Below, piece by piece: positions 1-64,000 of a stretch of 64,000 nucleotides of DNA (position 1 is its first letter; every line of letters starts with the position of its first letter). The notes under the pieces are model-generated. The model did not search any database and was not told the DNA's origin. It worked only from the letters and a program-made list of their open reading frames with translations. Source of the stretch: Fulvivirga marina (lineage in GTDB: Bacteria; Bacteroidota; Bacteroidia; Cytophagales; Cyclobacteriaceae); contig NZ_JAEUGD010000066.1 of the NCBI RefSeq assembly GCF_016775155.1, positions 718,833 through 782,832 on the forward strand, read 5' to 3'. The translations under genes and the position numbers were made by a program.

Positions 1-86
1 CAAACGTGGCCATTCTGCTTATTAGGCAAGCATGGAATATGTCCCTTATAGTATAGACAGTCTCTTTTTACATCCTCCCAATTCAT
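1..86 (-). CDS. Partial ORF, Cys-containing N-terminus, function unknown
   Basis: An ATG at position 86 opens a frame that stays open to the window edge for 28 complete codons. It begins MNWEDVKRDCLYYKGHIP and carries two Cys residues spaced D-C-x8-C, followed by PNKQNGHV. An AGGA stretch sits about 8 bases before the ATG (rev. comp. GAGGACATTCTATG), one of the clearer ribosome binding sites in the window. The gene starts 47 bp after the stop of the 551-residue protein and may be cotranscribed with it. The short Cys/His/Lys-rich start resembles, from memory only, N-terminal metal-binding extensions seen on some glycosyltransferase-9-like proteins. Too little is visible to assign a function. 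Confidence 0.45.
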   Translation of the reverse strand, partial: MNWEDVKRDCLYYKGHIPCLPNKQNGHV

Positions 87-133
87 AGAATGTCCTCGCT
101 CTTATTTAAACTTTATCTTTTTCGATATTTAGG

Positions 134-1789
134 TTATAGCACATTAACCTGTTGAAGGTGATTAAAATGCTTTTCTAGTTTCTCATGGATAAACGGATGA
201 CTCACCTCAATAAATTTCATAAAAGCTCTGGCTGTATTATCAGCTCCCTCGTTATAGGGAAGAGCAATTTTAACGCGCCCCTTTCCATGATACCATTCGA
301 GGTCATCAATAACTTCATATTCAGGAAAGGCCTTGGATAATAAATCGCGTAATTCTCCCAAAGAGGACTGTAAGAATTTCACCTCTTCACTTTCAAGGTG
401 GAATTCGAGTCCTATTTCCTCTGACTTTGTATCGTAATCCAACAATTCAAAATGGACAGAACGAGGCCAACCTTCTGGTAATACGCGTCGGAAGTGAGGA
501 AATTTGCTTCGCAGAGAAAATTGCTTGGAAGGTGTAAGACCCTCATATGCTGTAATAATCTGTTGAAGATAGTCATTGGTTTTTTCAGATGGCTCAGCCA
601 ACTTAAAAACCTCTAATGCTACTAATTGTTCACTTTCCTTTACTTCATCATCAGTAAATGTTAGCGGCTCAATCTGGTTAAAATCAACCGTGAATTTTTT
701 GAGCATCTCCCAGTCCATTGCCTCTCCTTTTGCTTCCCGCTGCATGATTTCCATGAGCAGTGTAACCGAACGTCGGTAATGCCCTATTCCCAAGAATGCT
801 TCACTAAAACAAAGCGCAGGAATATACTTAGGAAATATGCTATTCAACTGATTGATCACTTTAATCATAGCATTGCGATGTGCATCAGACATTTTGAAAC
901 CTAGCAAATGTGCAAAAGTTGCCAATTCGATGATGTGACCTGCATAGTACAGGTGGTTTTCAAAATATTCCTTCACAGCCATCACTTCTCTCAACTCGCC
1001 TGCGACACTTCCTTCCTCCATCGTATCTTCACTTCCAATAGCTTCTAATGCCTCATCCAGAATAATAGACAAGAGGAAAATCATGTTCAATTGCCCTTCA
1101 AGGAAATATGGAGCGATTTCCTGGTAAGGTTCAAAACCTTTAAACCTTGTAGATACCGCGCAAAGGCCCTCTGTAAGATGAAATTTACGACATACGCGGA
1201 AAGTACCTGTTACATGCGTGGTAGTAGCCCACTCCATAAGCTCTTCTAAGTCAGCCTGGCGATCTCTGAACGCGAACGGTTCTGGAGTAACTTTGTCTTC
1301 AAGAAATGACAGCGCAAACAATAAGTGTCCTAACTCCTCACCTTCGTTATGATTAACATATCGGCTATTCTTTGAAACCTCAGATAGTGTGAGACCTCTT
1401 TTCCCAAACTCTTCATCACCTTTTATGCCAGCCATTACAGCATAGGCAAAACTTTGCCAGGGGTGAAAATCTCCTTCAGGAAGGCATTGTAGTATGTGAG
1501 GCTTGTTGTCTTCGTTGTAATGAACAAAGTCTTCAAAATAATCTAAAAGATGGTGGTCATTTACTGCGGCATTTCCCCAGCCATTAATGATATGGCATAA
1601 ATTAGGCAAACTATCGCGCTCCAGAATTTCGTTGAGATTAGCTTTCATCAGTCTTGAAGAAAGATTACTTACCGATTTTGCACTCTCCCAATCCAGTTGT
1701 TGCTGCTCTTGTTCAAAATGTTTTCTTGTGTCTTCAAAAATGCGTTGCGCCCTCTCAGAAAGGTCTAAAGGCCACCAAAATTTGCTCAT
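134..1789 (-). CDS. Hypothetical protein, 551 aa, unrecognised family
   Basis: I do not recognise this protein. It has no signal peptide and no clear membrane segment, and it looks soluble and mostly helical. Visible patches are an HNEGEELGHLLFALSFL segment near residue 150 and a long helical central part with several His and Glu residues (for example YYAGHIIELATFAHLLGF near 285). The C-terminal 130 residues are more mixed alpha/beta and acidic. The start is the ATG at 1789, with no obvious Shine-Dalgarno site, which is common in Bacteroidota. It lies 185 bp downstream of the small Cys-rich peptide gene, beyond a hairpin terminator, and may act on or with that peptide. That link rests on position alone. 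It shows no motif of a lanthipeptide synthetase, radical SAM enzyme or YcaO. Confidence 0.75.
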   Translation of the reverse strand: MSKFWWPLDLSERAQRIFEDTRKHFEQEQQQLDWESAKSVSNLSSRLMKANLNEILERDSLPNLCHIINGWGNAAVNDHHLLDYFEDFVHYNEDNKPHILQCLPEGDFHPWQSFAYAVMAGIKGDEEFGKRGLTLSEVSKNSRYVNHNEGEELGHLLFALSFLEDKVTPEPFAFRDRQADLEELMEWATTTHVTGTFRVCRKFHLTEGLCAVSTRFKGFEPYQEIAPYFLEGQLNMIFLLSIILDEALEAIGSEDTMEEGSVAGELREVMAVKEYFENHLYYAGHIIELATFAHLLGFKMSDAHRNAMIKVINQLNSIFPKYIPALCFSEAFLGIGHYRRSVTLLMEIMQREAKGEAMDWEMLKKFTVDFNQIEPLTFTDDEVKESEQLVALEVFKLAEPSEKTNDYLQQIITAYEGLTPSKQFSLRSKFPHFRRVLPEGWPRSVHFELLDYDTKSEEIGLEFHLESEEVKFLQSSLGELRDLLSKAFPEYEVIDDLEWYHGKGRVKIALPYNEGADNTARAFMKFIEVSHPFIHEKLEKHFNHLQQVNVL

Positions 1790-1920
1790 ATATTTAGTAT
1801 AGTATTTCGGGTATAATTTAGTTTGGCAAGCAACTGCGTTTGCTTATAAAGCACGCTTGCCATTGATCTTCGCCATGAGACTTGGCATGTATGTCGATAT
1901 ATTATATAATAATATATCCA

Positions 1921-1952
1921 TAAAATTAATACAGGTGGCTTTTGCCACCTGT
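1921..1952 (-). terminator. Hairpin terminator after the small peptide gene
   Basis: A perfect 9-bp inverted repeat (1931-1939 with 1944-1952) encloses a 4-base loop. On the minus strand it begins 22 bases after the stop of the Cys-rich peptide and is followed by ATTAATTTTAT. The T tract is broken, so termination may be partial and allow some read-through into the 551-residue gene. Confidence 0.6.
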
Positions 1953-1974
1953 ATTGTCGAGACTAAATAACTAA

Positions 1975-2127
1975 TTATCTAAGTGCCTCGAATTCGCAGC
2001 ACCCTTGAGTACAGCATCCGGCAATAATGTAGTCATTACTTTTGAAGCCACCTTTAAGGTTAGCTTGTCCCATTTTTGAAAGCATCATATCCTTTACTTT
2101 TTGGATATCCATCTTCTTCTTGCTCAT
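1975..2127 (-). CDS. Small Cys-rich peptide with double-glycine leader (candidate RiPP precursor)
   Basis: A 50-codon ORF starting at the ATG at 2127 and ending in TAA at 1975. The first 27 residues are Lys/Met-rich and helical in character and end in LKGG, as in double-glycine leaders cut by C39 peptidases. The remaining 23 residues form a possible core with two vicinal Cys pairs, CCTQGCC, flanked by IIAG and EFEALR. Only one Ser and one Thr occur after the GG. The ORF is set off by a likely terminator and promoter upstream and a perfect hairpin downstream, which supports a real transcription unit. No recognisable modification enzyme is in view; neighbours are an unknown 551-residue protein and the end of an NRPS operon. 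It may be a RiPP precursor, an unmodified disulfide peptide or a metal-binding peptide. Confidence 0.65.
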   Translation of the reverse strand: MSKKKMDIQKVKDMMLSKMGQANLKGGFKSNDYIIAGCCTQGCCEFEALR

Positions 2128-2157
2128 AATAATAATTGTTTTTAGTTAGCAATGGTT

Positions 2158-2188
2158 TAAAATTAAGTAACGGAACGAATTATAACAA
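2158..2188 (-). promoter_or_regulatory. Possible Bacteroidota-type promoter for the small peptide gene
   Basis: On the minus strand TTG (2188-2186) is followed after 20 bases by TAATTTTA (2165-2158). This is close to the Bacteroidota pattern TTG-N17-20-TAnnTTTG, with five of six -7 positions matching. It lies about 30 bases before the peptide ATG. The region is AT-rich, so chance matches are likely. Confidence 0.3.
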
Positions 2189-2189
2189 T

Positions 2190-2229
2190 ATTAAAACAAA
2201 AATTATGAAAGATTTTTTGATCTTTTCAT
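2190..2229 (-). terminator. Possible terminator of the NRPS operon
   Basis: Read on the minus strand, ATGAAAAGAT pairs with ATCTTTCAT (one bulged A) around a CAAAAA loop, followed by AATTTTTGTTTTAAT. It lies about 80 bases after the type II thioesterase stop and before the peptide gene. The stem is AT-rich and therefore weak. Confidence 0.4.
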
Positions 2230-2310
2230 CTAAAAGTAAAATTTTCTATTTGTAATTGCCTATAAATCTGATAGTTACAAATTAGAGCATTTCAATAATT
2301 TTCCCTCAAG

Positions 2311-3027
2311 TTATCTCGTAACAAGCTGACCTGTAGTAGCATTAATTACTGAAGCAATTGACTCCATTTCATGATGAATAAAGAAGTGTCCACCATCATA
2401 TTCATGAATCTCACAGCCTCCATTTGTATACTGTTTCCACCCTTGCACCTGTGCTTCCGTAAGGTCGTCTTCTTTTCCTGTGAACACGGTAATATCTACA
2501 TCTGACCGCTTGAAACCTTCAATATCAGGTGTCGTCTCTGCAATTCTGAAATCATTTTTCAGCAATGGCAAAAACAGCTCCAGTAGCTCGGGGTGCTGAA
2601 AAAACTCCGGAGGTGTACCTCCCAGCAAAAGTATCTCCTCCTTGAATTGATTTTCATCCATTTTGTGATACATCTTTTCATCCTTCCTTTTCACCTGTAT
2701 TGCCCCTCTGCCGGAAAAAAATAAATGATTTGGAGATAATCCCAATTCATACTTAAGTCGAACTGTCAGCTCATGAGCCAACAAACTGCCCATACTATGA
2801 CCCAAAAAGGCAAATGGAGAAAACTTAATTTGAGGTGATACAATTCTATATAGATCATCAACTGCCTCAGCCAGTCCGGCATATAAGTCATCCCCTATTC
2901 TTCGGCCCCTACCAGCTAGCTCTACAGGTATAAATTCAATATGGCTCTGTAGATAGGGTTTTAATCCATGATAGATACTTGATGAACCTCCGGCATATGG
3001 AAAGGCAAATAATTTTAACTTACTCAT
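2311..3027 (-). CDS. Type II thioesterase (editing hydrolase for the NRPS/PKS)
   Basis: A 238-residue alpha/beta hydrolase of the size typical for stand-alone (type II) thioesterases of NRPS and PKS clusters. The start has the family pattern LFAFPYAGGSSSIY. The nucleophile elbow is GHSMGS with Ser78, the likely acid is Asp187 in FTGKEDD, and the catalytic His is His214 in GGHFFIHHE. Such enzymes remove misprimed acetyl or stalled acyl groups from carrier proteins in the cytoplasm and do not normally release the final product. The three-module NRPS in this cluster carries its own terminal thioesterase, which fits an editing role here. It is the last gene of the operon, 103 bp after the exporter gene. 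That gap is the longest in the operon and could hold a secondary promoter. Confidence 0.92.
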   Translation of the reverse strand: MSKLKLFAFPYAGGSSSIYHGLKPYLQSHIEFIPVELAGRGRRIGDDLYAGLAEAVDDLYRIVSPQIKFSPFAFLGHSMGSLLAHELTVRLKYELGLSPNHLFFSGRGAIQVKRKDEKMYHKMDENQFKEEILLLGGTPPEFFQHPELLELFLPLLKNDFRIAETTPDIEGFKRSDVDITVFTGKEDDLTEAQVQGWKQYTNGGCEIHEYDGGHFFIHHEMESIASVINATTGQLVTR

Positions 3028-3130
3028 TTATAAATTACTATTAATTTAAACAACCGCAGAAAACAAGAAATATTTTCCAGAAAGAGATATTCTTATGATC
3101 TGCTATATTAAATTTTGAATTAAATAATCA

Positions 3131-6100
3131 TTAATTCAGGTTTTGAACTAAAACATCCTCTACCTTATAATTATTAGACACAAACGACGGTTTTCCTGTA
3201 TCCAGCTTCAGAATTTTGTCGGCAACGCTAAAGTAATGGTCATCATGGGTTATTGCGATTACAATTTTGTTGTTCCTTTTCATTTCCGGGATCAACTGTT
3301 TATAAAAGAAATTTCTATACTCAGGGTCTTGATCTGCTGCCCATTCATCAAAGAGGTAGATTGGATGATCTTCAAGGTAGCACTGTAAAAGCCCTAGTCT
3401 TTTTCGCTGTCCGGCAGAAAGTTTAGTTGTACTAAAATGTCCATTCTCAATGGTCACCTTATCTGACAAGCCCAACAACCTCAGGTACCGATCTATTTCA
3501 TCTTTTTTATCAGTTAGATCCACATTATATATTTTCTCAAACAAATGCATAGGGCTGAATACCGCAGAATAATACTCCCCTATATTTTTGATCTCCTTTC
3601 CGTCTACTAATATTCGCCCGGAATTTCCTATATACAAACCTGTCAAGAGCTTTGCAAAGGTTGTTTTCCCACTTCCATTTCCACCAATTATAAACAGAAC
3701 TTCTCCTTTCTTAACAGTTAAGTCGATCGGACCGACCCTGAATGGCTTAGAATCAGCCGCCACCTGATACTCAAATGACAACGACTCGATTTTCAACTCT
3801 TCTACGAAAGCAGTACGATCTGTAAGTTGAGAAGCTTGCCAGTCATGATTTGCAGGAATTTCAAGAAGAAATTTTTGAATTCTTGTCCAGGCGATCTTAA
3901 GCTGCACAATTGAAGGTGCAGCACTTAGCAGTTCGTTGATAGGCCCAATTAAGTAAAGCAGGATAATCACAAAATTGGTGATCACATAATTTTCAATTCC
4001 AGGCATTAGGTTAGGTAAGACTATTGCAACAACACCCAACACCAGTATAAGCGACGACTCTCCTATCAGAAAAGCATTAATGAAATTAATCTGGGCCGTG
4101 TATATTTTAGTTTTAAAATCTCCAATTGTTTTCTCAATATCGGCGTTATACCCTTTCTTTTTCCCATAGTGCAGAGACAGTTCTTTAAAACCCTCAACCA
4201 GTCCGGTGATCTGCCACATGAACTCATCTCGTGTATCTCTAGCTATCTCCAGGTGCCCTTGAGCTCTCCTGCTTACAAAGTAATAAAATGTGGTAATTGA
4301 AACAATCAATGTTAGCGTTAGCATAGTAGCCCAAAAGGCAACCGTAGCCATGTAAAAAAATGCCCCTCCTATGGTTATGGTATTTCTGATTATAGTCACT
4401 ATCATGCCTGTGGAATTACCGACTACCGAGACATCGTCGTTTAATGTAGCATAAACTCTCCCTTTTTTTAGCTTTTCAAAACTCTGATATGAGGTCGAAA
4501 ATATCTTCGAGATCATTTTCAGCCTGATTTCAAAGATCAGGTTCTGCGTTACCTTTACAATACGTGTCTGTACGTGTTTTCTACCAAAGACATAAATGCT
4601 CATGGCTATGAGGAAATAGAATATGAGATATTCCAAATCCATGACATGACGGAGAGAAGAGGTTATAATAAATATGACCACCATGTTGGAGATACCCGTG
4701 ATAATACTAAAAAGTACTATTTTAGGTAATTCTCTTTTTACTTCATTTGGCTCTGGAAAAAGCTGCGCAATAAAGAACACCAGATAACTGGATATCATGG
4801 ATGAAATAAGCAAGGTTACCATGGTACTGAAGCTAAAAGGCATCCAAACATTTATTGTATCCCAATTAAGATTCCCCAGCGCTTTGGGAAGCAGGTAGAT
4901 GGCAATCAGCAAAGGGATGCAAAAGCCTACAGAAGCCATACTGGTTAATACCAGTCTCATATCAGGAACTTTAAATGTCCTTCTACCCTTACTTATGTCT
5001 ATTGTCATTTTCCCAAAAAACACCAAAAGGATGAGCAGATAAACGCATAAAATAATTGATACAACTGAAAAGGCTTTATCGTTACCATCTCCTTCTGCCA
5101 GTACCCTATCTTCATCTGGTTCTTCTCCTTTGAGTATGTGTAATGCCTGATAGGCAATCTCACTCATCAATTCATTGCTTGAATTACTCAGTATGGCTAC
5201 ACCAATGCCCTCTTCCGGCAATAATGATATATGACTGCTATAATTCGGATTTTGCCCATGATGAAATACCCTCTTATCCCCTCTTAGTGATACTTCCCAT
5301 CCCATAGCATAGTATGAGAGATGTACAGGGGCGACCCTGTCATCCGCTATGTGAGATTCAGCAACAAGCCTGGACAATACATTTGGCTGCAGATCCAATT
5401 GAATTTTCAGCCACCTCGCCATATCATCAGCATTAGATATGACATATCCTGCAGCATTATTGCCTCGATAAACAGGAGCATTATAAGCTTTAGGACGGAA
5501 AAATGAACTTTTGTATCCAACTGTCATTGCTGACGAATCGTTAGGTGCCCCTATACTGGTATGTTGTAGACCTAGCGGATCAATAACCTCTTTTTGCAAA
5601 AAGTCTTCAAAAGTATGTCCTGTAATAGTTTCTATAACCAATGCCAGTACATCGTAGTTGATGGTAGCATACTCAAATTCCTCTCCTGGCTCAAATCTCA
5701 ATTCCTGGTCTTTAAGAGCCTCTACGGTTCGTAGCAATGCATTTTCATCGTTAGCCTCCGGTATATCGGCTATTGTCTCCCAAGGGATACCACTTGTATG
5801 ATGAAGCAAATCCCTTATGGTCACGCCAACAGAGCTATCTTCATGATAAAATTGAAGCCATGGCAGATAATCGTCTACCTTATCATCTAATTTAAGTTCT
5901 CCTTGATCAACTAACTTTAAAACTCCAAGAGAGGTGAAAGCCTTGCTTAACGACCCAAGCTGAAAAAGACTCTGACTATCTACTTTTTTACCAGTCTGAA
6001 GGTCAGCATATCCAAATGACTCAACAAAGGTATCTCCTTTGTTAACCACTATCATGACCATTCCTGGTATATGACCTTTCTCACTTTGCTCCTCCGCCAT

Positions 6101-6202
6101 TACTCTTAACCGGCCCGTGATATCTTGAGCATCAACGGCTAAAGTCATAAACTGGCTTAAAAATATAACCAGACAGATAAATAATTTAAAACAATTTTTC
6201 AC
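3131..6202 (-). CDS. Serine beta-lactamase-like peptidase fused to cyclic-peptide-type ABC exporter
   Basis: This 1023-residue protein has a signal peptide (residues 1-26, ending VDAQD) and then a class C beta-lactamase/CubicO-type domain (about 28-345). That domain has S84-x-x-K87 (GSLSKAF), Tyr178 (FEYATINY) and a late HHG motif near 317. Three hydrophobic helices follow at about 377-480. A full ABC half-transporter comes next, with a membrane domain at about 490-760 and a nucleotide-binding domain at about 780-1020: Walker A GGNGSGKTT near 840, signature LSAGQRKR near 928, Walker B IYLFDEWAA near 946 and H-loop ITHDDH near 981. The transporter half resembles the SyrD/PvdE cyclic peptide exporters. 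The hydrolase should face the periplasm. ClbP, XcnG and ZmaM are relatives that cut an N-acyl-D-Asn prodrug leader during export, and ZmaM also carries an ABC part. The start is 10 bp after the NRPS stop. Confidence 0.88.
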   Translation of the reverse strand: MKNCFKLFICLVIFLSQFMTLAVDAQDITGRLRVMAEEQSEKGHIPGMVMIVVNKGDTFVESFGYADLQTGKKVDSQSLFQLGSLSKAFTSLGVLKLVDQGELKLDDKVDDYLPWLQFYHEDSSVGVTIRDLLHHTSGIPWETIADIPEANDENALLRTVEALKDQELRFEPGEEFEYATINYDVLALVIETITGHTFEDFLQKEVIDPLGLQHTSIGAPNDSSAMTVGYKSSFFRPKAYNAPVYRGNNAAGYVISNADDMARWLKIQLDLQPNVLSRLVAESHIADDRVAPVHLSYYAMGWEVSLRGDKRVFHHGQNPNYSSHISLLPEEGIGVAILSNSSNELMSEIAYQALHILKGEEPDEDRVLAEGDGNDKAFSVVSIILCVYLLILLVFFGKMTIDISKGRRTFKVPDMRLVLTSMASVGFCIPLLIAIYLLPKALGNLNWDTINVWMPFSFSTMVTLLISSMISSYLVFFIAQLFPEPNEVKRELPKIVLFSIITGISNMVVIFIITSSLRHVMDLEYLIFYFLIAMSIYVFGRKHVQTRIVKVTQNLIFEIRLKMISKIFSTSYQSFEKLKKGRVYATLNDDVSVVGNSTGMIVTIIRNTITIGGAFFYMATVAFWATMLTLTLIVSITTFYYFVSRRAQGHLEIARDTRDEFMWQITGLVEGFKELSLHYGKKKGYNADIEKTIGDFKTKIYTAQINFINAFLIGESSLILVLGVVAIVLPNLMPGIENYVITNFVIILLYLIGPINELLSAAPSIVQLKIAWTRIQKFLLEIPANHDWQASQLTDRTAFVEELKIESLSFEYQVAADSKPFRVGPIDLTVKKGEVLFIIGGNGSGKTTFAKLLTGLYIGNSGRILVDGKEIKNIGEYYSAVFSPMHLFEKIYNVDLTDKKDEIDRYLRLLGLSDKVTIENGHFSTTKLSAGQRKRLGLLQCYLEDHPIYLFDEWAADQDPEYRNFFYKQLIPEMKRNNKIVIAITHDDHYFSVADKILKLDTGKPSFVSNNYKVEDVLVQNLN

Positions 6203-6212
6203 TTCTATTTTA

Positions 6213-9200
6213 TTAAAGGGTTATATCAAGCTCTTCTCTAATCCTTGCAGCACCAGCTGTATTAAGCAAGGTCCAGTGGCTTGTTTCCAAAGTATGCTCC
6301 ACTACTTTCCCTGTAGTGAAGCCTTTCCAATCAAACTCCGACTCATTATCCTTTTGCCAGAAAGTCATCTGCTTTGCTTTAAAGTGCGTGATTTGGAAAT
6401 TCGGTTTAGCATTAATCTCCGGATAGTATTCGCAAAAAAGATTTGCCCTGTATACTGTAATGAAACCTTTCAATTGATTAACCGAAACTTCAATTCCGCA
6501 ATCCAGAACACTTGAATGTATTTTATCAAACTTACGATGCGGATCAAGACCTACTAAATCCTCAACCTTCAGGCTAATGGTCTCTCCGTACATAAGGCCA
6601 AATACTTCTGCAATACCATGTAACAGTTCATCTTCGCTTTTGAATGGGTTTTGTTGCTTTACATAAGGCGCCATAGCATCAAATAAAATTAGATGCTCCA
6701 CTTTATAGCCCATTTGCACCAACCTTAGCGCCATTTCATAAGCAATGCTACCTCCAAAGGAGTAACCACCAATTATAAATGATCCGTCGTGAGGTTGTTT
6801 CAGCAGCTCTTCCAAATACTGAGCAGCCATTTCCTCTACTGTTTCCAGAGCTTTGTCTAAACCTTCAAACCCCTGAGCCTGAAACGCATAAACCGGCTGA
6901 TCTTTTCCCAGTTTACTAGCCAATGGATAAAAGACCATGGGACTACCTCCCCCACCGTGAACGAGGTATATAGGCCTTTTCGTACCGGACTTATTTATAG
7001 GTATAAGTGTAGAAGCTTGTTCCTGAGACTGCCCCTCCATCACCATTTCTATCTTAAGAGCTAACGAACGTATATCGGGACATTCAAATAAAGCGGCAAT
7101 AGGCATCTGTACATAGAGTACTTTCTTCAATCTCGCCATTAATCTTACAGCCAACAACGAGTGTCCTCCCAGTTGGAAAAAGTTATCATCAATGCTAACC
7201 TTTTCACTATCAATACTGAGTAACTCCGCCCAAACATCCACCAAAAGCTGTTGTAGCTTATTTTGCGGCGGAACATAATCATTTTTATCTGTTAGCTCAG
7301 GTTTTGGCAATGCCTTCCTATCCACTTTTCCGTTAATAGTAAGAGGAATATGATCCAGTGTAATGAAATGGGCGGGCAACATGTATACTGGCAATTGCTT
7401 TTTTAACTGAAGCAGTATTTCACTTTCATCATAATTTTGAGAAGGTACGATATAGGCAACCAGGGATGGGTCGCCCACCACTTTTTCGTATACATCAATT
7501 ACACATTGCGATATACCGTGCATATCCTGTAGAGCGACTTCTATCTCCCCTAATTCAATTCTAAAGCCTCGTATCTTCACCTGGGTATCTGCCCTGCCGA
7601 GATATTCCAATGAACCATCGGCCAACCACCTAACGATGTCACCTGTTTTATATAGCCTGTCACCATCTACAAAGGGATTATCAACAAACTTCTCTCGCGT
7701 AAGCTCAGGTTGGTTTAAATATCCGAGAGCAACACCTACTCCACCAAGATACAATTCCCCGGAAATGCCAACTGGCATTAGATCCATATTGCCTCCCATC
7801 ACATAGGCATATACCCCTGGTAATGGAAAGCCAATAACATTACGTTTAAAGGTCTCCACATTTTGCAGACATACAGCATCTATTGTGGTTTCGGTTGGCC
7901 CGTAATGGTTATTGATCTGTGCATTTGGCAAAACACTTTTAATCTGCCTGATGATCGTTGAATTCAAGGATTCTCCTCCAATACAGATCTGCCTCAATTG
8001 AGATAAATCCTGTTCATCTGTAAAATACTCAATAAGTCCTGCCAACTGACTGGGAGTACCTTGAAGTACTGTCACTCGCTCCCGACCAATCAGTGATGCC
8101 AGCAGAGCAAAATCCTGCACCTGCTCTTCACTGGGTATAACTAAAGTTCCCCCGGCATAAAGGGTCAAAAATATCTCTAGTACAGAAACATCAAAAACAA
8201 AATTTGTAGACAGACATGCCGCATCATTTCTGGAAAACGAAAGCAATTTCATCTCCTCTTCAAGTCTGGAAGCCAGACTGGCATGGGTTATCATTACCCC
8301 CTTAGGGTTACCCGTTGTTCCTGAAGTATAGATGACATACGCTGTATCTTCAGGGGTAACACCTGTGAGATTTCCCCATACAGTTTCCTTTTCGGACAGG
8401 TTTAACTCTCCAATGATAATTTGATCGGCTTCATCAACTGCTTCACGATATTGGTCAGTCAAAAAGATTTTTGCTTGTGTATCTTTCAGAATATACTGAA
8501 CGCGCTCATCAGGATACTTCTGATCTACAGGCACATAAACACCCCCTACCTTCAAAATACCTAAGATGCCTATGATCATATCAACAGAACGCTGCATTGA
8601 AATGACCACCATATCACCTGAAACAATACCTCTGTTTCTTAGCTCTGATGCCAGGTTTGAGGAGGCATTATCTACTGACTTATAGTTAATTCCTTCTGAT
8701 TCAAAGCGACACGCTATACTTTCAGGATAATTTTTGACTTGCTGATCAAACATTTCCAGGAAAGTATGGCCCCGAGTCTCCCTGATCGGATGAGGATTAA
8801 ATTCATTGAGGATTCTGTCTTGTTCTTTGCGTGGTAGCAGGGATAGCTCACCCACAGGTTTTTCTGGTGTATTGCTAATTGCCTCCAATAAAGTTTCTAG
8901 CTGCTCCAGCATTCTCAAAGCTGTCCCTTCTTCAAAAAGATCCGAGCAATATTCTAGTGTCAACTGTAAACCTTCCGGACTCTCTGCTGCAATCAGGCTT
9001 AAATCAAAGAGCGAATTTTCTCGTGACACTCCAATGCTCTGAATGGCACTGCTTTTCTTTACAGACTGATCTGTAGCAGAATTGATCAAGCTAAACATCA
9101 CCTGAAATACCGGATGCCTGCTGGTATCTCTATGCTTTTCTACCCTCTCTACAATTTTTTCAAAAGGAATATCCTGATGATCATATGCCAGCAGTGTAGT

Positions 9201-12200
9201 ATCCCTAACTTTAGTCAAGAGATCAAGAAAACCAACCTGACCATTTACTCCGGTTCTAAAAGCTAATGTATTGACAAAAAAGCCGATCAAAGGCTCAATC
9301 TCTTCATCCTGCCTATTGGCAACAGGACTTCCTATACATATATCACCCTGCCTGGTATATCTATAAAGAAATACTTTAAAAGCAGCCAGTAAAGTCATAA
9401 AAAGTGTGGCATTATGCTGTTTGCCAATATTCGAAATTTGATCACTTAATGTGATTGACAGCCGTTTTGATACAAACCCACCCTTTGTACTTTGCATCGC
9501 CGGCCTCGTAAAGTCTGTAGGCAGGTTAAGAGGGGATACCCCTTTTAAAGCCTGCTCCCAAAAACCTAATTTCGATTCCAACACAGCACCTTTTAGGCTT
9601 TCCCGTTGCTTAATAGCATAGTCAGCGTATTGCATAGGTAGGGGCTTCAAATCTGGCGCTTTATTTTCCTTCCATGATTGATAGAACTGCACTAGCTCTC
9701 TCATAAAAATGGGTTGAGACCAACCGTCGAAAGAAATATGGTGAACAACAAGTATCAGAACATGCCCTCCTGTATCCAGGCTGATCAATTTAGCTCTAAG
9801 CATAGGATCACGAGCGAGATCAAACGGTTTTCTCACTTCTTCATGGATTGCCTCATTGAGTACCTCTTCGTTAGCTTCCCCATAACTTACCCCCCATGTT
9901 TGTGGCTTGAGAATTTGTTGGTATGGTTCGCCCTGATACTCTCTAAAAACTGTTCTTAGCACTTCGTGCCGGTTGACCAGTTCGCTATAGGCATATGCAA
10001 TTCCCTCCGCAGAAGTACCCTCTTCCAGCTTCATTACTATGGGTATATGATACTGCGTGCTTCCCTCGAGCTTATCAATAAACCAAAGTCGCTCCTGAGA
10101 AAACGATAATGGTATCTTTTCCGGTCTTTTGGCCTGAACTGCAACTACTTCCCTCTCAACTTTTTCAAGAGAATTAATATGACATTCCTGCTCTTTTATA
10201 GTAGGCTTCAAGAAGATATCTTTCACAGCTATTGTAACCTTCAACTGTGTTTTTATCCTTGAAATTAACCTGATAGCCAAGAGAGAATGTCCTCCGTGTT
10301 CAAAGAAGTTAGCATTTATACTGATGGACTGTTCATCTATTTTCAACAATTCGGACCAGATTTTTGCTAATACCTCCTGGACGTCATTTTCCGCAGCCTG
10401 AAAGGTGTTTTCAGATATCCTTTGAGGTTCAGGTAATTTTTTCTTATCAATTTTGCCACTTGGCAGCAAGGGAAGTTCTTCGATCCGTACATAGTAATCA
10501 GGAACCATATATGATGGTAGGTGTGCCTGCAGGTATTCACGGATATCACTGGTAAGTAATTCCTCTTCACTTACATAGTAACCGACCAGATACTGATTTT
10601 CACCCTCTCCTCTAAGTTGCACTATTCCTTCAGCAACACCTTCGAACTCCTTTAACCAGTGCGTGATCTCTCCCAACTCAATACGATAGCCTCGTAGCTT
10701 AACCTGCTCATCTATACGACCTAAATATTCCAGGTTCCCATCAGGAAGCCAACGAACCAAATCTCCAGTCTTGTATAGCCTGCTTTCTGATTCTCCATCG
10801 TATGGATTATCTACAAACTTCTCTGAGGTCAATTCGGGGTTGTTGTAGTATCCTCGTGCTAAGGCTATTCCTCCAAGACATAGCTCTCCGGGTACTCCTA
10901 AACCTGCCAGTTGATTGGCTGTGTCTAAAACATAGGCTTTTACACCTCTCAAGGGTTTTCCTATCGGAACACTTCGAAGGCCTTCATACGAAGATGTTGA
11001 ATAACCTGTAGCATAGATCGTAGCCTCCGTTGGACCATACAGGTTCTCTAAACGTGTAGATAAACCCAGTCTGTTAAAATAATCAACTGTATTACGGGCC
11101 AGTGGCTCCCCGGCTGAAATGATGTAACGCAACGACTCAAGGCCTGTACTTCCTTTCCTTCCTACTTCTTCCAAAAACAGCCCCAACATGGAGGGTACGA
11201 AGTTTACATGACTCACCCGATATCGAACAAGGGCGTCTTTTATCACTATAGGATCTGACTCGTCTCCCTGAGGAAGTATAGCCAACGATCCTCCGGATAC
11301 AAACCAGCCAAACAGTTCAGAGCAGCTCACATCAAAGACCACATTGGTCTTGAGAAGATAACTATCTCCGGCCTCCAGAGGGTATTGATCCTGCATGGTT
11401 TCTATGAGGTTGGCTAGAGACCTATGCTCAACCATCACTCCTTTAGGGGTACCCGTTGACCCTGAAGTGTAAATGATGTAAGCCAAATCTTCTATACCTG
11501 ACTCATGAGCCGGTTTTTCATCCTCGGATGTTGAAGATTCAGACATTAAATGCTGGTAATCAAGTACCGTAACTGCCTCAAAACCGTCATAGAAACTGCC
11601 AGTGGTTTTATCAGCTACAAGGTATTGAGCCCCGGTATGATCAAGGATGTACGCCCGGCGTGAATCCGGCTGGGTCCAATCTATGGGAAGATAGGCACAT
11701 CCTGCTTTGAGTATCCCGAAAATGGTTATTATCAAATCTGATGAACGCTCCATGCTCACCCCTACTATGTCACCAGGACGGACACCTCTGGCATGAAGCT
11801 GATGACTCAAGGCATTGGATCGTACCTGCAAATCCTTATATGTGATCTCTTCATCTCTTTCATATAAGGCCACATGATCCGGTGTAAGTAAGGCCTGACG
11901 ATCAAACTTTTCCATTACCGTTTCATGGATCTCTGGTAAGGGCTGTGCATTATAATGAATGGATTGTAATGACTCCTGCTCTTCAGAATTCATCAGGCTC
12001 AGTGAGCTCAACTTCGCTTCTGGATCAGCTACAATTTGCTCCAAAAGAGTGATGTATTGACCTAAAAACTGTTCCATTGTCTCCTTCAAAAACAGATCGG
12101 TACAGTAGGTTACCCCTACTTTCAAACCTTGGTCAGGACTTTCGACTATGGAAAGGGTAATATCAAATTTTGATTCAGTTACAAAGGAAACTTCATGGTC

Positions 12201-15200
12201 AGGTGTAACTGAATTTTGTTTATTGATCTGATGCAGGAACATTACCTGAAAAACAGGATTCCTACTCATGTCACGCGACTTCTCGACACGCTCCACTATT
12301 TTTTCAAATGGCACATCCTGATGCTCGTAGGCTGACAGGGTTGTGCTCTTGATGTGTTGAAGAAGCTCTACAAATGTAACTTCATCATCTATTTTGTTTC
12401 TAAGTACAAGTGTATTGACAAAAAAACCGATTAGTGGCTCTATTTCTTTATGTCCTCTGTTAGCAACGGGTGTACCAACAACAATGTCATCCTGTCCGGA
12501 ATAGCGGCTAAGCAATAGCTGAAAAGCACTTAACATAGTCATAAACAATGTCGCTCCGTTCTTTTCGGACAAAGATTTAATTTCAGACAAACGCTCTTTG
12601 GGCAAGCTCCTCAATATTGACCTTCCTGCTGTACTAATGGCTGCTGGCCTTGGCAAGTCTGTAGGGAAAGCAAGTGTCTGAAGCCCTTTAAGCTTCTCCT
12701 CCCAATATTGCAATTTAGCAGACAACAACTGGCCCTTAAAGTAAGATTGTTGCCAAACTGCATAATCCGCATACTGAATTGTTAGATTGCTTAATTCAGG
12801 TTCTTTTTTCTGCACCCATGACTGGTAGAATTCCTGCATCTCATTTTCAAATATCGGGTGCGACCAACCATCTGAAGCAATATGATGAGTTACGACGAGC
12901 AGCAAGAAACCCTTGTCAGTTTCCAGCAATTCCCCTCTTATAGGAATTTCCATGGAAAGGTCGAAAGGCCTCTTTTTAAAACCTTCCATATAAGTGGATA
13001 ACTCCTCTCCTGGTAAATTAACTTTATCCAGCTTCCAGTCTTGCTCCGGTAATACATACTGGAACGGCACACCATCCTGCTCTTTATAGATAGTGCGTAA
13101 TATCTCATGGCGATTAATCACCGAGCGATATGCATGAGCCACACCATCAGAATCCGCTTTACTCCCCAAAGGGAAAGTTGATGAAATATGATATTGTGTG
13201 CTACCTTCCAGCTTATCAATGAACCATAGCCTTTCTTGGGCAAAGGAAAGAGGCAATACCCCATCCCGTTCTGCAGGTTCTATACCTACGGTCTCCTTCT
13301 TCTCCAAAAGATCAATATGCGCGGCAAGGTCTCGTATATTAGGGTTTAAAAAGACATCCTTTACTGTAAGTTCAATAGACAGGTTATGGACAATTTGAGA
13401 CACCAAACGTGTCGCAAGTAATGAATGCCCCCCCATTACAAAGAAGTCATCATCAATACCTATATTGCATTCTTCGACTTTCAAAAGCTCCGCCCAAATA
13501 GGTACCAAGGCTTTTTCCGTTATCGAAACTGGTGCTGCATATGCCTCTGCTCCGGATATTTTGGGCACAGGCAGTTTCGATTTATCAATTTTTCCATTCT
13601 CAGTTAATGGGAAACGATCAATCTCAACAATTGCAGCCGGCATCATATACCTTGGCAACCTCTCCATGAGATAATCACGAGTCTCATTATCGGTGTAGAT
13701 ATCCGTAGGTACTACATATGCTGCAATTCTTTTATCCCCTGGAATATCTTCTCTAACCATTACCATGCATTGATCAACCCCTGGAGCCATCTGAAGTATG
13801 GCCTGAACCTCTCCAAGCTCAACCCGGAAACCTCTTATACTTATCTGATCGTCCTGTCTTCCTGCAAAGAATATATCCCCGTTTTCATCCCAGGAGGCCC
13901 GGTCTCCAGTTTTATATATTTTACTTCCACCCCATACCAGTGGATTATCCAGAAATGCTTTTTCAGTAAGTTCTTCATTATTTAAATAGCCAGAGGCCAG
14001 TTGCTCTCCTCCCAGGTAAAGATCTCCTTCAACTCCTCCAGGAACAACATTCATGTGCTGATCAAGAATAATAGCATAGGTGTTGTTAATCGGTCTACCA
14101 ATTGCAGGGGCCTGCTTTTCATCACTTTGAGTGAGTAGATGTGCGGTTGACACCACCGTATTTTCAGTGGGGCCATAATTATTATGCAGTGCATAAGCCA
14201 GCCCTGATACATCAAGAGCAGGTAAAGCATCTCCGCCCGTTAGCAGGTGCTTCAGGCTCATAGGCCTTTCTTTTGTATATTTCACAAAGTCTGGCACCAG
14301 AGCTGTAGGAAGAAAGCAGTGTGTAATTTGTTTAGACTCAAATACATTAACCAAGTCAATCACTGATAGCGTTGTATTATCATCTATAATATGTAATGTG
14401 CCTCCTGTAAGCAGGTATGGCCAAATCTCCCAGGCAGATGCATCAAAACCAACACCCGCCACCACGGTTGAGTGGCTGTGTTCATTATTTCCGAATCTTT
14501 CCTTATGCCAATGAATAAGATTTAACAGGGACTTTTCCCTGATCATCACACCTTTTGGCCTGCCTGTAGAACCTGAAGTATAAATTACATATGCCAATTG
14601 ATCAGGTTTCCGTAATGCCACGGAATAGCTGCATGGTGCAGGTCTCAAATCTGTCTGAAAAAGCTCTATATCAAACGACTCAAAAAACTTTGTGGTACTA
14701 TCGTTAACAACGGCATAGTTGGCTCCCAGATCATTAAGTACCCATTCTATACGACTGGATGGGTGGTTAGGGTCAAGGGGAATATATGTTCCTCCGGCTT
14801 TGGTAACTGCCAATATACTTACAATAAGAGTTAATGACCTGCTCTGACAAATGACCACATAATCATTGCTTTTTACTCCTGCCTCACTCAGTGATTTGGC
14901 CAGGTAGTCTGAAGCTACATCCACCTCACGGTATGTCATCGATTCCTTTTCGGAGACAATCGCCACTTTATCAGGATGCTTTTTTACCTGTTTCGCAAAC
15001 ATGTCCAAAAGCCCTGCTCCGCCTAACTCTTGAGTTGGCCCTTTCGACCACTTCATTAACTTATGTTCTTCGGTCTCCCCTACCATCCTGAGCCTGTGAA
15101 TAGGCGCTTCAGGGCTCTCCAATGCAGAGATAATAAGTTGTGCAAAATGTGCCAGCAGGCTCTTCATGGTTTTCTCACTAAAAAGATCCGTGCAGTAATT

Positions 15201-16616
15201 AGCACTTAACCTCAGACCTTTTTCATCATTAACTACCGACATCGTTAGATCGAACTTGCTGCTATCTGACGACTGCGAGATAACCTGTATAGGGCCAGAT
15301 TCCTGAACCTGATCACGGCTAAGGCTGCCTTTATTGGCTTCCTGAAAAACAAACAATATTTGAACAAGCGGATTTCTACTAATATCACGCGAAACACCAA
15401 GCCGCTCTATGATCTTCTCAAATGGTAATTCCTGATGCTCATATGCCTCCAATAAGGTAGCCTTGACATGGGCAAGCAACTGTAAGAAGCTCATACCTTC
15501 ACCCAGATTACACCTTATAGCCAGGGTATTAACAAAAAATCCAATGAGTGACGCTAGTTCTTCCTTAGACCGATTGGCTACAGGTGTTCCTATGCAGATG
15601 TCTTTTTTTCCTGTATACCTGCTTAACAATACGCTAAATGCAGCAAAAAGCACCATAAACTGAGTCACTCCTTCTTTAGCAGAAAACTGCCTTAATGCGT
15701 CTCGGTATTTATCTGGCATAGGGAGGGTTACTGTTCTACCTTTTGTGCTTTGAATAGGTGGTCGAGGATAATCAGTTTTCAAGCTGAGAGGAGATAACCC
15801 CTTTAATCGCTCCTCCCAAAAAAGCATGGTATTCTCTAATACATCGCCTTGCATAAAGGTCCTCTGCCACATGGCATAGTCCGCATACTGAACAGACAAT
15901 GGTGGAAGTCCTGTTGTATCTCCACTAATCCATTTCCCATAATATGTTTTTAACTCTTGAATAAATATCGGTTGCGACCATCCATCAAAAGCGATGTGGT
16001 GCACAACCAGCACAAGCACCTTATGGTCAGATGGTAACTTGATCAACTCTGCTCTAAGCATGCAGTCATTGGAAAGATCAAAGGGCTTCTTACTAACATT
16101 ATAAATATGCTTTTGAAGATCCTCTTCGGATGACTCGCTAACTGTACAAGGCCAACTGCCCTGCGGTAAGATTTCCTGGTATGGCCCCTGCCCGTCCTCC
16201 TTATAAATTGTGCGAAGGGTTTCATGCCTATTGATTAGCTCATTAACAGCATATTTCACGCCTTCCTCCTCAATCCCAGGGGCTAATTTTAAAATAGTAG
16301 GGATATGATAATGCGAACTTCCCTCCAAACGGTCAATAAACCACAGCCTCTCCTGAGAAAATGACAGAGGTATCCTTAATACCTCCTGCCTGTCAAAAGG
16401 GGTGATGGGATTATCCTGAGGCTTAACAATATCAGCAGATTGCTTTTTTAAAAATTCTTTGATCTCTTCTTTATGTGATCTTAACTGAGCTAAAAAAGAT
16501 TCATCTGCTACCGTATCATTTTTTAGTGTGTATTTTAGTTTATCCCCCTCAAGAAAGAGTGCAATATTCTTCTCATTGGCTTCGATAAGAAGCCCTACAA
16601 TTTCTTTCCTACTCAT
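6213..16616 (-). CDS. Three-module NRPS with terminal thioesterase (C-A-PCP x3-TE)
   Basis: The final assembly-line protein, 3467 residues. Order: TubC-like docking domain (1-55); C1 (HHIAFDGWS near 204); A1 (A3 motif near 675); PCP1 (GGHSLLAT near 1062); C2 (HHIASDGWS near 1242); A2 (near 1714); PCP2 (near 2105); C3 (HHISFDGWS near 2287); A3 (near 2760); PCP3 (near 3147); thioesterase (3200-3467, GGYSFGGS near 3280). All C domains keep HHxxxDG and all PCPs keep the phosphopantetheine Ser. By eye the A1 pocket reads D-A-W-F-L-G-N-V-V, the classical leucine code. A2 (D-V-S-N-I-A-L-I-Y) is nearly identical to the A domain of the NRPS at 19998-23387. A3 (D-V-L-G-C-G-H-I-D) is unassigned. There is no epimerization domain. 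The thioesterase should hydrolyse or macrocyclise the finished chain. The gene begins 8 bp after the preceding stop. Confidence 0.96.
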   Translation of the reverse strand: MSRKEIVGLLIEANEKNIALFLEGDKLKYTLKNDTVADESFLAQLRSHKEEIKEFLKKQSADIVKPQDNPITPFDRQEVLRIPLSFSQERLWFIDRLEGSSHYHIPTILKLAPGIEEEGVKYAVNELINRHETLRTIYKEDGQGPYQEILPQGSWPCTVSESSEEDLQKHIYNVSKKPFDLSNDCMLRAELIKLPSDHKVLVLVVHHIAFDGWSQPIFIQELKTYYGKWISGDTTGLPPLSVQYADYAMWQRTFMQGDVLENTMLFWEERLKGLSPLSLKTDYPRPPIQSTKGRTVTLPMPDKYRDALRQFSAKEGVTQFMVLFAAFSVLLSRYTGKKDICIGTPVANRSKEELASLIGFFVNTLAIRCNLGEGMSFLQLLAHVKATLLEAYEHQELPFEKIIERLGVSRDISRNPLVQILFVFQEANKGSLSRDQVQESGPIQVISQSSDSSKFDLTMSVVNDEKGLRLSANYCTDLFSEKTMKSLLAHFAQLIISALESPEAPIHRLRMVGETEEHKLMKWSKGPTQELGGAGLLDMFAKQVKKHPDKVAIVSEKESMTYREVDVASDYLAKSLSEAGVKSNDYVVICQSRSLTLIVSILAVTKAGGTYIPLDPNHPSSRIEWVLNDLGANYAVVNDSTTKFFESFDIELFQTDLRPAPCSYSVALRKPDQLAYVIYTSGSTGRPKGVMIREKSLLNLIHWHKERFGNNEHSHSTVVAGVGFDASAWEIWPYLLTGGTLHIIDDNTTLSVIDLVNVFESKQITHCFLPTALVPDFVKYTKERPMSLKHLLTGGDALPALDVSGLAYALHNNYGPTENTVVSTAHLLTQSDEKQAPAIGRPINNTYAIILDQHMNVVPGGVEGDLYLGGEQLASGYLNNEELTEKAFLDNPLVWGGSKIYKTGDRASWDENGDIFFAGRQDDQISIRGFRVELGEVQAILQMAPGVDQCMVMVREDIPGDKRIAAYVVPTDIYTDNETRDYLMERLPRYMMPAAIVEIDRFPLTENGKIDKSKLPVPKISGAEAYAAPVSITEKALVPIWAELLKVEECNIGIDDDFFVMGGHSLLATRLVSQIVHNLSIELTVKDVFLNPNIRDLAAHIDLLEKKETVGIEPAERDGVLPLSFAQERLWFIDKLEGSTQYHISSTFPLGSKADSDGVAHAYRSVINRHEILRTIYKEQDGVPFQYVLPEQDWKLDKVNLPGEELSTYMEGFKKRPFDLSMEIPIRGELLETDKGFLLLVVTHHIASDGWSHPIFENEMQEFYQSWVQKKEPELSNLTIQYADYAVWQQSYFKGQLLSAKLQYWEEKLKGLQTLAFPTDLPRPAAISTAGRSILRSLPKERLSEIKSLSEKNGATLFMTMLSAFQLLLSRYSGQDDIVVGTPVANRGHKEIEPLIGFFVNTLVLRNKIDDEVTFVELLQHIKSTTLSAYEHQDVPFEKIVERVEKSRDMSRNPVFQVMFLHQINKQNSVTPDHEVSFVTESKFDITLSIVESPDQGLKVGVTYCTDLFLKETMEQFLGQYITLLEQIVADPEAKLSSLSLMNSEEQESLQSIHYNAQPLPEIHETVMEKFDRQALLTPDHVALYERDEEITYKDLQVRSNALSHQLHARGVRPGDIVGVSMERSSDLIITIFGILKAGCAYLPIDWTQPDSRRAYILDHTGAQYLVADKTTGSFYDGFEAVTVLDYQHLMSESSTSEDEKPAHESGIEDLAYIIYTSGSTGTPKGVMVEHRSLANLIETMQDQYPLEAGDSYLLKTNVVFDVSCSELFGWFVSGGSLAILPQGDESDPIVIKDALVRYRVSHVNFVPSMLGLFLEEVGRKGSTGLESLRYIISAGEPLARNTVDYFNRLGLSTRLENLYGPTEATIYATGYSTSSYEGLRSVPIGKPLRGVKAYVLDTANQLAGLGVPGELCLGGIALARGYYNNPELTSEKFVDNPYDGESESRLYKTGDLVRWLPDGNLEYLGRIDEQVKLRGYRIELGEITHWLKEFEGVAEGIVQLRGEGENQYLVGYYVSEEELLTSDIREYLQAHLPSYMVPDYYVRIEELPLLPSGKIDKKKLPEPQRISENTFQAAENDVQEVLAKIWSELLKIDEQSISINANFFEHGGHSLLAIRLISRIKTQLKVTIAVKDIFLKPTIKEQECHINSLEKVEREVVAVQAKRPEKIPLSFSQERLWFIDKLEGSTQYHIPIVMKLEEGTSAEGIAYAYSELVNRHEVLRTVFREYQGEPYQQILKPQTWGVSYGEANEEVLNEAIHEEVRKPFDLARDPMLRAKLISLDTGGHVLILVVHHISFDGWSQPIFMRELVQFYQSWKENKAPDLKPLPMQYADYAIKQRESLKGAVLESKLGFWEQALKGVSPLNLPTDFTRPAMQSTKGGFVSKRLSITLSDQISNIGKQHNATLFMTLLAAFKVFLYRYTRQGDICIGSPVANRQDEEIEPLIGFFVNTLAFRTGVNGQVGFLDLLTKVRDTTLLAYDHQDIPFEKIVERVEKHRDTSRHPVFQVMFSLINSATDQSVKKSSAIQSIGVSRENSLFDLSLIAAESPEGLQLTLEYCSDLFEEGTALRMLEQLETLLEAISNTPEKPVGELSLLPRKEQDRILNEFNPHPIRETRGHTFLEMFDQQVKNYPESIACRFESEGINYKSVDNASSNLASELRNRGIVSGDMVVISMQRSVDMIIGILGILKVGGVYVPVDQKYPDERVQYILKDTQAKIFLTDQYREAVDEADQIIIGELNLSEKETVWGNLTGVTPEDTAYVIYTSGTTGNPKGVMITHASLASRLEEEMKLLSFSRNDAACLSTNFVFDVSVLEIFLTLYAGGTLVIPSEEQVQDFALLASLIGRERVTVLQGTPSQLAGLIEYFTDEQDLSQLRQICIGGESLNSTIIRQIKSVLPNAQINNHYGPTETTIDAVCLQNVETFKRNVIGFPLPGVYAYVMGGNMDLMPVGISGELYLGGVGVALGYLNQPELTREKFVDNPFVDGDRLYKTGDIVRWLADGSLEYLGRADTQVKIRGFRIELGEIEVALQDMHGISQCVIDVYEKVVGDPSLVAYIVPSQNYDESEILLQLKKQLPVYMLPAHFITLDHIPLTINGKVDRKALPKPELTDKNDYVPPQNKLQQLLVDVWAELLSIDSEKVSIDDNFFQLGGHSLLAVRLMARLKKVLYVQMPIAALFECPDIRSLALKIEMVMEGQSQEQASTLIPINKSGTKRPIYLVHGGGGSPMVFYPLASKLGKDQPVYAFQAQGFEGLDKALETVEEMAAQYLEELLKQPHDGSFIIGGYSFGGSIAYEMALRLVQMGYKVEHLILFDAMAPYVKQQNPFKSEDELLHGIAEVFGLMYGETISLKVEDLVGLDPHRKFDKIHSSVLDCGIEVSVNQLKGFITVYRANLFCEYYPEINAKPNFQITHFKAKQMTFWQKDNESEFDWKGFTTGKVVEHTLETSHWTLLNTAGAARIREELDITL
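10432..12080. repeat. Duplicated A-domain block, copy 1
   Basis: This block aligns without gaps to 20311-21959 at a constant offset of 9879 bases. It covers the end of a C domain and the whole second A domain of the three-module NRPS. The two encoded stretches differ at about 20 of roughly 545 residues by eye, and long DNA runs are identical. Similarity drops at both ends, where the flanking C and PCP domains diverge. This indicates recent duplication or gene conversion of the A domain alone. Confidence 0.9.
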
Positions 16617-16624
16617 TTAACCTA

Positions 16625-19600
16625 TTATAAGTCGTATACTTTTTCTTCTGATTTGTGATCTTGTGATGATGTTGAAATACTTATCAACTTGCCCAGCTCC
16701 ACTATGGATGAAAAGTTAAAAAGTTGTTGTAACGATAACTGTATACCAAATGCTTTTTCAATTTGATAGGCCAGTCTAATAACCAAAAGTGAGTGACCTC
16801 CAAGCTCGAAAAAGGTCTTCTTCACATCAATATTTTCCTTGGGCATTCCGAGTAAACCATGCCAAATCTCCACCAGCTTTTCTTCTGTTTCATTAGCAGG
16901 CCTGTTCAAGGCAACTACCAAATCGAGTGTTGCTGTAGTAAGTTCCTTTTTGTTGATTTTCCCATTGCTATCCAAAGGAAGTTTTTCCAACGGCACAATG
17001 AATGCAGGTACCATATAGTCCGGCAGGCTTTTCCTTAGCGATATGAGCAGTTGATCCTCATTATAATGAGATGAAGGGACTACATAGGCAACCAGATTCT
17101 TTTGTGACGCTACTTCCTGCAAAATAACCTTACAGGCAATCACCTGTTCTGTTCCCATGATATGCGACTCAATTTCGCCTGGCTCTATGCGGTAACCTCT
17201 AAGTTTAATCTGATCATCTTTTCTTCCCATAAAGAGCAGATCTCCCTGTGAAGTCCATTTCACTAAATCTCCTGTTTTGTACCAGGTTTCTTCCTTATTT
17301 CCTGTTACAGGGTTGCTAACGAAGCTTTCTCTTGTTTTATCTTGTTGCAAATAACCCTTGGCCACCGGGATACCACCTATATACAATTCTCCTGAAACAC
17401 CTACTGGTACAAGTTGCCCTCCTTCACTAACCACCATGACCCTGGCGTTAGTTATCGGCTTTCCGATTGGAATGATTTTATTATTTGTTTCTTTAACTTC
17501 ATGAAATACACAACCAATACTTGCCTCCGTCGGCCCATAAAGGTTAGTTATTCTCACATCAGGGTAGATCTTCTTAAATTGGTTAACTGCTTCTACCTGT
17601 ATCTCTTCCCCTCCAATTACGATTTCCTTCAAGCTTTTCAGATCATCGCTTACTCCTTGTTCCATCATTTCATGCACTATCTCACTAAATAATGCGGGCA
17701 CAAAATCAGTCATGGTAATATTAAACCCTGAAACGATTTCTTTGAAATATTTCGCCGAAAGCAATTGATCTTCTGAAGGAATCACTGTTTGCCCCTCGTT
17801 CATTAATGGCCAGAAAATCTGCCACACTGAACTATCAAAGATATGCTGTGTGGTACGCAGCACTGATCTAGCAGCGTCCTTACCAAAATACTCATTCATC
17901 CAGTAAAGCCTGTTCATTACTCCTCCGTGTGTAACAACCACTCCTTTAGGCCTGCCTGTGGTTCCTGAAGTATGAAACACATACATCGCGTCCTCTTGTT
18001 TTGCCGGAAAAGATATATCTTTTTCACTATCATTCAACTGGTCTATATCAACCAAAAGCAGTTGATCGGATACTAACTCACTTTCCCTTAGCCCCTTGGT
18101 ATTAGTCAGTATAACCTTAGCCTTTAAGGATTCTATGATTTCATCCAACCTGGTTGTGGGCCAATGAATACTCAATGGAGCAAAAGCAGCTCCACATTTC
18201 AATACTGCCAAGGCTGAAACCACATAATCCAGACCTCGAGACATAACCACAGGAATATAATCATTCGGCTCTATCCCGCGTTCCAATAGCTGTCTGGCCA
18301 GTGTATTAGCTTTGCTATTCAACTCACCATAACTCAACTGTTGATCTTTATAACATGCCGCTATTTTCTCAGGAGACTGCCTGGAGGTAGCTTGAACTAT
18401 TTCATGTACATTTTCAAAACCATATTCACTCCTCTCATACCTATGTAAAACATTTTGCTCTTCCTGAGTAAGCATACTGATTTGATCTATACACAGTGTA
18501 GGTTCCTTTACCACATTTTTGAGAATGTTTTTATAATGATTCATCATTCTCTTCATGGTCTCCTCCTTAAAGAGGTCATCGCAATAGGTGATATACACCC
18601 TCAATCCATGGGCCGTGCTGGTAATTGTAAAAGTCAGGTCAAATTTGGACGTATGCTGTCCGACAGACTCCCAAGCCAACTGGATGTCTGACAGCCCTTT
18701 TGATTCGCCTTCGGGAGTGTTTTGAAAAACAAAGAGTGTTTGAATAAGTGTACTCCTGCTAATATCCCTTTTGCTCTCAACACGTTCTATAATTTTCTCT
18801 ATAGGTACATCCTGACGTTGAAATGCCTCCAGCGATGTATTCCTAACCTGTTTCAATAGTTCCTGAAAGGTATCAGTTCCTTTAAATTTACTTCTGAGTG
18901 CAACAGTATTAAGGAAAAAACCAATTAGGGACTCCGTTTCCTTGTGCAGCCTGTTGGCAATGGGGCTACCAATTACAATATCGTATTGTCCGGTATATTT
19001 ATGCAGCAACACACTTAGCGCTGTAAGTAAAAACATGTACTGTGTGGTTTCACTTCTGGCACAAAGGTCATTGATGGATTGGCTTATTTCTACAGGAACC
19101 ATGCCACTATGCAAAGCTCCGCTTGAACTTTTTACGGTTGGTCGTGGGAAATCAGTGGGTAAATTAAGGGGTTCGTAGCCGGTTAGTTTATTTTCCCAAT
19201 AGCTTAATTTACTATCAAGGGTATTGTTTTCAAGTTGTTTCCTTTGCCAGCAGGCATAGTCTGCATACTGAAGTTCCAAATCCTTTAAATTGGATTGTCG
19301 TTTTTCAACTCTTGACTGATAAAGTTCCATCAATTCTTCATAAAAAATGGGAATGGACCAACCATCAGATGAAATGTGGTGCATTACAATGATGAAGTAA
19401 TGACTTTCTTCCGTTACCGTGATCAGGGTAGCTCGCAAGGAGATATCTTCCGACAGGTCAAATGGCTTCTTAGTTTCCTCTGCTGCCAGATTCATAATTT
19501 CCTCATGGGACTTATCTGGTAAACTCAGTCGGGTTATCGACCATTCTGGCATTTGGTCAAGGATCACCTGGTATGGATTCCCTTCCTCCTCTTTGTACAC

Positions 19601-19996
19601 GGTCCTTAAAATTTCATGCCTGTTGATCACTGAAGTAAAAGCATATTGAAGTGCATCAATATCCAGCTTCCCTTGAATCCTACGTAAAGTTGGCATATGA
19701 TAGGGTGTAGATCCTTCAAACCGATCAATGAACCAGATTCTTTCCTGAGAACAGGATAATGGCAACTTATCGAAACCATTACGGCTCTCAAGGTTAATCT
19801 TTTCGCTTGGTGCCGACAATTCTGACAAACTCAGGAAATCAATAATAGCCTGCTTGTTTTCCCTTATTTCGGCAATTAGTTCAGGGCTAATGGTGTTCTG
19901 TTTAGGCTTTTTTATTTGCAGCTTTCCAGCCTCAATGTATGCATATGAGCCACTGTTTTTCAGCTCATTAAGAATATTTAGTACTTTATCGTCCAT
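16625..19996 (-). CDS. Single-module NRPS (C-A-PCP) with TubC-like docking domain
   Basis: A 1123-residue elongation module. Order: N-terminal TubC-like docking domain (1-50); C domain (HHISSDGWS near 205); A domain (A3 motif HTSGTTGRPKG near 672, A5 NLYGPTEAS, A8 IKLRGYRIEPGEI); PCP (LGGHSLLVI near 1064). The A pocket reads by eye D-S-W-D-I-G-L-I-G, the same as in the PKS-NRPS at 23440-30930, so both probably load the same amino acid. I do not recognise the code. The protein ends in the short acidic tail EEKVYDL, which probably binds the docking domain of the next NRPS. Its start lies 1 bp after the stop of the preceding gene, which suggests translational coupling. Confidence 0.95.
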   Translation of the reverse strand: MDDKVLNILNELKNSGSYAYIEAGKLQIKKPKQNTISPELIAEIRENKQAIIDFLSLSELSAPSEKINLESRNGFDKLPLSCSQERIWFIDRFEGSTPYHMPTLRRIQGKLDIDALQYAFTSVINRHEILRTVYKEEEGNPYQVILDQMPEWSITRLSLPDKSHEEIMNLAAEETKKPFDLSEDISLRATLITVTEESHYFIIVMHHISSDGWSIPIFYEELMELYQSRVEKRQSNLKDLELQYADYACWQRKQLENNTLDSKLSYWENKLTGYEPLNLPTDFPRPTVKSSSGALHSGMVPVEISQSINDLCARSETTQYMFLLTALSVLLHKYTGQYDIVIGSPIANRLHKETESLIGFFLNTVALRSKFKGTDTFQELLKQVRNTSLEAFQRQDVPIEKIIERVESKRDISRSTLIQTLFVFQNTPEGESKGLSDIQLAWESVGQHTSKFDLTFTITSTAHGLRVYITYCDDLFKEETMKRMMNHYKNILKNVVKEPTLCIDQISMLTQEEQNVLHRYERSEYGFENVHEIVQATSRQSPEKIAACYKDQQLSYGELNSKANTLARQLLERGIEPNDYIPVVMSRGLDYVVSALAVLKCGAAFAPLSIHWPTTRLDEIIESLKAKVILTNTKGLRESELVSDQLLLVDIDQLNDSEKDISFPAKQEDAMYVFHTSGTTGRPKGVVVTHGGVMNRLYWMNEYFGKDAARSVLRTTQHIFDSSVWQIFWPLMNEGQTVIPSEDQLLSAKYFKEIVSGFNITMTDFVPALFSEIVHEMMEQGVSDDLKSLKEIVIGGEEIQVEAVNQFKKIYPDVRITNLYGPTEASIGCVFHEVKETNNKIIPIGKPITNARVMVVSEGGQLVPVGVSGELYIGGIPVAKGYLQQDKTRESFVSNPVTGNKEETWYKTGDLVKWTSQGDLLFMGRKDDQIKLRGYRIEPGEIESHIMGTEQVIACKVILQEVASQKNLVAYVVPSSHYNEDQLLISLRKSLPDYMVPAFIVPLEKLPLDSNGKINKKELTTATLDLVVALNRPANETEEKLVEIWHGLLGMPKENIDVKKTFFELGGHSLLVIRLAYQIEKAFGIQLSLQQLFNFSSIVELGKLISISTSSQDHKSEEKVYDL

Positions 19997-19997
19997 A

Positions 19998-22900
19998 TTA
20001 AATATCTATTGTATCGTATTCATCAGCAGGAGCAGCTTCCTTGTTTATGATGCGAATGTACTTTGCCAGACTTTGTATAGTAGGGTATTGAAAAACAACT
20101 CTGACCGGGAATGACACCTCAAACTTGTCCTGTATCATGGATATCATTCGGGTAGCCAGTAAGCTGTGTCCTCCATTTTTGAAAAAGTTGGCAGTGGTAC
20201 TTATTTGCTGGCTATCAGTACTTAGCAATATAGACCAGGCTTGAACCAGTTCATGCTCAATTTCATCAGTAGGGGCAACATATACATCCTGGTTAATTTT
20301 GTTCGGTTCTGGTAATTTTTTCTTATCAATTTTACCGCTCGGCAGTAAGGGTAGTTCTTCGATCCGTACATAGTACTCCGGAACCATATATGATGGCAGG
20401 TGTGCTTGCAGGTGTTCACGAATATCCTTGGTAAGTAATTCTTCCTCACTCATATAGTAACCGACCAGATACTGATTTTCTCCCTCTCCTCTAAGTTGCA
20501 CTATTCCCTCTGCAACACCTTCAAACTCTTTTAACCAATGCGTGATCTCTCCTAACTCAATACGGTAGCCTCGCAGCTTAACCTGCTCATCTATTCGACC
20601 TAAATATTCCAGGTTCCCATCAGCAAGCCAACGAACCAAATCTCCCGTCTTGTATAACCTGCTTCCTGATTCTCCGTCGTATGGATTATCTACAAACTTC
20701 TCCGAGGTCAGTTCAGGGTTGTTGTAGTATCCTCGTGCCAGGGCTATCCCTCCAAGGCACAGCTCTCCGGGCACTCCTAAACCGGCCAGTTGGCTGGCTG
20801 TGTCTAAAACATAGGCTTTTACTCCTCGCAAGGGTTTCCCTATCGGAACACTTCGAAGGTCTTCATATGAAGATGTTGAATAACCTGTAGCATAGATCGT
20901 AGCTTCGGTGGGACCATACAAGTTCTCCAAACGTGCCGATAAGCCCAGTCTATTAAAATAATCAACAGTATTACGTGCCAGTGGCTCCCCGGCTGAAATG
21001 ATATAACGCAACGACTCAAGACCCGCTCCCCCTTTTCTACCTACCTCTTCCAAAAACAGTCCCAACATGGAGGGTACAAAGTTTACATGACTCACCCCGT
21101 ATCGAACAAGCGCATCTTTTATAACTATAGGGTCTGACTCATCTCCCTGAGGAAGTATAGCCAACGATCCTCCCGATACAAACCACCCGAATAGTTCAGA
21201 ACAGCTCACATCAAACACAACATTGGTCTTGAGCAGATAACTATCTCCGGCCGCCAGAGGGTATTGATCCTGCATGGTTTCTATGAGGTTGGCTAGAGAC
21301 CTATGCTCAACCATCACTCCTTTAGGGGTACCCGTTGACCCTGAAGTGTAAATGATGTAAGCCAAATCTTCTATACCTGACTCATGAGCCGGTTTTTCAT
21401 CCTCGGATGTTGAAGATTCAGACATTAAATGCTGGTAATCAAGTACCGTAACTGCCTCAAAACCGTCATAGAAACTGCCAGTGGTTTTATCAGCTACAAG
21501 GTATTGAGCCCCGGTATGATCAAGGATGTACGCCCGGCGTGCATCCGGCTGGGTCCAATCTATGGGAAGATAGGCACATCCTGCTTTGAGTATCCCGAAA
21601 ATGGTAGTTATCAAATCTGATGAACGCTCCATGCTCACCCCTACTATGTCACCAGGACGGACACCTCTGGCATGAAGCTGATGACTCAAGTCATTGGATC
21701 GTACCTGCAAATCCTGATATGTGATCTCTTCATCTCTTTCATATAAGGCCACATGATCCGGTGTAAGTAAGGCCTGACGATCAAACTTTTCCATTACCGT
21801 TTCATGGATCTCTGGTAAGGGTTGTGCATTATAATGAATGGATTGTAATGACTGCTGTTCTGCCGAATCCATCAGGCTCAGTGAGCTCAACTTCGCTTCT
21901 GGATCAGCTACAATTTGCTCCAAAAGAGTGATGTATTGACCTAAAAACTGCTCTACTGTCTCACGTAAAAACAGATCTGTACTGTAGTTGACAGACAGAT
22001 TGAAACCCTGAGGTTCCTCCTTAGCTCGAAGTGTAATATCAAACTGTGAAGTAATCTCTTCAAGCTCTTTCAGCTCTCCGATTTGCTTTTTACCGGGTTC
22101 AGGGTAATTAGCCAGCGAAAACATGATATTAAACAACACCATTGACGTGGCATCTCTGTCACTTTTCATGTGTTCTACGATTTTGATCAATGGTATATCC
22201 TGATGTTCGAAGGCATCAAATACATGATCTGAAACATCTTTTAGCCATTTATCGAATGGAAGGTCATTTTGTATTCCATTTCGAAGCACCAGCGTATTGG
22301 TAAAGAAGCCAATAAGTGGCTCAATTTCAGGAAGGTTACGATTGGCAACGGGTGAACCTACAACAACGTCATCCTTTCGGGCATATCTGGCTATTAATAA
22401 ATTAAATACCGACAATAACAAGATATACAATGAAGTATTCTGCTTAGCTGCTAAACCTTTAAGCCCTTCAGCCAACTGGTCATCAATGTATTGCTCAATA
22501 ATATCACCATTTCCAGATAACACCTGAGGTCTGTTAAAATCTCCCAACAATGTGGTGGGCTCTGCGTTCTCAAGTTCTTTTTCCCAGAAATCGAGATGCT
22601 TATTAAGAAAATCCTCAGTAAGCCTCGACTTCTCCCAAACCGCATAGTCAGCGTATTCGACCTCTAAAGACTTAAGACCAGAAGCGTTATTCTGCGATAC
22701 TTCAAAGTATAACTGACTCAGTTCATTTCCAAAAATAGCAGTCGACCACCCGTCAAAAACAATATGATGCACTACTACAAGGAAAATATACCTGTCACTG
22801 TATTTTATGAGTTTTGCTCTTAATAAAGGTCCCTCAGATAAGTTGAATGGCTCTTGCAATTGTTCCTTTAGTAGGTCATCAAAAGATGCCTTGGAAAACT

Positions 22901-23387
22901 CACCTCCTTCAATTTCTTCAAATTTCCACTCTTCTTTTTCAAGTACCAACTGGTAAGGTATCCCACCTTTTTCCTTAATTACCGTTCTTAAAGGCTCATG
23001 ACGGTTGATAAGCTCACTGTATGCTTTGACTAAATGCTCCTTTTCAAGGCCATCTGTTATTTCAATAGAGAATGGAATGTGATAGGCCAGTCCACCTTCT
23101 ATTTGGTCTATGAACCATAACGCTTCCTGTGAACTGGATAACGGAATTTCATCTAGCTCGGCTCTATTGACTCTTTTTATGGTCAAACCTCTTTTCACAG
23201 ACTTGGCTACTGCCAGATCCTTTTTTAGAAACGATTTTAACTCTTCTTTCCCCGCCTTGATTTTTTCAAGTAGTGCAGGACTTAGCTGTGTACCTTTAGG
23301 TACGTTAACCTTGAGCTCACCCTCTTCATTTAAAAACAATGATATTCCACTTTCGTGAGCTTCCGTTATAATATTTAATGCATCCAT
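19998..23387 (-). CDS. Single-module NRPS (C-A-PCP) with TubC-like docking domain
   Basis: A 1129-residue elongation module. Order: TubC-like docking domain (1-55, with SLFLNEEGELKVNVPKG); C domain (HHIVFDGWS near 207); A domain (A3 YTSGSTGTPKG near 677, A5 NLYGPTEAT, A8 VKLRGYRIELGEI); PCP (NGGHSLLAT near 1069). The pocket reads D-V-S-N-I-A-L-I-Y by eye, which I cannot assign. The A domain and the end of the C domain are almost identical to module 2 of the three-module NRPS, so the same residue should appear twice in the product. The C-terminal tail DEYDTIDI is acidic-hydrophobic and suits docking to the next protein. It receives the chain from the PKS-NRPS upstream, whose tail ends YESFEI. 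Confidence 0.95.
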   Translation of the reverse strand: MDALNIITEAHESGISLFLNEEGELKVNVPKGTQLSPALLEKIKAGKEELKSFLKKDLAVAKSVKRGLTIKRVNRAELDEIPLSSSQEALWFIDQIEGGLAYHIPFSIEITDGLEKEHLVKAYSELINRHEPLRTVIKEKGGIPYQLVLEKEEWKFEEIEGGEFSKASFDDLLKEQLQEPFNLSEGPLLRAKLIKYSDRYIFLVVVHHIVFDGWSTAIFGNELSQLYFEVSQNNASGLKSLEVEYADYAVWEKSRLTEDFLNKHLDFWEKELENAEPTTLLGDFNRPQVLSGNGDIIEQYIDDQLAEGLKGLAAKQNTSLYILLLSVFNLLIARYARKDDVVVGSPVANRNLPEIEPLIGFFTNTLVLRNGIQNDLPFDKWLKDVSDHVFDAFEHQDIPLIKIVEHMKSDRDATSMVLFNIMFSLANYPEPGKKQIGELKELEEITSQFDITLRAKEEPQGFNLSVNYSTDLFLRETVEQFLGQYITLLEQIVADPEAKLSSLSLMDSAEQQSLQSIHYNAQPLPEIHETVMEKFDRQALLTPDHVALYERDEEITYQDLQVRSNDLSHQLHARGVRPGDIVGVSMERSSDLITTIFGILKAGCAYLPIDWTQPDARRAYILDHTGAQYLVADKTTGSFYDGFEAVTVLDYQHLMSESSTSEDEKPAHESGIEDLAYIIYTSGSTGTPKGVMVEHRSLANLIETMQDQYPLAAGDSYLLKTNVVFDVSCSELFGWFVSGGSLAILPQGDESDPIVIKDALVRYGVSHVNFVPSMLGLFLEEVGRKGGAGLESLRYIISAGEPLARNTVDYFNRLGLSARLENLYGPTEATIYATGYSTSSYEDLRSVPIGKPLRGVKAYVLDTASQLAGLGVPGELCLGGIALARGYYNNPELTSEKFVDNPYDGESGSRLYKTGDLVRWLADGNLEYLGRIDEQVKLRGYRIELGEITHWLKEFEGVAEGIVQLRGEGENQYLVGYYMSEEELLTKDIREHLQAHLPSYMVPEYYVRIEELPLLPSGKIDKKKLPEPNKINQDVYVAPTDEIEHELVQAWSILLSTDSQQISTTANFFKNGGHSLLATRMISMIQDKFEVSFPVRVVFQYPTIQSLAKYIRIINKEAAPADEYDTIDI
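20311..21959. repeat. Duplicated A-domain block, copy 2
   Basis: Partner of the block at 10432-12080, with a constant offset of 9879 and no indels over about 1.65 kb. Here it encodes the A domain of the single-module NRPS at 19998-23387. Homologous recombination between the two copies could delete about 9.9 kb, including one whole NRPS gene between them. Confidence 0.9.
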
Positions 23388-23439
23388 TTCTTTATCAGGA
23401 CTTATATTGATATAACTAAATATAACTTACCGTTTAACG

Positions 23440-26400
23440 TCAGATCTCAAACGACTCATATTCATCTTCGCCTTCTTCTGCAGGTGCAAATACACCTAAA
23501 TAATCTGCCAACTCTTCTATGGTTGGATAGACAAAAATTGACTTGATGGTAAGGTTAACACCTAACAATTCCCTTACTGCACTTACCACACGGATTGCCA
23601 TGAGTGAGTGACCTCCCATTTCGAAAAAGTTTGCATCCACGCTGAGTTCTTCTGTGTCAATACCCAAAAGGCCTGACCATATGTTAACCAGTTGCTGTTC
23701 TACTTCATTTTTAGGAGCCTTTCGCTCTTGCTTAAAATCAGGCTTAGGCAGTTTTGCTTTATCTATTTTTCCACTTTCATGCACAGGTAACTTGTCCATG
23801 GTTATCAATCGGGACGGAACCATGTAGTTAGGCAACTGCGCCTTAAGGTACTCCCTTGCATCAGCTTCATCATAAGTATCCGATACCACCAGGTAAGCTA
23901 CAAGGATTTTATTGCCCAGGTCATTATCATGAACAAGTACTACTGATTCATTAACTCCATTAGCCTTATTCAGTATGGACTGTATTTCACCAAGTTCTAT
24001 CCTGTAGCCCCTTATTTTTACCTGATCATCAATTCTACCCAGGAAAGCTATATTTCCGTCAGGAAGCCATTTAGCCAGATCTCCGGTCTTGTACATTTTA
24101 CCGGGCTGCGAATCTAATATATCTGCAACAAACTTGTCGTCTGTTAGAACATTATCTCCAAAATATCCTGTAGCCAGACAGACTCCTGCAATGCACAACT
24201 CACCGGGGACCCCAACAGGAACTACTTGCTTGTTTTGATCCAAAATGTAGATCTTAGTATTGCTAATAGGTTTACCAATGGGTATTATCTCCTTCTCTTC
24301 TTCCACGGGATAGTAAACACAGCCTATACTCGCCTCAGTTGGCCCATACAAGTTTGTGAGTCTTATTTGAGGATATTTCCGAATGAAGAAATTCGTGGTC
24401 TCTGGTGTAATGGCCTCTCCCCCTATAACGATATCCTTCAATTTAAAAGGGTTAAACTTATTAGTTCCAGCCTTCATTTGCCTTACCATTTCGTTAAATA
24501 GTGAGGGAACAAAATCAGTCATGGTAATCCCATATTCTTCTATAAGCTCATTGAAATACCTCAGATCAAGCATTCTCTCTTCCGATGGGATAACAGTCTG
24601 CCCTCCATTAACCAATGGCCACATCAATTGCCAGATAGCACTATCAAAAATGTGCTTTGTTGTTCTTAACACAGATTGCGCCGATGCTTTACCGAAGTAG
24701 TCATTCATCCACATAAACCTGTTATAAACACCTTTGTGAGGTACTACCACCGCCTTCGGCATACCTGTAGTTCCCGAGGTATGAAATATATACATAGGGA
24801 GCTCTGTTCCGGGCTTTTCCGGCAGGTTACTTTCGGTTTCTTCCAACAAACCCGATTCCACTAAATGAAATCCTTCTTCGATACTTAGCCCGCTCTCATC
24901 AACACCCAGGTTGTTTACAAGGGTTACTGGTGCATTTAACTTTGCTATGGCATTTTTTATCCTGGCTTCCGGCCAATAAATACTGAGTGGAGCCGGCGCT
25001 GCCTTCAGCTTCCATATAGCAATTACCGACACCAGAAAATCAATGCCTCTTGACATAACAACAGGCACAATACTTCCTTCGCTAATAGCATAGCTCTGTA
25101 GGTTATTGGCCAGCGTATTGGCTTTTCCGTTTAATTGTCTGTAAGTCAGAACTGCGTCTTCATGATAAACAGCGTTGGCATCAGGTGTTTCCTCAACCTG
25201 CTTCTCAAAAAGGTCCAGAATGGTAGTATTATCGGGGTAAAGCTTTCTGGTCTGATTAAACTCATTTACTACCAATTCATACTCTTTTTCATCTACCAGT
25301 TTAATGTCGGAAATGAGAATATCCGGATTACCCGCAACCTGTTCCAAAATTTGTCGGAAGCATTTGGCAAAGCGCTCAATAGTTGATCCATCAAAAAGAT
25401 CACCTGAGTATTCGAAATTAAAAAGCAATCTGTCTTTTCCCTCGTAACCAGTAAGGCTCAAATCAAACTTATTATGGCCTAATTTTCTTTCTTGTCTCCT
25501 TAGTGTAATGCCAGGGATCTGAATAGCAGCTCCACCAAAATTCTGAAGGGAGAACATAACATCAAATAGTGGATGCCTATTGCTTTCTCTGCGAACTTTC
25601 AAATCGTTGAGTAGCTCATCAAAAGGATATTGCTGATTATCAAAGGCCTGAAGTGAAATGTTTTTAACACTTTGAACAAACTCAATGAAAGTCATCTTGT
25701 CATCAAAACGGCTACGGATAGGCAATGTATTTACAAACATGCCCACCAAGCCTTCTACATCATGATGAGGTCTTCCGGCAGTTGGTGTTCCAATAACCAC
25801 ATCGGTTGTTCTCGCCAACTTACCAAGCAGCAGACTATATGCAGAGAATAGGAACATAAATGAAGTTACATGCTGCTCTTCATTGAATGAGGCTATCTGA
25901 GATTGTAATTCCGATTCTATTTCGAAACTGACTTTTCCTCCTGGTTTTTCACGCTCCACCGGCCTTTTATAGTCGCCAGGTAAATCTAACACCGGAAGCT
26001 CTCCTTCAAACTGCTCCACCCAAAAAGACTTCTGTGTTTTCCAGCTCCTTTCTCCGGTTTGCTCCTTTTGCCATACTGCGAAATCTTTGTACTGGATTTT
26101 TGGTTTTTCCAGCGCTTCACCTGCATATAATGCGGCAAATTCATTGAGTAAGATTCCCTGAGAAATACCATCTGTAGCAATATGATGGATATCAACTAAT
26201 AAATAATGCAGGGCATCTTCTATCTTGAGCAGTTTAACTCTGAGTAGTGGGGCCTTTGACAGGTCGAAAGGTTTACAAAACTGCTCAAAATATACCTCCA
26301 GCTCATTTTCATGAATTTCGGCATGTTCTACTTCAAAATTTACGTTTTGTACCTTTTGATATACCTGATCTCCTTCATGGACAAAAGAGGTGCGCAAAAT

Positions 26401-29400
26401 TTCGTGCCTTTCTACCAGCTGTGAAAAAGCCTTTGATAGTTTTTCCTTATCCAGCTCTCCTTCTACCTTTACAAACTGCGGCAGGTTATAACCCAATGAA
26501 TCTTTATCATAATTCCATAAGAAATATAGCCTGTTTTGAGCCGCACTTACCGGATATTTTGAGGCCAGCTTTGCCTTAGAGATTACATTTTCCTTTGCAG
26601 AGCCTAAAGTATCTTCAATAAACTCACCTAACTGTCTCACAGAGGATCTCTTGAAGAAATCGGTGATCAATACATCAACTGAAAACTCCTTCTTGATCCA
26701 GTTTATCATAGTTAATGCCTTTAACGAATCTCCACCCAGCTCGAAAAAGTCATCAAATGGTTTAATAGTCTCTTTGCCAAAAAACCTTTCCCACAATACT
26801 ATTAACCTCTCCTCAACCGTTGCTGCCTGGTTAATCGGGTTTTCATTGGTATGGTTAGCTTGTTCTTCCCCTCTTTCATTAGCATCATCTGCTTTCTGAA
26901 ATGCCGTCAGGATGCTTCTGGATATTATAACATGACATTCCAGGCTCGTAAGCATATTCCTGAAAAGTAAGAACCCCTCCTTATTGCTTACGCTATTTAC
27001 TCCCACCATTCCATTTCCAGCTTTAACAGCCATTCCACTTTCTGACCAGGCATTCCAACCTATACTCTTCACGGTAGGGTATTGATATGCAAGAGCATCT
27101 AAAAACAAATTGACTGACACGTACCCCACTTCTCCCACGGGTGCTTTAAAGGCCGCAGCCGAGCTACAATTCAAGAAAAAATCCAACTGATCATGTGCAA
27201 ACTCTTCAAGCAAGTTAAGTGCTCCAAAAACCTTTGTATTAATCAATGTACTATCTGCCGCTCTGTCGCGGTTTTGAATGATTCCTCCCTTGTCAATACT
27301 TCCTGCCGCATGAATTACTCCATTTACCTGACCTATTTGACTAATCTTTTCCTTAAGGGATGAATAAGACGTTTTATCAGCTATGTCCATGGCTATATAA
27401 TGAACTTGTCCGCCAGCGGTCTCAATCTCCCTGATCCTTTTTATCGTATCATTATCACTTTGTGCCCAATGCTTCGGTTCAGGCAACTCCTTTCTACCAA
27501 TGAGTATAAACTGAGCGCCATTTGTTTCTTCGGCCATTTGCTGAGCAAGTGCCAGGCCTATTCCTCCTGTACCTCCTGATATCAGATATACACCATTATC
27601 CTTAAATACAGGCATTTTATTCTCCGCCTTCAAGGCAAATGGTTTCACTCCCTGCTTAAACCTCATACCTTTTCTATAGGCAACTACTTCACCCGAAGTT
27701 ACAGGCTCTTTTGAGGCAATAGACAACCACTCTTCTTCTTCTGGAAGGTCTAACTGCATACCCTGAATAGTGGCATATTCTTTAGTAATTATTTTAGTTA
27801 CTCCTGCTGCCAAAGCATAAAATGGATTGACACTATCTTCCGGGAGCACTTTATATCCTCCAAAAGTAACTGTTAACAGGTCAACCTCTGTTTGTGATTT
27901 TCTATCCCCTAATGCCTTAGCCAGATTGATCAAACCATAATAGCATGTTTCTACATGGCTATTGGCATCATTCTCTGCACGATTATCCAAGGCATAAACT
28001 ATACGAACATCTCCCATATTTGTCTCTTCAAAGAGACGGGTAAAATGGGATGGATCAGCCGGGTTAATCTCAAACTGTCTGTCGGCAATTTGTTGGTAAG
28101 TAGCTCCCAGCCGGACATTGTAATTACCCTCAACATGGGATGTCTGCTGTAAACCTTCATTGTAACTAAAGATCCACACAGGCTTTTCATCAGTCTTACG
28201 AGTGGCAGACATTGCATCTATTTCCCAAATAAGTTTATGTGTCCACTCTACCGGATTAGGAGATGCTCCACCTCCTTTAGCGATAAGGTCCGATATCATT
28301 TTGTAAGAGTCCACATAAAGGGGGTATTCTACTTTGTCAAACTCGTACGTCGGCAGATTAATACGACTACGATTTTCATGCTCATAGAATTTGTTCCAGT
28401 CTGGCCTCAGCCCCACTGACCATAGCTTTCCGATGGTTTGCAGCAGGTATCTGTTATCATCAATGACCTGATCGGGTTTACTTATAGTATTAAACACATC
28501 ATGATCATCCATCCTGTGGTCATGTGACCTGACAAAGGTTGATAAGGAATCTCCCGGGCCAATTTCAATGCAGGCTAGTGAGCTTTCTGTAAGCAGGCTT
28601 TCTAATGCCTTGGAGAATTGCACCTCTTCTACAATTTGATTGCTCCAATAGCTTTTGTCTTGCATCTCACCATCAACCAAGAGTCCTGTCACACTAGAAA
28701 TTACCGGTATTTCCTGTCTGTGAAAAGATGTTTCGTCCAAGGTTTTCCTAAATGGCTCTAAGACAGGTTCCATCATGTACGAATGAAAAGCATGAGATGT
28801 ATGCAGTACTCTTGAATGTATCCCTTTTTCTTCGAGGCTTAGCCTCAGATCTTCTATGGCCTCTATACTACCTGAAGCCACAGCGTGTGCCGAGCTGTTA
28901 GAGGCAGCAATTGAAATATTTTCCCTGCCAGAAAGCCATGATATCAGTTCATCTCTTCCCATTGCCACACTCAGCATCTGACCTTTTTCCTGTTGCTGCA
29001 TGAGCTCACCTCTTGCAATAACCAACTTCAGAGCATCCTCAAGATCAATTATTCCTGAGATGCACGCAGCAGCATACTCTCCAATGCTGTGGCCTAACAG
29101 TACATCAGGCTGATAACCCCAATGCATGAGTTGCTTTGCCACCGCATACTGAATGATAAATATGAGAGGCTGGCTGTTCATGGTCTGATCTACCTCTTCA
29201 GGTGAAGACTCAAGTATCTTATAAAAATCTTTGCCGGTGAGCCTTTTGGCTATCTCAAAACTTTGGGTGGCATACTGTCTAAATACTTTTTCCTGCATGA
29301 GTTTGATTCCCATCCCCTGATACTGCCCTCCTTGTCCGCTAAACATAAACGCCAGTTTCTTAGCTGATTTTGAAGCTTTTGTTACTTTCAAATCTGCGGG

Positions 29401-30930
29401 AATTCTCAATTTGGTAATGGCCTCTCGTACAGAATCGGCAACTAATGTCTTACGATATGAAAACTCAGACCTTCCTGTTTGTAAAGTATAGGCGGCATCG
29501 GCCAGGTTGGTTTCAGGATACTCCAATAAAAAGTCCCTGAAGTTGGCCATGTTATTATCAAGTGCTTTCTCTGATTTTGCAGAAAACTGAAGTAATTGCA
29601 GGTTTCTTGCCGGGGCTGGTGTTTCCTCTTTTCGAGGTGCCTGCTCCAATATCATATGAACATTTGTACCTCCAATACCAAAAGAACTCACACCTGCTCG
29701 AAGTGGGTACTTACCTCCATCCCATTTCCTAAGTGCAGTATTAACGTAGAATGGTGATCTGTGGAAATTGATTTTAGAATTGGGTACTTCAAAATTAAGT
29801 GAAGGTGGTATCTGCTCATGCTTTAAGGCCATTATAGTCTTTATAATTCCTGCCACACCTGATGCTGCAACGAGGTGCCCGATATTGGTTTTAACAGACC
29901 CTAATGCGCAATAGGGCTGATCACTCTCACCATAAACTCGGTTAAGTGCATCCACTTCAATCACATCACCTAAAGCTGTACCTGTACCATGGGTTTCAAT
30001 GTAAGTAACGCTTTCCTTAGGCACCTTAGCCATTTTCAAAGCCTTCATTATGGCTTCCTGCTGTCCATCAGCACTTGGCGCGGTATAAGATACTTTCTGC
30101 GCTCCATCATTATTGATTCCACTCCCCTTGATCACGGCATGAATAGTATCCCCATCTTTCAGGGCATCATCCAATCTTTTTAAGAGCAATACGCCAATAC
30201 CCTCTCCCGCTACTGTACCGCTGGACTGATGATCAAAAGCACGGCAATGACCATCTTTGGAGTAAATCATACCCTCTTCGTATCGATAACCACGATCCGG
30301 GTAATTGGTAATAAATACACCTCCGGCAAGACTCATTTTACACTCTCTCAATAGTAAGCTCATACATGCACGCTGTATGGCCACCAGCGACGTAGAGCAA
30401 GTAGTATTCAAATAGAGTGAAGGCCCTTTAAGGTTAAGCTTATAAGAAACCCGGGTGCTTAGATAGGATATATTGCGCAACTGAGATGCTGTAACCTCTT
30501 CTACCTCTCCTTCTGTATTAGATAGAATAGCTGCGTTTTCCCAATTGTTGTTAGGTCCGCCTCCGGCAAACAAGCCTATTTTCTCATCATATGTGTGCAA
30601 GTCGTAGGCAGCATCCTCCACCGCTTTCCAGCAATGCTGATAAAAGAGTCTGAGCTGGGGATCCATTAGCTTAGCCTCCGCAGCCCGGTATCCAAAAAAC
30701 TCTGAATCAAAATACTCTGCTCCTGAAAGGTCTCCTCGTGCCCCGATATACCTGGGGTTATCAATCACTTCTTTTGGCACACCTGCCGCCAGGAGTTCTT
30801 CTTTCGAAAACTGTTTTATAGACTCCTTTCCATCTTTTAAGTTCTGCCAAAATTCTAATACATCTTTCGCTCCAGGAAATTGACATGACATACCCACAAT
30901 CGCAATTTCCATTCCGTTATACTTTTGCAT
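23440..30930 (-). CDS. Hybrid PKS-NRPS (KS-AT-KR-ACP-C-A-PCP)
   Basis: This 2496-residue protein adds one ketide unit and one amino acid. Order: KS (1-430; Cys in TTCSTS near 178, His in ETHGTGT and NIGHLVA); AT (about 525-850; GHSIGEYAA near 611; HAFH motif, which in this family indicates malonyl-CoA); KR (GGTGGIG near 1115; Ser and Y-V-S-V-N near 1270, so likely active); ACP (LGGDSLKAL near 1393); C (HHIATDGIS near 1580); A (HTSGTTGMPKA near 2045); PCP (MGGHSLMAI near 2435). There is no DH or ER, so the ketide should leave as a beta-hydroxy unit. The A pocket reads D-S-W-D-I-G-L-I-G, as in the NRPS at 16625-19996. The C-terminal tail EDEYESFEI matches the docking-tail pattern. The KS starts almost at residue 1 with no TubC domain. 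Confidence 0.95.
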   Translation of the reverse strand: MQKYNGMEIAIVGMSCQFPGAKDVLEFWQNLKDGKESIKQFSKEELLAAGVPKEVIDNPRYIGARGDLSGAEYFDSEFFGYRAAEAKLMDPQLRLFYQHCWKAVEDAAYDLHTYDEKIGLFAGGGPNNNWENAAILSNTEGEVEEVTASQLRNISYLSTRVSYKLNLKGPSLYLNTTCSTSLVAIQRACMSLLLRECKMSLAGGVFITNYPDRGYRYEEGMIYSKDGHCRAFDHQSSGTVAGEGIGVLLLKRLDDALKDGDTIHAVIKGSGINNDGAQKVSYTAPSADGQQEAIMKALKMAKVPKESVTYIETHGTGTALGDVIEVDALNRVYGESDQPYCALGSVKTNIGHLVAASGVAGIIKTIMALKHEQIPPSLNFEVPNSKINFHRSPFYVNTALRKWDGGKYPLRAGVSSFGIGGTNVHMILEQAPRKEETPAPARNLQLLQFSAKSEKALDNNMANFRDFLLEYPETNLADAAYTLQTGRSEFSYRKTLVADSVREAITKLRIPADLKVTKASKSAKKLAFMFSGQGGQYQGMGIKLMQEKVFRQYATQSFEIAKRLTGKDFYKILESSPEEVDQTMNSQPLIFIIQYAVAKQLMHWGYQPDVLLGHSIGEYAAACISGIIDLEDALKLVIARGELMQQQEKGQMLSVAMGRDELISWLSGRENISIAASNSSAHAVASGSIEAIEDLRLSLEEKGIHSRVLHTSHAFHSYMMEPVLEPFRKTLDETSFHRQEIPVISSVTGLLVDGEMQDKSYWSNQIVEEVQFSKALESLLTESSLACIEIGPGDSLSTFVRSHDHRMDDHDVFNTISKPDQVIDDNRYLLQTIGKLWSVGLRPDWNKFYEHENRSRINLPTYEFDKVEYPLYVDSYKMISDLIAKGGGASPNPVEWTHKLIWEIDAMSATRKTDEKPVWIFSYNEGLQQTSHVEGNYNVRLGATYQQIADRQFEINPADPSHFTRLFEETNMGDVRIVYALDNRAENDANSHVETCYYGLINLAKALGDRKSQTEVDLLTVTFGGYKVLPEDSVNPFYALAAGVTKIITKEYATIQGMQLDLPEEEEWLSIASKEPVTSGEVVAYRKGMRFKQGVKPFALKAENKMPVFKDNGVYLISGGTGGIGLALAQQMAEETNGAQFILIGRKELPEPKHWAQSDNDTIKRIREIETAGGQVHYIAMDIADKTSYSSLKEKISQIGQVNGVIHAAGSIDKGGIIQNRDRAADSTLINTKVFGALNLLEEFAHDQLDFFLNCSSAAAFKAPVGEVGYVSVNLFLDALAYQYPTVKSIGWNAWSESGMAVKAGNGMVGVNSVSNKEGFLLFRNMLTSLECHVIISRSILTAFQKADDANERGEEQANHTNENPINQAATVEERLIVLWERFFGKETIKPFDDFFELGGDSLKALTMINWIKKEFSVDVLITDFFKRSSVRQLGEFIEDTLGSAKENVISKAKLASKYPVSAAQNRLYFLWNYDKDSLGYNLPQFVKVEGELDKEKLSKAFSQLVERHEILRTSFVHEGDQVYQKVQNVNFEVEHAEIHENELEVYFEQFCKPFDLSKAPLLRVKLLKIEDALHYLLVDIHHIATDGISQGILLNEFAALYAGEALEKPKIQYKDFAVWQKEQTGERSWKTQKSFWVEQFEGELPVLDLPGDYKRPVEREKPGGKVSFEIESELQSQIASFNEEQHVTSFMFLFSAYSLLLGKLARTTDVVIGTPTAGRPHHDVEGLVGMFVNTLPIRSRFDDKMTFIEFVQSVKNISLQAFDNQQYPFDELLNDLKVRRESNRHPLFDVMFSLQNFGGAAIQIPGITLRRQERKLGHNKFDLSLTGYEGKDRLLFNFEYSGDLFDGSTIERFAKCFRQILEQVAGNPDILISDIKLVDEKEYELVVNEFNQTRKLYPDNTTILDLFEKQVEETPDANAVYHEDAVLTYRQLNGKANTLANNLQSYAISEGSIVPVVMSRGIDFLVSVIAIWKLKAAPAPLSIYWPEARIKNAIAKLNAPVTLVNNLGVDESGLSIEEGFHLVESGLLEETESNLPEKPGTELPMYIFHTSGTTGMPKAVVVPHKGVYNRFMWMNDYFGKASAQSVLRTTKHIFDSAIWQLMWPLVNGGQTVIPSEERMLDLRYFNELIEEYGITMTDFVPSLFNEMVRQMKAGTNKFNPFKLKDIVIGGEAITPETTNFFIRKYPQIRLTNLYGPTEASIGCVYYPVEEEKEIIPIGKPISNTKIYILDQNKQVVPVGVPGELCIAGVCLATGYFGDNVLTDDKFVADILDSQPGKMYKTGDLAKWLPDGNIAFLGRIDDQVKIRGYRIELGEIQSILNKANGVNESVVLVHDNDLGNKILVAYLVVSDTYDEADAREYLKAQLPNYMVPSRLITMDKLPVHESGKIDKAKLPKPDFKQERKAPKNEVEQQLVNIWSGLLGIDTEELSVDANFFEMGGHSLMAIRVVSAVRELLGVNLTIKSIFVYPTIEELADYLGVFAPAEEGEDEYESFEI

Positions 30931-30950
30931 ACTATAGTTTAGTGCTTAGG

Positions 30951-33900
30951 TTAATTCAATAGATTCATAATGTCTGACAGTCCTTCCACTTCTTCATCAG
31001 TGGCTTGGTCAACGTCATTTTTAGTGCTTACCCCCTCTATCAGGTTAGCCATTCCTTCCAAAGTTGGATATCTAAAGAGATCCACAATATCCAATTTCAC
31101 CGAAAACTCCCTGTTCATTCTGTCATTGAGCTGAAGTAATTTGAGAGAATCTCCTCCAACCTCAAAAAAGCTTTGATCATTGGGTATAGACACTCTTGAT
31201 ACCTGAAGCATATCTGCCCACAGGGAGGCTAGTCTACTCTCTATTTCTGTAGACGGAGCCCACTTTTTCTCAGAAGTAAGGGCAGGTTTAGGTAGTGCCT
31301 TTCTGTCCAGTTTTCCATTAGGTGTCAGTGGCAGTTTGTCCATAAAAATGAAGAACCTGGGTAACATAAACGAAGCTACCTTGTGAGACATAAAGCTCTT
31401 TATTTCCTTCTCTGCAAAAGGCTGCCTGCTGTAAGTTGTATAATAGGCGACCAAACAACTGCCCCCTCCCAGCTCATCCACCTGAACCACCGCCTGGCTG
31501 ATATACTCATGCCTTAGCATTTGGCTTTCTATCTCCTCAAGCTCTACCCTATAGCCATTTACCTTTACCTGTCTATCATTCCGCCCTAAAAATTCGATAG
31601 TTCCATCAGGCCTTCTTCTTCCCTGATCTCCAGACCTGTAATATCTACCACCTTCGCCATTAATATCTTCTACAAATGCCTTTTCCGTTGCCTCCTTGTT
31701 ATTCCAATAACCTAGGGCCAGGTATTCGCTTTTATAAACAATCTCACCGGTCTCAAATACAGCCGCTTCTTTGCCTTGAGAGTTAAGAATAAGTACTTCC
31801 GTCTGCTCTACCGGGTACCCTACAGGGACTCCCCTTCTGCCAGACGCTTTGGCCATGTCTTTTGAAATGAAGTTTTGAATCGTAATGGTTGATTCGGTAG
31901 GTCCCAGTCCATTGATAAAAATACAATCATTTTTAAAGTTGTTGATGAAAACCTGAAGGTCTTTTGGTAAAACAGCTTCACCTCCCATAACAACCAGTCT
32001 GACCGATTGAGGTACAGATTTCCCATTCTCTATGCTATCAAAAACAGACCTAAAAACTGATGGGGTAGAATGATATATGGTAATATCTTCTCTATACACC
32101 AGATCACGAAATGCTGAAATGCCATTTGTTTTCAAATTGTATGGGTACAGTGTGGCTCCATTGAGAAGTGCCCCATAAATATCCATTACAGAGGCATCGA
32201 AGCAGTAAGTGGACAGTAAAGTCAATCTATCCTGCTCACTAATATGGAGAGCATTGGTATATACTCTGGCAAAATGCAACACATTGCGATGTATTTGCAC
32301 AACTGCTTTAGGTCTACCCGTAGTGCCTGAAGTGTAAAGCAAGTATGCCTTTGATCTTTTATCCTTATCAAGCCTCAGGTTATTACTCTGCTGCTCATCA
32401 TCAATAATCTCATCAATATTGATAATCCTAACCTGCTTATTCGAAGCTTTAATTTGCTCTCCTATAGATAACGTTTCATTATCTACCAATAACACCTCAG
32501 CCGCACTGTCCTCCAACATATAGCCTATTCTTTCTTGAGGATAAGCCGGGTCCACAGGAATATAGAAAGCATTTGTTTTTACTACTCCAATCATAGAAAC
32601 TATCATATTAGCTCCCATATTAAAAAGCAGTGCAATGCCTTCATTTTTATTAGTCAGTTGATTAATGCTATGAGCAATCTGATTAGCACGGTTATTTAGT
32701 TGCTCATAGGTCAGTGCTACACCTCCCACTTTAATGGCCGTATGATTACCAAACTTCTCTACCTGCCCTTCGAATCTACGGTCAATGGTTGACTCAACGC
32801 TTTCCTGAGTAAATGACTCAAAATCCTGAGCTATAACTGGTTTCGTTTCATTAATTCTAAGCGCCTTGGACGACATCAGTTGGTAATCACCAATAGGTGT
32901 ATCCGGTTTATTAGCAATTTGTACTATCAGTTCTTTTAACTCTGCAGCCAGATAGGCTATCGTTTGAGCTGCAAAAATGCTGGTTTTGTAAACCATGGAA
33001 ATATTCATTTTCCCCTCGCCTTCAGAAACATAAAAGGTGAGGTCAAACCTGCTGTGTATTCTTGGGGGTACTGCTGCAGATTGATTTGCATCAACCTCAG
33101 TATCTAATTCCCGAAGAGGTTCAAATTGTAGATCTCCTATTTCCGTTACTGCTGCCCTGTCAAAATTCAGGTAGTTCACAAACACATCAAACAACGGATT
33201 CCTGTTGATGTCTCTATCTATATCAAGGAGTTCCAAAAGATCTTCAAACTGAAAATTCTGATTTTCCTGTGCTTCGAGCATATTTGTCTTCACATCATCG
33301 AGAAAATCACTGAAACTTTGTTTCAGTTGAGGGAAGTTTCGCAAAGCGAGTGTATTGAGAAACAGCCCAACCATATCCTGAACATCAGCATGATTTCTAT
33401 TAATAGAGGGCACCCCTATAACTATGTCATCCTGATTGCACAACCTTGACAAGAATACATTAAGTACGGTCAACACCATAACAAAGTTGGTAGTACCATG
33501 CCCTTTAGTCACTTCTGTGATCTGCTCTACGATGTCCTCCTCCAGGCTAATTGTAACAAAATCACCACTATCATTAAGCCCCTGTCTTGCAAAATCGATA
33601 GGTAATGCCAATTTTTCAGGAGGTTCTGCAAATTGTCTTTTCCAGTATTGCTGCTGAACCTTGACGATATCACTATATTCTTCGGTTTGCTGCCATTCCG
33701 CATAATCTTTATAGTCAGTTCTCAGTGGTGGAAGCTCTTCATCGTACAAGGTCTTCAGATCATTGATCAGAATTCCCTGAGATGCCCCATCGGTTATCAG
33801 GTGATGGATATCTACAATAAGGAAATATTCTTCATTAGTCTTCCTAATCAGATCAACCCTGAGCAACGGTGCCTTTGTAAGGTCAAATGAATGAAGACGA

Positions 33901-36900
33901 GCATGCAGATCTCCCCCTATGATATGTTTATCTGATGAATAGTTAATCTCAAAATCCACTGAGTCATGAATCTTTTGCTTAGGCACTCCATCAATCATAT
34001 GAAAGGAAGTTCTTAAACTCGCATGCCTGTCTATCAGTTTCTTAAACGCAGATTCAAACTTCTCAAAATCCAGCTCCCCCTTTACAACCAGGAATTGAGG
34101 CATATTATAGGCCAGCGTTCCAGAGTTCATTTGATTTAAGAAATATAGTCTTTTCTGCGCCGAACTCAAGGCATAATACTCTTTGGGAGATGCTTTTGGT
34201 ATCTCCTGAAACACGCTCTTTTCAGCATCTCTTATAAATCCGGCAAGTTGTATAATATTCTGTCTTCTGAATATTTCTCTTAACGATACCTCCACTCCAA
34301 ATTTTTGGTGAATGCTGTTAGACAGGACAATAGCTTTTAATGAATGTCCACCTAGTTCAAAGAAACTTTTATCTGTACTAATTACAGCCTCATCAATCTT
34401 CAGAATCTCTCCCCATATAGCGGCAAGCCCTTGTTCTATACTATCTGCGGGTGCCACATAATTTTCACCCTTACTAAATGATGGCGCAGGTAATGCACTT
34501 TTATCCACTTTTCCATTCGGCGTTAGTGGAATACGCTCAATCCTGACAAAATGTACAGGAACCATATAGTCAGGCATCTTATCAACTAAATACTGAATAA
34601 ACTGCCTGCTGTCGATATCCTCGCCGGCAACATAATAGGCGACAAGCGTATCTTCTTGCAAAACAGTAACTATGGCATCATCTACCAAAGTCATATTCTG
34701 TATTTGGGCAGCGATCTCCTCCGGTTCTATTCTGAACCCCCTTATCTTAATCTGGTTGTCTTTTCTTCCCTTATATTCCAGTATCCCATCAGCATTATAC
34801 TTAACAACATCTCCGGTCTTATATATGCGTTCATTAAAGAAGGCCGCATGACTAAAACTATCCTCATTAATATTTTGCTCCTCAATATATCCTTTTGCCA
34901 GATGTGGTCCGGCAATGTACAATTCGCCTTCAAGCCCATTGGGAACCAAATTTTGGTATTTATCCAAAACATAGCATTTCGTATTGGTAATCGGGCGACC
35001 AATAGGAACAATTTTATCATTCAGCACTATATCCCGATCCACGGGAAAAGTTGTTGCTATACCTGTAGTCTCCGTCTGACCATACATGTTGATCAACTGT
35101 AAGCTCTCTTGAAAGAACTCGTATAATTTGTTCACAAGTGATACAGGCAAAGGCTCACTGGCAGTCAAGATCAGCCTCAATTTATTGTTTAAAAAGCCAT
35201 CCACTATATCCTTAGATTGCGAATTAAGTACTGTAAGACAGTTTCTCAGATATGATGGTACAAGGTCTATTACACTTACTGATTTTCTGCTTATGATTTC
35301 AAACAAAAGCACTGGATTTTCAATCTCCTCTTTTTGAGCCAGTACGAGAGTATGCCCATGGCATAGCGGCATAAAAAGTTGGCGAACCGATGAGGAAAAA
35401 GAAAAGGTTGCGGTGTGTAAGAAAACATCGTCAGACTGCAATGCAAGACTATGATACAGAGACTGAACATAGTGCCCAAGTCCCTCATGTAAACATACCA
35501 CACCTTTAGGCTGACCAGAAGTACCCGAGGTGTAAATTATATAAGCCTCATCCGGAGTACTAACTCCATCAGGGTTCATTGAATCAAAACCTTCTAAAGA
35601 AGCTTCATCGACATTAATAATATCAACAGCTCCCTGCGCAGCTTCTGGCAATGATTTGTTTCCAGTGTTAACCACCACATGGACCTGGCTGGATTGCAAC
35701 ATATACTGAATCCTCTCTGGAGGATAGTTTTCATCAATTGCCAAATAGGTCTTACCGGACTTGAGTACTCCAATAATCGCGGCTATCATGCTAAAATCTC
35801 TTCGTCCAAATACTGCAATCCTTTTTTCTGTCTTGGAAGATGCTAATAGCTTTTGAGCTATTCTGTTTGCTTCCTGATTCAGTTGCTGAAAGGTCCATGT
35901 CAAATCACCATTGATCAGCGCTATTTTATCCGGGTGTTCCTGAACCTTTTGCTCAAACAACTCATTAACCGGCTTTTGAACGAAACTGCTCTTCTCTGCC
36001 TCACTGACCTGGATCATCTGTTCCTTTTGAACAGTGGTTAACAGCTCTACATCCTGAAGTCTAAGGTCTGGCGAGCTCACCAGTGTATCAGAAATAATTT
36101 CTATATATTCTATAAAGGCACCGATAGTCTCCTTTCTAAACAGATCGGTGCAGTAATGAATGGTAAAGTCGAAGTGGTCTTTAGTTTCAAAACACTCCAA
36201 ATCAATATCAAACTTTGAAATAGTGCTTTCAGAGGACTCATATTTCCAGTTCTCCTCCCTATTATCCATGTACTCGTTGAAGTAATTCTGGAATACGAAA
36301 GCTGCATCATACACAGGGTTTCTTCCCGGTTCTCTTTTAGAAGAGACTTTTTCAACAAGCTCATCAAACTTGTATTCCTGGTGAGCCAGGCCTTCGGATA
36401 CTTTTTCTTTTACTTCATCAATATACTCTAAGAACGATTTGTGCCCTTCAGGAAAACCTTGAAAAACCAGTGTGTTAACAAAATTGCCAATCACTCCCTG
36501 TATTTCATCATGATTTCTGCTGGCTACCTGACTTCCCACCAAAACCTGTTCCTGATTACATGCCTTAGACAGCATAATCTGGTAAATAGACAGGATCAAT
36601 GTAAACGTCGTGATATTATGTTTTTCACATAACAGTCTCAGCGCCTTTGTTTTATCAGCAGAGAATTGAAAGTTCATAAAACCTCCTCTAAAACTTTGGG
36701 CGTCTGGCCTTGGATAATCAAAAGGCAGGTTCAATACAGGTAACTCTCCTCCGAGCTCACTTAGCCAGTAACGCTCCTGGCTTTTATAGGCTTCGCTGGC
36801 ATGTCTTTTTAACTGCCACTCTGAAAAGTCCTTATACTGTACCTCCAGAGGTTTTAATTCATGTCCCTCATAGATTTCTTTCAGCTCCTTTTCCATGATC

Positions 36901-37511
36901 ATAACAGAAGTACCATCCGCTATGATATGATGAATATCCATGACCAACCAGGCACTATCATTATCCTTTATAAGAGTGGCCTTAAGTATTGGTGCCTGAG
37001 CCAGATCAAATGGTTTAATCAGCTTTGGAATAAGCTCAGCTATGTTCTTGTCTCCAGCAGCATCAACAACTTCAATATTAAACTTTACCGTATTATGTAC
37101 TACCTGCACAGGCTCTCCCTTATCCAATTTAAAGGATGTCCGAAGACTTTCATGCCTTTTTATTAAACTGTTAAAAGCATCCGTTAGTCGGTTTACATCA
37201 ACATCCTTATCCAGCTTCATCACCTTCGGGATATTATAAACCAATGATGAAGTATCATAGGAATATAAAAAGTAAAGTCGTCTTTGAGCAGATGAAAGCA
37301 GGTAAAAATCCCTTTCATCTGCAATAGGGATATTAGTATATTTCAGTTGGTTGGCTTTTTCAATATACTCAACCAATTCTTCCTTCCTGCCCTTGATCTC
37401 TTCAAGCAACTCTTTGGTCATCACCCCGGTGGGGGCATTAACCTTGAGCTTGCCATCAACCACAGTTAATTCAATCCGCTTATTCCTTAGTTTCGTTAAA
37501 AGATTCTTCAC
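30951..37511 (-). CDS. Two-module NRPS (C-A-PCP-C-A-PCP) with TubC-like docking domain
   Basis: A 2186-residue protein. Order: TubC-like docking domain (1-52, with LTVVDGKLKVNAPTGV, a very clear match to the family pattern); C1 (HHIIADGTS near 192); A1 (A3 YTSGTSGQPKG near 657); PCP1 (LGGHSLKAI near 1052); C2 (HHLITDGAS near 1234); A2 (YTSGTTGRPKA near 1722); PCP2 (VGGDSLKLL near 2115). A1 is odd: the usual FDxS of motif A4 reads FSSSVRQLF, so the Asp that normally binds the alpha-amino group is Ser. By eye its pocket is S-S-R-D-L-A-M-G-I, which points to a substrate that is not a standard alpha-amino acid. A2 reads D-A-M-S-V-G-G-I-T and is unassigned. The next protein starts with a KS, so module 2 hands its chain to a PKS. 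Confidence 0.95.
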   Translation of the reverse strand: MKNLLTKLRNKRIELTVVDGKLKVNAPTGVMTKELLEEIKGRKEELVEYIEKANQLKYTNIPIADERDFYLLSSAQRRLYFLYSYDTSSLVYNIPKVMKLDKDVDVNRLTDAFNSLIKRHESLRTSFKLDKGEPVQVVHNTVKFNIEVVDAAGDKNIAELIPKLIKPFDLAQAPILKATLIKDNDSAWLVMDIHHIIADGTSVMIMEKELKEIYEGHELKPLEVQYKDFSEWQLKRHASEAYKSQERYWLSELGGELPVLNLPFDYPRPDAQSFRGGFMNFQFSADKTKALRLLCEKHNITTFTLILSIYQIMLSKACNQEQVLVGSQVASRNHDEIQGVIGNFVNTLVFQGFPEGHKSFLEYIDEVKEKVSEGLAHQEYKFDELVEKVSSKREPGRNPVYDAAFVFQNYFNEYMDNREENWKYESSESTISKFDIDLECFETKDHFDFTIHYCTDLFRKETIGAFIEYIEIISDTLVSSPDLRLQDVELLTTVQKEQMIQVSEAEKSSFVQKPVNELFEQKVQEHPDKIALINGDLTWTFQQLNQEANRIAQKLLASSKTEKRIAVFGRRDFSMIAAIIGVLKSGKTYLAIDENYPPERIQYMLQSSQVHVVVNTGNKSLPEAAQGAVDIINVDEASLEGFDSMNPDGVSTPDEAYIIYTSGTSGQPKGVVCLHEGLGHYVQSLYHSLALQSDDVFLHTATFSFSSSVRQLFMPLCHGHTLVLAQKEEIENPVLLFEIISRKSVSVIDLVPSYLRNCLTVLNSQSKDIVDGFLNNKLRLILTASEPLPVSLVNKLYEFFQESLQLINMYGQTETTGIATTFPVDRDIVLNDKIVPIGRPITNTKCYVLDKYQNLVPNGLEGELYIAGPHLAKGYIEEQNINEDSFSHAAFFNERIYKTGDVVKYNADGILEYKGRKDNQIKIRGFRIEPEEIAAQIQNMTLVDDAIVTVLQEDTLVAYYVAGEDIDSRQFIQYLVDKMPDYMVPVHFVRIERIPLTPNGKVDKSALPAPSFSKGENYVAPADSIEQGLAAIWGEILKIDEAVISTDKSFFELGGHSLKAIVLSNSIHQKFGVEVSLREIFRRQNIIQLAGFIRDAEKSVFQEIPKASPKEYYALSSAQKRLYFLNQMNSGTLAYNMPQFLVVKGELDFEKFESAFKKLIDRHASLRTSFHMIDGVPKQKIHDSVDFEINYSSDKHIIGGDLHARLHSFDLTKAPLLRVDLIRKTNEEYFLIVDIHHLITDGASQGILINDLKTLYDEELPPLRTDYKDYAEWQQTEEYSDIVKVQQQYWKRQFAEPPEKLALPIDFARQGLNDSGDFVTISLEEDIVEQITEVTKGHGTTNFVMVLTVLNVFLSRLCNQDDIVIGVPSINRNHADVQDMVGLFLNTLALRNFPQLKQSFSDFLDDVKTNMLEAQENQNFQFEDLLELLDIDRDINRNPLFDVFVNYLNFDRAAVTEIGDLQFEPLRELDTEVDANQSAAVPPRIHSRFDLTFYVSEGEGKMNISMVYKTSIFAAQTIAYLAAELKELIVQIANKPDTPIGDYQLMSSKALRINETKPVIAQDFESFTQESVESTIDRRFEGQVEKFGNHTAIKVGGVALTYEQLNNRANQIAHSINQLTNKNEGIALLFNMGANMIVSMIGVVKTNAFYIPVDPAYPQERIGYMLEDSAAEVLLVDNETLSIGEQIKASNKQVRIINIDEIIDDEQQSNNLRLDKDKRSKAYLLYTSGTTGRPKAVVQIHRNVLHFARVYTNALHISEQDRLTLLSTYCFDASVMDIYGALLNGATLYPYNLKTNGISAFRDLVYREDITIYHSTPSVFRSVFDSIENGKSVPQSVRLVVMGGEAVLPKDLQVFINNFKNDCIFINGLGPTESTITIQNFISKDMAKASGRRGVPVGYPVEQTEVLILNSQGKEAAVFETGEIVYKSEYLALGYWNNKEATEKAFVEDINGEGGRYYRSGDQGRRRPDGTIEFLGRNDRQVKVNGYRVELEEIESQMLRHEYISQAVVQVDELGGGSCLVAYYTTYSRQPFAEKEIKSFMSHKVASFMLPRFFIFMDKLPLTPNGKLDRKALPKPALTSEKKWAPSTEIESRLASLWADMLQVSRVSIPNDQSFFEVGGDSLKLLQLNDRMNREFSVKLDIVDLFRYPTLEGMANLIEGVSTKNDVDQATDEEVEGLSDIMNLLN

Positions 37512-37542
37512 TCCCTGTTTATAAAATTTTTAAATACTAATA

Positions 37543-40500
37543 TTAATCCAGTATAAATTCGTCCCCTTCCGTTACTTCCTGGCCCCCTTTACTTTTCAGC
37601 CAAAGTTCATTTTCAATGTAATCCGCTATGCTGAGAATAGTATCTTCCTTGAATATTTCTCGCAGAGGCACTTCAACACTCAAAACCTTAAAGATCTTAT
37701 TCATCATCAGGCTCGCTTTTAAAGAGTGTCCTCCAAGTTCAAAGAAGCTTTTGTTGGTGCTGATCTGAGAAGCTTCCAAGTCAAGAAGTTCTGACCAAAT
37801 CTCCACCAATGTTTTCTCCGTTTCAGTCTCTGGTTTTCTAAACTGGTGGTCAATCCTGGTTGCCGGATCCGGCAATGATTTGCGGTCTATTTTACCATTT
37901 GGCGTAAGGGGCATTTTTTCAAGCACTACAAAATATGAAGGGATCATATATTTAGGTAACCTTGATTGCAGGTGTTGCCTCATCTGCTCTTCAGGTGATT
38001 CACTAAGTGCCTCCTCAGTTGACTGAATATCTTCAATTTGCGTTGCACTGACCTTACCGCCTATTATGCTATGCGTTATACGTTGATCATCATGCAAATC
38101 AAAAGCAGACTTTGCTTCAACTTCATCCACTACACCTATGGCACACCAGCCAACCTGCTCTTTTATACTCATGTTCATAACTGCCTGAGACATGAATCCT
38201 GCATAAAAATCTCCATTTATAGCTTGTTTAGGAGACACAAAATGTAATGATACTCCTGCTGCATTATGAAGCTTTTCGTTACCGGCAAATAGTTTTTCGC
38301 CATCGATATCTCCAAGCCTGTTCCAAACCCCACCTGTATAATCGAGTTGAAACACTCCTGACTGCATCTCATGCACGGCTCGTGGTTTCACTACCATGAA
38401 TACATCTGTTTTACAAACGTCTCCCAATAATATCTTTGCCTGTACCAGACTGTCTGTTAGCACATCAACGTTTGCCACACTGATTTCTTCTTTCTGAAAA
38501 TCCCTATAACTCTTTCTTTCGTTGTAAGTCAAAGGTATATAGTCATCATCCGCCGAACCTTCTGCAACGCCGGTGGCGTGCAGAGAAATAGCAGGCATTT
38601 GAGAAGCTGTCAATCCGAATAAAGCTGTCAGTTCCTGCTGTTCTACATCCGTAGTCTGTAAGTCTACAGCTACCATAGAAGTCATCAGTAAATTGGCCAT
38701 ATAGCCTGCCTCAATGCGAGCGAAATCTTTTGCTAATCCGCCATACAGAGGCTCAATAGCATCCAGATCTGCTATCAGGTGGATATTGATCCCTTCGGTT
38801 ATGTTAACCCTGGAACTTACCTGCCTCAGTTCAAAATGCTCTGGATGCAAATAATAACATCCTTTTTCGACACCGTCTATGGCTGCTTCTGTAACCTCAA
38901 TCCAGGTTTGTACAGGGTACAAACTTCCCGCTGAAGGGTAGAAGTACTTGGGTAACGGCATTTCATTATAAACCTGACCTCTTACAGCTGACAGCAATTG
39001 TCCCAAAGTATCTTTTGTAATGGTTTCTTTACCGGCAGCCTTGCCCCCTAATTTTTTCTTTCCTGACAGTTTCAATTCTGTTTGATAGGGTAAAGCATAG
39101 TTAACTTCTGTCTTTATATCCTTGAGATTATGCTTTTCCAGTTTAAATACTGACCGCTCTTTTTCGTCATTGATGGTAACTGAAGGATCTGTAACTATAC
39201 CCACATGATCAACCTGCTGAGAAGATTGCACTTCGCCTGGCACTATATAGGCTATCAGTTCTCTGGACTTGCTCGCTTCCCCTCTTGCAATAGTCAGAGA
39301 CTCGCTCACTTGTGGATGCTCATTGATAGCTGCCTCTATCTCTCCTAGCTCAATTCGATACCCCTGTATTTTTACCTGAGTATCTTCACGACCAAGAAAC
39401 TCAATATTGCCATCCGGCAGGTACCTGCCCAGATCACCAGTTTTGTAAAGCCGCTCGCCGGACTCAGGGTGAATGATAAAACTGTTAGCCGTCTTTTGTT
39501 CGTCTTTCCAATATCCTTTAGCCAACCCAATACCTCCGATATACAAATCACCCGGCACCAGGTCAGGGCATATGGCGAGTGCCTCATTCAGCACGTAGAA
39601 TTGCTGATTTAACAATGGCTTGCCATATGGAATACTTTTCCAGCTTTCAACTACCTGTTCAATCGGGTAGTAAATAGACCATATCGAAGCTTCTGTTGCT
39701 CCTCCCAGGCTGGTAACTTTGACTTGAGGGCTTAATTTTTTGATACGGTCCGGAAGGTTCACCGGTATCCAGTCTCCACTCATCCATACATTTCTTATCG
39801 ATGGCAGACCATTATCTCTTCTTTCTGCATAGTCTACAAGCATTTGCATCAGCGTAGGCACTGTATTCCACAGTGTAACACCATATTGATGAATATATCT
39901 GTACCATGCTTCGGGATCTTTGAGTTCATCCGGTGCAGGCATAACAAGTGTACCCCCAGCTCCCAGTACTCCGAAAATATCATAAACTGATAAGTCAAAG
40001 CTGAGTGATGAAATGGCCAATACCCTATCCTGATCTGTTATACCAAAACGCTGATTCATATCGCAGACTGTATTGGTAGCTCCGCGATGGTCGATAACAA
40101 CACCTTTGGGCATGCCTGTAGATCCTGATGTGAAAATAACATAAGCCAGATCTTCAGGTTGATTACTCACTTGCGGAGCATCCTGATACTGTTCATTCAA
40201 CAGACTTTTATTGACATGCAATACCTTGTATCCATCATTAAAGTCTATTTCGTCAGCTACGGCATCCGTAGTAATTACAACTGAAGCCTCACCTTGCTCT
40301 AAAAGCAGACGGATACGCTCATGGGGTAGTGAAGCATCTATAGGAAGATAAGCTGCTCCCGCAGACAAAATACTCAAAGAAGCTACCACCTGCTCCCAAC
40401 CTTTGTGCATCACTATAGCTACAAGTTGATTCGCCTTCGCATCCAGAGAAATCAATCGATGAGCAACATGATTTACCATATGCTCTACCTGAGCATAGGT

Positions 40501-43500
40501 CAATGTTATTTCATCAGATATAATAGCCTCGGAATGAGCTCTTTCCTTCACTTTAAGTTTGAAGTTATCGTGAAGTAAACAGCCAGGTTCTTCGCCCCAT
40601 GTATCATTCACGGCTACCTTTCTTTGTTCCTGCTCTTGAGGCAGGTCGATAAGAGATACTTTTTCCCAGCATTTCTCATCCTCAGAAAGCTTGTTGAGTA
40701 ACTTACCAAAGGCTTCGAACATATCCTGCAACATGCTCTGAGGAAAAACTTCCTCCACACAATCCCAGTTGTACCATAGTCCTTTACTATTTTCTCCAAT
40801 TTGAAAATCAATCCATACCTGAGGTGTTTGAGAAATGGCATAATTCTCTTTCATCGGATCATTAATCTCACGAATAATGGTCTCTTCTTCAGCAATTTCA
40901 TCTCTTTGGATACCCAGGGTACTGGTCAGCACTACAGGCATCATAACAGAGTTGCCATGATATTGAGACATCTCTCTTAATACTTCGATACCTCCGAAAT
41001 ATTTATGTTCCAGGTCTGACCACATTCTGTTTTGGAGCTTTTTAAGCTTTTCAGCAAAGGTGGCGTTGCCCCTGTAATCTATCTCAAGTAATGTAAGCGA
41101 TGTAAAGTCTCCCAGTAATCTGTCAACATCTTCATGGAATAGTATCCTGTTATATAGAGTAAGGTTAAGTATGAAATGACTTGATTTACTCCAATAGTCA
41201 AGCACCTTGGCAAAGCAACCAATTAAGAATACAGTAGGTGTTACTCCAAGTGCATTTGCCTTCTCTTGCAGATAATCCCACGCTTTTTTATCTAAATGGC
41301 CTGCTCTACGTGCAAACTTTGGTTTCAGTGGTAAGCTTGTTATAGGCTTTACTGGTAGTTCGGGCGCCATAGGCAAGTCGGTAATACGTGCCTTCCAGTA
41401 TTCTTTTGATTTCAGGTAAAGGGGACCTTTTCTAAAGTTACCCTCGCTCATCATGTAGTCTCTAAAAGAAATATCTACTCTTGCAGGCTCAGCTTTAGGG
41501 TTAGCATATAAATATTCGTATTCTGATACGAATTTGGTTAAACTCTCTGCGTCCATAACCAGCCCGTCCGTACCGTAATGAATCTTGTAGGTTTCATCTT
41601 CAAAAACAGTAACTCTTACATCAAAAAGCGGCCATTCTTCACCAGAGAACACATGATGTGCCATTTCTTCCCGCCATTTGTAGAACAGTTCCTCTCCCTC
41701 TTTTTTATCATACTTTCTCAGATCCAAAACACGTACTTCATAAGGAGGAACATCCTTCAATATTCGTTGCTCACCATTCCCTGTCACTACCATTCTAAGC
41801 ACTTCGTGGGTGTCAATCAGCTTTCTTAAAACCTGCTGAAACTGATCAATATCCAACTCAGGAACAAAAGTTTCAAAGTAGCCATGAGCTCCAACCTGCC
41901 CAAAATTGAAAGTATCTTTTCGACCAATCCAGTAAGCATACTGTACATCTGTCAATGGGAATGGTTCATGTCGGTTATCTTCATCCACGATCAATTCCGG
42001 TACGTCGTCCTGTCCCTCCTGTTTCCCTATTTTGTCCGATAAGGCTCCGATAGTAGGGTTTTCAAAAAACTCCTGTAGCTCAATGGTCACTCCAAATTTC
42101 TTTTGAAGCTGACTAATAAGTTTTAACACTTTAATAGAATGTCCACCAAGCTTAAAAAAGTCACTCGCCCTATTAATGTCTTTTGCATCAACATCGATTA
42201 CTGTTGCCCACATTTCTGCCAGTTCCAGTTCCACGGCCGACATTGGCTGGTCATCTCCCTGCCCTACTACCTCTTTTTCAGGTTTAGGGAGTTCTTTTTT
42301 ATTGACTTTACCTGTAGCTGTAAGCGGTATAGATGGAATCTGCACCAGATAAGCAGGAATCATATATTCAGGTAGAGCTTCTTTAAGATATTCGTTTACA
42401 CTTTGAGCATCTGCACCTTCTTCACCCACAAAGTATCCAATCAAATAAGGGTCCTGATCCTGACCTTCTTTCTCTACCACTACTATAGCATCGGTTACTT
42501 CAGTAGCTTCCTTAATGTAATGTGCAATTTCGTCAAGCTCAACCCTGTAACCACGAATTTTCACCTGATCGTCCTGACGCCCTATAAACTCGATATTGCC
42601 GCCTGGCAACCAGCGAGCCATATCTCCTGTTTTATACATATTTACGCCCTCTTCAAAAGGATCAGCAATAAACTTGTCAGTAGTTAGCTCCTCCCTGTTG
42701 AGGTAGCGCTTTGCCACGCTGTCTCCTGAAAAATACAATTCACCCGTAACACCTATGGGCTGAAGTTCCCCCTGTTCGTTAAGGATACGGATGTAGGTAT
42801 TTGCATTAGGTTTACCTATCACCCCCGGATTTCTCTCATTAAGCTGGTTGTTACAGGTACCACCGATTGAAGTCTCCGTCAGCCCATACTCATTAGTTAG
42901 TTTAAGTTCAGGTAATAGTTGTTTGCTCCTTTTAATCAGGCTTTTTGAAGGCTTGTCTCCGGCAAGTGCAACAAACCTCAAATGGTCTATCATATCTGAC
43001 TCGTCCAGCTCGGAAAGTATCAAATCATATACTCCTGAAGTAAAACAACCATTGGTCACTTTATGCTTTTTAAGAGCCTGCAACATTTCTGATGCCCCAA
43101 CCTCTTTGACATCTGGCATAAGCAGCAAAGTGGCTCCGGACAGTAAAGTAGAATAGAGGTTACACCCAAACCCATCAAAATGGTAAGGAAATACCTGTAA
43201 TGTAACATCTTCCTGAGTCAGATTGTAATTATCGATTCGCCAGGTAGTATAGTTTACAACACCCTGATGAAGCACATCTACTCCTTTGGGTGTACCCGTA
43301 GTACCTGAAGTATATATATAGTAGACGGTATCTTCTTTACTTACCACAACATGTGGTGACTTCCCATCTCCTTTAACTGTATCCGCTTCTATTATTTTTA
43401 CATCTGCTTCCAGTTTGCTGATTAATATTTTTCTTGTTTCAGAATGGGTCAGAACAATCCTGGCTCCTGAATCTTTAAGAATGAAATCGATCCTGGAACC

Positions 43501-44505
43501 CGGATCTTCGGGTGATAACGGCAAATAAGGAAGTCCGGCTTTAATACAACCAAACATGGCGCAGATCATTTCAAAAGAGGGACGGAAGTAAAGTGCAACT
43601 GCCTGTTTTTCTCCATCCATCTGATCAATAAGCACGGATGCTATATCATTAGCCTTTTGATCAAGATCTGCATAGGTCATCACTCCATCTCCGAAAATCA
43701 AGGCATTCTGGTCCGGACATTGTCTTGCCTTCTCTTCGAAAAGAGATTTTAGTGTATGATCACCATTATCAGTTTTGGCGCCACTGAAGTTAGAAAGCAG
43801 TATTCTGTTCTCTTCTGCTGATATTACGGTTAAAGACGATATATCTTGTTTGATATCTCTAACCACTTGTCCCAACAGATGATACCAGTGCGTAAGCACC
43901 TGACAGACAAGATCCTTACTATACTTTGAGCTATCTGCAACCCAATCAATTCGTAATTTCCCACCTGATACATCTACATTGAAGTATAAGCTTGCCTCTG
44001 AAGGTAATTGGTTATAATGCCCATGCAAACCCTTCATGGCTATTATCCAATCGTGCAGTGACTCATTGGAAACCTGCCCTACCGGTATGTTTTGATGTAT
44101 GAGGGCATTTATCCATTCACCTTTAACCTGATTTAAAAGTTCTCTGAATGAAGCGCCATCCTCAACACTGATAATTAACGGAAGCCACTCAGCCGGCCCT
44201 TCTTTTTTATCATTCTGCTCCTTGGGTATCCCTAAAGAAAATGCCGATGCCTCTTGATTATACTTTTTAGCTATGACGAATAGTGATGACAATAAGATAA
44301 CATATAATGCTTTTTCATTCTCATTGCTGATCTCAAGAAGTGCTGCAGCTACTTCCTGGTTGATCTCCAGACTACCCTCTATGTTATCATTTGAGTTAAC
44401 CTCACCTCCATCATAAAGCAAGGGAGAGGTAACCATATCTATATTCCGTTTTTCCTGCCAATACTTTGCATTGACTTTATTTTCGGTTAGTGTGTTCATA
44501 TTCAA
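37543..44505 (-). CDS. NRPS with heterocyclization and oxidase domains, thiazole-forming (half C-A-PCP-Cy-A/Ox-PCP)
   Basis: A 2320-residue protein. Order: truncated condensation-like region (1-230, only the second lobe, no HHxxxDG); A1 (A3 YTSGTTGTPKG near 395; pocket D-G-C-F-A-A-E-I-G, unassigned); PCP1 (LGGHSIKVL near 785); Cy (PFPLTDVQYAYWIGR near 850; DxxxxDxxS intact as DGLVMDAES near 978); A2 (near 1455); Ox domain of the SagB/McbC nitroreductase type (about 1760-2140, YFYPSAGSLYPVQ near 1858) inserted between A8 and A10; PCP2 (LGGHSLKAS near 2255). The A2 pocket reads D-L-Y-N-x-S-L-I-W, the classical cysteine code. Together Cy, A2 and Ox should turn Cys into a thiazole on the residue loaded by A1, as MtaD and EpoB-type modules do. 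The tail GDEFILD fits docking to the next TubC domain. Confidence 0.95.
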   Translation of the reverse strand: MNMNTLTENKVNAKYWQEKRNIDMVTSPLLYDGGEVNSNDNIEGSLEINQEVAAALLEISNENEKALYVILLSSLFVIAKKYNQEASAFSLGIPKEQNDKKEGPAEWLPLIISVEDGASFRELLNQVKGEWINALIHQNIPVGQVSNESLHDWIIAMKGLHGHYNQLPSEASLYFNVDVSGGKLRIDWVADSSKYSKDLVCQVLTHWYHLLGQVVRDIKQDISSLTVISAEENRILLSNFSGAKTDNGDHTLKSLFEEKARQCPDQNALIFGDGVMTYADLDQKANDIASVLIDQMDGEKQAVALYFRPSFEMICAMFGCIKAGLPYLPLSPEDPGSRIDFILKDSGARIVLTHSETRKILISKLEADVKIIEADTVKGDGKSPHVVVSKEDTVYYIYTSGTTGTPKGVDVLHQGVVNYTTWRIDNYNLTQEDVTLQVFPYHFDGFGCNLYSTLLSGATLLLMPDVKEVGASEMLQALKKHKVTNGCFTSGVYDLILSELDESDMIDHLRFVALAGDKPSKSLIKRSKQLLPELKLTNEYGLTETSIGGTCNNQLNERNPGVIGKPNANTYIRILNEQGELQPIGVTGELYFSGDSVAKRYLNREELTTDKFIADPFEEGVNMYKTGDMARWLPGGNIEFIGRQDDQVKIRGYRVELDEIAHYIKEATEVTDAIVVVEKEGQDQDPYLIGYFVGEEGADAQSVNEYLKEALPEYMIPAYLVQIPSIPLTATGKVNKKELPKPEKEVVGQGDDQPMSAVELELAEMWATVIDVDAKDINRASDFFKLGGHSIKVLKLISQLQKKFGVTIELQEFFENPTIGALSDKIGKQEGQDDVPELIVDEDNRHEPFPLTDVQYAYWIGRKDTFNFGQVGAHGYFETFVPELDIDQFQQVLRKLIDTHEVLRMVVTGNGEQRILKDVPPYEVRVLDLRKYDKKEGEELFYKWREEMAHHVFSGEEWPLFDVRVTVFEDETYKIHYGTDGLVMDAESLTKFVSEYEYLYANPKAEPARVDISFRDYMMSEGNFRKGPLYLKSKEYWKARITDLPMAPELPVKPITSLPLKPKFARRAGHLDKKAWDYLQEKANALGVTPTVFLIGCFAKVLDYWSKSSHFILNLTLYNRILFHEDVDRLLGDFTSLTLLEIDYRGNATFAEKLKKLQNRMWSDLEHKYFGGIEVLREMSQYHGNSVMMPVVLTSTLGIQRDEIAEEETIIREINDPMKENYAISQTPQVWIDFQIGENSKGLWYNWDCVEEVFPQSMLQDMFEAFGKLLNKLSEDEKCWEKVSLIDLPQEQEQRKVAVNDTWGEEPGCLLHDNFKLKVKERAHSEAIISDEITLTYAQVEHMVNHVAHRLISLDAKANQLVAIVMHKGWEQVVASLSILSAGAAYLPIDASLPHERIRLLLEQGEASVVITTDAVADEIDFNDGYKVLHVNKSLLNEQYQDAPQVSNQPEDLAYVIFTSGSTGMPKGVVIDHRGATNTVCDMNQRFGITDQDRVLAISSLSFDLSVYDIFGVLGAGGTLVMPAPDELKDPEAWYRYIHQYGVTLWNTVPTLMQMLVDYAERRDNGLPSIRNVWMSGDWIPVNLPDRIKKLSPQVKVTSLGGATEASIWSIYYPIEQVVESWKSIPYGKPLLNQQFYVLNEALAICPDLVPGDLYIGGIGLAKGYWKDEQKTANSFIIHPESGERLYKTGDLGRYLPDGNIEFLGREDTQVKIQGYRIELGEIEAAINEHPQVSESLTIARGEASKSRELIAYIVPGEVQSSQQVDHVGIVTDPSVTINDEKERSVFKLEKHNLKDIKTEVNYALPYQTELKLSGKKKLGGKAAGKETITKDTLGQLLSAVRGQVYNEMPLPKYFYPSAGSLYPVQTWIEVTEAAIDGVEKGCYYLHPEHFELRQVSSRVNITEGINIHLIADLDAIEPLYGGLAKDFARIEAGYMANLLMTSMVAVDLQTTDVEQQELTALFGLTASQMPAISLHATGVAEGSADDDYIPLTYNERKSYRDFQKEEISVANVDVLTDSLVQAKILLGDVCKTDVFMVVKPRAVHEMQSGVFQLDYTGGVWNRLGDIDGEKLFAGNEKLHNAAGVSLHFVSPKQAINGDFYAGFMSQAVMNMSIKEQVGWCAIGVVDEVEAKSAFDLHDDQRITHSIIGGKVSATQIEDIQSTEEALSESPEEQMRQHLQSRLPKYMIPSYFVVLEKMPLTPNGKIDRKSLPDPATRIDHQFRKPETETEKTLVEIWSELLDLEASQISTNKSFFELGGHSLKASLMMNKIFKVLSVEVPLREIFKEDTILSIADYIENELWLKSKGGQEVTEGDEFILD

Positions 44506-44551
44506 AAATGTAATTTAAGCGTCTTTGTAGCTTTGTATAATAACCTTTGTT

Positions 44552-47500
44552 TTAGAAGTCGAAGTCCATTCCAGACACATCTACCTCTGCTTTTTCATAG
44601 ATATCACCGATTTCAATATTCGAAACCTTTATCGCTGAGTTTTCTGCCACCTGTTTGGCTATCATTTCAAAGTTTGCACCCATCCTCTGTATGGTGTCTT
44701 CTTTGAAGAGCTTTGAACTATAGGTAAGCACCATTTTCAGTCCCGACTCTTCCAGCTGATAGGCGTGAAATGTGATGTCGTTTTGCGAATATTTTACAGG
44801 CAGCGGGTAATGACTAATATCTACATTGTCGATACCAATACCTGAAGCCTGATAGTTTTGCAGAAGAAAAACCACGTCATACAGAAAATTCCTGTCAGGT
44901 TTTCTCTGTAATTGAAGTTGTTTATAAACCTTCTCCATATCACAGCTTTCGTATTGGTAAATATTAAGCATCAATTCTTTGACGGCTTCTATCAGCTCTG
45001 CATAAGTTATGTCTGATGACTGTTTTATTCGAACAGGAAATGCATTAAAAAACAAGCCGGTAGTTCTGCTTACATCGGGGTGGTTTCTGCCTGCCACACC
45101 ACTACCAATAATGATATCTTCCTGAGTTGAATATTTAGAAAGCAGGATATAGGTGATAGACATCAATTTCACAAATAGTGTTACTGATCTATCATTATGC
45201 GACTCATTAAGCTTATGAATGATACTTTTATCTATTTCAAAACTATATTGAGCCCCCTCAAACTCTCTTCCTGCACCTCGGTCAAAATCGGCAGGAAGTT
45301 CTAATAGCGGTAATTCCGGAGCAAGATGTTCAAGCCAAAATTTCTCCGCTCCGTCTTTTTCATTCCTTTGAAGATAAGCAATATAGTCTTTCAACTGTAC
45401 TGGCAATGCCTCAAGCTGCTCTCCTGCATACAGCTGGGTAAATTCATCGGCCAAAACACTAATGGTTACACCATCACAAATGATATGATGTAAATCAAAA
45501 ATCAGAATTGATTTTTCGTCAGCCACATGAATCAGCCCCACACGGAAAAGACTCTTCTCAGCCAGGTCAAATGGTCTGATCAGCTTACCTATCAGTTGTT
45601 CAATTTCATTTCGATCATCTTTTGATTCGAAAACTTCTAGGTTCACTTCACAATTCTCATGTATCTTCTGCATAGGCACCCCTTCTACATTGTGAAACGA
45701 GGTCCGCAATGGCTCATGCCTATCGACCAGAGCCTGTGCACATTTTCTGATCTGATCAACATCAGCTTTCCCTTGCAGTAACAATCCATTGGCAATGTTG
45801 TATACTGTTCCGATATTCCTGAACTGGCACTGCATAAAAATATTGGTCATTGCCGGGGTCAATGCATGGTACTCGGCCGCAGGTACCTTTTCAATAGCCT
45901 GATATGAGTGATCCTCATCCAAAGACTCCAGGTATGCTCTTACAGCACGGATAGTCAGTGCTTTAAACAGTCTTTTTATTTCAACCTTGCGCTTTAGCTT
46001 TTTATGAATGTTTGAGGCTACAGCGATCATTTTCAGTGAGTTTCCTCCCAACTCAAAAAAGCTGTCATCCAAACCTACTCTATCCAGACCTAATACATTC
46101 ATCCATATAGACGCTATCTCTTTTTCCAGTTCTGTTATCGGTTCTATATATTCGGTACTTACCTCAGGTCTTGGAGCACGAGCTATTTCTTTTTCTTCAT
46201 CTTCTTCTTCGCTTCCTATCACCCATTGCTCTACTCGTTTGTTCAGGTCAGCAGGCGAATGAATAACCGCAAAGCCATCCTGTTCCAGATTAATCGCATA
46301 TTCCAAGGCAACCCCAGCCTCTTCCGGCGACATCCTGAGTTGATCCACGAGCATATCACTATCCTCCTTACCTCCTGTTACCGGCCAGCTATCCCAACCT
46401 ACGCTACTCCATGTACAATCACTCTGCATATTTGCCCAAAGAGCAAAGTTTTCAAGAAAATGACTGGTTGCTGCATACTCTGAGAAGCCAAGTCCTCCAA
46501 GGGCTGAACTGATCGAAGACATTAACAAACAAAAATCCATGTCCTTACCCTTAAGGGCCTCCCATAAATTAATGGTGCCCAAAACCTTCGCATTATAGTT
46601 AGCTCCCGAAGCATGCAAATCAGAGGTCTCGATAGCAGGTGTAAAAGCATCTTCTCCAATAGACCCTGCTGCATGGAAAACACCATTGATCTTCCCATAC
46701 TCAGCCGATAAGTTTTCAATCACAGCCTTTACCTGAGCGCTGTCAGTAACATCGCATGCTGCGATTGTGACCTTAGCTTTTTGTTGCTTCAATTTTTTAA
46801 GGAAAGCAATTCTTTTTCCAATGCCTGAAGCCTGGCCCTGATCTAAAATACTATCCCATTGTTCTTCAGCCGGCAGAGCATTTCTTGAAAGCAATACCAC
46901 GTGAGCATTATAAGTACTGGTGAGGTATTCAGCTATGGTCAAACCAATATTACCGAGACCTCCTGACACTATATACAGGCCATTCTTTTCAAACTTTGAC
47001 TTAACCGGTGCTGGTTGTGGAGCCATTAAGTGATAGTCCATCTCCCACCTATGACCATTGCGAAAAGCAACTTGAGGAACCGTGTTTGCCTGACAAAGTT
47101 CATTCCATATCTGACTCACCAGTACTTGGATGTTCCGCTCAACAGTACTCACGTCAAGTACCTGGCATGTAACTATGGGCTGCTCCTGAGGTATAGATCT
47201 TAAAGGTCCCAGCACGGTCGTGGCCGATGGATTTATACGTTCTCCACCGGTTACATCAAATAAACTTGTAGAAACCCAGTGAAGGGAAACTGGTTGGCTT
47301 ATACCTTTTTTATGAATAGCTTTTGCCAAGGCAATAGCTGTATTGTAGCCATTATCAAATAGTAATTCATCAACATTAAAGTCTTTGGCTGCGTCACCGA
47401 TATGCCAAAAACTCACTATTCTATTAGGTTCTTTTACGTCAGTTTTATCAAACACCTGATGGAGGCCCATCCGTCCCTCGTCTTTCTTTACCCGGATTAC

Positions 47501-49909
47501 CTCTACTGACTCCCTCTCACAAACAGCCAGAAACTCCCTGCATAACTCCGAATCATTTGCCAACACGATCCAGGTCTCTCCCTTTTTCGGATTTACATGG
47601 GTCTTTTTCAATGGTGTTCTACTCCAGGAAGCATGATAGAACCAGTCTTCTACCTTCTCCTTTTTATATAAATCATTTCCTAAATGTTGTTGTGTGAGCT
47701 CTTTTATATCCTTATCAATCCAATACCTGCTTCTTTCAAACGGATAGGTTGGTAACGGCACTTTTGATAACGCTGTCTGATCAGCCAGAGCTTCCCAGTT
47801 AACAGTGATCCCATTCTCCCAAAGTTGTCCAAGCAAAGCTGCAAAACTGTTTTGCTCTACTTTAAATATCAGGCATCCCTTATCGCTCTTCAGGTCTTCT
47901 TCGCTTACCAGATTCAGACTACCAATGCTATAACATTTTATATCCCCACTACCTGCTAACTCCTGCTCTCCTTTCCCCAGATCCTGGATAAGGGTAACCA
48001 TTGTATTAGCCGTTATTTCCTGATCATTATTTTGGGCAATCCATTTCAGACATGTAGCTTCAGCATTATTATTGCCTGCTATTGCGTACATCATAGCCTG
48101 CATGTAAGTAGCTTTAACAACACTTACATTCACTCTTGCGTCCTTCAGGAATCTGGCAATACTTAAGTGCCAGAACAAGCATGAGGCCTCACTTTGACTG
48201 ATGAATTCTTTAACCGAAGCAGAAGACTGTATTACCCCTTGAAGCTCCTGATAGGTTTTGTCTATGTATTTACGAACAATGTCAGAATTCTCATATAGCT
48301 TTATTGCAGAGTCGCTGTTAAAGTCAAACGCGGTATAATCCAGCATTAACTTCTCAGGTTTGGTGGTAACCCTGGCATAGCGATACTCTTCCAAAGCCAG
48401 TTGCCCTAGTAACTCCTCAAGGTTATTAACGGCTATTGATCTTCTGAAAGTCAACTCTTTTCTACCTTCCTGTAATGTGTATGCAACATCAGATAAGGCA
48501 AGGTTCTGATTTTTATTCAAATGTTCACGTAGCTGACGCCCCTGCTGAGCCAAAGCGGTTTGAGTTTTTGCACTCAAAACAATTACCTGTTCTCCGGCAG
48601 TATTTTGTTTCTTTTCCTGCACATATTCTTCAAGTATAACATGCACGTTGGTACCTCCGATACCCATCGAGCTTACTCCTGCATATACAGGAAACTCGTC
48701 TTCGGCCAATGACACTGGCTGCTGAGGGATAAAAAACGGACTGTTGATCAGGTCAAGATTTTCATTAGGTATTTCAAAGTTGATTGTAGCCGGTAATACC
48801 CTATGCTTAACAGATAGAACGGTTTTAATAAAACCCGCAACTCCTGCCGCTGCATCCAGGTGGCCGATGTTGGATTTCACCGACCCTGTTCCTATGCTGC
48901 CCGCAGGCTGATCTCCAAATACATTTTTAAGTGCCCGCACCTCTACGGAATCTCCTAAAGGTGTGGCAGCACCATGGGTTTCCAGGTAGCGAATATCGGA
49001 CTTGTCTATTCCGGAAATTTCAATTGCCTCTTTTATCACGTCGGCCTGCCCTTGTACACTGGGTGCTGCATACCCTACTTTCTGTCGGCCATCATTATTA
49101 ATGGCCGAACTTTTTACTACTCCATGTATATAGTCTCCATCTTCAATGGCATCTTCCAGGGGTTTAAGTGCAACAACGCCTCCTCCATAGCCAAATACAA
49201 AACCTGAGGCATTGGCATCAAATGACTTTATCTTGCCATCTGGCGAGAAAAACATGCCGTCGCTGTATAAATGACCACTTTTCTGATATGGGCTTACAGA
49301 TACACCACCGGCTAGTGCCACCTGACACTCTCCACTGAGTACACTCCTGCAAGCAGCATGTATGGCAACCATAGAAGTAGAGCACGCAGTCTGTATACTA
49401 TAACTTGGGCCCCTGAAATCGAATAAATAAGACGCCAGGGTTGTCATCAGATCCTTGGTTGAATTCATCCCTGCAGAAAACGGGTCAATATTATCTTTTG
49501 GCTGCAAATGGGTCTTCAATTTCCAGTCAAAATTGTCAATAGCTCCTCCGTACAATCCAATAGACCCTTTAAACTTTTGAGGGTTGATGCCGGCATTTTC
49601 CAATACCTCATTGATCAGCTCAATAAACAGTCTCACCTGCGGATCCATAAACACAACATCCTGGGCAGACAAACCAAAATAGTTTGCATCAAAATATTCT
49701 ATTCCCTCGAGATAGCCCTTTGCCCTGACATATTGTGGATTATCCAATAATTCTCTACCTATACCTGCTTTAAGCAGATCTTCCTTTGAAAAATGGGTAA
49801 TACAGTTTTTACTATTGATCAGGTTATTCCAAAACTCGTCTATGCTCTTTGACATTGGAAATCTACCTGCCATCCCAATGATGGCGACCTCCATTCCTGT
49901 TCTTTCCAT
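44552..49909 (-). CDS. Hybrid PKS-NRPS with degenerate AT (KS-AT0-KR-ACP-C)
   Basis: A 1785-residue protein. Order: KS (1-430; Cys in TACSTS near 174, ETHGAAT, NIGHLDAA, all intact); a shrunken AT-like region (about 480-690) in which the GHSxGE elbow is replaced by KATYMQA and the His motif is missing; KR (GGLGNIG near 983); ACP (LGGNSLKMI near 1290); C (HHIICDGVT near 1473), ending at the C-terminus. The missing AT function is probably supplied in trans by the discrete acyltransferase two genes upstream. The KR keeps Ser and Tyr, but the usual YxxxN reads Y-A-A-T-S, so activity is less certain. The C domain has no A domain on this protein and must work with A1 of the next one. The tail VSGMDFDF is acidic-hydrophobic like the other docking tails. 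Confidence 0.94.
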   Translation of the reverse strand: MERTGMEVAIIGMAGRFPMSKSIDEFWNNLINSKNCITHFSKEDLLKAGIGRELLDNPQYVRAKGYLEGIEYFDANYFGLSAQDVVFMDPQVRLFIELINEVLENAGINPQKFKGSIGLYGGAIDNFDWKLKTHLQPKDNIDPFSAGMNSTKDLMTTLASYLFDFRGPSYSIQTACSTSMVAIHAACRSVLSGECQVALAGGVSVSPYQKSGHLYSDGMFFSPDGKIKSFDANASGFVFGYGGGVVALKPLEDAIEDGDYIHGVVKSSAINNDGRQKVGYAAPSVQGQADVIKEAIEISGIDKSDIRYLETHGAATPLGDSVEVRALKNVFGDQPAGSIGTGSVKSNIGHLDAAAGVAGFIKTVLSVKHRVLPATINFEIPNENLDLINSPFFIPQQPVSLAEDEFPVYAGVSSMGIGGTNVHVILEEYVQEKKQNTAGEQVIVLSAKTQTALAQQGRQLREHLNKNQNLALSDVAYTLQEGRKELTFRRSIAVNNLEELLGQLALEEYRYARVTTKPEKLMLDYTAFDFNSDSAIKLYENSDIVRKYIDKTYQELQGVIQSSASVKEFISQSEASCLFWHLSIARFLKDARVNVSVVKATYMQAMMYAIAGNNNAEATCLKWIAQNNDQEITANTMVTLIQDLGKGEQELAGSGDIKCYSIGSLNLVSEEDLKSDKGCLIFKVEQNSFAALLGQLWENGITVNWEALADQTALSKVPLPTYPFERSRYWIDKDIKELTQQHLGNDLYKKEKVEDWFYHASWSRTPLKKTHVNPKKGETWIVLANDSELCREFLAVCERESVEVIRVKKDEGRMGLHQVFDKTDVKEPNRIVSFWHIGDAAKDFNVDELLFDNGYNTAIALAKAIHKKGISQPVSLHWVSTSLFDVTGGERINPSATTVLGPLRSIPQEQPIVTCQVLDVSTVERNIQVLVSQIWNELCQANTVPQVAFRNGHRWEMDYHLMAPQPAPVKSKFEKNGLYIVSGGLGNIGLTIAEYLTSTYNAHVVLLSRNALPAEEQWDSILDQGQASGIGKRIAFLKKLKQQKAKVTIAACDVTDSAQVKAVIENLSAEYGKINGVFHAAGSIGEDAFTPAIETSDLHASGANYNAKVLGTINLWEALKGKDMDFCLLMSSISSALGGLGFSEYAATSHFLENFALWANMQSDCTWSSVGWDSWPVTGGKEDSDMLVDQLRMSPEEAGVALEYAINLEQDGFAVIHSPADLNKRVEQWVIGSEEEDEEKEIARAPRPEVSTEYIEPITELEKEIASIWMNVLGLDRVGLDDSFFELGGNSLKMIAVASNIHKKLKRKVEIKRLFKALTIRAVRAYLESLDEDHSYQAIEKVPAAEYHALTPAMTNIFMQCQFRNIGTVYNIANGLLLQGKADVDQIRKCAQALVDRHEPLRTSFHNVEGVPMQKIHENCEVNLEVFESKDDRNEIEQLIGKLIRPFDLAEKSLFRVGLIHVADEKSILIFDLHHIICDGVTISVLADEFTQLYAGEQLEALPVQLKDYIAYLQRNEKDGAEKFWLEHLAPELPLLELPADFDRGAGREFEGAQYSFEIDKSIIHKLNESHNDRSVTLFVKLMSITYILLSKYSTQEDIIIGSGVAGRNHPDVSRTTGLFFNAFPVRIKQSSDITYAELIEAVKELMLNIYQYESCDMEKVYKQLQLQRKPDRNFLYDVVFLLQNYQASGIGIDNVDISHYPLPVKYSQNDITFHAYQLEESGLKMVLTYSSKLFKEDTIQRMGANFEMIAKQVAENSAIKVSNIEIGDIYEKAEVDVSGMDFDF

Positions 49910-49953
49910 GATAGATATATTGCTGTTTCCGCTACGGTGAGCGAATTGTTATT

Positions 49954-51540
49954 TTATTTTAACTCCAGTTCTTTTTCTCCAAACAATCGTTCTGCTACTC
50001 TTCCTTTCTCTTTACAAACCTCCAGCAGCTTATTAGAAGCTATGATAGGGTTTGAGTCTTCAGTATATTTTACGGCCATTACGTGGTTGAGCCACGGCTC
50101 CTGCCCCATAGCATACACATAAACTTCTTTGCAGTCGAAGCGATCTACGATATCTATTCCCCGCTCGTAGTTAGAGCCTGCCAGCCTTCTGGACTTATCC
50201 ATATCACTTGGCAATGACTTAGAAAGTAAAGGACCATACAACCAGCTTAAAGGTGCTCCATCGCACTCCATACCTAAAAACAGTACATCAATATGTCCGT
50301 AGATCTTCTGTACGTGCTCATAAAGTGCCGGCTCCAGATTGCATGAGTCTGCCGCAAGCATAATTTTCTTTTTGTTAATCTCTATCAACCATGCTGCTTT
50401 TGTCCGAATGTTTAAATCTGCATGCTCACCAAAGAAAGGTATAGCTGTTAAAGTTCCTGTTGGGGTATTAATGCTCTCCAATTCATCCAGTTCAATGGTA
50501 TTGTTAAAGCCCAAATAACTAAGCGTAAGTTTCAATGACGGATCTTGAAGCGCTCCACCACCACTTTTGGGAACTACTATATTTTTCACCTTGTGTCTGA
50601 TCTGTAACAAGGTCTCTATAAGAATATGATCCTGGTGATTGTGAGTAATAACTACATAATCAATCTGGTCAGGTAAGTCCTCATAGGTATATCTCGAGAT
50701 ATCACTTTCATAGGTATAGCTTAATACAGGGTCGAAGAGTACATTAAAGCCATTTGCTTCTATGAGTATACACGCATGCCCAAAATACCTCCAACGAATG
50801 CTATCTCCTTTATAACTCTCATATACGGGAGGTTTTTCTGTGGTAAAAAAGCTTTTAAACAGTTCCGCTTTACCGTTTTGCATACCGATTTTATCTAAAA
50901 TCTCTTGAAGGGGACGAGGTGTGGTTTTCATTTCAAACAACTCATCAATCAATGCTGAATTAAAGGGCATCTTCAACTCAACGCTCTTATCATCTTCAAG
51001 TCTTGGAGTACTCATCACAAAAGGTCTGTCATCTTTATCAATAAGTGACATCATTAGGCTTTGTGCTGAATCATTATAAAATTCACTTTTGAATAACAGA
51101 GGCTCTATTAACCTGTAAGATGGTTGGTTGTTGAGATCATATACCAACTCCACATATCCTTTCAGTATATCGGGAACTTGTTTGTAAAGGTCTTGCAAAG
51201 AGAACCCCTTTGCAGAAGATAGCAACATTTTATCGAGCTCCACCAACGCATTCGCCAGCTCAAACATCTTTGCTCTCTCTTTTTTAGTTTGTGTAATCAG
51301 GTTTTTTATATCCTCAACTCTTCTTTCAGGATAATCGATAAAAGGGCCTCCCAAAAGCGCTGGGTTGGCTACAGCCATCTCATGCAACTCCGGAGATTCG
51401 GCATAAGACTCCATAATCTCCATGTGACGATTTTTAATGTTCATAGCTGCAGTGGCCGGTGAAATCAGATGCGACCATGCATACCAGTTATCAATTAAAG
51501 GTTCAATTACTACATTCGGTTTTAGATATACTTTATCCAT
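49954..51540 (-). CDS. CmlA-like diiron beta-hydroxylase of a carrier-bound amino acid
   Basis: 528 residues: an N-terminal domain of about 230 residues followed by a metallo-beta-lactamase fold. The metal motif is H300-x-H302-x-D304-H305 (THNHQDH), followed by E372 (FFGEHADL) and D398 (LAADSCN). As I recall CmlA of chloramphenicol biosynthesis (about 530 residues), its ligands H305, H307, D309, H310, E377 and D403 fall at these places with one constant shift of five. The Glu where hydrolases have His is the hallmark of the oxygenase group, to which FrsH (leucine hydroxylase for FR900359) also belongs. These enzymes use a carboxylate-bridged diiron centre and O2 to hydroxylate the beta carbon of an aminoacyl-PCP. 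The target module here cannot be read from sequence. The alternative is a hydrolytic NAPE-PLD/UlaG-like enzyme, less likely given the Glu, the size and the NRPS setting. Confidence 0.82.
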   Translation of the reverse strand: MDKVYLKPNVVIEPLIDNWYAWSHLISPATAAMNIKNRHMEIMESYAESPELHEMAVANPALLGGPFIDYPERRVEDIKNLITQTKKERAKMFELANALVELDKMLLSSAKGFSLQDLYKQVPDILKGYVELVYDLNNQPSYRLIEPLLFKSEFYNDSAQSLMMSLIDKDDRPFVMSTPRLEDDKSVELKMPFNSALIDELFEMKTTPRPLQEILDKIGMQNGKAELFKSFFTTEKPPVYESYKGDSIRWRYFGHACILIEANGFNVLFDPVLSYTYESDISRYTYEDLPDQIDYVVITHNHQDHILIETLLQIRHKVKNIVVPKSGGGALQDPSLKLTLSYLGFNNTIELDELESINTPTGTLTAIPFFGEHADLNIRTKAAWLIEINKKKIMLAADSCNLEPALYEHVQKIYGHIDVLFLGMECDGAPLSWLYGPLLSKSLPSDMDKSRRLAGSNYERGIDIVDRFDCKEVYVYAMGQEPWLNHVMAVKYTEDSNPIIASNKLLEVCKEKGRVAERLFGEKELELK

Positions 51541-51582
51541 ATCTTGGTTTGGAATATTTAATTTGTTGATTACGAAACTTAT

Positions 51583-54500
51583 TTATATGTCTGATTTACT
51601 TTTTCTCTTCCTGAGCATCATCAACTTACTGTTGACCTCTTTTGCACTTTTCTTTTCCGCTACTTCTGCTACTTCAGGTTCTCCATCACCTTTATTTGTG
51701 AAATGGTCTATGAAAGATGTGATGGTAGGATAGGTATAGTAATCTGTGATCTGCACATCCAGGTCAAGTCTTTTCTTGATCTTGCCATTGATCATTACTA
51801 TATCCAGCGAAGTAAGTCCAACTTCAAAGAAGTTGCTATTGGGGTTAGTATCAACATCAAGGAATTTGTTAAACTCCTCTCTGATCACTTCTCTAACCTC
51901 TTCTTTATCGTGTACCTTGCCTTCACCTTCCTGTTTACCATTACTGCCCCTGTCCATGATGATAAGTCTGCTCAGGTAGTCTACATCCATTCGGGTAGAA
52001 ATTACCACTTGCGGCTGCTCAACCAACTGAAGCAGGTAGTTAAGGCTTTTCAGGCCTTCTTCTCCGCTGAAGCCACCAACCAGATCATCATCTGTTACCC
52101 GCTTGTGGTGCTTCTCCACCTCAACGGCAAGTCCAATGCTCTCCCAGCGATCCCAGTTGACCGCAATAACCTTTTGTGAAGGGTTTTTGGTCTGTACATA
52201 GTTGGCAAATGCATCTACAAACAAATTAGATGTACAATAATGGACCTGTCCTACAGCGGAAACAAATGATGTAAGTGCTGAGCTTAACATCACAAAATCA
52301 GTAGGGATATCCCGGAGCGCATTGACCAGGTTAACGGCACCTTTTATTTTAGGGCTTAGTAACTTGTAAGCCAGACTTTCATTAACATTCTGGATGGTAC
52401 AATCATCAGGAGTGGCAGCCAAGTGCATAACACCGTCTATACGTCCGTATTTTTTATAAACGTACTGCATTTGCTGATGTACAGCTACTTTATCTGTTAC
52501 ATCAAAATTGGCCAGTTCATACCTTATACCATTCTTTTCAAGGTCTATCAGTTTTTTTAACCTCTGCTTCAACAGCTCGTTGTTGTGGTTTCCTGCTGAC
52601 TGAGATACCGCTCCTTTTTGTGCAAGTATTACGCTTGTATTTCTCTCTGCACCTTCCCCCGGAAAGCTTACTATATTTTCATACTGACACTTCTTCAGTT
52701 TATCTTTCCATTGCTGAGCACTCATTAGTGGTGAATGGTTTTTCACTCTGTCATCCTCATACTCAAGCCACCCTTCTACAAGCCCCCAAATGAGATTTGT
52801 CCAGCTATAGATATAGGTTGACTCAACCAGCCCGAGATAGCCTCCTGACCTCAGCAATCTCTTGAGGTTATCCAGTGCTCCGGAGACCTGTTTGGGTACA
52901 TGCACAACATTATAACCAAGTATTATATCAAAACTATCTTCACGGAAGCCCTGAGATACCGGGTCTGTTGCGATGTCAAGTACCTGATAATTAATGAAGT
53001 CAATGCCTCTTTTCCGGGCTTCAGCCTCTGCTTTGATGAGGTTAGCCCTAGCCACATCAGTAAAGTAGTATTCAACTTTTTCCGGGTCAAGGAGAGGAAG
53101 GATATGACTTGTTAACGAGCCAGAACCTGCACCAACTTCCAGGATTCTCAACTTCCTGTTTTGAGGCAAAGTATTAATCAGTTCTGGTAGTAAATTCTCT
53201 CCACATAGCTTAAGGTAAAGTTCATCATCTGTAAATGCGGGGATGCCCTGCATTTTTTCTGCTATAATACCTTGTGGTGAGTCCTTATATAAAAATGATA
53301 CCGGCTCTTTTTGACCTGTCAGTATTTGATCATAGGTACGGGTACACTCGTATACCAGCTCGAATAACCCTGCAAACACCTTATGTTGTATGACAAATTT
53401 TTCAAGCAGAGACTCCTCATTACCTTCACTAACTCTGAGAACTTTAATGTTATTACCCTGTACGCTTATCCATTGTTCTGACTCCAGTAGATGGAATAAG
53501 TATCCTAATAACTTGTCATACTTAGGCTCAACTTTCAAAGTTTTAGACAGTTGTTCCTTGTTCAGAGTATCTCCTTTGTTAATAGCAGCATTTCGCTGTA
53601 AATAAGCCATTGTATTGCTGGCACAAAACGTATTCAGATCTTGCAACACGGTGCCATGCTCTTCGATTTTGAGTATACCCAGCTTCTGTTCCAGCTCCTG
53701 TTCCTTTCTCAGAATAAGTGACTGCGACTCATCACTAAGCCCTTTTACCTGCTCACCTTTTTCCTCAGTCTTGAGTTTGCCTTCAAGTATATCTTCCCAT
53801 TCTTCCCGTTCCGGCAAGGCATTCTTACCTGTCAGAATCAGACTGGTATTTTCCACTTGCCCAAAGTATTTAGCCATTTCTAAACCTATACCTCCAAGAC
53901 CCCCTACCATTACGTAAACGCCATCTTTCTTTAGCAAGTCCTCTGCTCTTCTTTCCGCCAAACTTTCTGATAATTTGTTAAAAGAAGGCACCCATCTGTC
54001 TCCCATACGAAATGCTACCGCCGGGTGAAAATGATCATTATTGATCTCTGCTATTACGGCATCGATATCACTGACTTTTCCATTACTGACCTCCAGATCA
54101 ATCAGTTGCGTTTTGATGTGATCTGTTTCTACCTCTATGAGTTTAGCTGGGCCATGAAACAAACTGGTATAAGGGTTGGTGTTATCCTTTGCCAGTACTT
54201 TAAAAGTACCACTGCCCAGCACTGTAAGCTTAAATGGCCTTTTGAGAGGTGTAAGTGCCTGAGCCAGTTTGTTTAGGCTCAAAAAGCCAAGATCCATAGC
54301 CGTACCTAGTATTTCTTCTTCATTGACCTGATCCAACTCGCCAAGTCCTCTACCAAATATTATAGACTCGGGAAGTGTATTATTTTCTTGCAGGAACTTG
54401 ATCAGCGCTATAAAGTTCTGATTTTGTGCAGGGTCAATGGTAATATGCTCCGGATTTGTAAAATCATTTACCGTTCCAAATTTCACCTGTATCACCTTGG

Positions 54501-57288
54501 TGTGCTTTGCCAACTCCTCTAAAAAAGACCTTTGTATTTCAACACGTTCGTCCATAAAGGCCAGTACCTGGTTTGATACGTGGGTCTTACCTAGCTTCGG
54601 TGCTAATTTCCATGTTGGTGCGTATAGCCAGTCTCTGATCTCTCCACGATTATTAACTTGCTGCACTAATTGATTTTGCATTTCTGGTTCGCCTGATATC
54701 AGTTTTTTATAGTCAAACTGAACTTTGTCAAACGGATAAGCGGGAAGCGATACCATTGAGGCACCTGCCTTAACAGGCCATTTGATATCGACACCATTTA
54801 CCCATAGCTTACCCAGTGCCTGCATGAAATATTCTTGATCATCTACATCAAATGACGAGGGTCTCATGGTAGGCACTATATTCTTTGCTCCACACTTTTT
54901 GGCAAAACCTGAAAGTGTATTGCCAGGTCCTACTTCAGCAAACACTATGTTGCCCAAGTCCATTAGCTTTTGAACCCCTGAAGCAAAATTGACTTTATTT
55001 CTTAATTGTTTCCACCAGTATTCAGGACTGGTTGCGTCTTCATTTGTTATGAAATCTCCTGTAAAGTTGGAGATGAATGGGATCTCCGGAGTTTTAAGTT
55101 TGACATTTTCAAAGGCTGATAAAAACCTGTCTTTTACTTCCTCCATCAAATAGGAGTGAAAAGCGTGGGAGACAGCCAGTTTTCGTCCTTCGTAACCTTC
55201 AGCTTCCAATACTTTACGTAATTGCTCAATAGCCTCGTGTGCACCTGTAAAAACGACCTGTGAAGGTGTGTTGACCGCAGCAATATTTACAAACTCATTG
55301 GTATAGCCTTCTGCTACGTTTTCGGGCATCATTACACTCAGCATACTTCCCTCATGGGCAGCTTGCATGGCCTTACCTCTTTCTACAACAATCCTTAAGG
55401 CTTGCTCGAAATTAAATACCCCTGAAATACAGGCTGCAACATATTCTCCCAAGCTATGCCCTATCATGTAAGATGGCCTTACTCCATATTCCATAAGCTT
55501 TTGAGCCAAATGGTATTCCAGACAGAATAGGATTGGCTGAAGATAAGCTGTCTCTGTTAGCCTCAATACGTCTTCTTCGGTAGCTCCCATAACGATGTTC
55601 TTCACATCGGCTCCCAAAAGGCCTTCCAGGGTGCTAAATGATTGTGTCAGGTTCTGCCTGAATATCTCGTCCTGACTAAAAAGTCCGTAAGCCATTTTGA
55701 TATATTGGCTTCCCTGCCCGGGAAACATAAAGACAACTTCGCCTTGGCGAATGGCCTCTTCCCTTTCTACAGAGTTTTGATCGAGAATACTCTGCTTAAT
55801 AATATTTTTACTGTTTCCTGAGTAGACTACCCGATGTGGAAAGTGCTCACGCTTATGCTGCAGCGTGTAAGCCACATCACCAATTGCAGGAGAGCCATCT
55901 TCTTTTAGGAACGACGCCAGGGACTTCTCTAGTTGCTCCAGACTTTCTTGTGACTTGGCGCTCAACGGCAACACACAGAACCCTTCATCATTGCTCTCTG
56001 TTTTTACTGCGTTCTTATACTCTTCCAAGACTACATGTGCGTTGGTTCCTCCTATCCCAAATGAACTCACGCCTGCTCTAAGAGGTGTACCATTGGCCTC
56101 CAGCAAAAGTAGTCGGTTGTTAACATAAAAGTTTGTCTCATCCAACTTCAATGCCGGATTGGGTTCATTAAAATGCAAGCTTGGAGGCAACACATTATGT
56201 TTTAAGCTTAGTACTGCCTTGATAAAACCGGTAACTCCGGCGGCGGCATCAAGGTGTCCAAAATTGGATTTAGCAGAAGTAATAGCACATTTGTAACCAT
56301 CAGGCAATTGACCAAAAGCTTTTTGAAGCGCTTCCAGTTCTATCGGGTCTCCAAGTTCTGTTGCGGTGCCATGCGCTTCCACAAAGGCAATGGTCTCCGG
56401 CGATACCTCACTCATCTGGTGCGCAGTGCGGATGCAATCGCTTTGTCCTGATACACTGGGGGCCGTGTAGCCAATTTTATCATTCCCATCATTGTTAACT
56501 GCAGACCCTTTGATAACTGCGTAGATATTATTTTTTGATTCTACAGCATCCGAATACCTCCTAAGCACCACAACTCCGGCTCCTTCTCCTCCCACAGTAC
56601 CCTGAGCATCGTGTGCGAAAGGTTTACAATGCCCATCAGGAGAACTGATCATCCCTTCCTGATAGAGATACCCCTCGTTTTTGTAATTGGTGATGGAAAC
56701 ACCCCCTGCTATTGCTACATCACATTCGCCATTCAGTAAACTCTGGGCTGCCATATGAATGGCCACAAGGGATGATGAACAAGCAGAACTTAGTGTAATG
56801 CTTGGTCCTGTCAGGTTTAGGTTATAGGAAATCCTTGTAGCCATATAATCTTTATCTACCAACTGAGACCCTGCAAAACTTCCATATACTTCGTATTGAG
56901 GAGAATTGAAAAACAGGTACTCCCAAAAAGGATTAGCAGAACCGCATAAAAAAAGTCCGGTTTTCTCCTTATGCAGACCTGGTGTATAACCGGCATCTTC
57001 CAGACCACGCCAAACCTCCTCGTGCATTACCCTCATTTGAGGATCCATTACTTCTGCTTCTCGTTTGGAATATCCAAAGAAGGCAGGATCAAAGGTCTCT
57101 TTTTCAGAAAGAATCCCATAAGCAGGCACATAATCTTCCGATGGTTTTTGTCCATCAAAAAAAGTTATCCCCTCAACTCCTTTTGTTAAATTTTCCCAAA
57201 ACTCCCTTAGGTTCGCGGACTTTGGAAACCTGCCGGCCATACCGATAACAGCTATTTCCAGTCCGTTTTCATTTATAATTGATGACAT
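51583..57288 (-). CDS. PKS with C-methyltransferase inside its ketoreductase (KS-AT-KR[cMT]-ACP)
   Basis: A 1901-residue single PKS module. Order: KS (8-430; Cys in SACSSS near 168, EAHGTAT, NFGHLDAA); AT (about 515-830; GHSLGEYVAA near 608; HAFH, malonyl type); post-AT region; first part of KR (GGLGGIG near 1124); methyltransferase (about 1170-1560; SAM motif LEVGAGSGS near 1381, FTDVARANL, LVEGWLEYED and SPLMSAQQW, the pattern of PKS C-methyltransferases); second part of KR (FDVTDKV near 1594, Lys in KIKGA, Y-C-T-S-N near 1684); ACP (VGLTSLD near 1824). It should make an alpha-methyl-beta-hydroxy ketide. The methyltransferase sits after the nucleotide-binding part of the catalytic KR subdomain, splitting it, whereas an insert before that subdomain is usual. 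The C-terminus is basic (RKRKSKSDI). Confidence 0.94.
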   Translation of the reverse strand: MSSIINENGLEIAVIGMAGRFPKSANLREFWENLTKGVEGITFFDGQKPSEDYVPAYGILSEKETFDPAFFGYSKREAEVMDPQMRVMHEEVWRGLEDAGYTPGLHKEKTGLFLCGSANPFWEYLFFNSPQYEVYGSFAGSQLVDKDYMATRISYNLNLTGPSITLSSACSSSLVAIHMAAQSLLNGECDVAIAGGVSITNYKNEGYLYQEGMISSPDGHCKPFAHDAQGTVGGEGAGVVVLRRYSDAVESKNNIYAVIKGSAVNNDGNDKIGYTAPSVSGQSDCIRTAHQMSEVSPETIAFVEAHGTATELGDPIELEALQKAFGQLPDGYKCAITSAKSNFGHLDAAAGVTGFIKAVLSLKHNVLPPSLHFNEPNPALKLDETNFYVNNRLLLLEANGTPLRAGVSSFGIGGTNAHVVLEEYKNAVKTESNDEGFCVLPLSAKSQESLEQLEKSLASFLKEDGSPAIGDVAYTLQHKREHFPHRVVYSGNSKNIIKQSILDQNSVEREEAIRQGEVVFMFPGQGSQYIKMAYGLFSQDEIFRQNLTQSFSTLEGLLGADVKNIVMGATEEDVLRLTETAYLQPILFCLEYHLAQKLMEYGVRPSYMIGHSLGEYVAACISGVFNFEQALRIVVERGKAMQAAHEGSMLSVMMPENVAEGYTNEFVNIAAVNTPSQVVFTGAHEAIEQLRKVLEAEGYEGRKLAVSHAFHSYLMEEVKDRFLSAFENVKLKTPEIPFISNFTGDFITNEDATSPEYWWKQLRNKVNFASGVQKLMDLGNIVFAEVGPGNTLSGFAKKCGAKNIVPTMRPSSFDVDDQEYFMQALGKLWVNGVDIKWPVKAGASMVSLPAYPFDKVQFDYKKLISGEPEMQNQLVQQVNNRGEIRDWLYAPTWKLAPKLGKTHVSNQVLAFMDERVEIQRSFLEELAKHTKVIQVKFGTVNDFTNPEHITIDPAQNQNFIALIKFLQENNTLPESIIFGRGLGELDQVNEEEILGTAMDLGFLSLNKLAQALTPLKRPFKLTVLGSGTFKVLAKDNTNPYTSLFHGPAKLIEVETDHIKTQLIDLEVSNGKVSDIDAVIAEINNDHFHPAVAFRMGDRWVPSFNKLSESLAERRAEDLLKKDGVYVMVGGLGGIGLEMAKYFGQVENTSLILTGKNALPEREEWEDILEGKLKTEEKGEQVKGLSDESQSLILRKEQELEQKLGILKIEEHGTVLQDLNTFCASNTMAYLQRNAAINKGDTLNKEQLSKTLKVEPKYDKLLGYLFHLLESEQWISVQGNNIKVLRVSEGNEESLLEKFVIQHKVFAGLFELVYECTRTYDQILTGQKEPVSFLYKDSPQGIIAEKMQGIPAFTDDELYLKLCGENLLPELINTLPQNRKLRILEVGAGSGSLTSHILPLLDPEKVEYYFTDVARANLIKAEAEARKRGIDFINYQVLDIATDPVSQGFREDSFDIILGYNVVHVPKQVSGALDNLKRLLRSGGYLGLVESTYIYSWTNLIWGLVEGWLEYEDDRVKNHSPLMSAQQWKDKLKKCQYENIVSFPGEGAERNTSVILAQKGAVSQSAGNHNNELLKQRLKKLIDLEKNGIRYELANFDVTDKVAVHQQMQYVYKKYGRIDGVMHLAATPDDCTIQNVNESLAYKLLSPKIKGAVNLVNALRDIPTDFVMLSSALTSFVSAVGQVHYCTSNLFVDAFANYVQTKNPSQKVIAVNWDRWESIGLAVEVEKHHKRVTDDDLVGGFSGEEGLKSLNYLLQLVEQPQVVISTRMDVDYLSRLIIMDRGSNGKQEGEGKVHDKEEVREVIREEFNKFLDVDTNPNSNFFEVGLTSLDIVMINGKIKKRLDLDVQITDYYTYPTITSFIDHFTNKGDGEPEVAEVAEKKSAKEVNSKLMMLRKRKSKSDI

Positions 57289-57312
57289 AAAATATTTTTT
57301 ATCGGTTTGACT

Positions 57313-58536
57313 TTATACCAGGTGCTTAAATTTATCGCTGAGCAAATGTGAAAGGCTTGCCTGCTGAATATCTGCCGGTACGCGTTTGTTGTTTAGTATG
57401 GTATTCAGGTGCACCAGGGCCTGTTTCAAATGTTGCTCCGAAGCAACCTCTCTCCCTTCCCTAATACTTTCTTCAATTTTAGCTATCTCCCGATATGGAG
57501 CCACTACATCCCGCTGATAATTACTATTTTGAGTATAATAGTTTCTGGTTGCCACTGCTACCCCTTTACAAGCACTGATCTTCATAAGGTATTCATCTTC
57601 AGCTACTAACAGATCATTTTTCAGTGTATTCAAATGCTGAATGGTATTGAAGGTATAGGCTTTGAAGGGCTTCTCGCTTTTTTGTGTAAGGTATGTAAGC
57701 ACTTCTTTCGGCCCGACTTCAACGATGGTAGAAACGCCGGAAGCCTCCAATAAATCCAGTGACTGGAACCACTTTACGGGTGATACCAACTGTCTGGTCA
57801 GGTGCCCTTTAACATCGCTGCTATATAGTTTTGCTGTTTCATTGGCAATCACTCTGGATGTTTGGGGTCGAAAGGTGCAGCCGTCCAGTACCTTTTCAAA
57901 ATCTACGGCAGCCTGCTGCATTAATGGACTATGGAAAGGGCCACTAAGATTTAATGGGTAAACCAGGGCGCCCTTATCTTCCAATGCTTTGGCAATGGTG
58001 AATATATCATCCTTAAAGCATGAAATACTACACTGCGTTGAAGTATCATAAGCAGAAGGGTAAACCTTAATACCTCCCTGTCTTAACTGATCGCACACTT
58101 GCTCCACTATTTGTGTATCCACATTGATAACCCATAGCATTGTGCCTTTGAGCTGTTCGGCAGCCGAAATAATGCATTCACCGCGCTTTTGCACCAGAGG
58201 AATGGCTTCTGAAAAACTCATAATACCATCACAGCATAGTGCTGAATATTCCCCCAGGCTATGCCCTATCATCATATCCGGCTCGATCCCTAGTTCAGCC
58301 TGTAGTACTTTGTAAGAGGCATAAGAAATAATAAGCAGGGAAATCTGTGCAAAGTTAAGCTCATTAAGCCTTTGCTTTTGATCGGCATCCTGCCAAACTT
58401 TAAATATGTCTGTACCGGCCAGGTCACTGGCTTCCTCAATGGTTTCTTTAAATACAGGGAATTCATTATATAATTCCTTACCCATCCCTGTAAACTGTGA
58501 CCCAACTCCGGGAAACACAAAGCTGATTTTATTCAT
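57313..58536 (-). CDS. Discrete malonyl-type acyltransferase (trans-acting AT)
   Basis: A 407-residue FabD-like acyltransferase. It has the N-terminal FVFPGVGSQFTGMG, nucleophile Ser93 in GHSLGEYSAL, Arg118 in QKRGE and His202 in SGPFHSPLM, the FabD-like arrangement expected for malonyl-CoA. The core occupies about residues 1-300. The remaining 100 residues form an extension, probably helical, that I do not recognise. It sits inside the PKS operon, 26 bp after the preceding stop and 24 bp before the next PKS. The PKS-NRPS at 44552-49909 has an AT without its active-site motif, so this enzyme most likely loads malonyl onto that ACP in trans, as in trans-AT systems. It could also serve an AT-less module outside the window, or be a housekeeping-type FabD; the operon position favours a pathway role. 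Confidence 0.9.
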   Translation of the reverse strand: MNKISFVFPGVGSQFTGMGKELYNEFPVFKETIEEASDLAGTDIFKVWQDADQKQRLNELNFAQISLLIISYASYKVLQAELGIEPDMMIGHSLGEYSALCCDGIMSFSEAIPLVQKRGECIISAAEQLKGTMLWVINVDTQIVEQVCDQLRQGGIKVYPSAYDTSTQCSISCFKDDIFTIAKALEDKGALVYPLNLSGPFHSPLMQQAAVDFEKVLDGCTFRPQTSRVIANETAKLYSSDVKGHLTRQLVSPVKWFQSLDLLEASGVSTIVEVGPKEVLTYLTQKSEKPFKAYTFNTIQHLNTLKNDLLVAEDEYLMKISACKGVAVATRNYYTQNSNYQRDVVAPYREIAKIEESIREGREVASEQHLKQALVHLNTILNNKRVPADIQQASLSHLLSDKFKHLV

Positions 58537-58562
58537 TCTATTAAATATTCCGCTTTAAAAAG

Positions 58563-61500
58563 TTAATTCTTTCTGTTTAATCGCTTCAACCTGTTGGCCT
58601 TACCTTGACGAATGGTTTCCGCTCGATCCAACGGCTCCTCTTCAACGGCCAACTCCTCGGGGAAAACGTTCGCAATGAACTTTTCTATGGTTGGGTATTT
58701 GAACAAGGCCATTATATCTATCTCTTTTCCTACAACTTCCTCGATCCTGGGTTTAAGCTTAATGACATTTAATGAAGTACCTCCGATATCAAAAAAGCGA
58801 TCTTCTACACGCACTTCATCTATTTTCAGCACTTCTTTCCAAATGTTTGCTATTTGCTTTTCAAGGGTAGTTTTGGCCATTTTACCATTGACTTTCGCCT
58901 GTTCATTCAGGAAGGGAACTTCCTTAAGGGCTTGTATATCAACCTTACCATTATTAGTCAGTGGTAAAACAGGCACATGAGCATAGTAAGAAGGTACCAT
59001 GTAAGGAGGTAAGCTCTCTTCCAGTTTTTCTCTTACTGACAGAACGTTGGCACTATCTGCCGAAGCACAATAAGCTGAAATGTACTTGTCGTTGTTTTTT
59101 TCAAAAACGTCGAGATAAACTTCATTTATTCCAGGCAGTTGTAAGATATGCTTACTGATTTCCTCAAGTTCGACACGGAAACCTCTTATTTTGATTTGGT
59201 TGTCGACCCTTCCCAAATACTCTATAGTTCCGTCGCTGTTATATCTGGCCAGATCTCCTGTTCTGTAGACGCGCTGTCCATTGAGGTGTTGTGGCTTAAC
59301 AAATTTCTCTGCATTAAGTGCTGGTTGGTTAGTATAACCTATGGCCAGCCCGTCACCACCAATACATAGTTCACCTTTGATTCCCCAAGGCAGCAGTTCT
59401 CCCAATGCCCCCAGGATGTAGCATGAGGTATTAGCCACTGCTCTTCCGATAACTGAAACGTTGGCCGCATTCATATCGAGATTGCAAGTAGCTCCAATAG
59501 ATGCCTCTGTTGGGCCATATTCATTATGCAGCTTCACCGACGGAAGCAATTCCTTGCTTCTGTTAATAAGTGCGGGACTAGCTTTTTCACCTGCCAAAAC
59601 TACAAATCTCATATCCAACTTAGCATCTTGCTGATTAGCTATACCCTCCAGCAAAGCTCCATATAATCCAGGTGTTGCAACCATATTGGTAACTGAGGCC
59701 AAATCAGCATGTTTGAAGAGTTGCGCTGCATCCAGACGCTTATCGTCAGACACCAGGATCAACTTACCTCCTGAAAGCAGAGAAGCATATAAATTGGAAG
59801 CAAATCCATCAAAATGATAAGACAACAGTTGCAGTGTGTTATCATCTTTACCAAATGCATAGGTCTGAATCCTCCAGTATATGAAGTTCATCACTCCCTT
59901 GTTTGGAACCTCCACTCCTTTAGGCTCACCTGTTGTACCGGAGGTATAAATAATATATACCGGATCTTCAGGAGTCTCATTTCTTTCAGGGTTCTCCGGC
60001 AGGCTTTCCAGTTCAGCCACCTGAACAGTTAGTGTGTTACCAGGGCCATCTAATGAAAGGTCTGGTTGCTTAAGTAATAATTGGCAACCACTATCTTTTA
60101 TAATCTGTTCGTTCCGTGTCTGAGGAGCTGCAGGAGATAAAGGCAGGTATGATCCACCCGTCTTTAATACTGCGAGCATTCCTATGACCATTTCAAGAGA
60201 GGGATCAAACAGTAATGCGACTCTTGGCTTAGACGTTTTACAAGTTTCTGCAATCCGTACTGCTAAGCTGTTGGCTTTATCATTTAACTCCCTGTAGGTT
60301 ATTGGGGTATCTTCAAATTGTACAGCAACATGATCGGGATGCTGTTCTGCAACGGACTCAAAATAAGAAATCACTGTTGAGTTCGGATATTTTTGAACAG
60401 GTCCACTGGCATTCTCGATTATTCTGGTCTTTTCCTCTTCTCCCAATAATTCGTAACTACTGATCTCCAGAGTAGCACCGGCCAGTATACCCTCAACAAT
60501 TTTCTTAAAATAACCTGTAAATTTATCTATAGTAGCTTCTTTAAAAAGCTCTTTGGTATATTCCCACCTAAAATGGAACATGCCATCCATTTCATAAGTA
60601 GAAAGGATCAGCTCAAAGGCTGCACGATGTTCCAGCGGTATATTTTTTTGCTTCAGGTCATTAAGCTCAAAAGTGGTTTCCTCATAATTTTTGAAGACAA
60701 ACTCCACATCAAACAGAGGATTTCTCCCTGTCTCTCTTTCCAGTTTCAGCTCATCAATCAGTTCATCCAGGGGAAAATCCTGGTTATCAAAGCATGAGAT
60801 TGCAATTTTATTGAGCTCCTTTAAAAATGCCTGAAATGTCCATTGCGGCTTCACTTCACTTCTAATTGGCAAGGTATTGATAAACATTCCAATTACATTT
60901 TCTAAATCGGGATGACTCCTTCCTGCACTCGGAGAGCCTATAATAATATCCTCCTGATTACACAGTTTGCTCAGAAAAACTTTGTAAGCAGCAAGTAAAA
61001 GCACATACAATGTTACCCCTTCCTGTTCTGCCAGCTTTCTTAGCCTCGACGAATCTTCTTTACTCAAAGCAAAATTACTGGTGGCTCCCTCATAGCTTCT
61101 CTCTTCCGGCCTGGCATTATCTATAGGCAGGTCAAGCATAGAGGGTTCGTTGGCGTATTGTTCCAACCAAAACTCCTTTTGTCTTGCTATGGCCTCCTGC
61201 TGCTCTTCCTGCTGTTGCCATTCGGCAAAGTCAACATACTGTACCGGAAGATCTGGCAATTGATCATCATTGTAAAAGTGAAGGAAATCACTGATCAGGA
61301 TATTTTGTGAAGAACCATCGGTTATGATGTGATGCATGTCTACCAACAAATAGTTGACTTCCGGTGATTCCTCAAAAAGGGTGATCCTCAAAAGTGGACC
61401 TTGTTCCAAATCAAATGGTCTCACAAATGCTTTAAGCACCTCTTCAACGGTAGTATCAGCCCCTGAAACAACTTCCAGTTGGAAAGTATCTGAGTTGTTA

Positions 61501-64000
61501 ACCTTTTGGTATGGTTCTTTATCATGCAGCACAAACGTTGTTCTCAAGCTACTGTGTCTTTCAAACAACTGTCTTGCTGCATTCATAAGCCTGTCTTTAT
61601 CCAGTTTTCCTTCCAGCTTTACCAGTTTAGGGCTATTGTAGGCAAGCGAGTTCTTATCGAGTTGGTATACAAAATAAAGTCTTCTCTGCACCGCCGAAAG
61701 TGCAAACAACTCTTTGTTTTGTGCCTTCGGAATAGGTATATATTCCGATTTATCTGCTTCCAGTCTCTGCTCGATCAAGGTACTAAGACCGGATATATCA
61801 CTATGATTAAGAAAGTCCTTAATGGAAACTTTGACATGAAGGGCCTTATTGATCCTTCCGATCAGAGTCAGGGCTTTAAGAGAATCTCCGCCAAGATCAA
61901 AGAAATCATCATCAACACTAATATCAGGCTTGCCAAAAAAGGAATGCCATAGTTGAAGGAGTACCTCGCTAACACTCCCTAAATGCTCTGTTGACAATTC
62001 TACCTCTTCTATATGAGTGTCGTAATCATCGGCCTGCCTATCTGGCAACTGCTCGTAGAAGTCTGACAGTTTATGTCTTGACAACATCAACTCTGTAACT
62101 CCGGTATTTATTGATCTTTGCAGCACCTCCCCGGCTTCCTCGGCCGAGATACTGTCTACTATCTCATCAAATCCTTTTGCTCTGAGTACATTAGCAGCCT
62201 CATTGGCCATTCCCACATTTCGTACGTGGTTCCAGTTAATGCTTACCACATTATTTCCAAACTGTTCTGAAATCTGTTTTGCGTATGCATTCAAGAACAG
62301 GTTGGCAGCCACATACCCTACTTCACCTTCAGGGGCAGCAATAGAGGCAGTGGATGAACAAAAAATAAAGAAGTCCAGTTGATTTTTTTGCAATAAGTGG
62401 TTAAGGGTAATAGCCCCTACTGCTTTTGGCAACATTACTTTTAAATCATCTTCTTTCGATCTGTTATAAATGATCCCTCCAAAATCGGCTCCTCCTGCCG
62501 CATGTATTACTCCACTGATCGATCCTACATTCTTTTGTGCGTCTCTAATGACCTCCTCCATTTGCTGACTATCGGCAACTTCAGCCTGGTAATAAAACAC
62601 TTCTGAACCAGCCTCCTCTATAGCCAGTAGAGACTCCATGGCTTTAGCCTTGGGATGACTTGCCCTTTTTTGTGAATCTCCCCAATCTTCTTTAGGCAAT
62701 AATTCGCTACGTCCGGTAAGGATAAGTTTTACACCACTAACCCGTGATGAGATGTGTCGTGCAAAATTGATTCCCATACCTCCGGTACCTCCTGTGATCA
62801 GGTAGGTCTTTCCGTCTTTAAAACTTGCATCTGCTGTTGAGGTTACTGGTAAAGTAACCGGTTTCATACGCTGCACAAACCGGGTCTGATGGCGATAGGC
62901 TACAACTACATCGCGACTGTCGGATTTAAACTCGCTCAGAAGTTTCTCTACCAGAGTATCATCCAGTGTTGTTACATCAACATTTCTGCAAGCCAGTTTT
63001 TGAAATTCCTTAGAAATAATCCTTATGGCAGCCAAATGAAGTGTTTTTTCCGGAGAGGCTTGCTCGGTTGCAAAAACCTGATGAAGCCTGTTGGTTAAAG
63101 AGATAAGGGTAATTTGCTCTTGATTATTTAATTCGTCTATTGACTTGGCAATATTGATCAGCGGATAATAGTGAGCATCTAACTGAGAAACAAAAGACTC
63201 CTTCCCTGTTAATTCCACAATGGTCTCATCCATAGACCACATGAATAATATTCTTATGGACGCATCCTTAAAATGACTAAAAAGTACTTTATAATCATCC
63301 TGGTTATTAGCTCTTATGGTAAAGTGTAAATCGTCCGTTTTTTCAAATTCTTCTCCTTTCGAAACAACAACAACCTTTGCCCCGCTTATTCTCAGTTTAT
63401 CAGTTAACGAGTCAGCAGACTCCTCTCCCTCAAATATGATCAGATAGTCATACTCTTGCTGCAATGTATCAGGTCTGTAAGCATCTGCCGTTTCCCAGGC
63501 TGGTGTATAAAAGCATTTCCCAAGATCATTTTCTACTGTGTGAACATTTTGGTTCATCCTTTCAGTAATCAGTCTGTAGGCATCTACTTCTGCAGGGAAC
63601 TGCTGCTGATCAAAAGAATAAACCGGCAGTGATATTTTATGTCTTTCCTGATCCTTATAGAAGGCCTGCCAATTGATATCCGCACCATACTCCCATAGTT
63701 TACCCAAACCGGCATATAAATGATCAAGGTCTGTAGAATCATGGTCCTGATGCTTGCTCACTGTAACCACTTTATGCCCCTTATGACGCGACGTATTAGA
63801 TCTCACAAATACGCTCAATTCTATACCCGGACCAATTTCGATAAAATTGGCATCTCCTTCTGACATTACCGTATCAATCCCGGTCTTGAACTTCACTGTG
63901 CTGACCAAATGCTGTATCCAATATTCAGTTGATAATACAGTTCCTGCTTCCTTTTTTTGCCCGTCTACATTGGAGATCAATGGCAGAGTCAGCGGTTGCA
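58563..64000 (-). CDS. Hybrid PKS-NRPS, 5' end beyond the window (AT end-KR-ACP-C-A-PCP)
   Basis: The frame is open to the right edge: codons before 63980 read QPLTLP and lead into LISNVDG, a standard interior AT segment, so no start codon lies in the window. About 1811 residues are visible. Order (numbering from 63980): end of AT (1-70, YWIQHLVSTVKF); KR (GGTGGMG near 393; Y-V-A-A-N near 555); ACP (LGGDSLKAL near 697); C (MHHIITDGSS near 882); A (YTSGTTGEPKG near 1345, A5 NEYGPTEAS); PCP (IGGTSLNVI near 1733). A KS and most of the AT should lie upstream. The A pocket reads by eye D-G-S-A-V-A-E-I-G, sharing D-G and A-E with some tyrosine codes, but I would not assign it. The module adds a beta-hydroxy ketide and one amino acid. 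The C-terminus is basic (KRLNRKN), unlike the acidic tails later in the line. Confidence 0.93.
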   Translation of the reverse strand, partial: QPLTLPLISNVDGQKKEAGTVLSTEYWIQHLVSTVKFKTGIDTVMSEGDANFIEIGPGIELSVFVRSNTSRHKGHKVVTVSKHQDHDSTDLDHLYAGLGKLWEYGADINWQAFYKDQERHKISLPVYSFDQQQFPAEVDAYRLITERMNQNVHTVENDLGKCFYTPAWETADAYRPDTLQQEYDYLIIFEGEESADSLTDKLRISGAKVVVVSKGEEFEKTDDLHFTIRANNQDDYKVLFSHFKDASIRILFMWSMDETIVELTGKESFVSQLDAHYYPLINIAKSIDELNNQEQITLISLTNRLHQVFATEQASPEKTLHLAAIRIISKEFQKLACRNVDVTTLDDTLVEKLLSEFKSDSRDVVVAYRHQTRFVQRMKPVTLPVTSTADASFKDGKTYLITGGTGGMGINFARHISSRVSGVKLILTGRSELLPKEDWGDSQKRASHPKAKAMESLLAIEEAGSEVFYYQAEVADSQQMEEVIRDAQKNVGSISGVIHAAGGADFGGIIYNRSKEDDLKVMLPKAVGAITLNHLLQKNQLDFFIFCSSTASIAAPEGEVGYVAANLFLNAYAKQISEQFGNNVVSINWNHVRNVGMANEAANVLRAKGFDEIVDSISAEEAGEVLQRSINTGVTELMLSRHKLSDFYEQLPDRQADDYDTHIEEVELSTEHLGSVSEVLLQLWHSFFGKPDISVDDDFFDLGGDSLKALTLIGRINKALHVKVSIKDFLNHSDISGLSTLIEQRLEADKSEYIPIPKAQNKELFALSAVQRRLYFVYQLDKNSLAYNSPKLVKLEGKLDKDRLMNAARQLFERHSSLRTTFVLHDKEPYQKVNNSDTFQLEVVSGADTTVEEVLKAFVRPFDLEQGPLLRITLFEESPEVNYLLVDMHHIITDGSSQNILISDFLHFYNDDQLPDLPVQYVDFAEWQQQEEQQEAIARQKEFWLEQYANEPSMLDLPIDNARPEERSYEGATSNFALSKEDSSRLRKLAEQEGVTLYVLLLAAYKVFLSKLCNQEDIIIGSPSAGRSHPDLENVIGMFINTLPIRSEVKPQWTFQAFLKELNKIAISCFDNQDFPLDELIDELKLERETGRNPLFDVEFVFKNYEETTFELNDLKQKNIPLEHRAAFELILSTYEMDGMFHFRWEYTKELFKEATIDKFTGYFKKIVEGILAGATLEISSYELLGEEEKTRIIENASGPVQKYPNSTVISYFESVAEQHPDHVAVQFEDTPITYRELNDKANSLAVRIAETCKTSKPRVALLFDPSLEMVIGMLAVLKTGGSYLPLSPAAPQTRNEQIIKDSGCQLLLKQPDLSLDGPGNTLTVQVAELESLPENPERNETPEDPVYIIYTSGTTGEPKGVEVPNKGVMNFIYWRIQTYAFGKDDNTLQLLSYHFDGFASNLYASLLSGGKLILVSDDKRLDAAQLFKHADLASVTNMVATPGLYGALLEGIANQQDAKLDMRFVVLAGEKASPALINRSKELLPSVKLHNEYGPTEASIGATCNLDMNAANVSVIGRAVANTSCYILGALGELLPWGIKGELCIGGDGLAIGYTNQPALNAEKFVKPQHLNGQRVYRTGDLARYNSDGTIEYLGRVDNQIKIRGFRVELEEISKHILQLPGINEVYLDVFEKNNDKYISAYCASADSANVLSVREKLEESLPPYMVPSYYAHVPVLPLTNNGKVDIQALKEVPFLNEQAKVNGKMAKTTLEKQIANIWKEVLKIDEVRVEDRFFDIGGTSLNVIKLKPRIEEVVGKEIDIMALFKYPTIEKFIANVFPEELAVEEEPLDRAETIRQGKANRLKRLNRKN

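What the first reader, a model, noticed from the sequence alone, without database searches (positions are those of the whole stretch)
3131..6202. Prodrug-type peptidase fused to the product exporter
Signal peptide, serine beta-lactamase-like domain, three helices and a complete ABC exporter form one chain. ClbP, XcnG and ZmaM show that such domains can remove an N-acyl-D-Asn cap from a nonribosomal product at export, as self-protection. If this holds here, the first module, beyond the right edge, should be a lipo-initiating C domain with an Asn-loading A domain and an epimerase, and the mature product would lack that cap.
Basis: partly seen in the sequence, partly recalled or inferred. Interest (0 to 1): 0.7.

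Follow-up and report, generated by a model that had tools for sequence, protein, structure and literature searches.

The report
Prodrug-cleaving peptidase fused to exporter
A marine-type bacterium carries one protein that most likely pumps a still-masked antibiotic-like compound out of the cell and cuts off the mask on the way; this protein type is already known from other bacteria, but here the gene that should make the mask is missing beside it.

Summary
In detail: window 3131-6202 (minus) encodes 1023 aa with signal peptide, S12 peptidase, three helices and an ABC half-exporter. The architecture is known (ZmaM/EdeA/PamJ type). ClbP is the best solved match over the full length; over the catalytic domain alone S. 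aureus Flp scores slightly higher, and a tree of that domain does not separate Flp. The case rests on the D-Asn pocket (Thr180, Asn318; Flp has Asn and Leu), the helices with both tryptophans, the fused exporter and the NRPS setting. ClbP Glu92 is Gln.

The predicted cap module is partly confirmed. The first synthetase gene, beyond the right edge, has an Asn-code A domain but no E domain and an acceptor-type C domain. The orthologous Fulvivirga sediminis cluster has the missing protein: ligase-T-C-A(Asn)-T-E. In the window's genome it is absent at the syntenic place; three paralogous caps (35-40% identical) lie elsewhere. Near related peptidases, 27 of 27 A-T-E modules carry the Asn code against 2 of 88 other A domains.

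Verdict: a Bacteroidota member of a known protein kind, with a missing or trans-supplied cap module. Nothing was assayed.

The parts
3131..6202 (-). Prodrug peptidase-ABC half-exporter fusion, 1023 aa
5168..6097 (-). S12 peptidase domain (residues 36-345), predicted periplasmic; catalytic Ser84/Lys87/Tyr178, pocket Gln81/Thr180/Asn248/Asn318
4751..5083 (-). Three-helix membrane region (residues 374-484) with Trp447 and Trp453, equivalent to ClbP W460/W466
3191..4726 (-). Cyclic-peptide-export ABC half-transporter (residues 493-1004), TIGR01194
2311..3027 (-). Type II thioesterase, 238 aa, downstream in the same direction
   Evidence: same order in F. sediminis
6213..16616 (-). Terminal synthetase: three C-A-T modules and a thioesterase domain; ends 10 bases before the fusion gene
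16625..63980 (-). Rest of the NRPS/PKS assembly line inside the window (with a CmlA-like hydroxylase at 49954-51540 and a stand-alone AT at 57313-58536); the last gene runs over the right edge

Best explanation
The protein is a ZmaM-type prodrug-activating transporter of an NRPS/PKS cluster in a Fulvivirga-like Bacteroidota. The product is built on an N-acyl-D-asparagine cap that keeps it inactive in the cytoplasm. The ABC part, as a dimer, moves the capped product across the inner membrane. The S12 domain, held at the outer face by an odd number (three) of helices, cuts behind D-Asn by a Ser84/Lys87/Tyr178 mechanism and releases the active product. Shown: domains, residues, and co-occurrence of such peptidases with Asn-code A-T-E cap modules. 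Inferred: the cap of this product, the transport direction and the self-protection role. In this genome the cluster's own cap protein is missing, so the cap must come in trans from a paralogous cap protein, or the pathway starts at the second module.
For: Best full-length solved matches are ClbP chains (7mdc E 1e-53, residues 27-460, i.e. through the helices). Residue test taken from passages of PMC9889268: S95, K98, Y186, S/T188, H/N257, N331, W460 and W466 all met. Flp, the closest non-prodrug solved protein, has Asn at 188 and Leu at 331. 13 S12 proteins from the same loci show no hydrophobic stretch and no W-x5-W after the S12 domain, against W-x5-W in 63 of 73 prodrug-type proteins of 480 aa or more. 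27 of 27 A-T-E modules near these peptidases carry the Asn code against 2 of 88 other A domains. The sister cluster has the cap protein. The first synthetase here keeps the acceptor head, identical over its first 29 residues to the sister that has the cap. Constraint on the fusion: pN 0.10, pS saturated.
Against: The cap module is not in this cluster. Over the catalytic domain alone Flp scores higher than ClbP (178.8 against 174.5 bits), and in the tree Flp joins the prodrug side (prodrug plus Flp against 19 others 0.977; Flp with ClbP 0.428), so the tree cannot tell prodrug peptidases from all other S12 proteins. Glu92, which orients the D-Asn-reading Asn in ClbP, is Gln here, as in 11 of 75 sequences including this one. 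N331 (12 of 13) and E92 (11 of 13) are also present in the same-locus S12 controls. No structure model could be made. Nothing was assayed.
Confidence: 0.82

Rival explanations
1. The cap pathway of this cluster is decayed: the cap gene was lost and the fusion now only exports, or is on its way out.
For: The cap gene of the sister species is absent between FkbH and the UpxY gene, with no remnant found in the 1.6 kb searched; the own-genome caps are only 35-40% identical.
Against: The large frames of the cluster are open; fusion and first synthetase have pN about 0.10 with saturated pS against F. sediminis; catalytic and pocket residues are kept. The pairwise test cannot date the loss.
Confidence: 0.2
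2. The first encoded module (C-A(Asn)-[amidotransferase-like insert]-T) is itself the cap module, without epimerase, so the cap is an L-Asn or an Asn-derived residue modified by the insert, and Gln81 reflects a changed specificity.
For: It is the first synthetase gene in this genome's cluster, its A domain has the Asn code and falls in a clade with cap A domains, and position 92 differs.
Against: Its C domain sits in the acceptor clade (0.996); in F. sediminis the same protein coexists with a true cap protein. With more sequences its A domain groups first with other insert-bearing, non-cap A domains (0.895). Gln92 occurs with ordinary Asn-E caps in L054, L064, L099 and L103, so it does not track the cap.
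Confidence: 0.1
3. An ordinary S12 hydrolase (CubicO/esterase/carboxypeptidase-like) fused to an exporter, unrelated to prodrug removal.
For: S12 is a very large family; this genome holds 17 PF00144 matches; Flp is as close as ClbP over the catalytic domain and groups on the prodrug side of the tree.
Against: Thr at position 188 and Asn at 331 (Flp: Asn and Leu), alignment to ClbP through the helices with both tryptophans, and the NRPS setting.
Confidence: 0.05

Closest known systems
ZmaM (zwittermicin), with EdeA and PamJ
   Same: ClbP-like peptidase fused to an ABC half-transporter domain in one chain of about 1,100 aa, beside NRPS genes (PMC9889268 passages). The cluster here also has FkbH, 3-hydroxyacyl-CoA dehydrogenase, acyl-CoA dehydrogenases and a stand-alone Ser-code A domain, which resemble zwittermicin extender-unit genes (recalled).
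   Different: Bacteroidota host; Gln for Glu92 of ClbP; the cap protein is absent from this cluster, and in the Bacteroidota versions seen it starts with a fused ligase-like A domain and carrier. ZmaM's own sequence was not compared here.
ClbP (colibactin)
   Same: Catalytic triad, D-Asn pocket and interface tryptophans; alignable over 434 residues.
   Different: ClbP has no fused transporter and has Glu92; the paper sees a dimer interface that seems unique to proteobacterial ClbP.
PvdE-type cyclic peptide exporters (TIGR01194)
   Same: C-terminal half, 342.1 bits. That PvdE belongs here is recalled.
   Different: The family model covers the exporter only; the same genome has an unfused TIGR01194 protein of 558 aa at C63:433065-434690.

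Membership tests
ClbP/ZmaM-type prodrug-activating S12 peptidase (the protein) | Catalytic Ser-x-x-Lys and Tyr (S95, K98, Y186) | tested here: met
   Ser84, Lys87, Tyr178; 75 of 75 sequences in the alignment. Shared by ordinary S12 proteins too
ClbP/ZmaM-type prodrug-activating S12 peptidase (the protein) | D-Asn pocket: S/T188, H/N257, N331 | tested here: met
   Thr180, Asn248, Asn318. Flp has Asn, Asp, Leu. N331 alone is also present in 12 of 13 same-locus S12 controls, which have Gly (12) or Asp (1) at 188
ClbP/ZmaM-type prodrug-activating S12 peptidase (the protein) | E92 (highly, not strictly, conserved in the paper; not counted as defining) | tested here: not met
   Gln81; Gln in 11 of 75 sequences. 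The paper reports that ClbP E92Q keeps wild-type-like D-Asn activity and gains D-Asp
ClbP/ZmaM-type prodrug-activating S12 peptidase (the protein) | Three-helix domain with W460 and W466 | tested here: met
   Trp447 and Trp453; hydrophobic stretches in 374-484; absent after the S12 domain in 13 of 13 controls
ClbP/ZmaM-type prodrug-activating S12 peptidase (the protein) | Groups with ClbP and not with other S12 proteins | tested here: inconclusive
   74 prodrug-type tips against 19 S12 proteins 0.981, but Flp joins the prodrug side when added
ClbP/ZmaM-type prodrug-activating S12 peptidase (the protein) | Cleaves N-acyl-D-Asn | not testable with these tools
   needs an assay
Complete N-acyl-D-Asn prodrug system (cap module plus peptidase in one cluster) | Cap module C-A(Asn)-T-E in the cluster | tested here: not met
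   Absent here, so this genome's cluster is not filed as a complete system; present in the F. sediminis ortholog and in paralogous clusters C55, C39 and C64
Cyclic peptide export ABC transporter (TIGR01194) | Score over the curated cut-off | tested here: met
   342.1 bits against 286.2

The most novel reading that the evidence does not exclude
Cap and peptidase behave as exchangeable parts in this genome: the window cluster (elongation modules and peptidase-exporter, no cap) is primed in trans by an N-acyl-D-Asn cap protein encoded elsewhere, for example the C39 cap, which has a peptidase-exporter beside it but no acceptor synthetase on its 32-kb contig. The first module then adds an Asn-derived residue altered on the line by an amidotransferase-like domain inserted in its A domain, so that decapping exposes an unusual first residue such as an amidine.
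Probability: 0.3. Interest if true: 0.65.

Novelty: new member of a known kind. Interest (0 to 1): 0.42.

Why it matters
It extends the fused prodrug peptidase-exporter to Bacteroidota (27 of 27 Bacteroidota loci found were fused), a phylum that does not occur in the main text of the reference survey. Such clusters flag compounds that probably need masking to spare their maker, and 'Asn-code A-T-E near the peptidase' (27 of 27) gives a simple search handle. The missing cap gene makes trans-supply of a prodrug cap directly testable.

Tried and rejected
Gln for Glu92 co-varying with the lost epimerase or the inserted domain: rejected, since L054, L064, L099 and L103 have Gln together with ordinary Asn-E caps.

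The first gene as a starter module: its C domain was labelled 'Cs' in my scripts only because I had put it in the training set; the tree places it among acceptor domains.

L110, L115 and the second L115 fragment were dropped from the trees as incomplete.

Count of A domains: the window contig was excluded; of 147 A hits in the rest, 115 were used, 15 had no code (score 60 or less) and 17 had more than two gaps; none of the 32 dropped was followed by T-E. In another Aminicenantes contig (L158) an insert-bearing A-T-E module has a non-Asn code; no peptidase is on that contig piece.

Plasmid search: the limit of 5000 records was reached, the ten rows shown matched only the ABC half, no record covered 80% of the query. 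Structure prediction was never accepted.

Literature: in the listings and in the passages opened I saw no statement of these peptidases in Bacteroidota or of the inserted amidotransferase-like domain; most listed papers were not opened and most subscription papers are not held. PMC10734526 does report Flavobacteriaceae clusters with 7-22% of genes similar to zwittermicin A. Seen as passages only: PMC9889268, PMC9889270, PMC9248904, PMC10734526, PMC12565237.

Full report
What is there. Window 3131-6202, minus strand, is one 1023-aa frame beginning with GTG. Pfam gives a beta-lactamase/S12 domain at 36-345 and an ABC ATPase at 825-955; NCBIfam gives 'cyclic peptide export ABC transporter' TIGR01194 at 493-1004, 342.1 bits against a cut-off of 286.2. 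Hydropathy shows an N-terminal hydrophobic stretch, three stretches between 374 and 484, then the exporter's own membrane segments; Walker A, LSAGQ and Walker B are present. With the peptidase outside, three helices bring the chain back to the inside, where a half-transporter should start (inference). The gene starts 10 bases after the end of the terminal synthetase gene and is followed by a type II thioesterase. It is a half-transporter, not a complete exporter.

Kind of peptidase. With the whole protein as query the three best solved matches are ClbP chains (7mdc, 7ul6, 7mde; listed as 'Beta-lactamase', but with the same letters as the chains listed as 'ClbP peptidase' and with 13 of 13 residues numbered in the paper in place), aligned to query residue 459 or 460 and so through the helices. 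Over the catalytic domain alone the best match is Flp, 4gdn (178.8 bits), just ahead of ClbP (174.5 bits). Passages of the ClbP structure paper PMC9889268 give a residue test. On an alignment of 75 sequences (71 public loci plus the four of this genome), S95, K98 and Y186 are kept in 75 of 75, position 188 is Thr in 74 and Ser in 1, 257 is Asn in 74 (1 gap), 331 is Asn in 73 (2 gaps), W460 in 64 (6 Leu, 2 Tyr, 3 gaps) and W466 in 71 (1 Phe, 3 gaps). The window protein meets all of these. It departs at Glu92, which is Gln (11 of 75, itself included); [quoted passage not shown]

Controls. Flp has Asn at 188 and Leu at 331. Among 13 other S12 proteins from the same loci, position 188 is Gly in 12 and Asp in 1, and none has a hydrophobic stretch or W-x5-W after the S12 domain, against W-x5-W in 63 of 73 prodrug-type proteins; but N331 (12 of 13) and E92 (11 of 13) are present in them, so those two alone do not discriminate. 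A FastTree of 93 sequences puts 74 prodrug-type proteins, ClbP included, apart from 19 other S12 proteins, seven of them from this genome, with support 0.981; ClbP's place is unresolved at 0.14. When Flp is added it falls on the prodrug side (0.977), weakly with ClbP (0.428). The tree is therefore against a link with the ordinary S12 proteins of these genomes, but it is not a proof of prodrug function; pocket, helices, exporter and gene setting carry that claim.

How common. The scan of genome contigs returned 71 loci. By my reading of the record titles these are 27 Bacteroidota (all fused), 6 Aminicenantes (5 fused, one cut off; five of the six are from one MAG) and 38 Bacillota (19 fused, 16 of about 500 aa, 3 of other length). 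The search patterns came from Bacteroidota sequences, so the proportions are biased. The fused form is known: the ClbP paper describes ZmaM, EdeA and PamJ homologs of about 1,100 aa with an ABC domain, and reports the family from Firmicutes, Proteobacteria and Actinobacteria; 'Bacteroid' does not occur in its main text.

Is there an Asn cap module. Substrate codes were read at positions anchored on motifs recalled from GrsA, and the meaning of the codes (Asn, Ser, Cys) is recalled. Near the peptidases, 27 of 27 A domains followed by T-E carry the Asn code (in C39, C55 and 25 of the 71 public loci), against 2 of 88 other A domains; 32 further A hits could not be read, none of them followed by T-E. 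The remaining 46 public loci show no such module in the DNA held; flanks were at most 10 kb and often cut by contig ends. My E-domain profile was built from the C55 and C39 caps, so divergent E domains may be missed.

In the window's own cluster. The assembly line runs leftwards from C63:805259. Its first synthetase gene, C63:800985-805259 (1424 aa), is C-A-T with an Asn-code A domain (DLTKIGEVG) and an inserted domain at 913-1228 that matches TIGR03573, N-acetyl sugar amidotransferase, below cut-off (143.6 of 203.2 bits). The genome-wide TIGR01720 search (E domains) shows no match between 718 and 806 kb of C63, and none over cut-off up to 842 kb. Its C domain falls in a 24-member clade (0.996) of C domains that open a synthetase in clusters where a cap protein precedes, for example C55, L064, L072 and L073. 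Its A domain falls in a clade with cap A domains (0.986); with more sequences it groups first with insert-bearing non-cap A domains of Aminicenantes (0.895), and the wider clade mixes cap and insert-bearing A domains (0.947, 0.992). So this module looks like the acceptor of an N-acyl-D-Asn made by another protein.

The missing cap protein. In F. sediminis the fusion is 82.6% identical over 1023 residues and the first module 83.4%. Its contig C8 carries, directly before FkbH, a 2125-aa protein: ligase-like A domain, T, C, A with Asn code, T, E. In the window's genome FkbH (814890-815960) is followed instead by a UpxY-type gene (816238-816771), with no remnant of the cap found in the 1.6 kb searched and no N in the contig stretch. 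The best own-genome matches are paralogous caps in C55, C64 and C39 (40, 37 and 37% over about 1020 residues; 38, 36 and 35% over the whole protein), all with the Asn code. The acceptor head of the first module is identical in both species over its first 29 residues, and the cap tails share a motif of the kind SDF...LD-x-LF, the F. sediminis tail being the least typical, so trans-docking is plausible but unproven. The C64 contig has a cap but no S12-ABC fusion was found on it; the C39 contig has both but no acceptor synthetase on its 32 kb. Loss with decay and unassembled sequence remain possible; pN about 0.10 with saturated pS shows long-term constraint on the fusion and the first module but cannot date a loss.

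Mechanism. Shown: domains, residues, co-occurrence, synteny. Inferred: an N-acyl-D-Asn-capped precursor is handed to the ABC dimer, exported, and cut by Ser84/Lys87/Tyr178 at the outer face of the inner membrane; the cap protects the producer. For ZmaM, passages of PMC9889270 report inhibition of the purified enzyme and, on treating the producer with the inhibitor, a mass consistent with prezwittermicin, so the fused form has been linked to a prodrug experimentally elsewhere.

Verdict. I file the protein, not this genome's cluster, under the known kind, because the cap module was looked for and not found. The unexpected part is that this genome lacks the cap gene of this cluster while its sister species has it.

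Noticed in passing
C63:801564-802544 (beyond the right edge; L033:3564-4544, minus): A PP-loop amidotransferase-like domain (TIGR03573) is inserted between the A core and its C-terminal part. Of 13 such A domains whose code could be read, 11 carry the Asn code (here, F. sediminis, Aminicenantes L157 and L160, and 7 of 8 further same-family genomes; exceptions L158 and G039). It might turn the Asn side chain into an amidine (guess); searches returned no paper.
   Followed up: partly
Same-family genomes G092, G116, G031, G072, G149, G035, G215: Small loci with the same C-A(Asn)-insert-T protein (split into two frames in G031) near a stand-alone A domain, with no fused peptidase in the DNA fetched (6.5 to 40 kb each).
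   Followed up: no
L046, L049, L050, L052, L053, L057, L060, L062, L063, L065, L067; own C19:271-1638 and C55:36285-37769: A second, unfused S12 protein (about 450-660 aa, Gly at position 188) lies near the fusion in 11 of 27 Bacteroidota loci and in two clusters of this genome.
   Followed up: no
C64:201473-207946: A full Asn cap protein (ligase-T-C-A-T-E) in an NRPS cluster on a contig on which no S12-ABC fusion was found.
   Followed up: partly
C63:807859-815960: Stand-alone Ser-code A domain, two acyl-CoA dehydrogenases, 3-hydroxyacyl-CoA dehydrogenase and FkbH: likely amino- and hydroxymalonyl extender units as in zwittermicin (resemblance recalled).
   Followed up: no
window 134-1789, minus: 551-aa protein without Pfam or NCBIfam match, 78% identical and in the same order in F. 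sediminis.
   Followed up: no
window 37543-44505 and C63:793543-794826: Two C domains look like heterocyclisation domains by their motifs (recalled); one precedes an A domain with a Cys-like code, the other a Ser-like code.
   Followed up: no
C63:523020-524348: A C-domain match in another NRPS region is reported with one stop codon inside.
   Followed up: no
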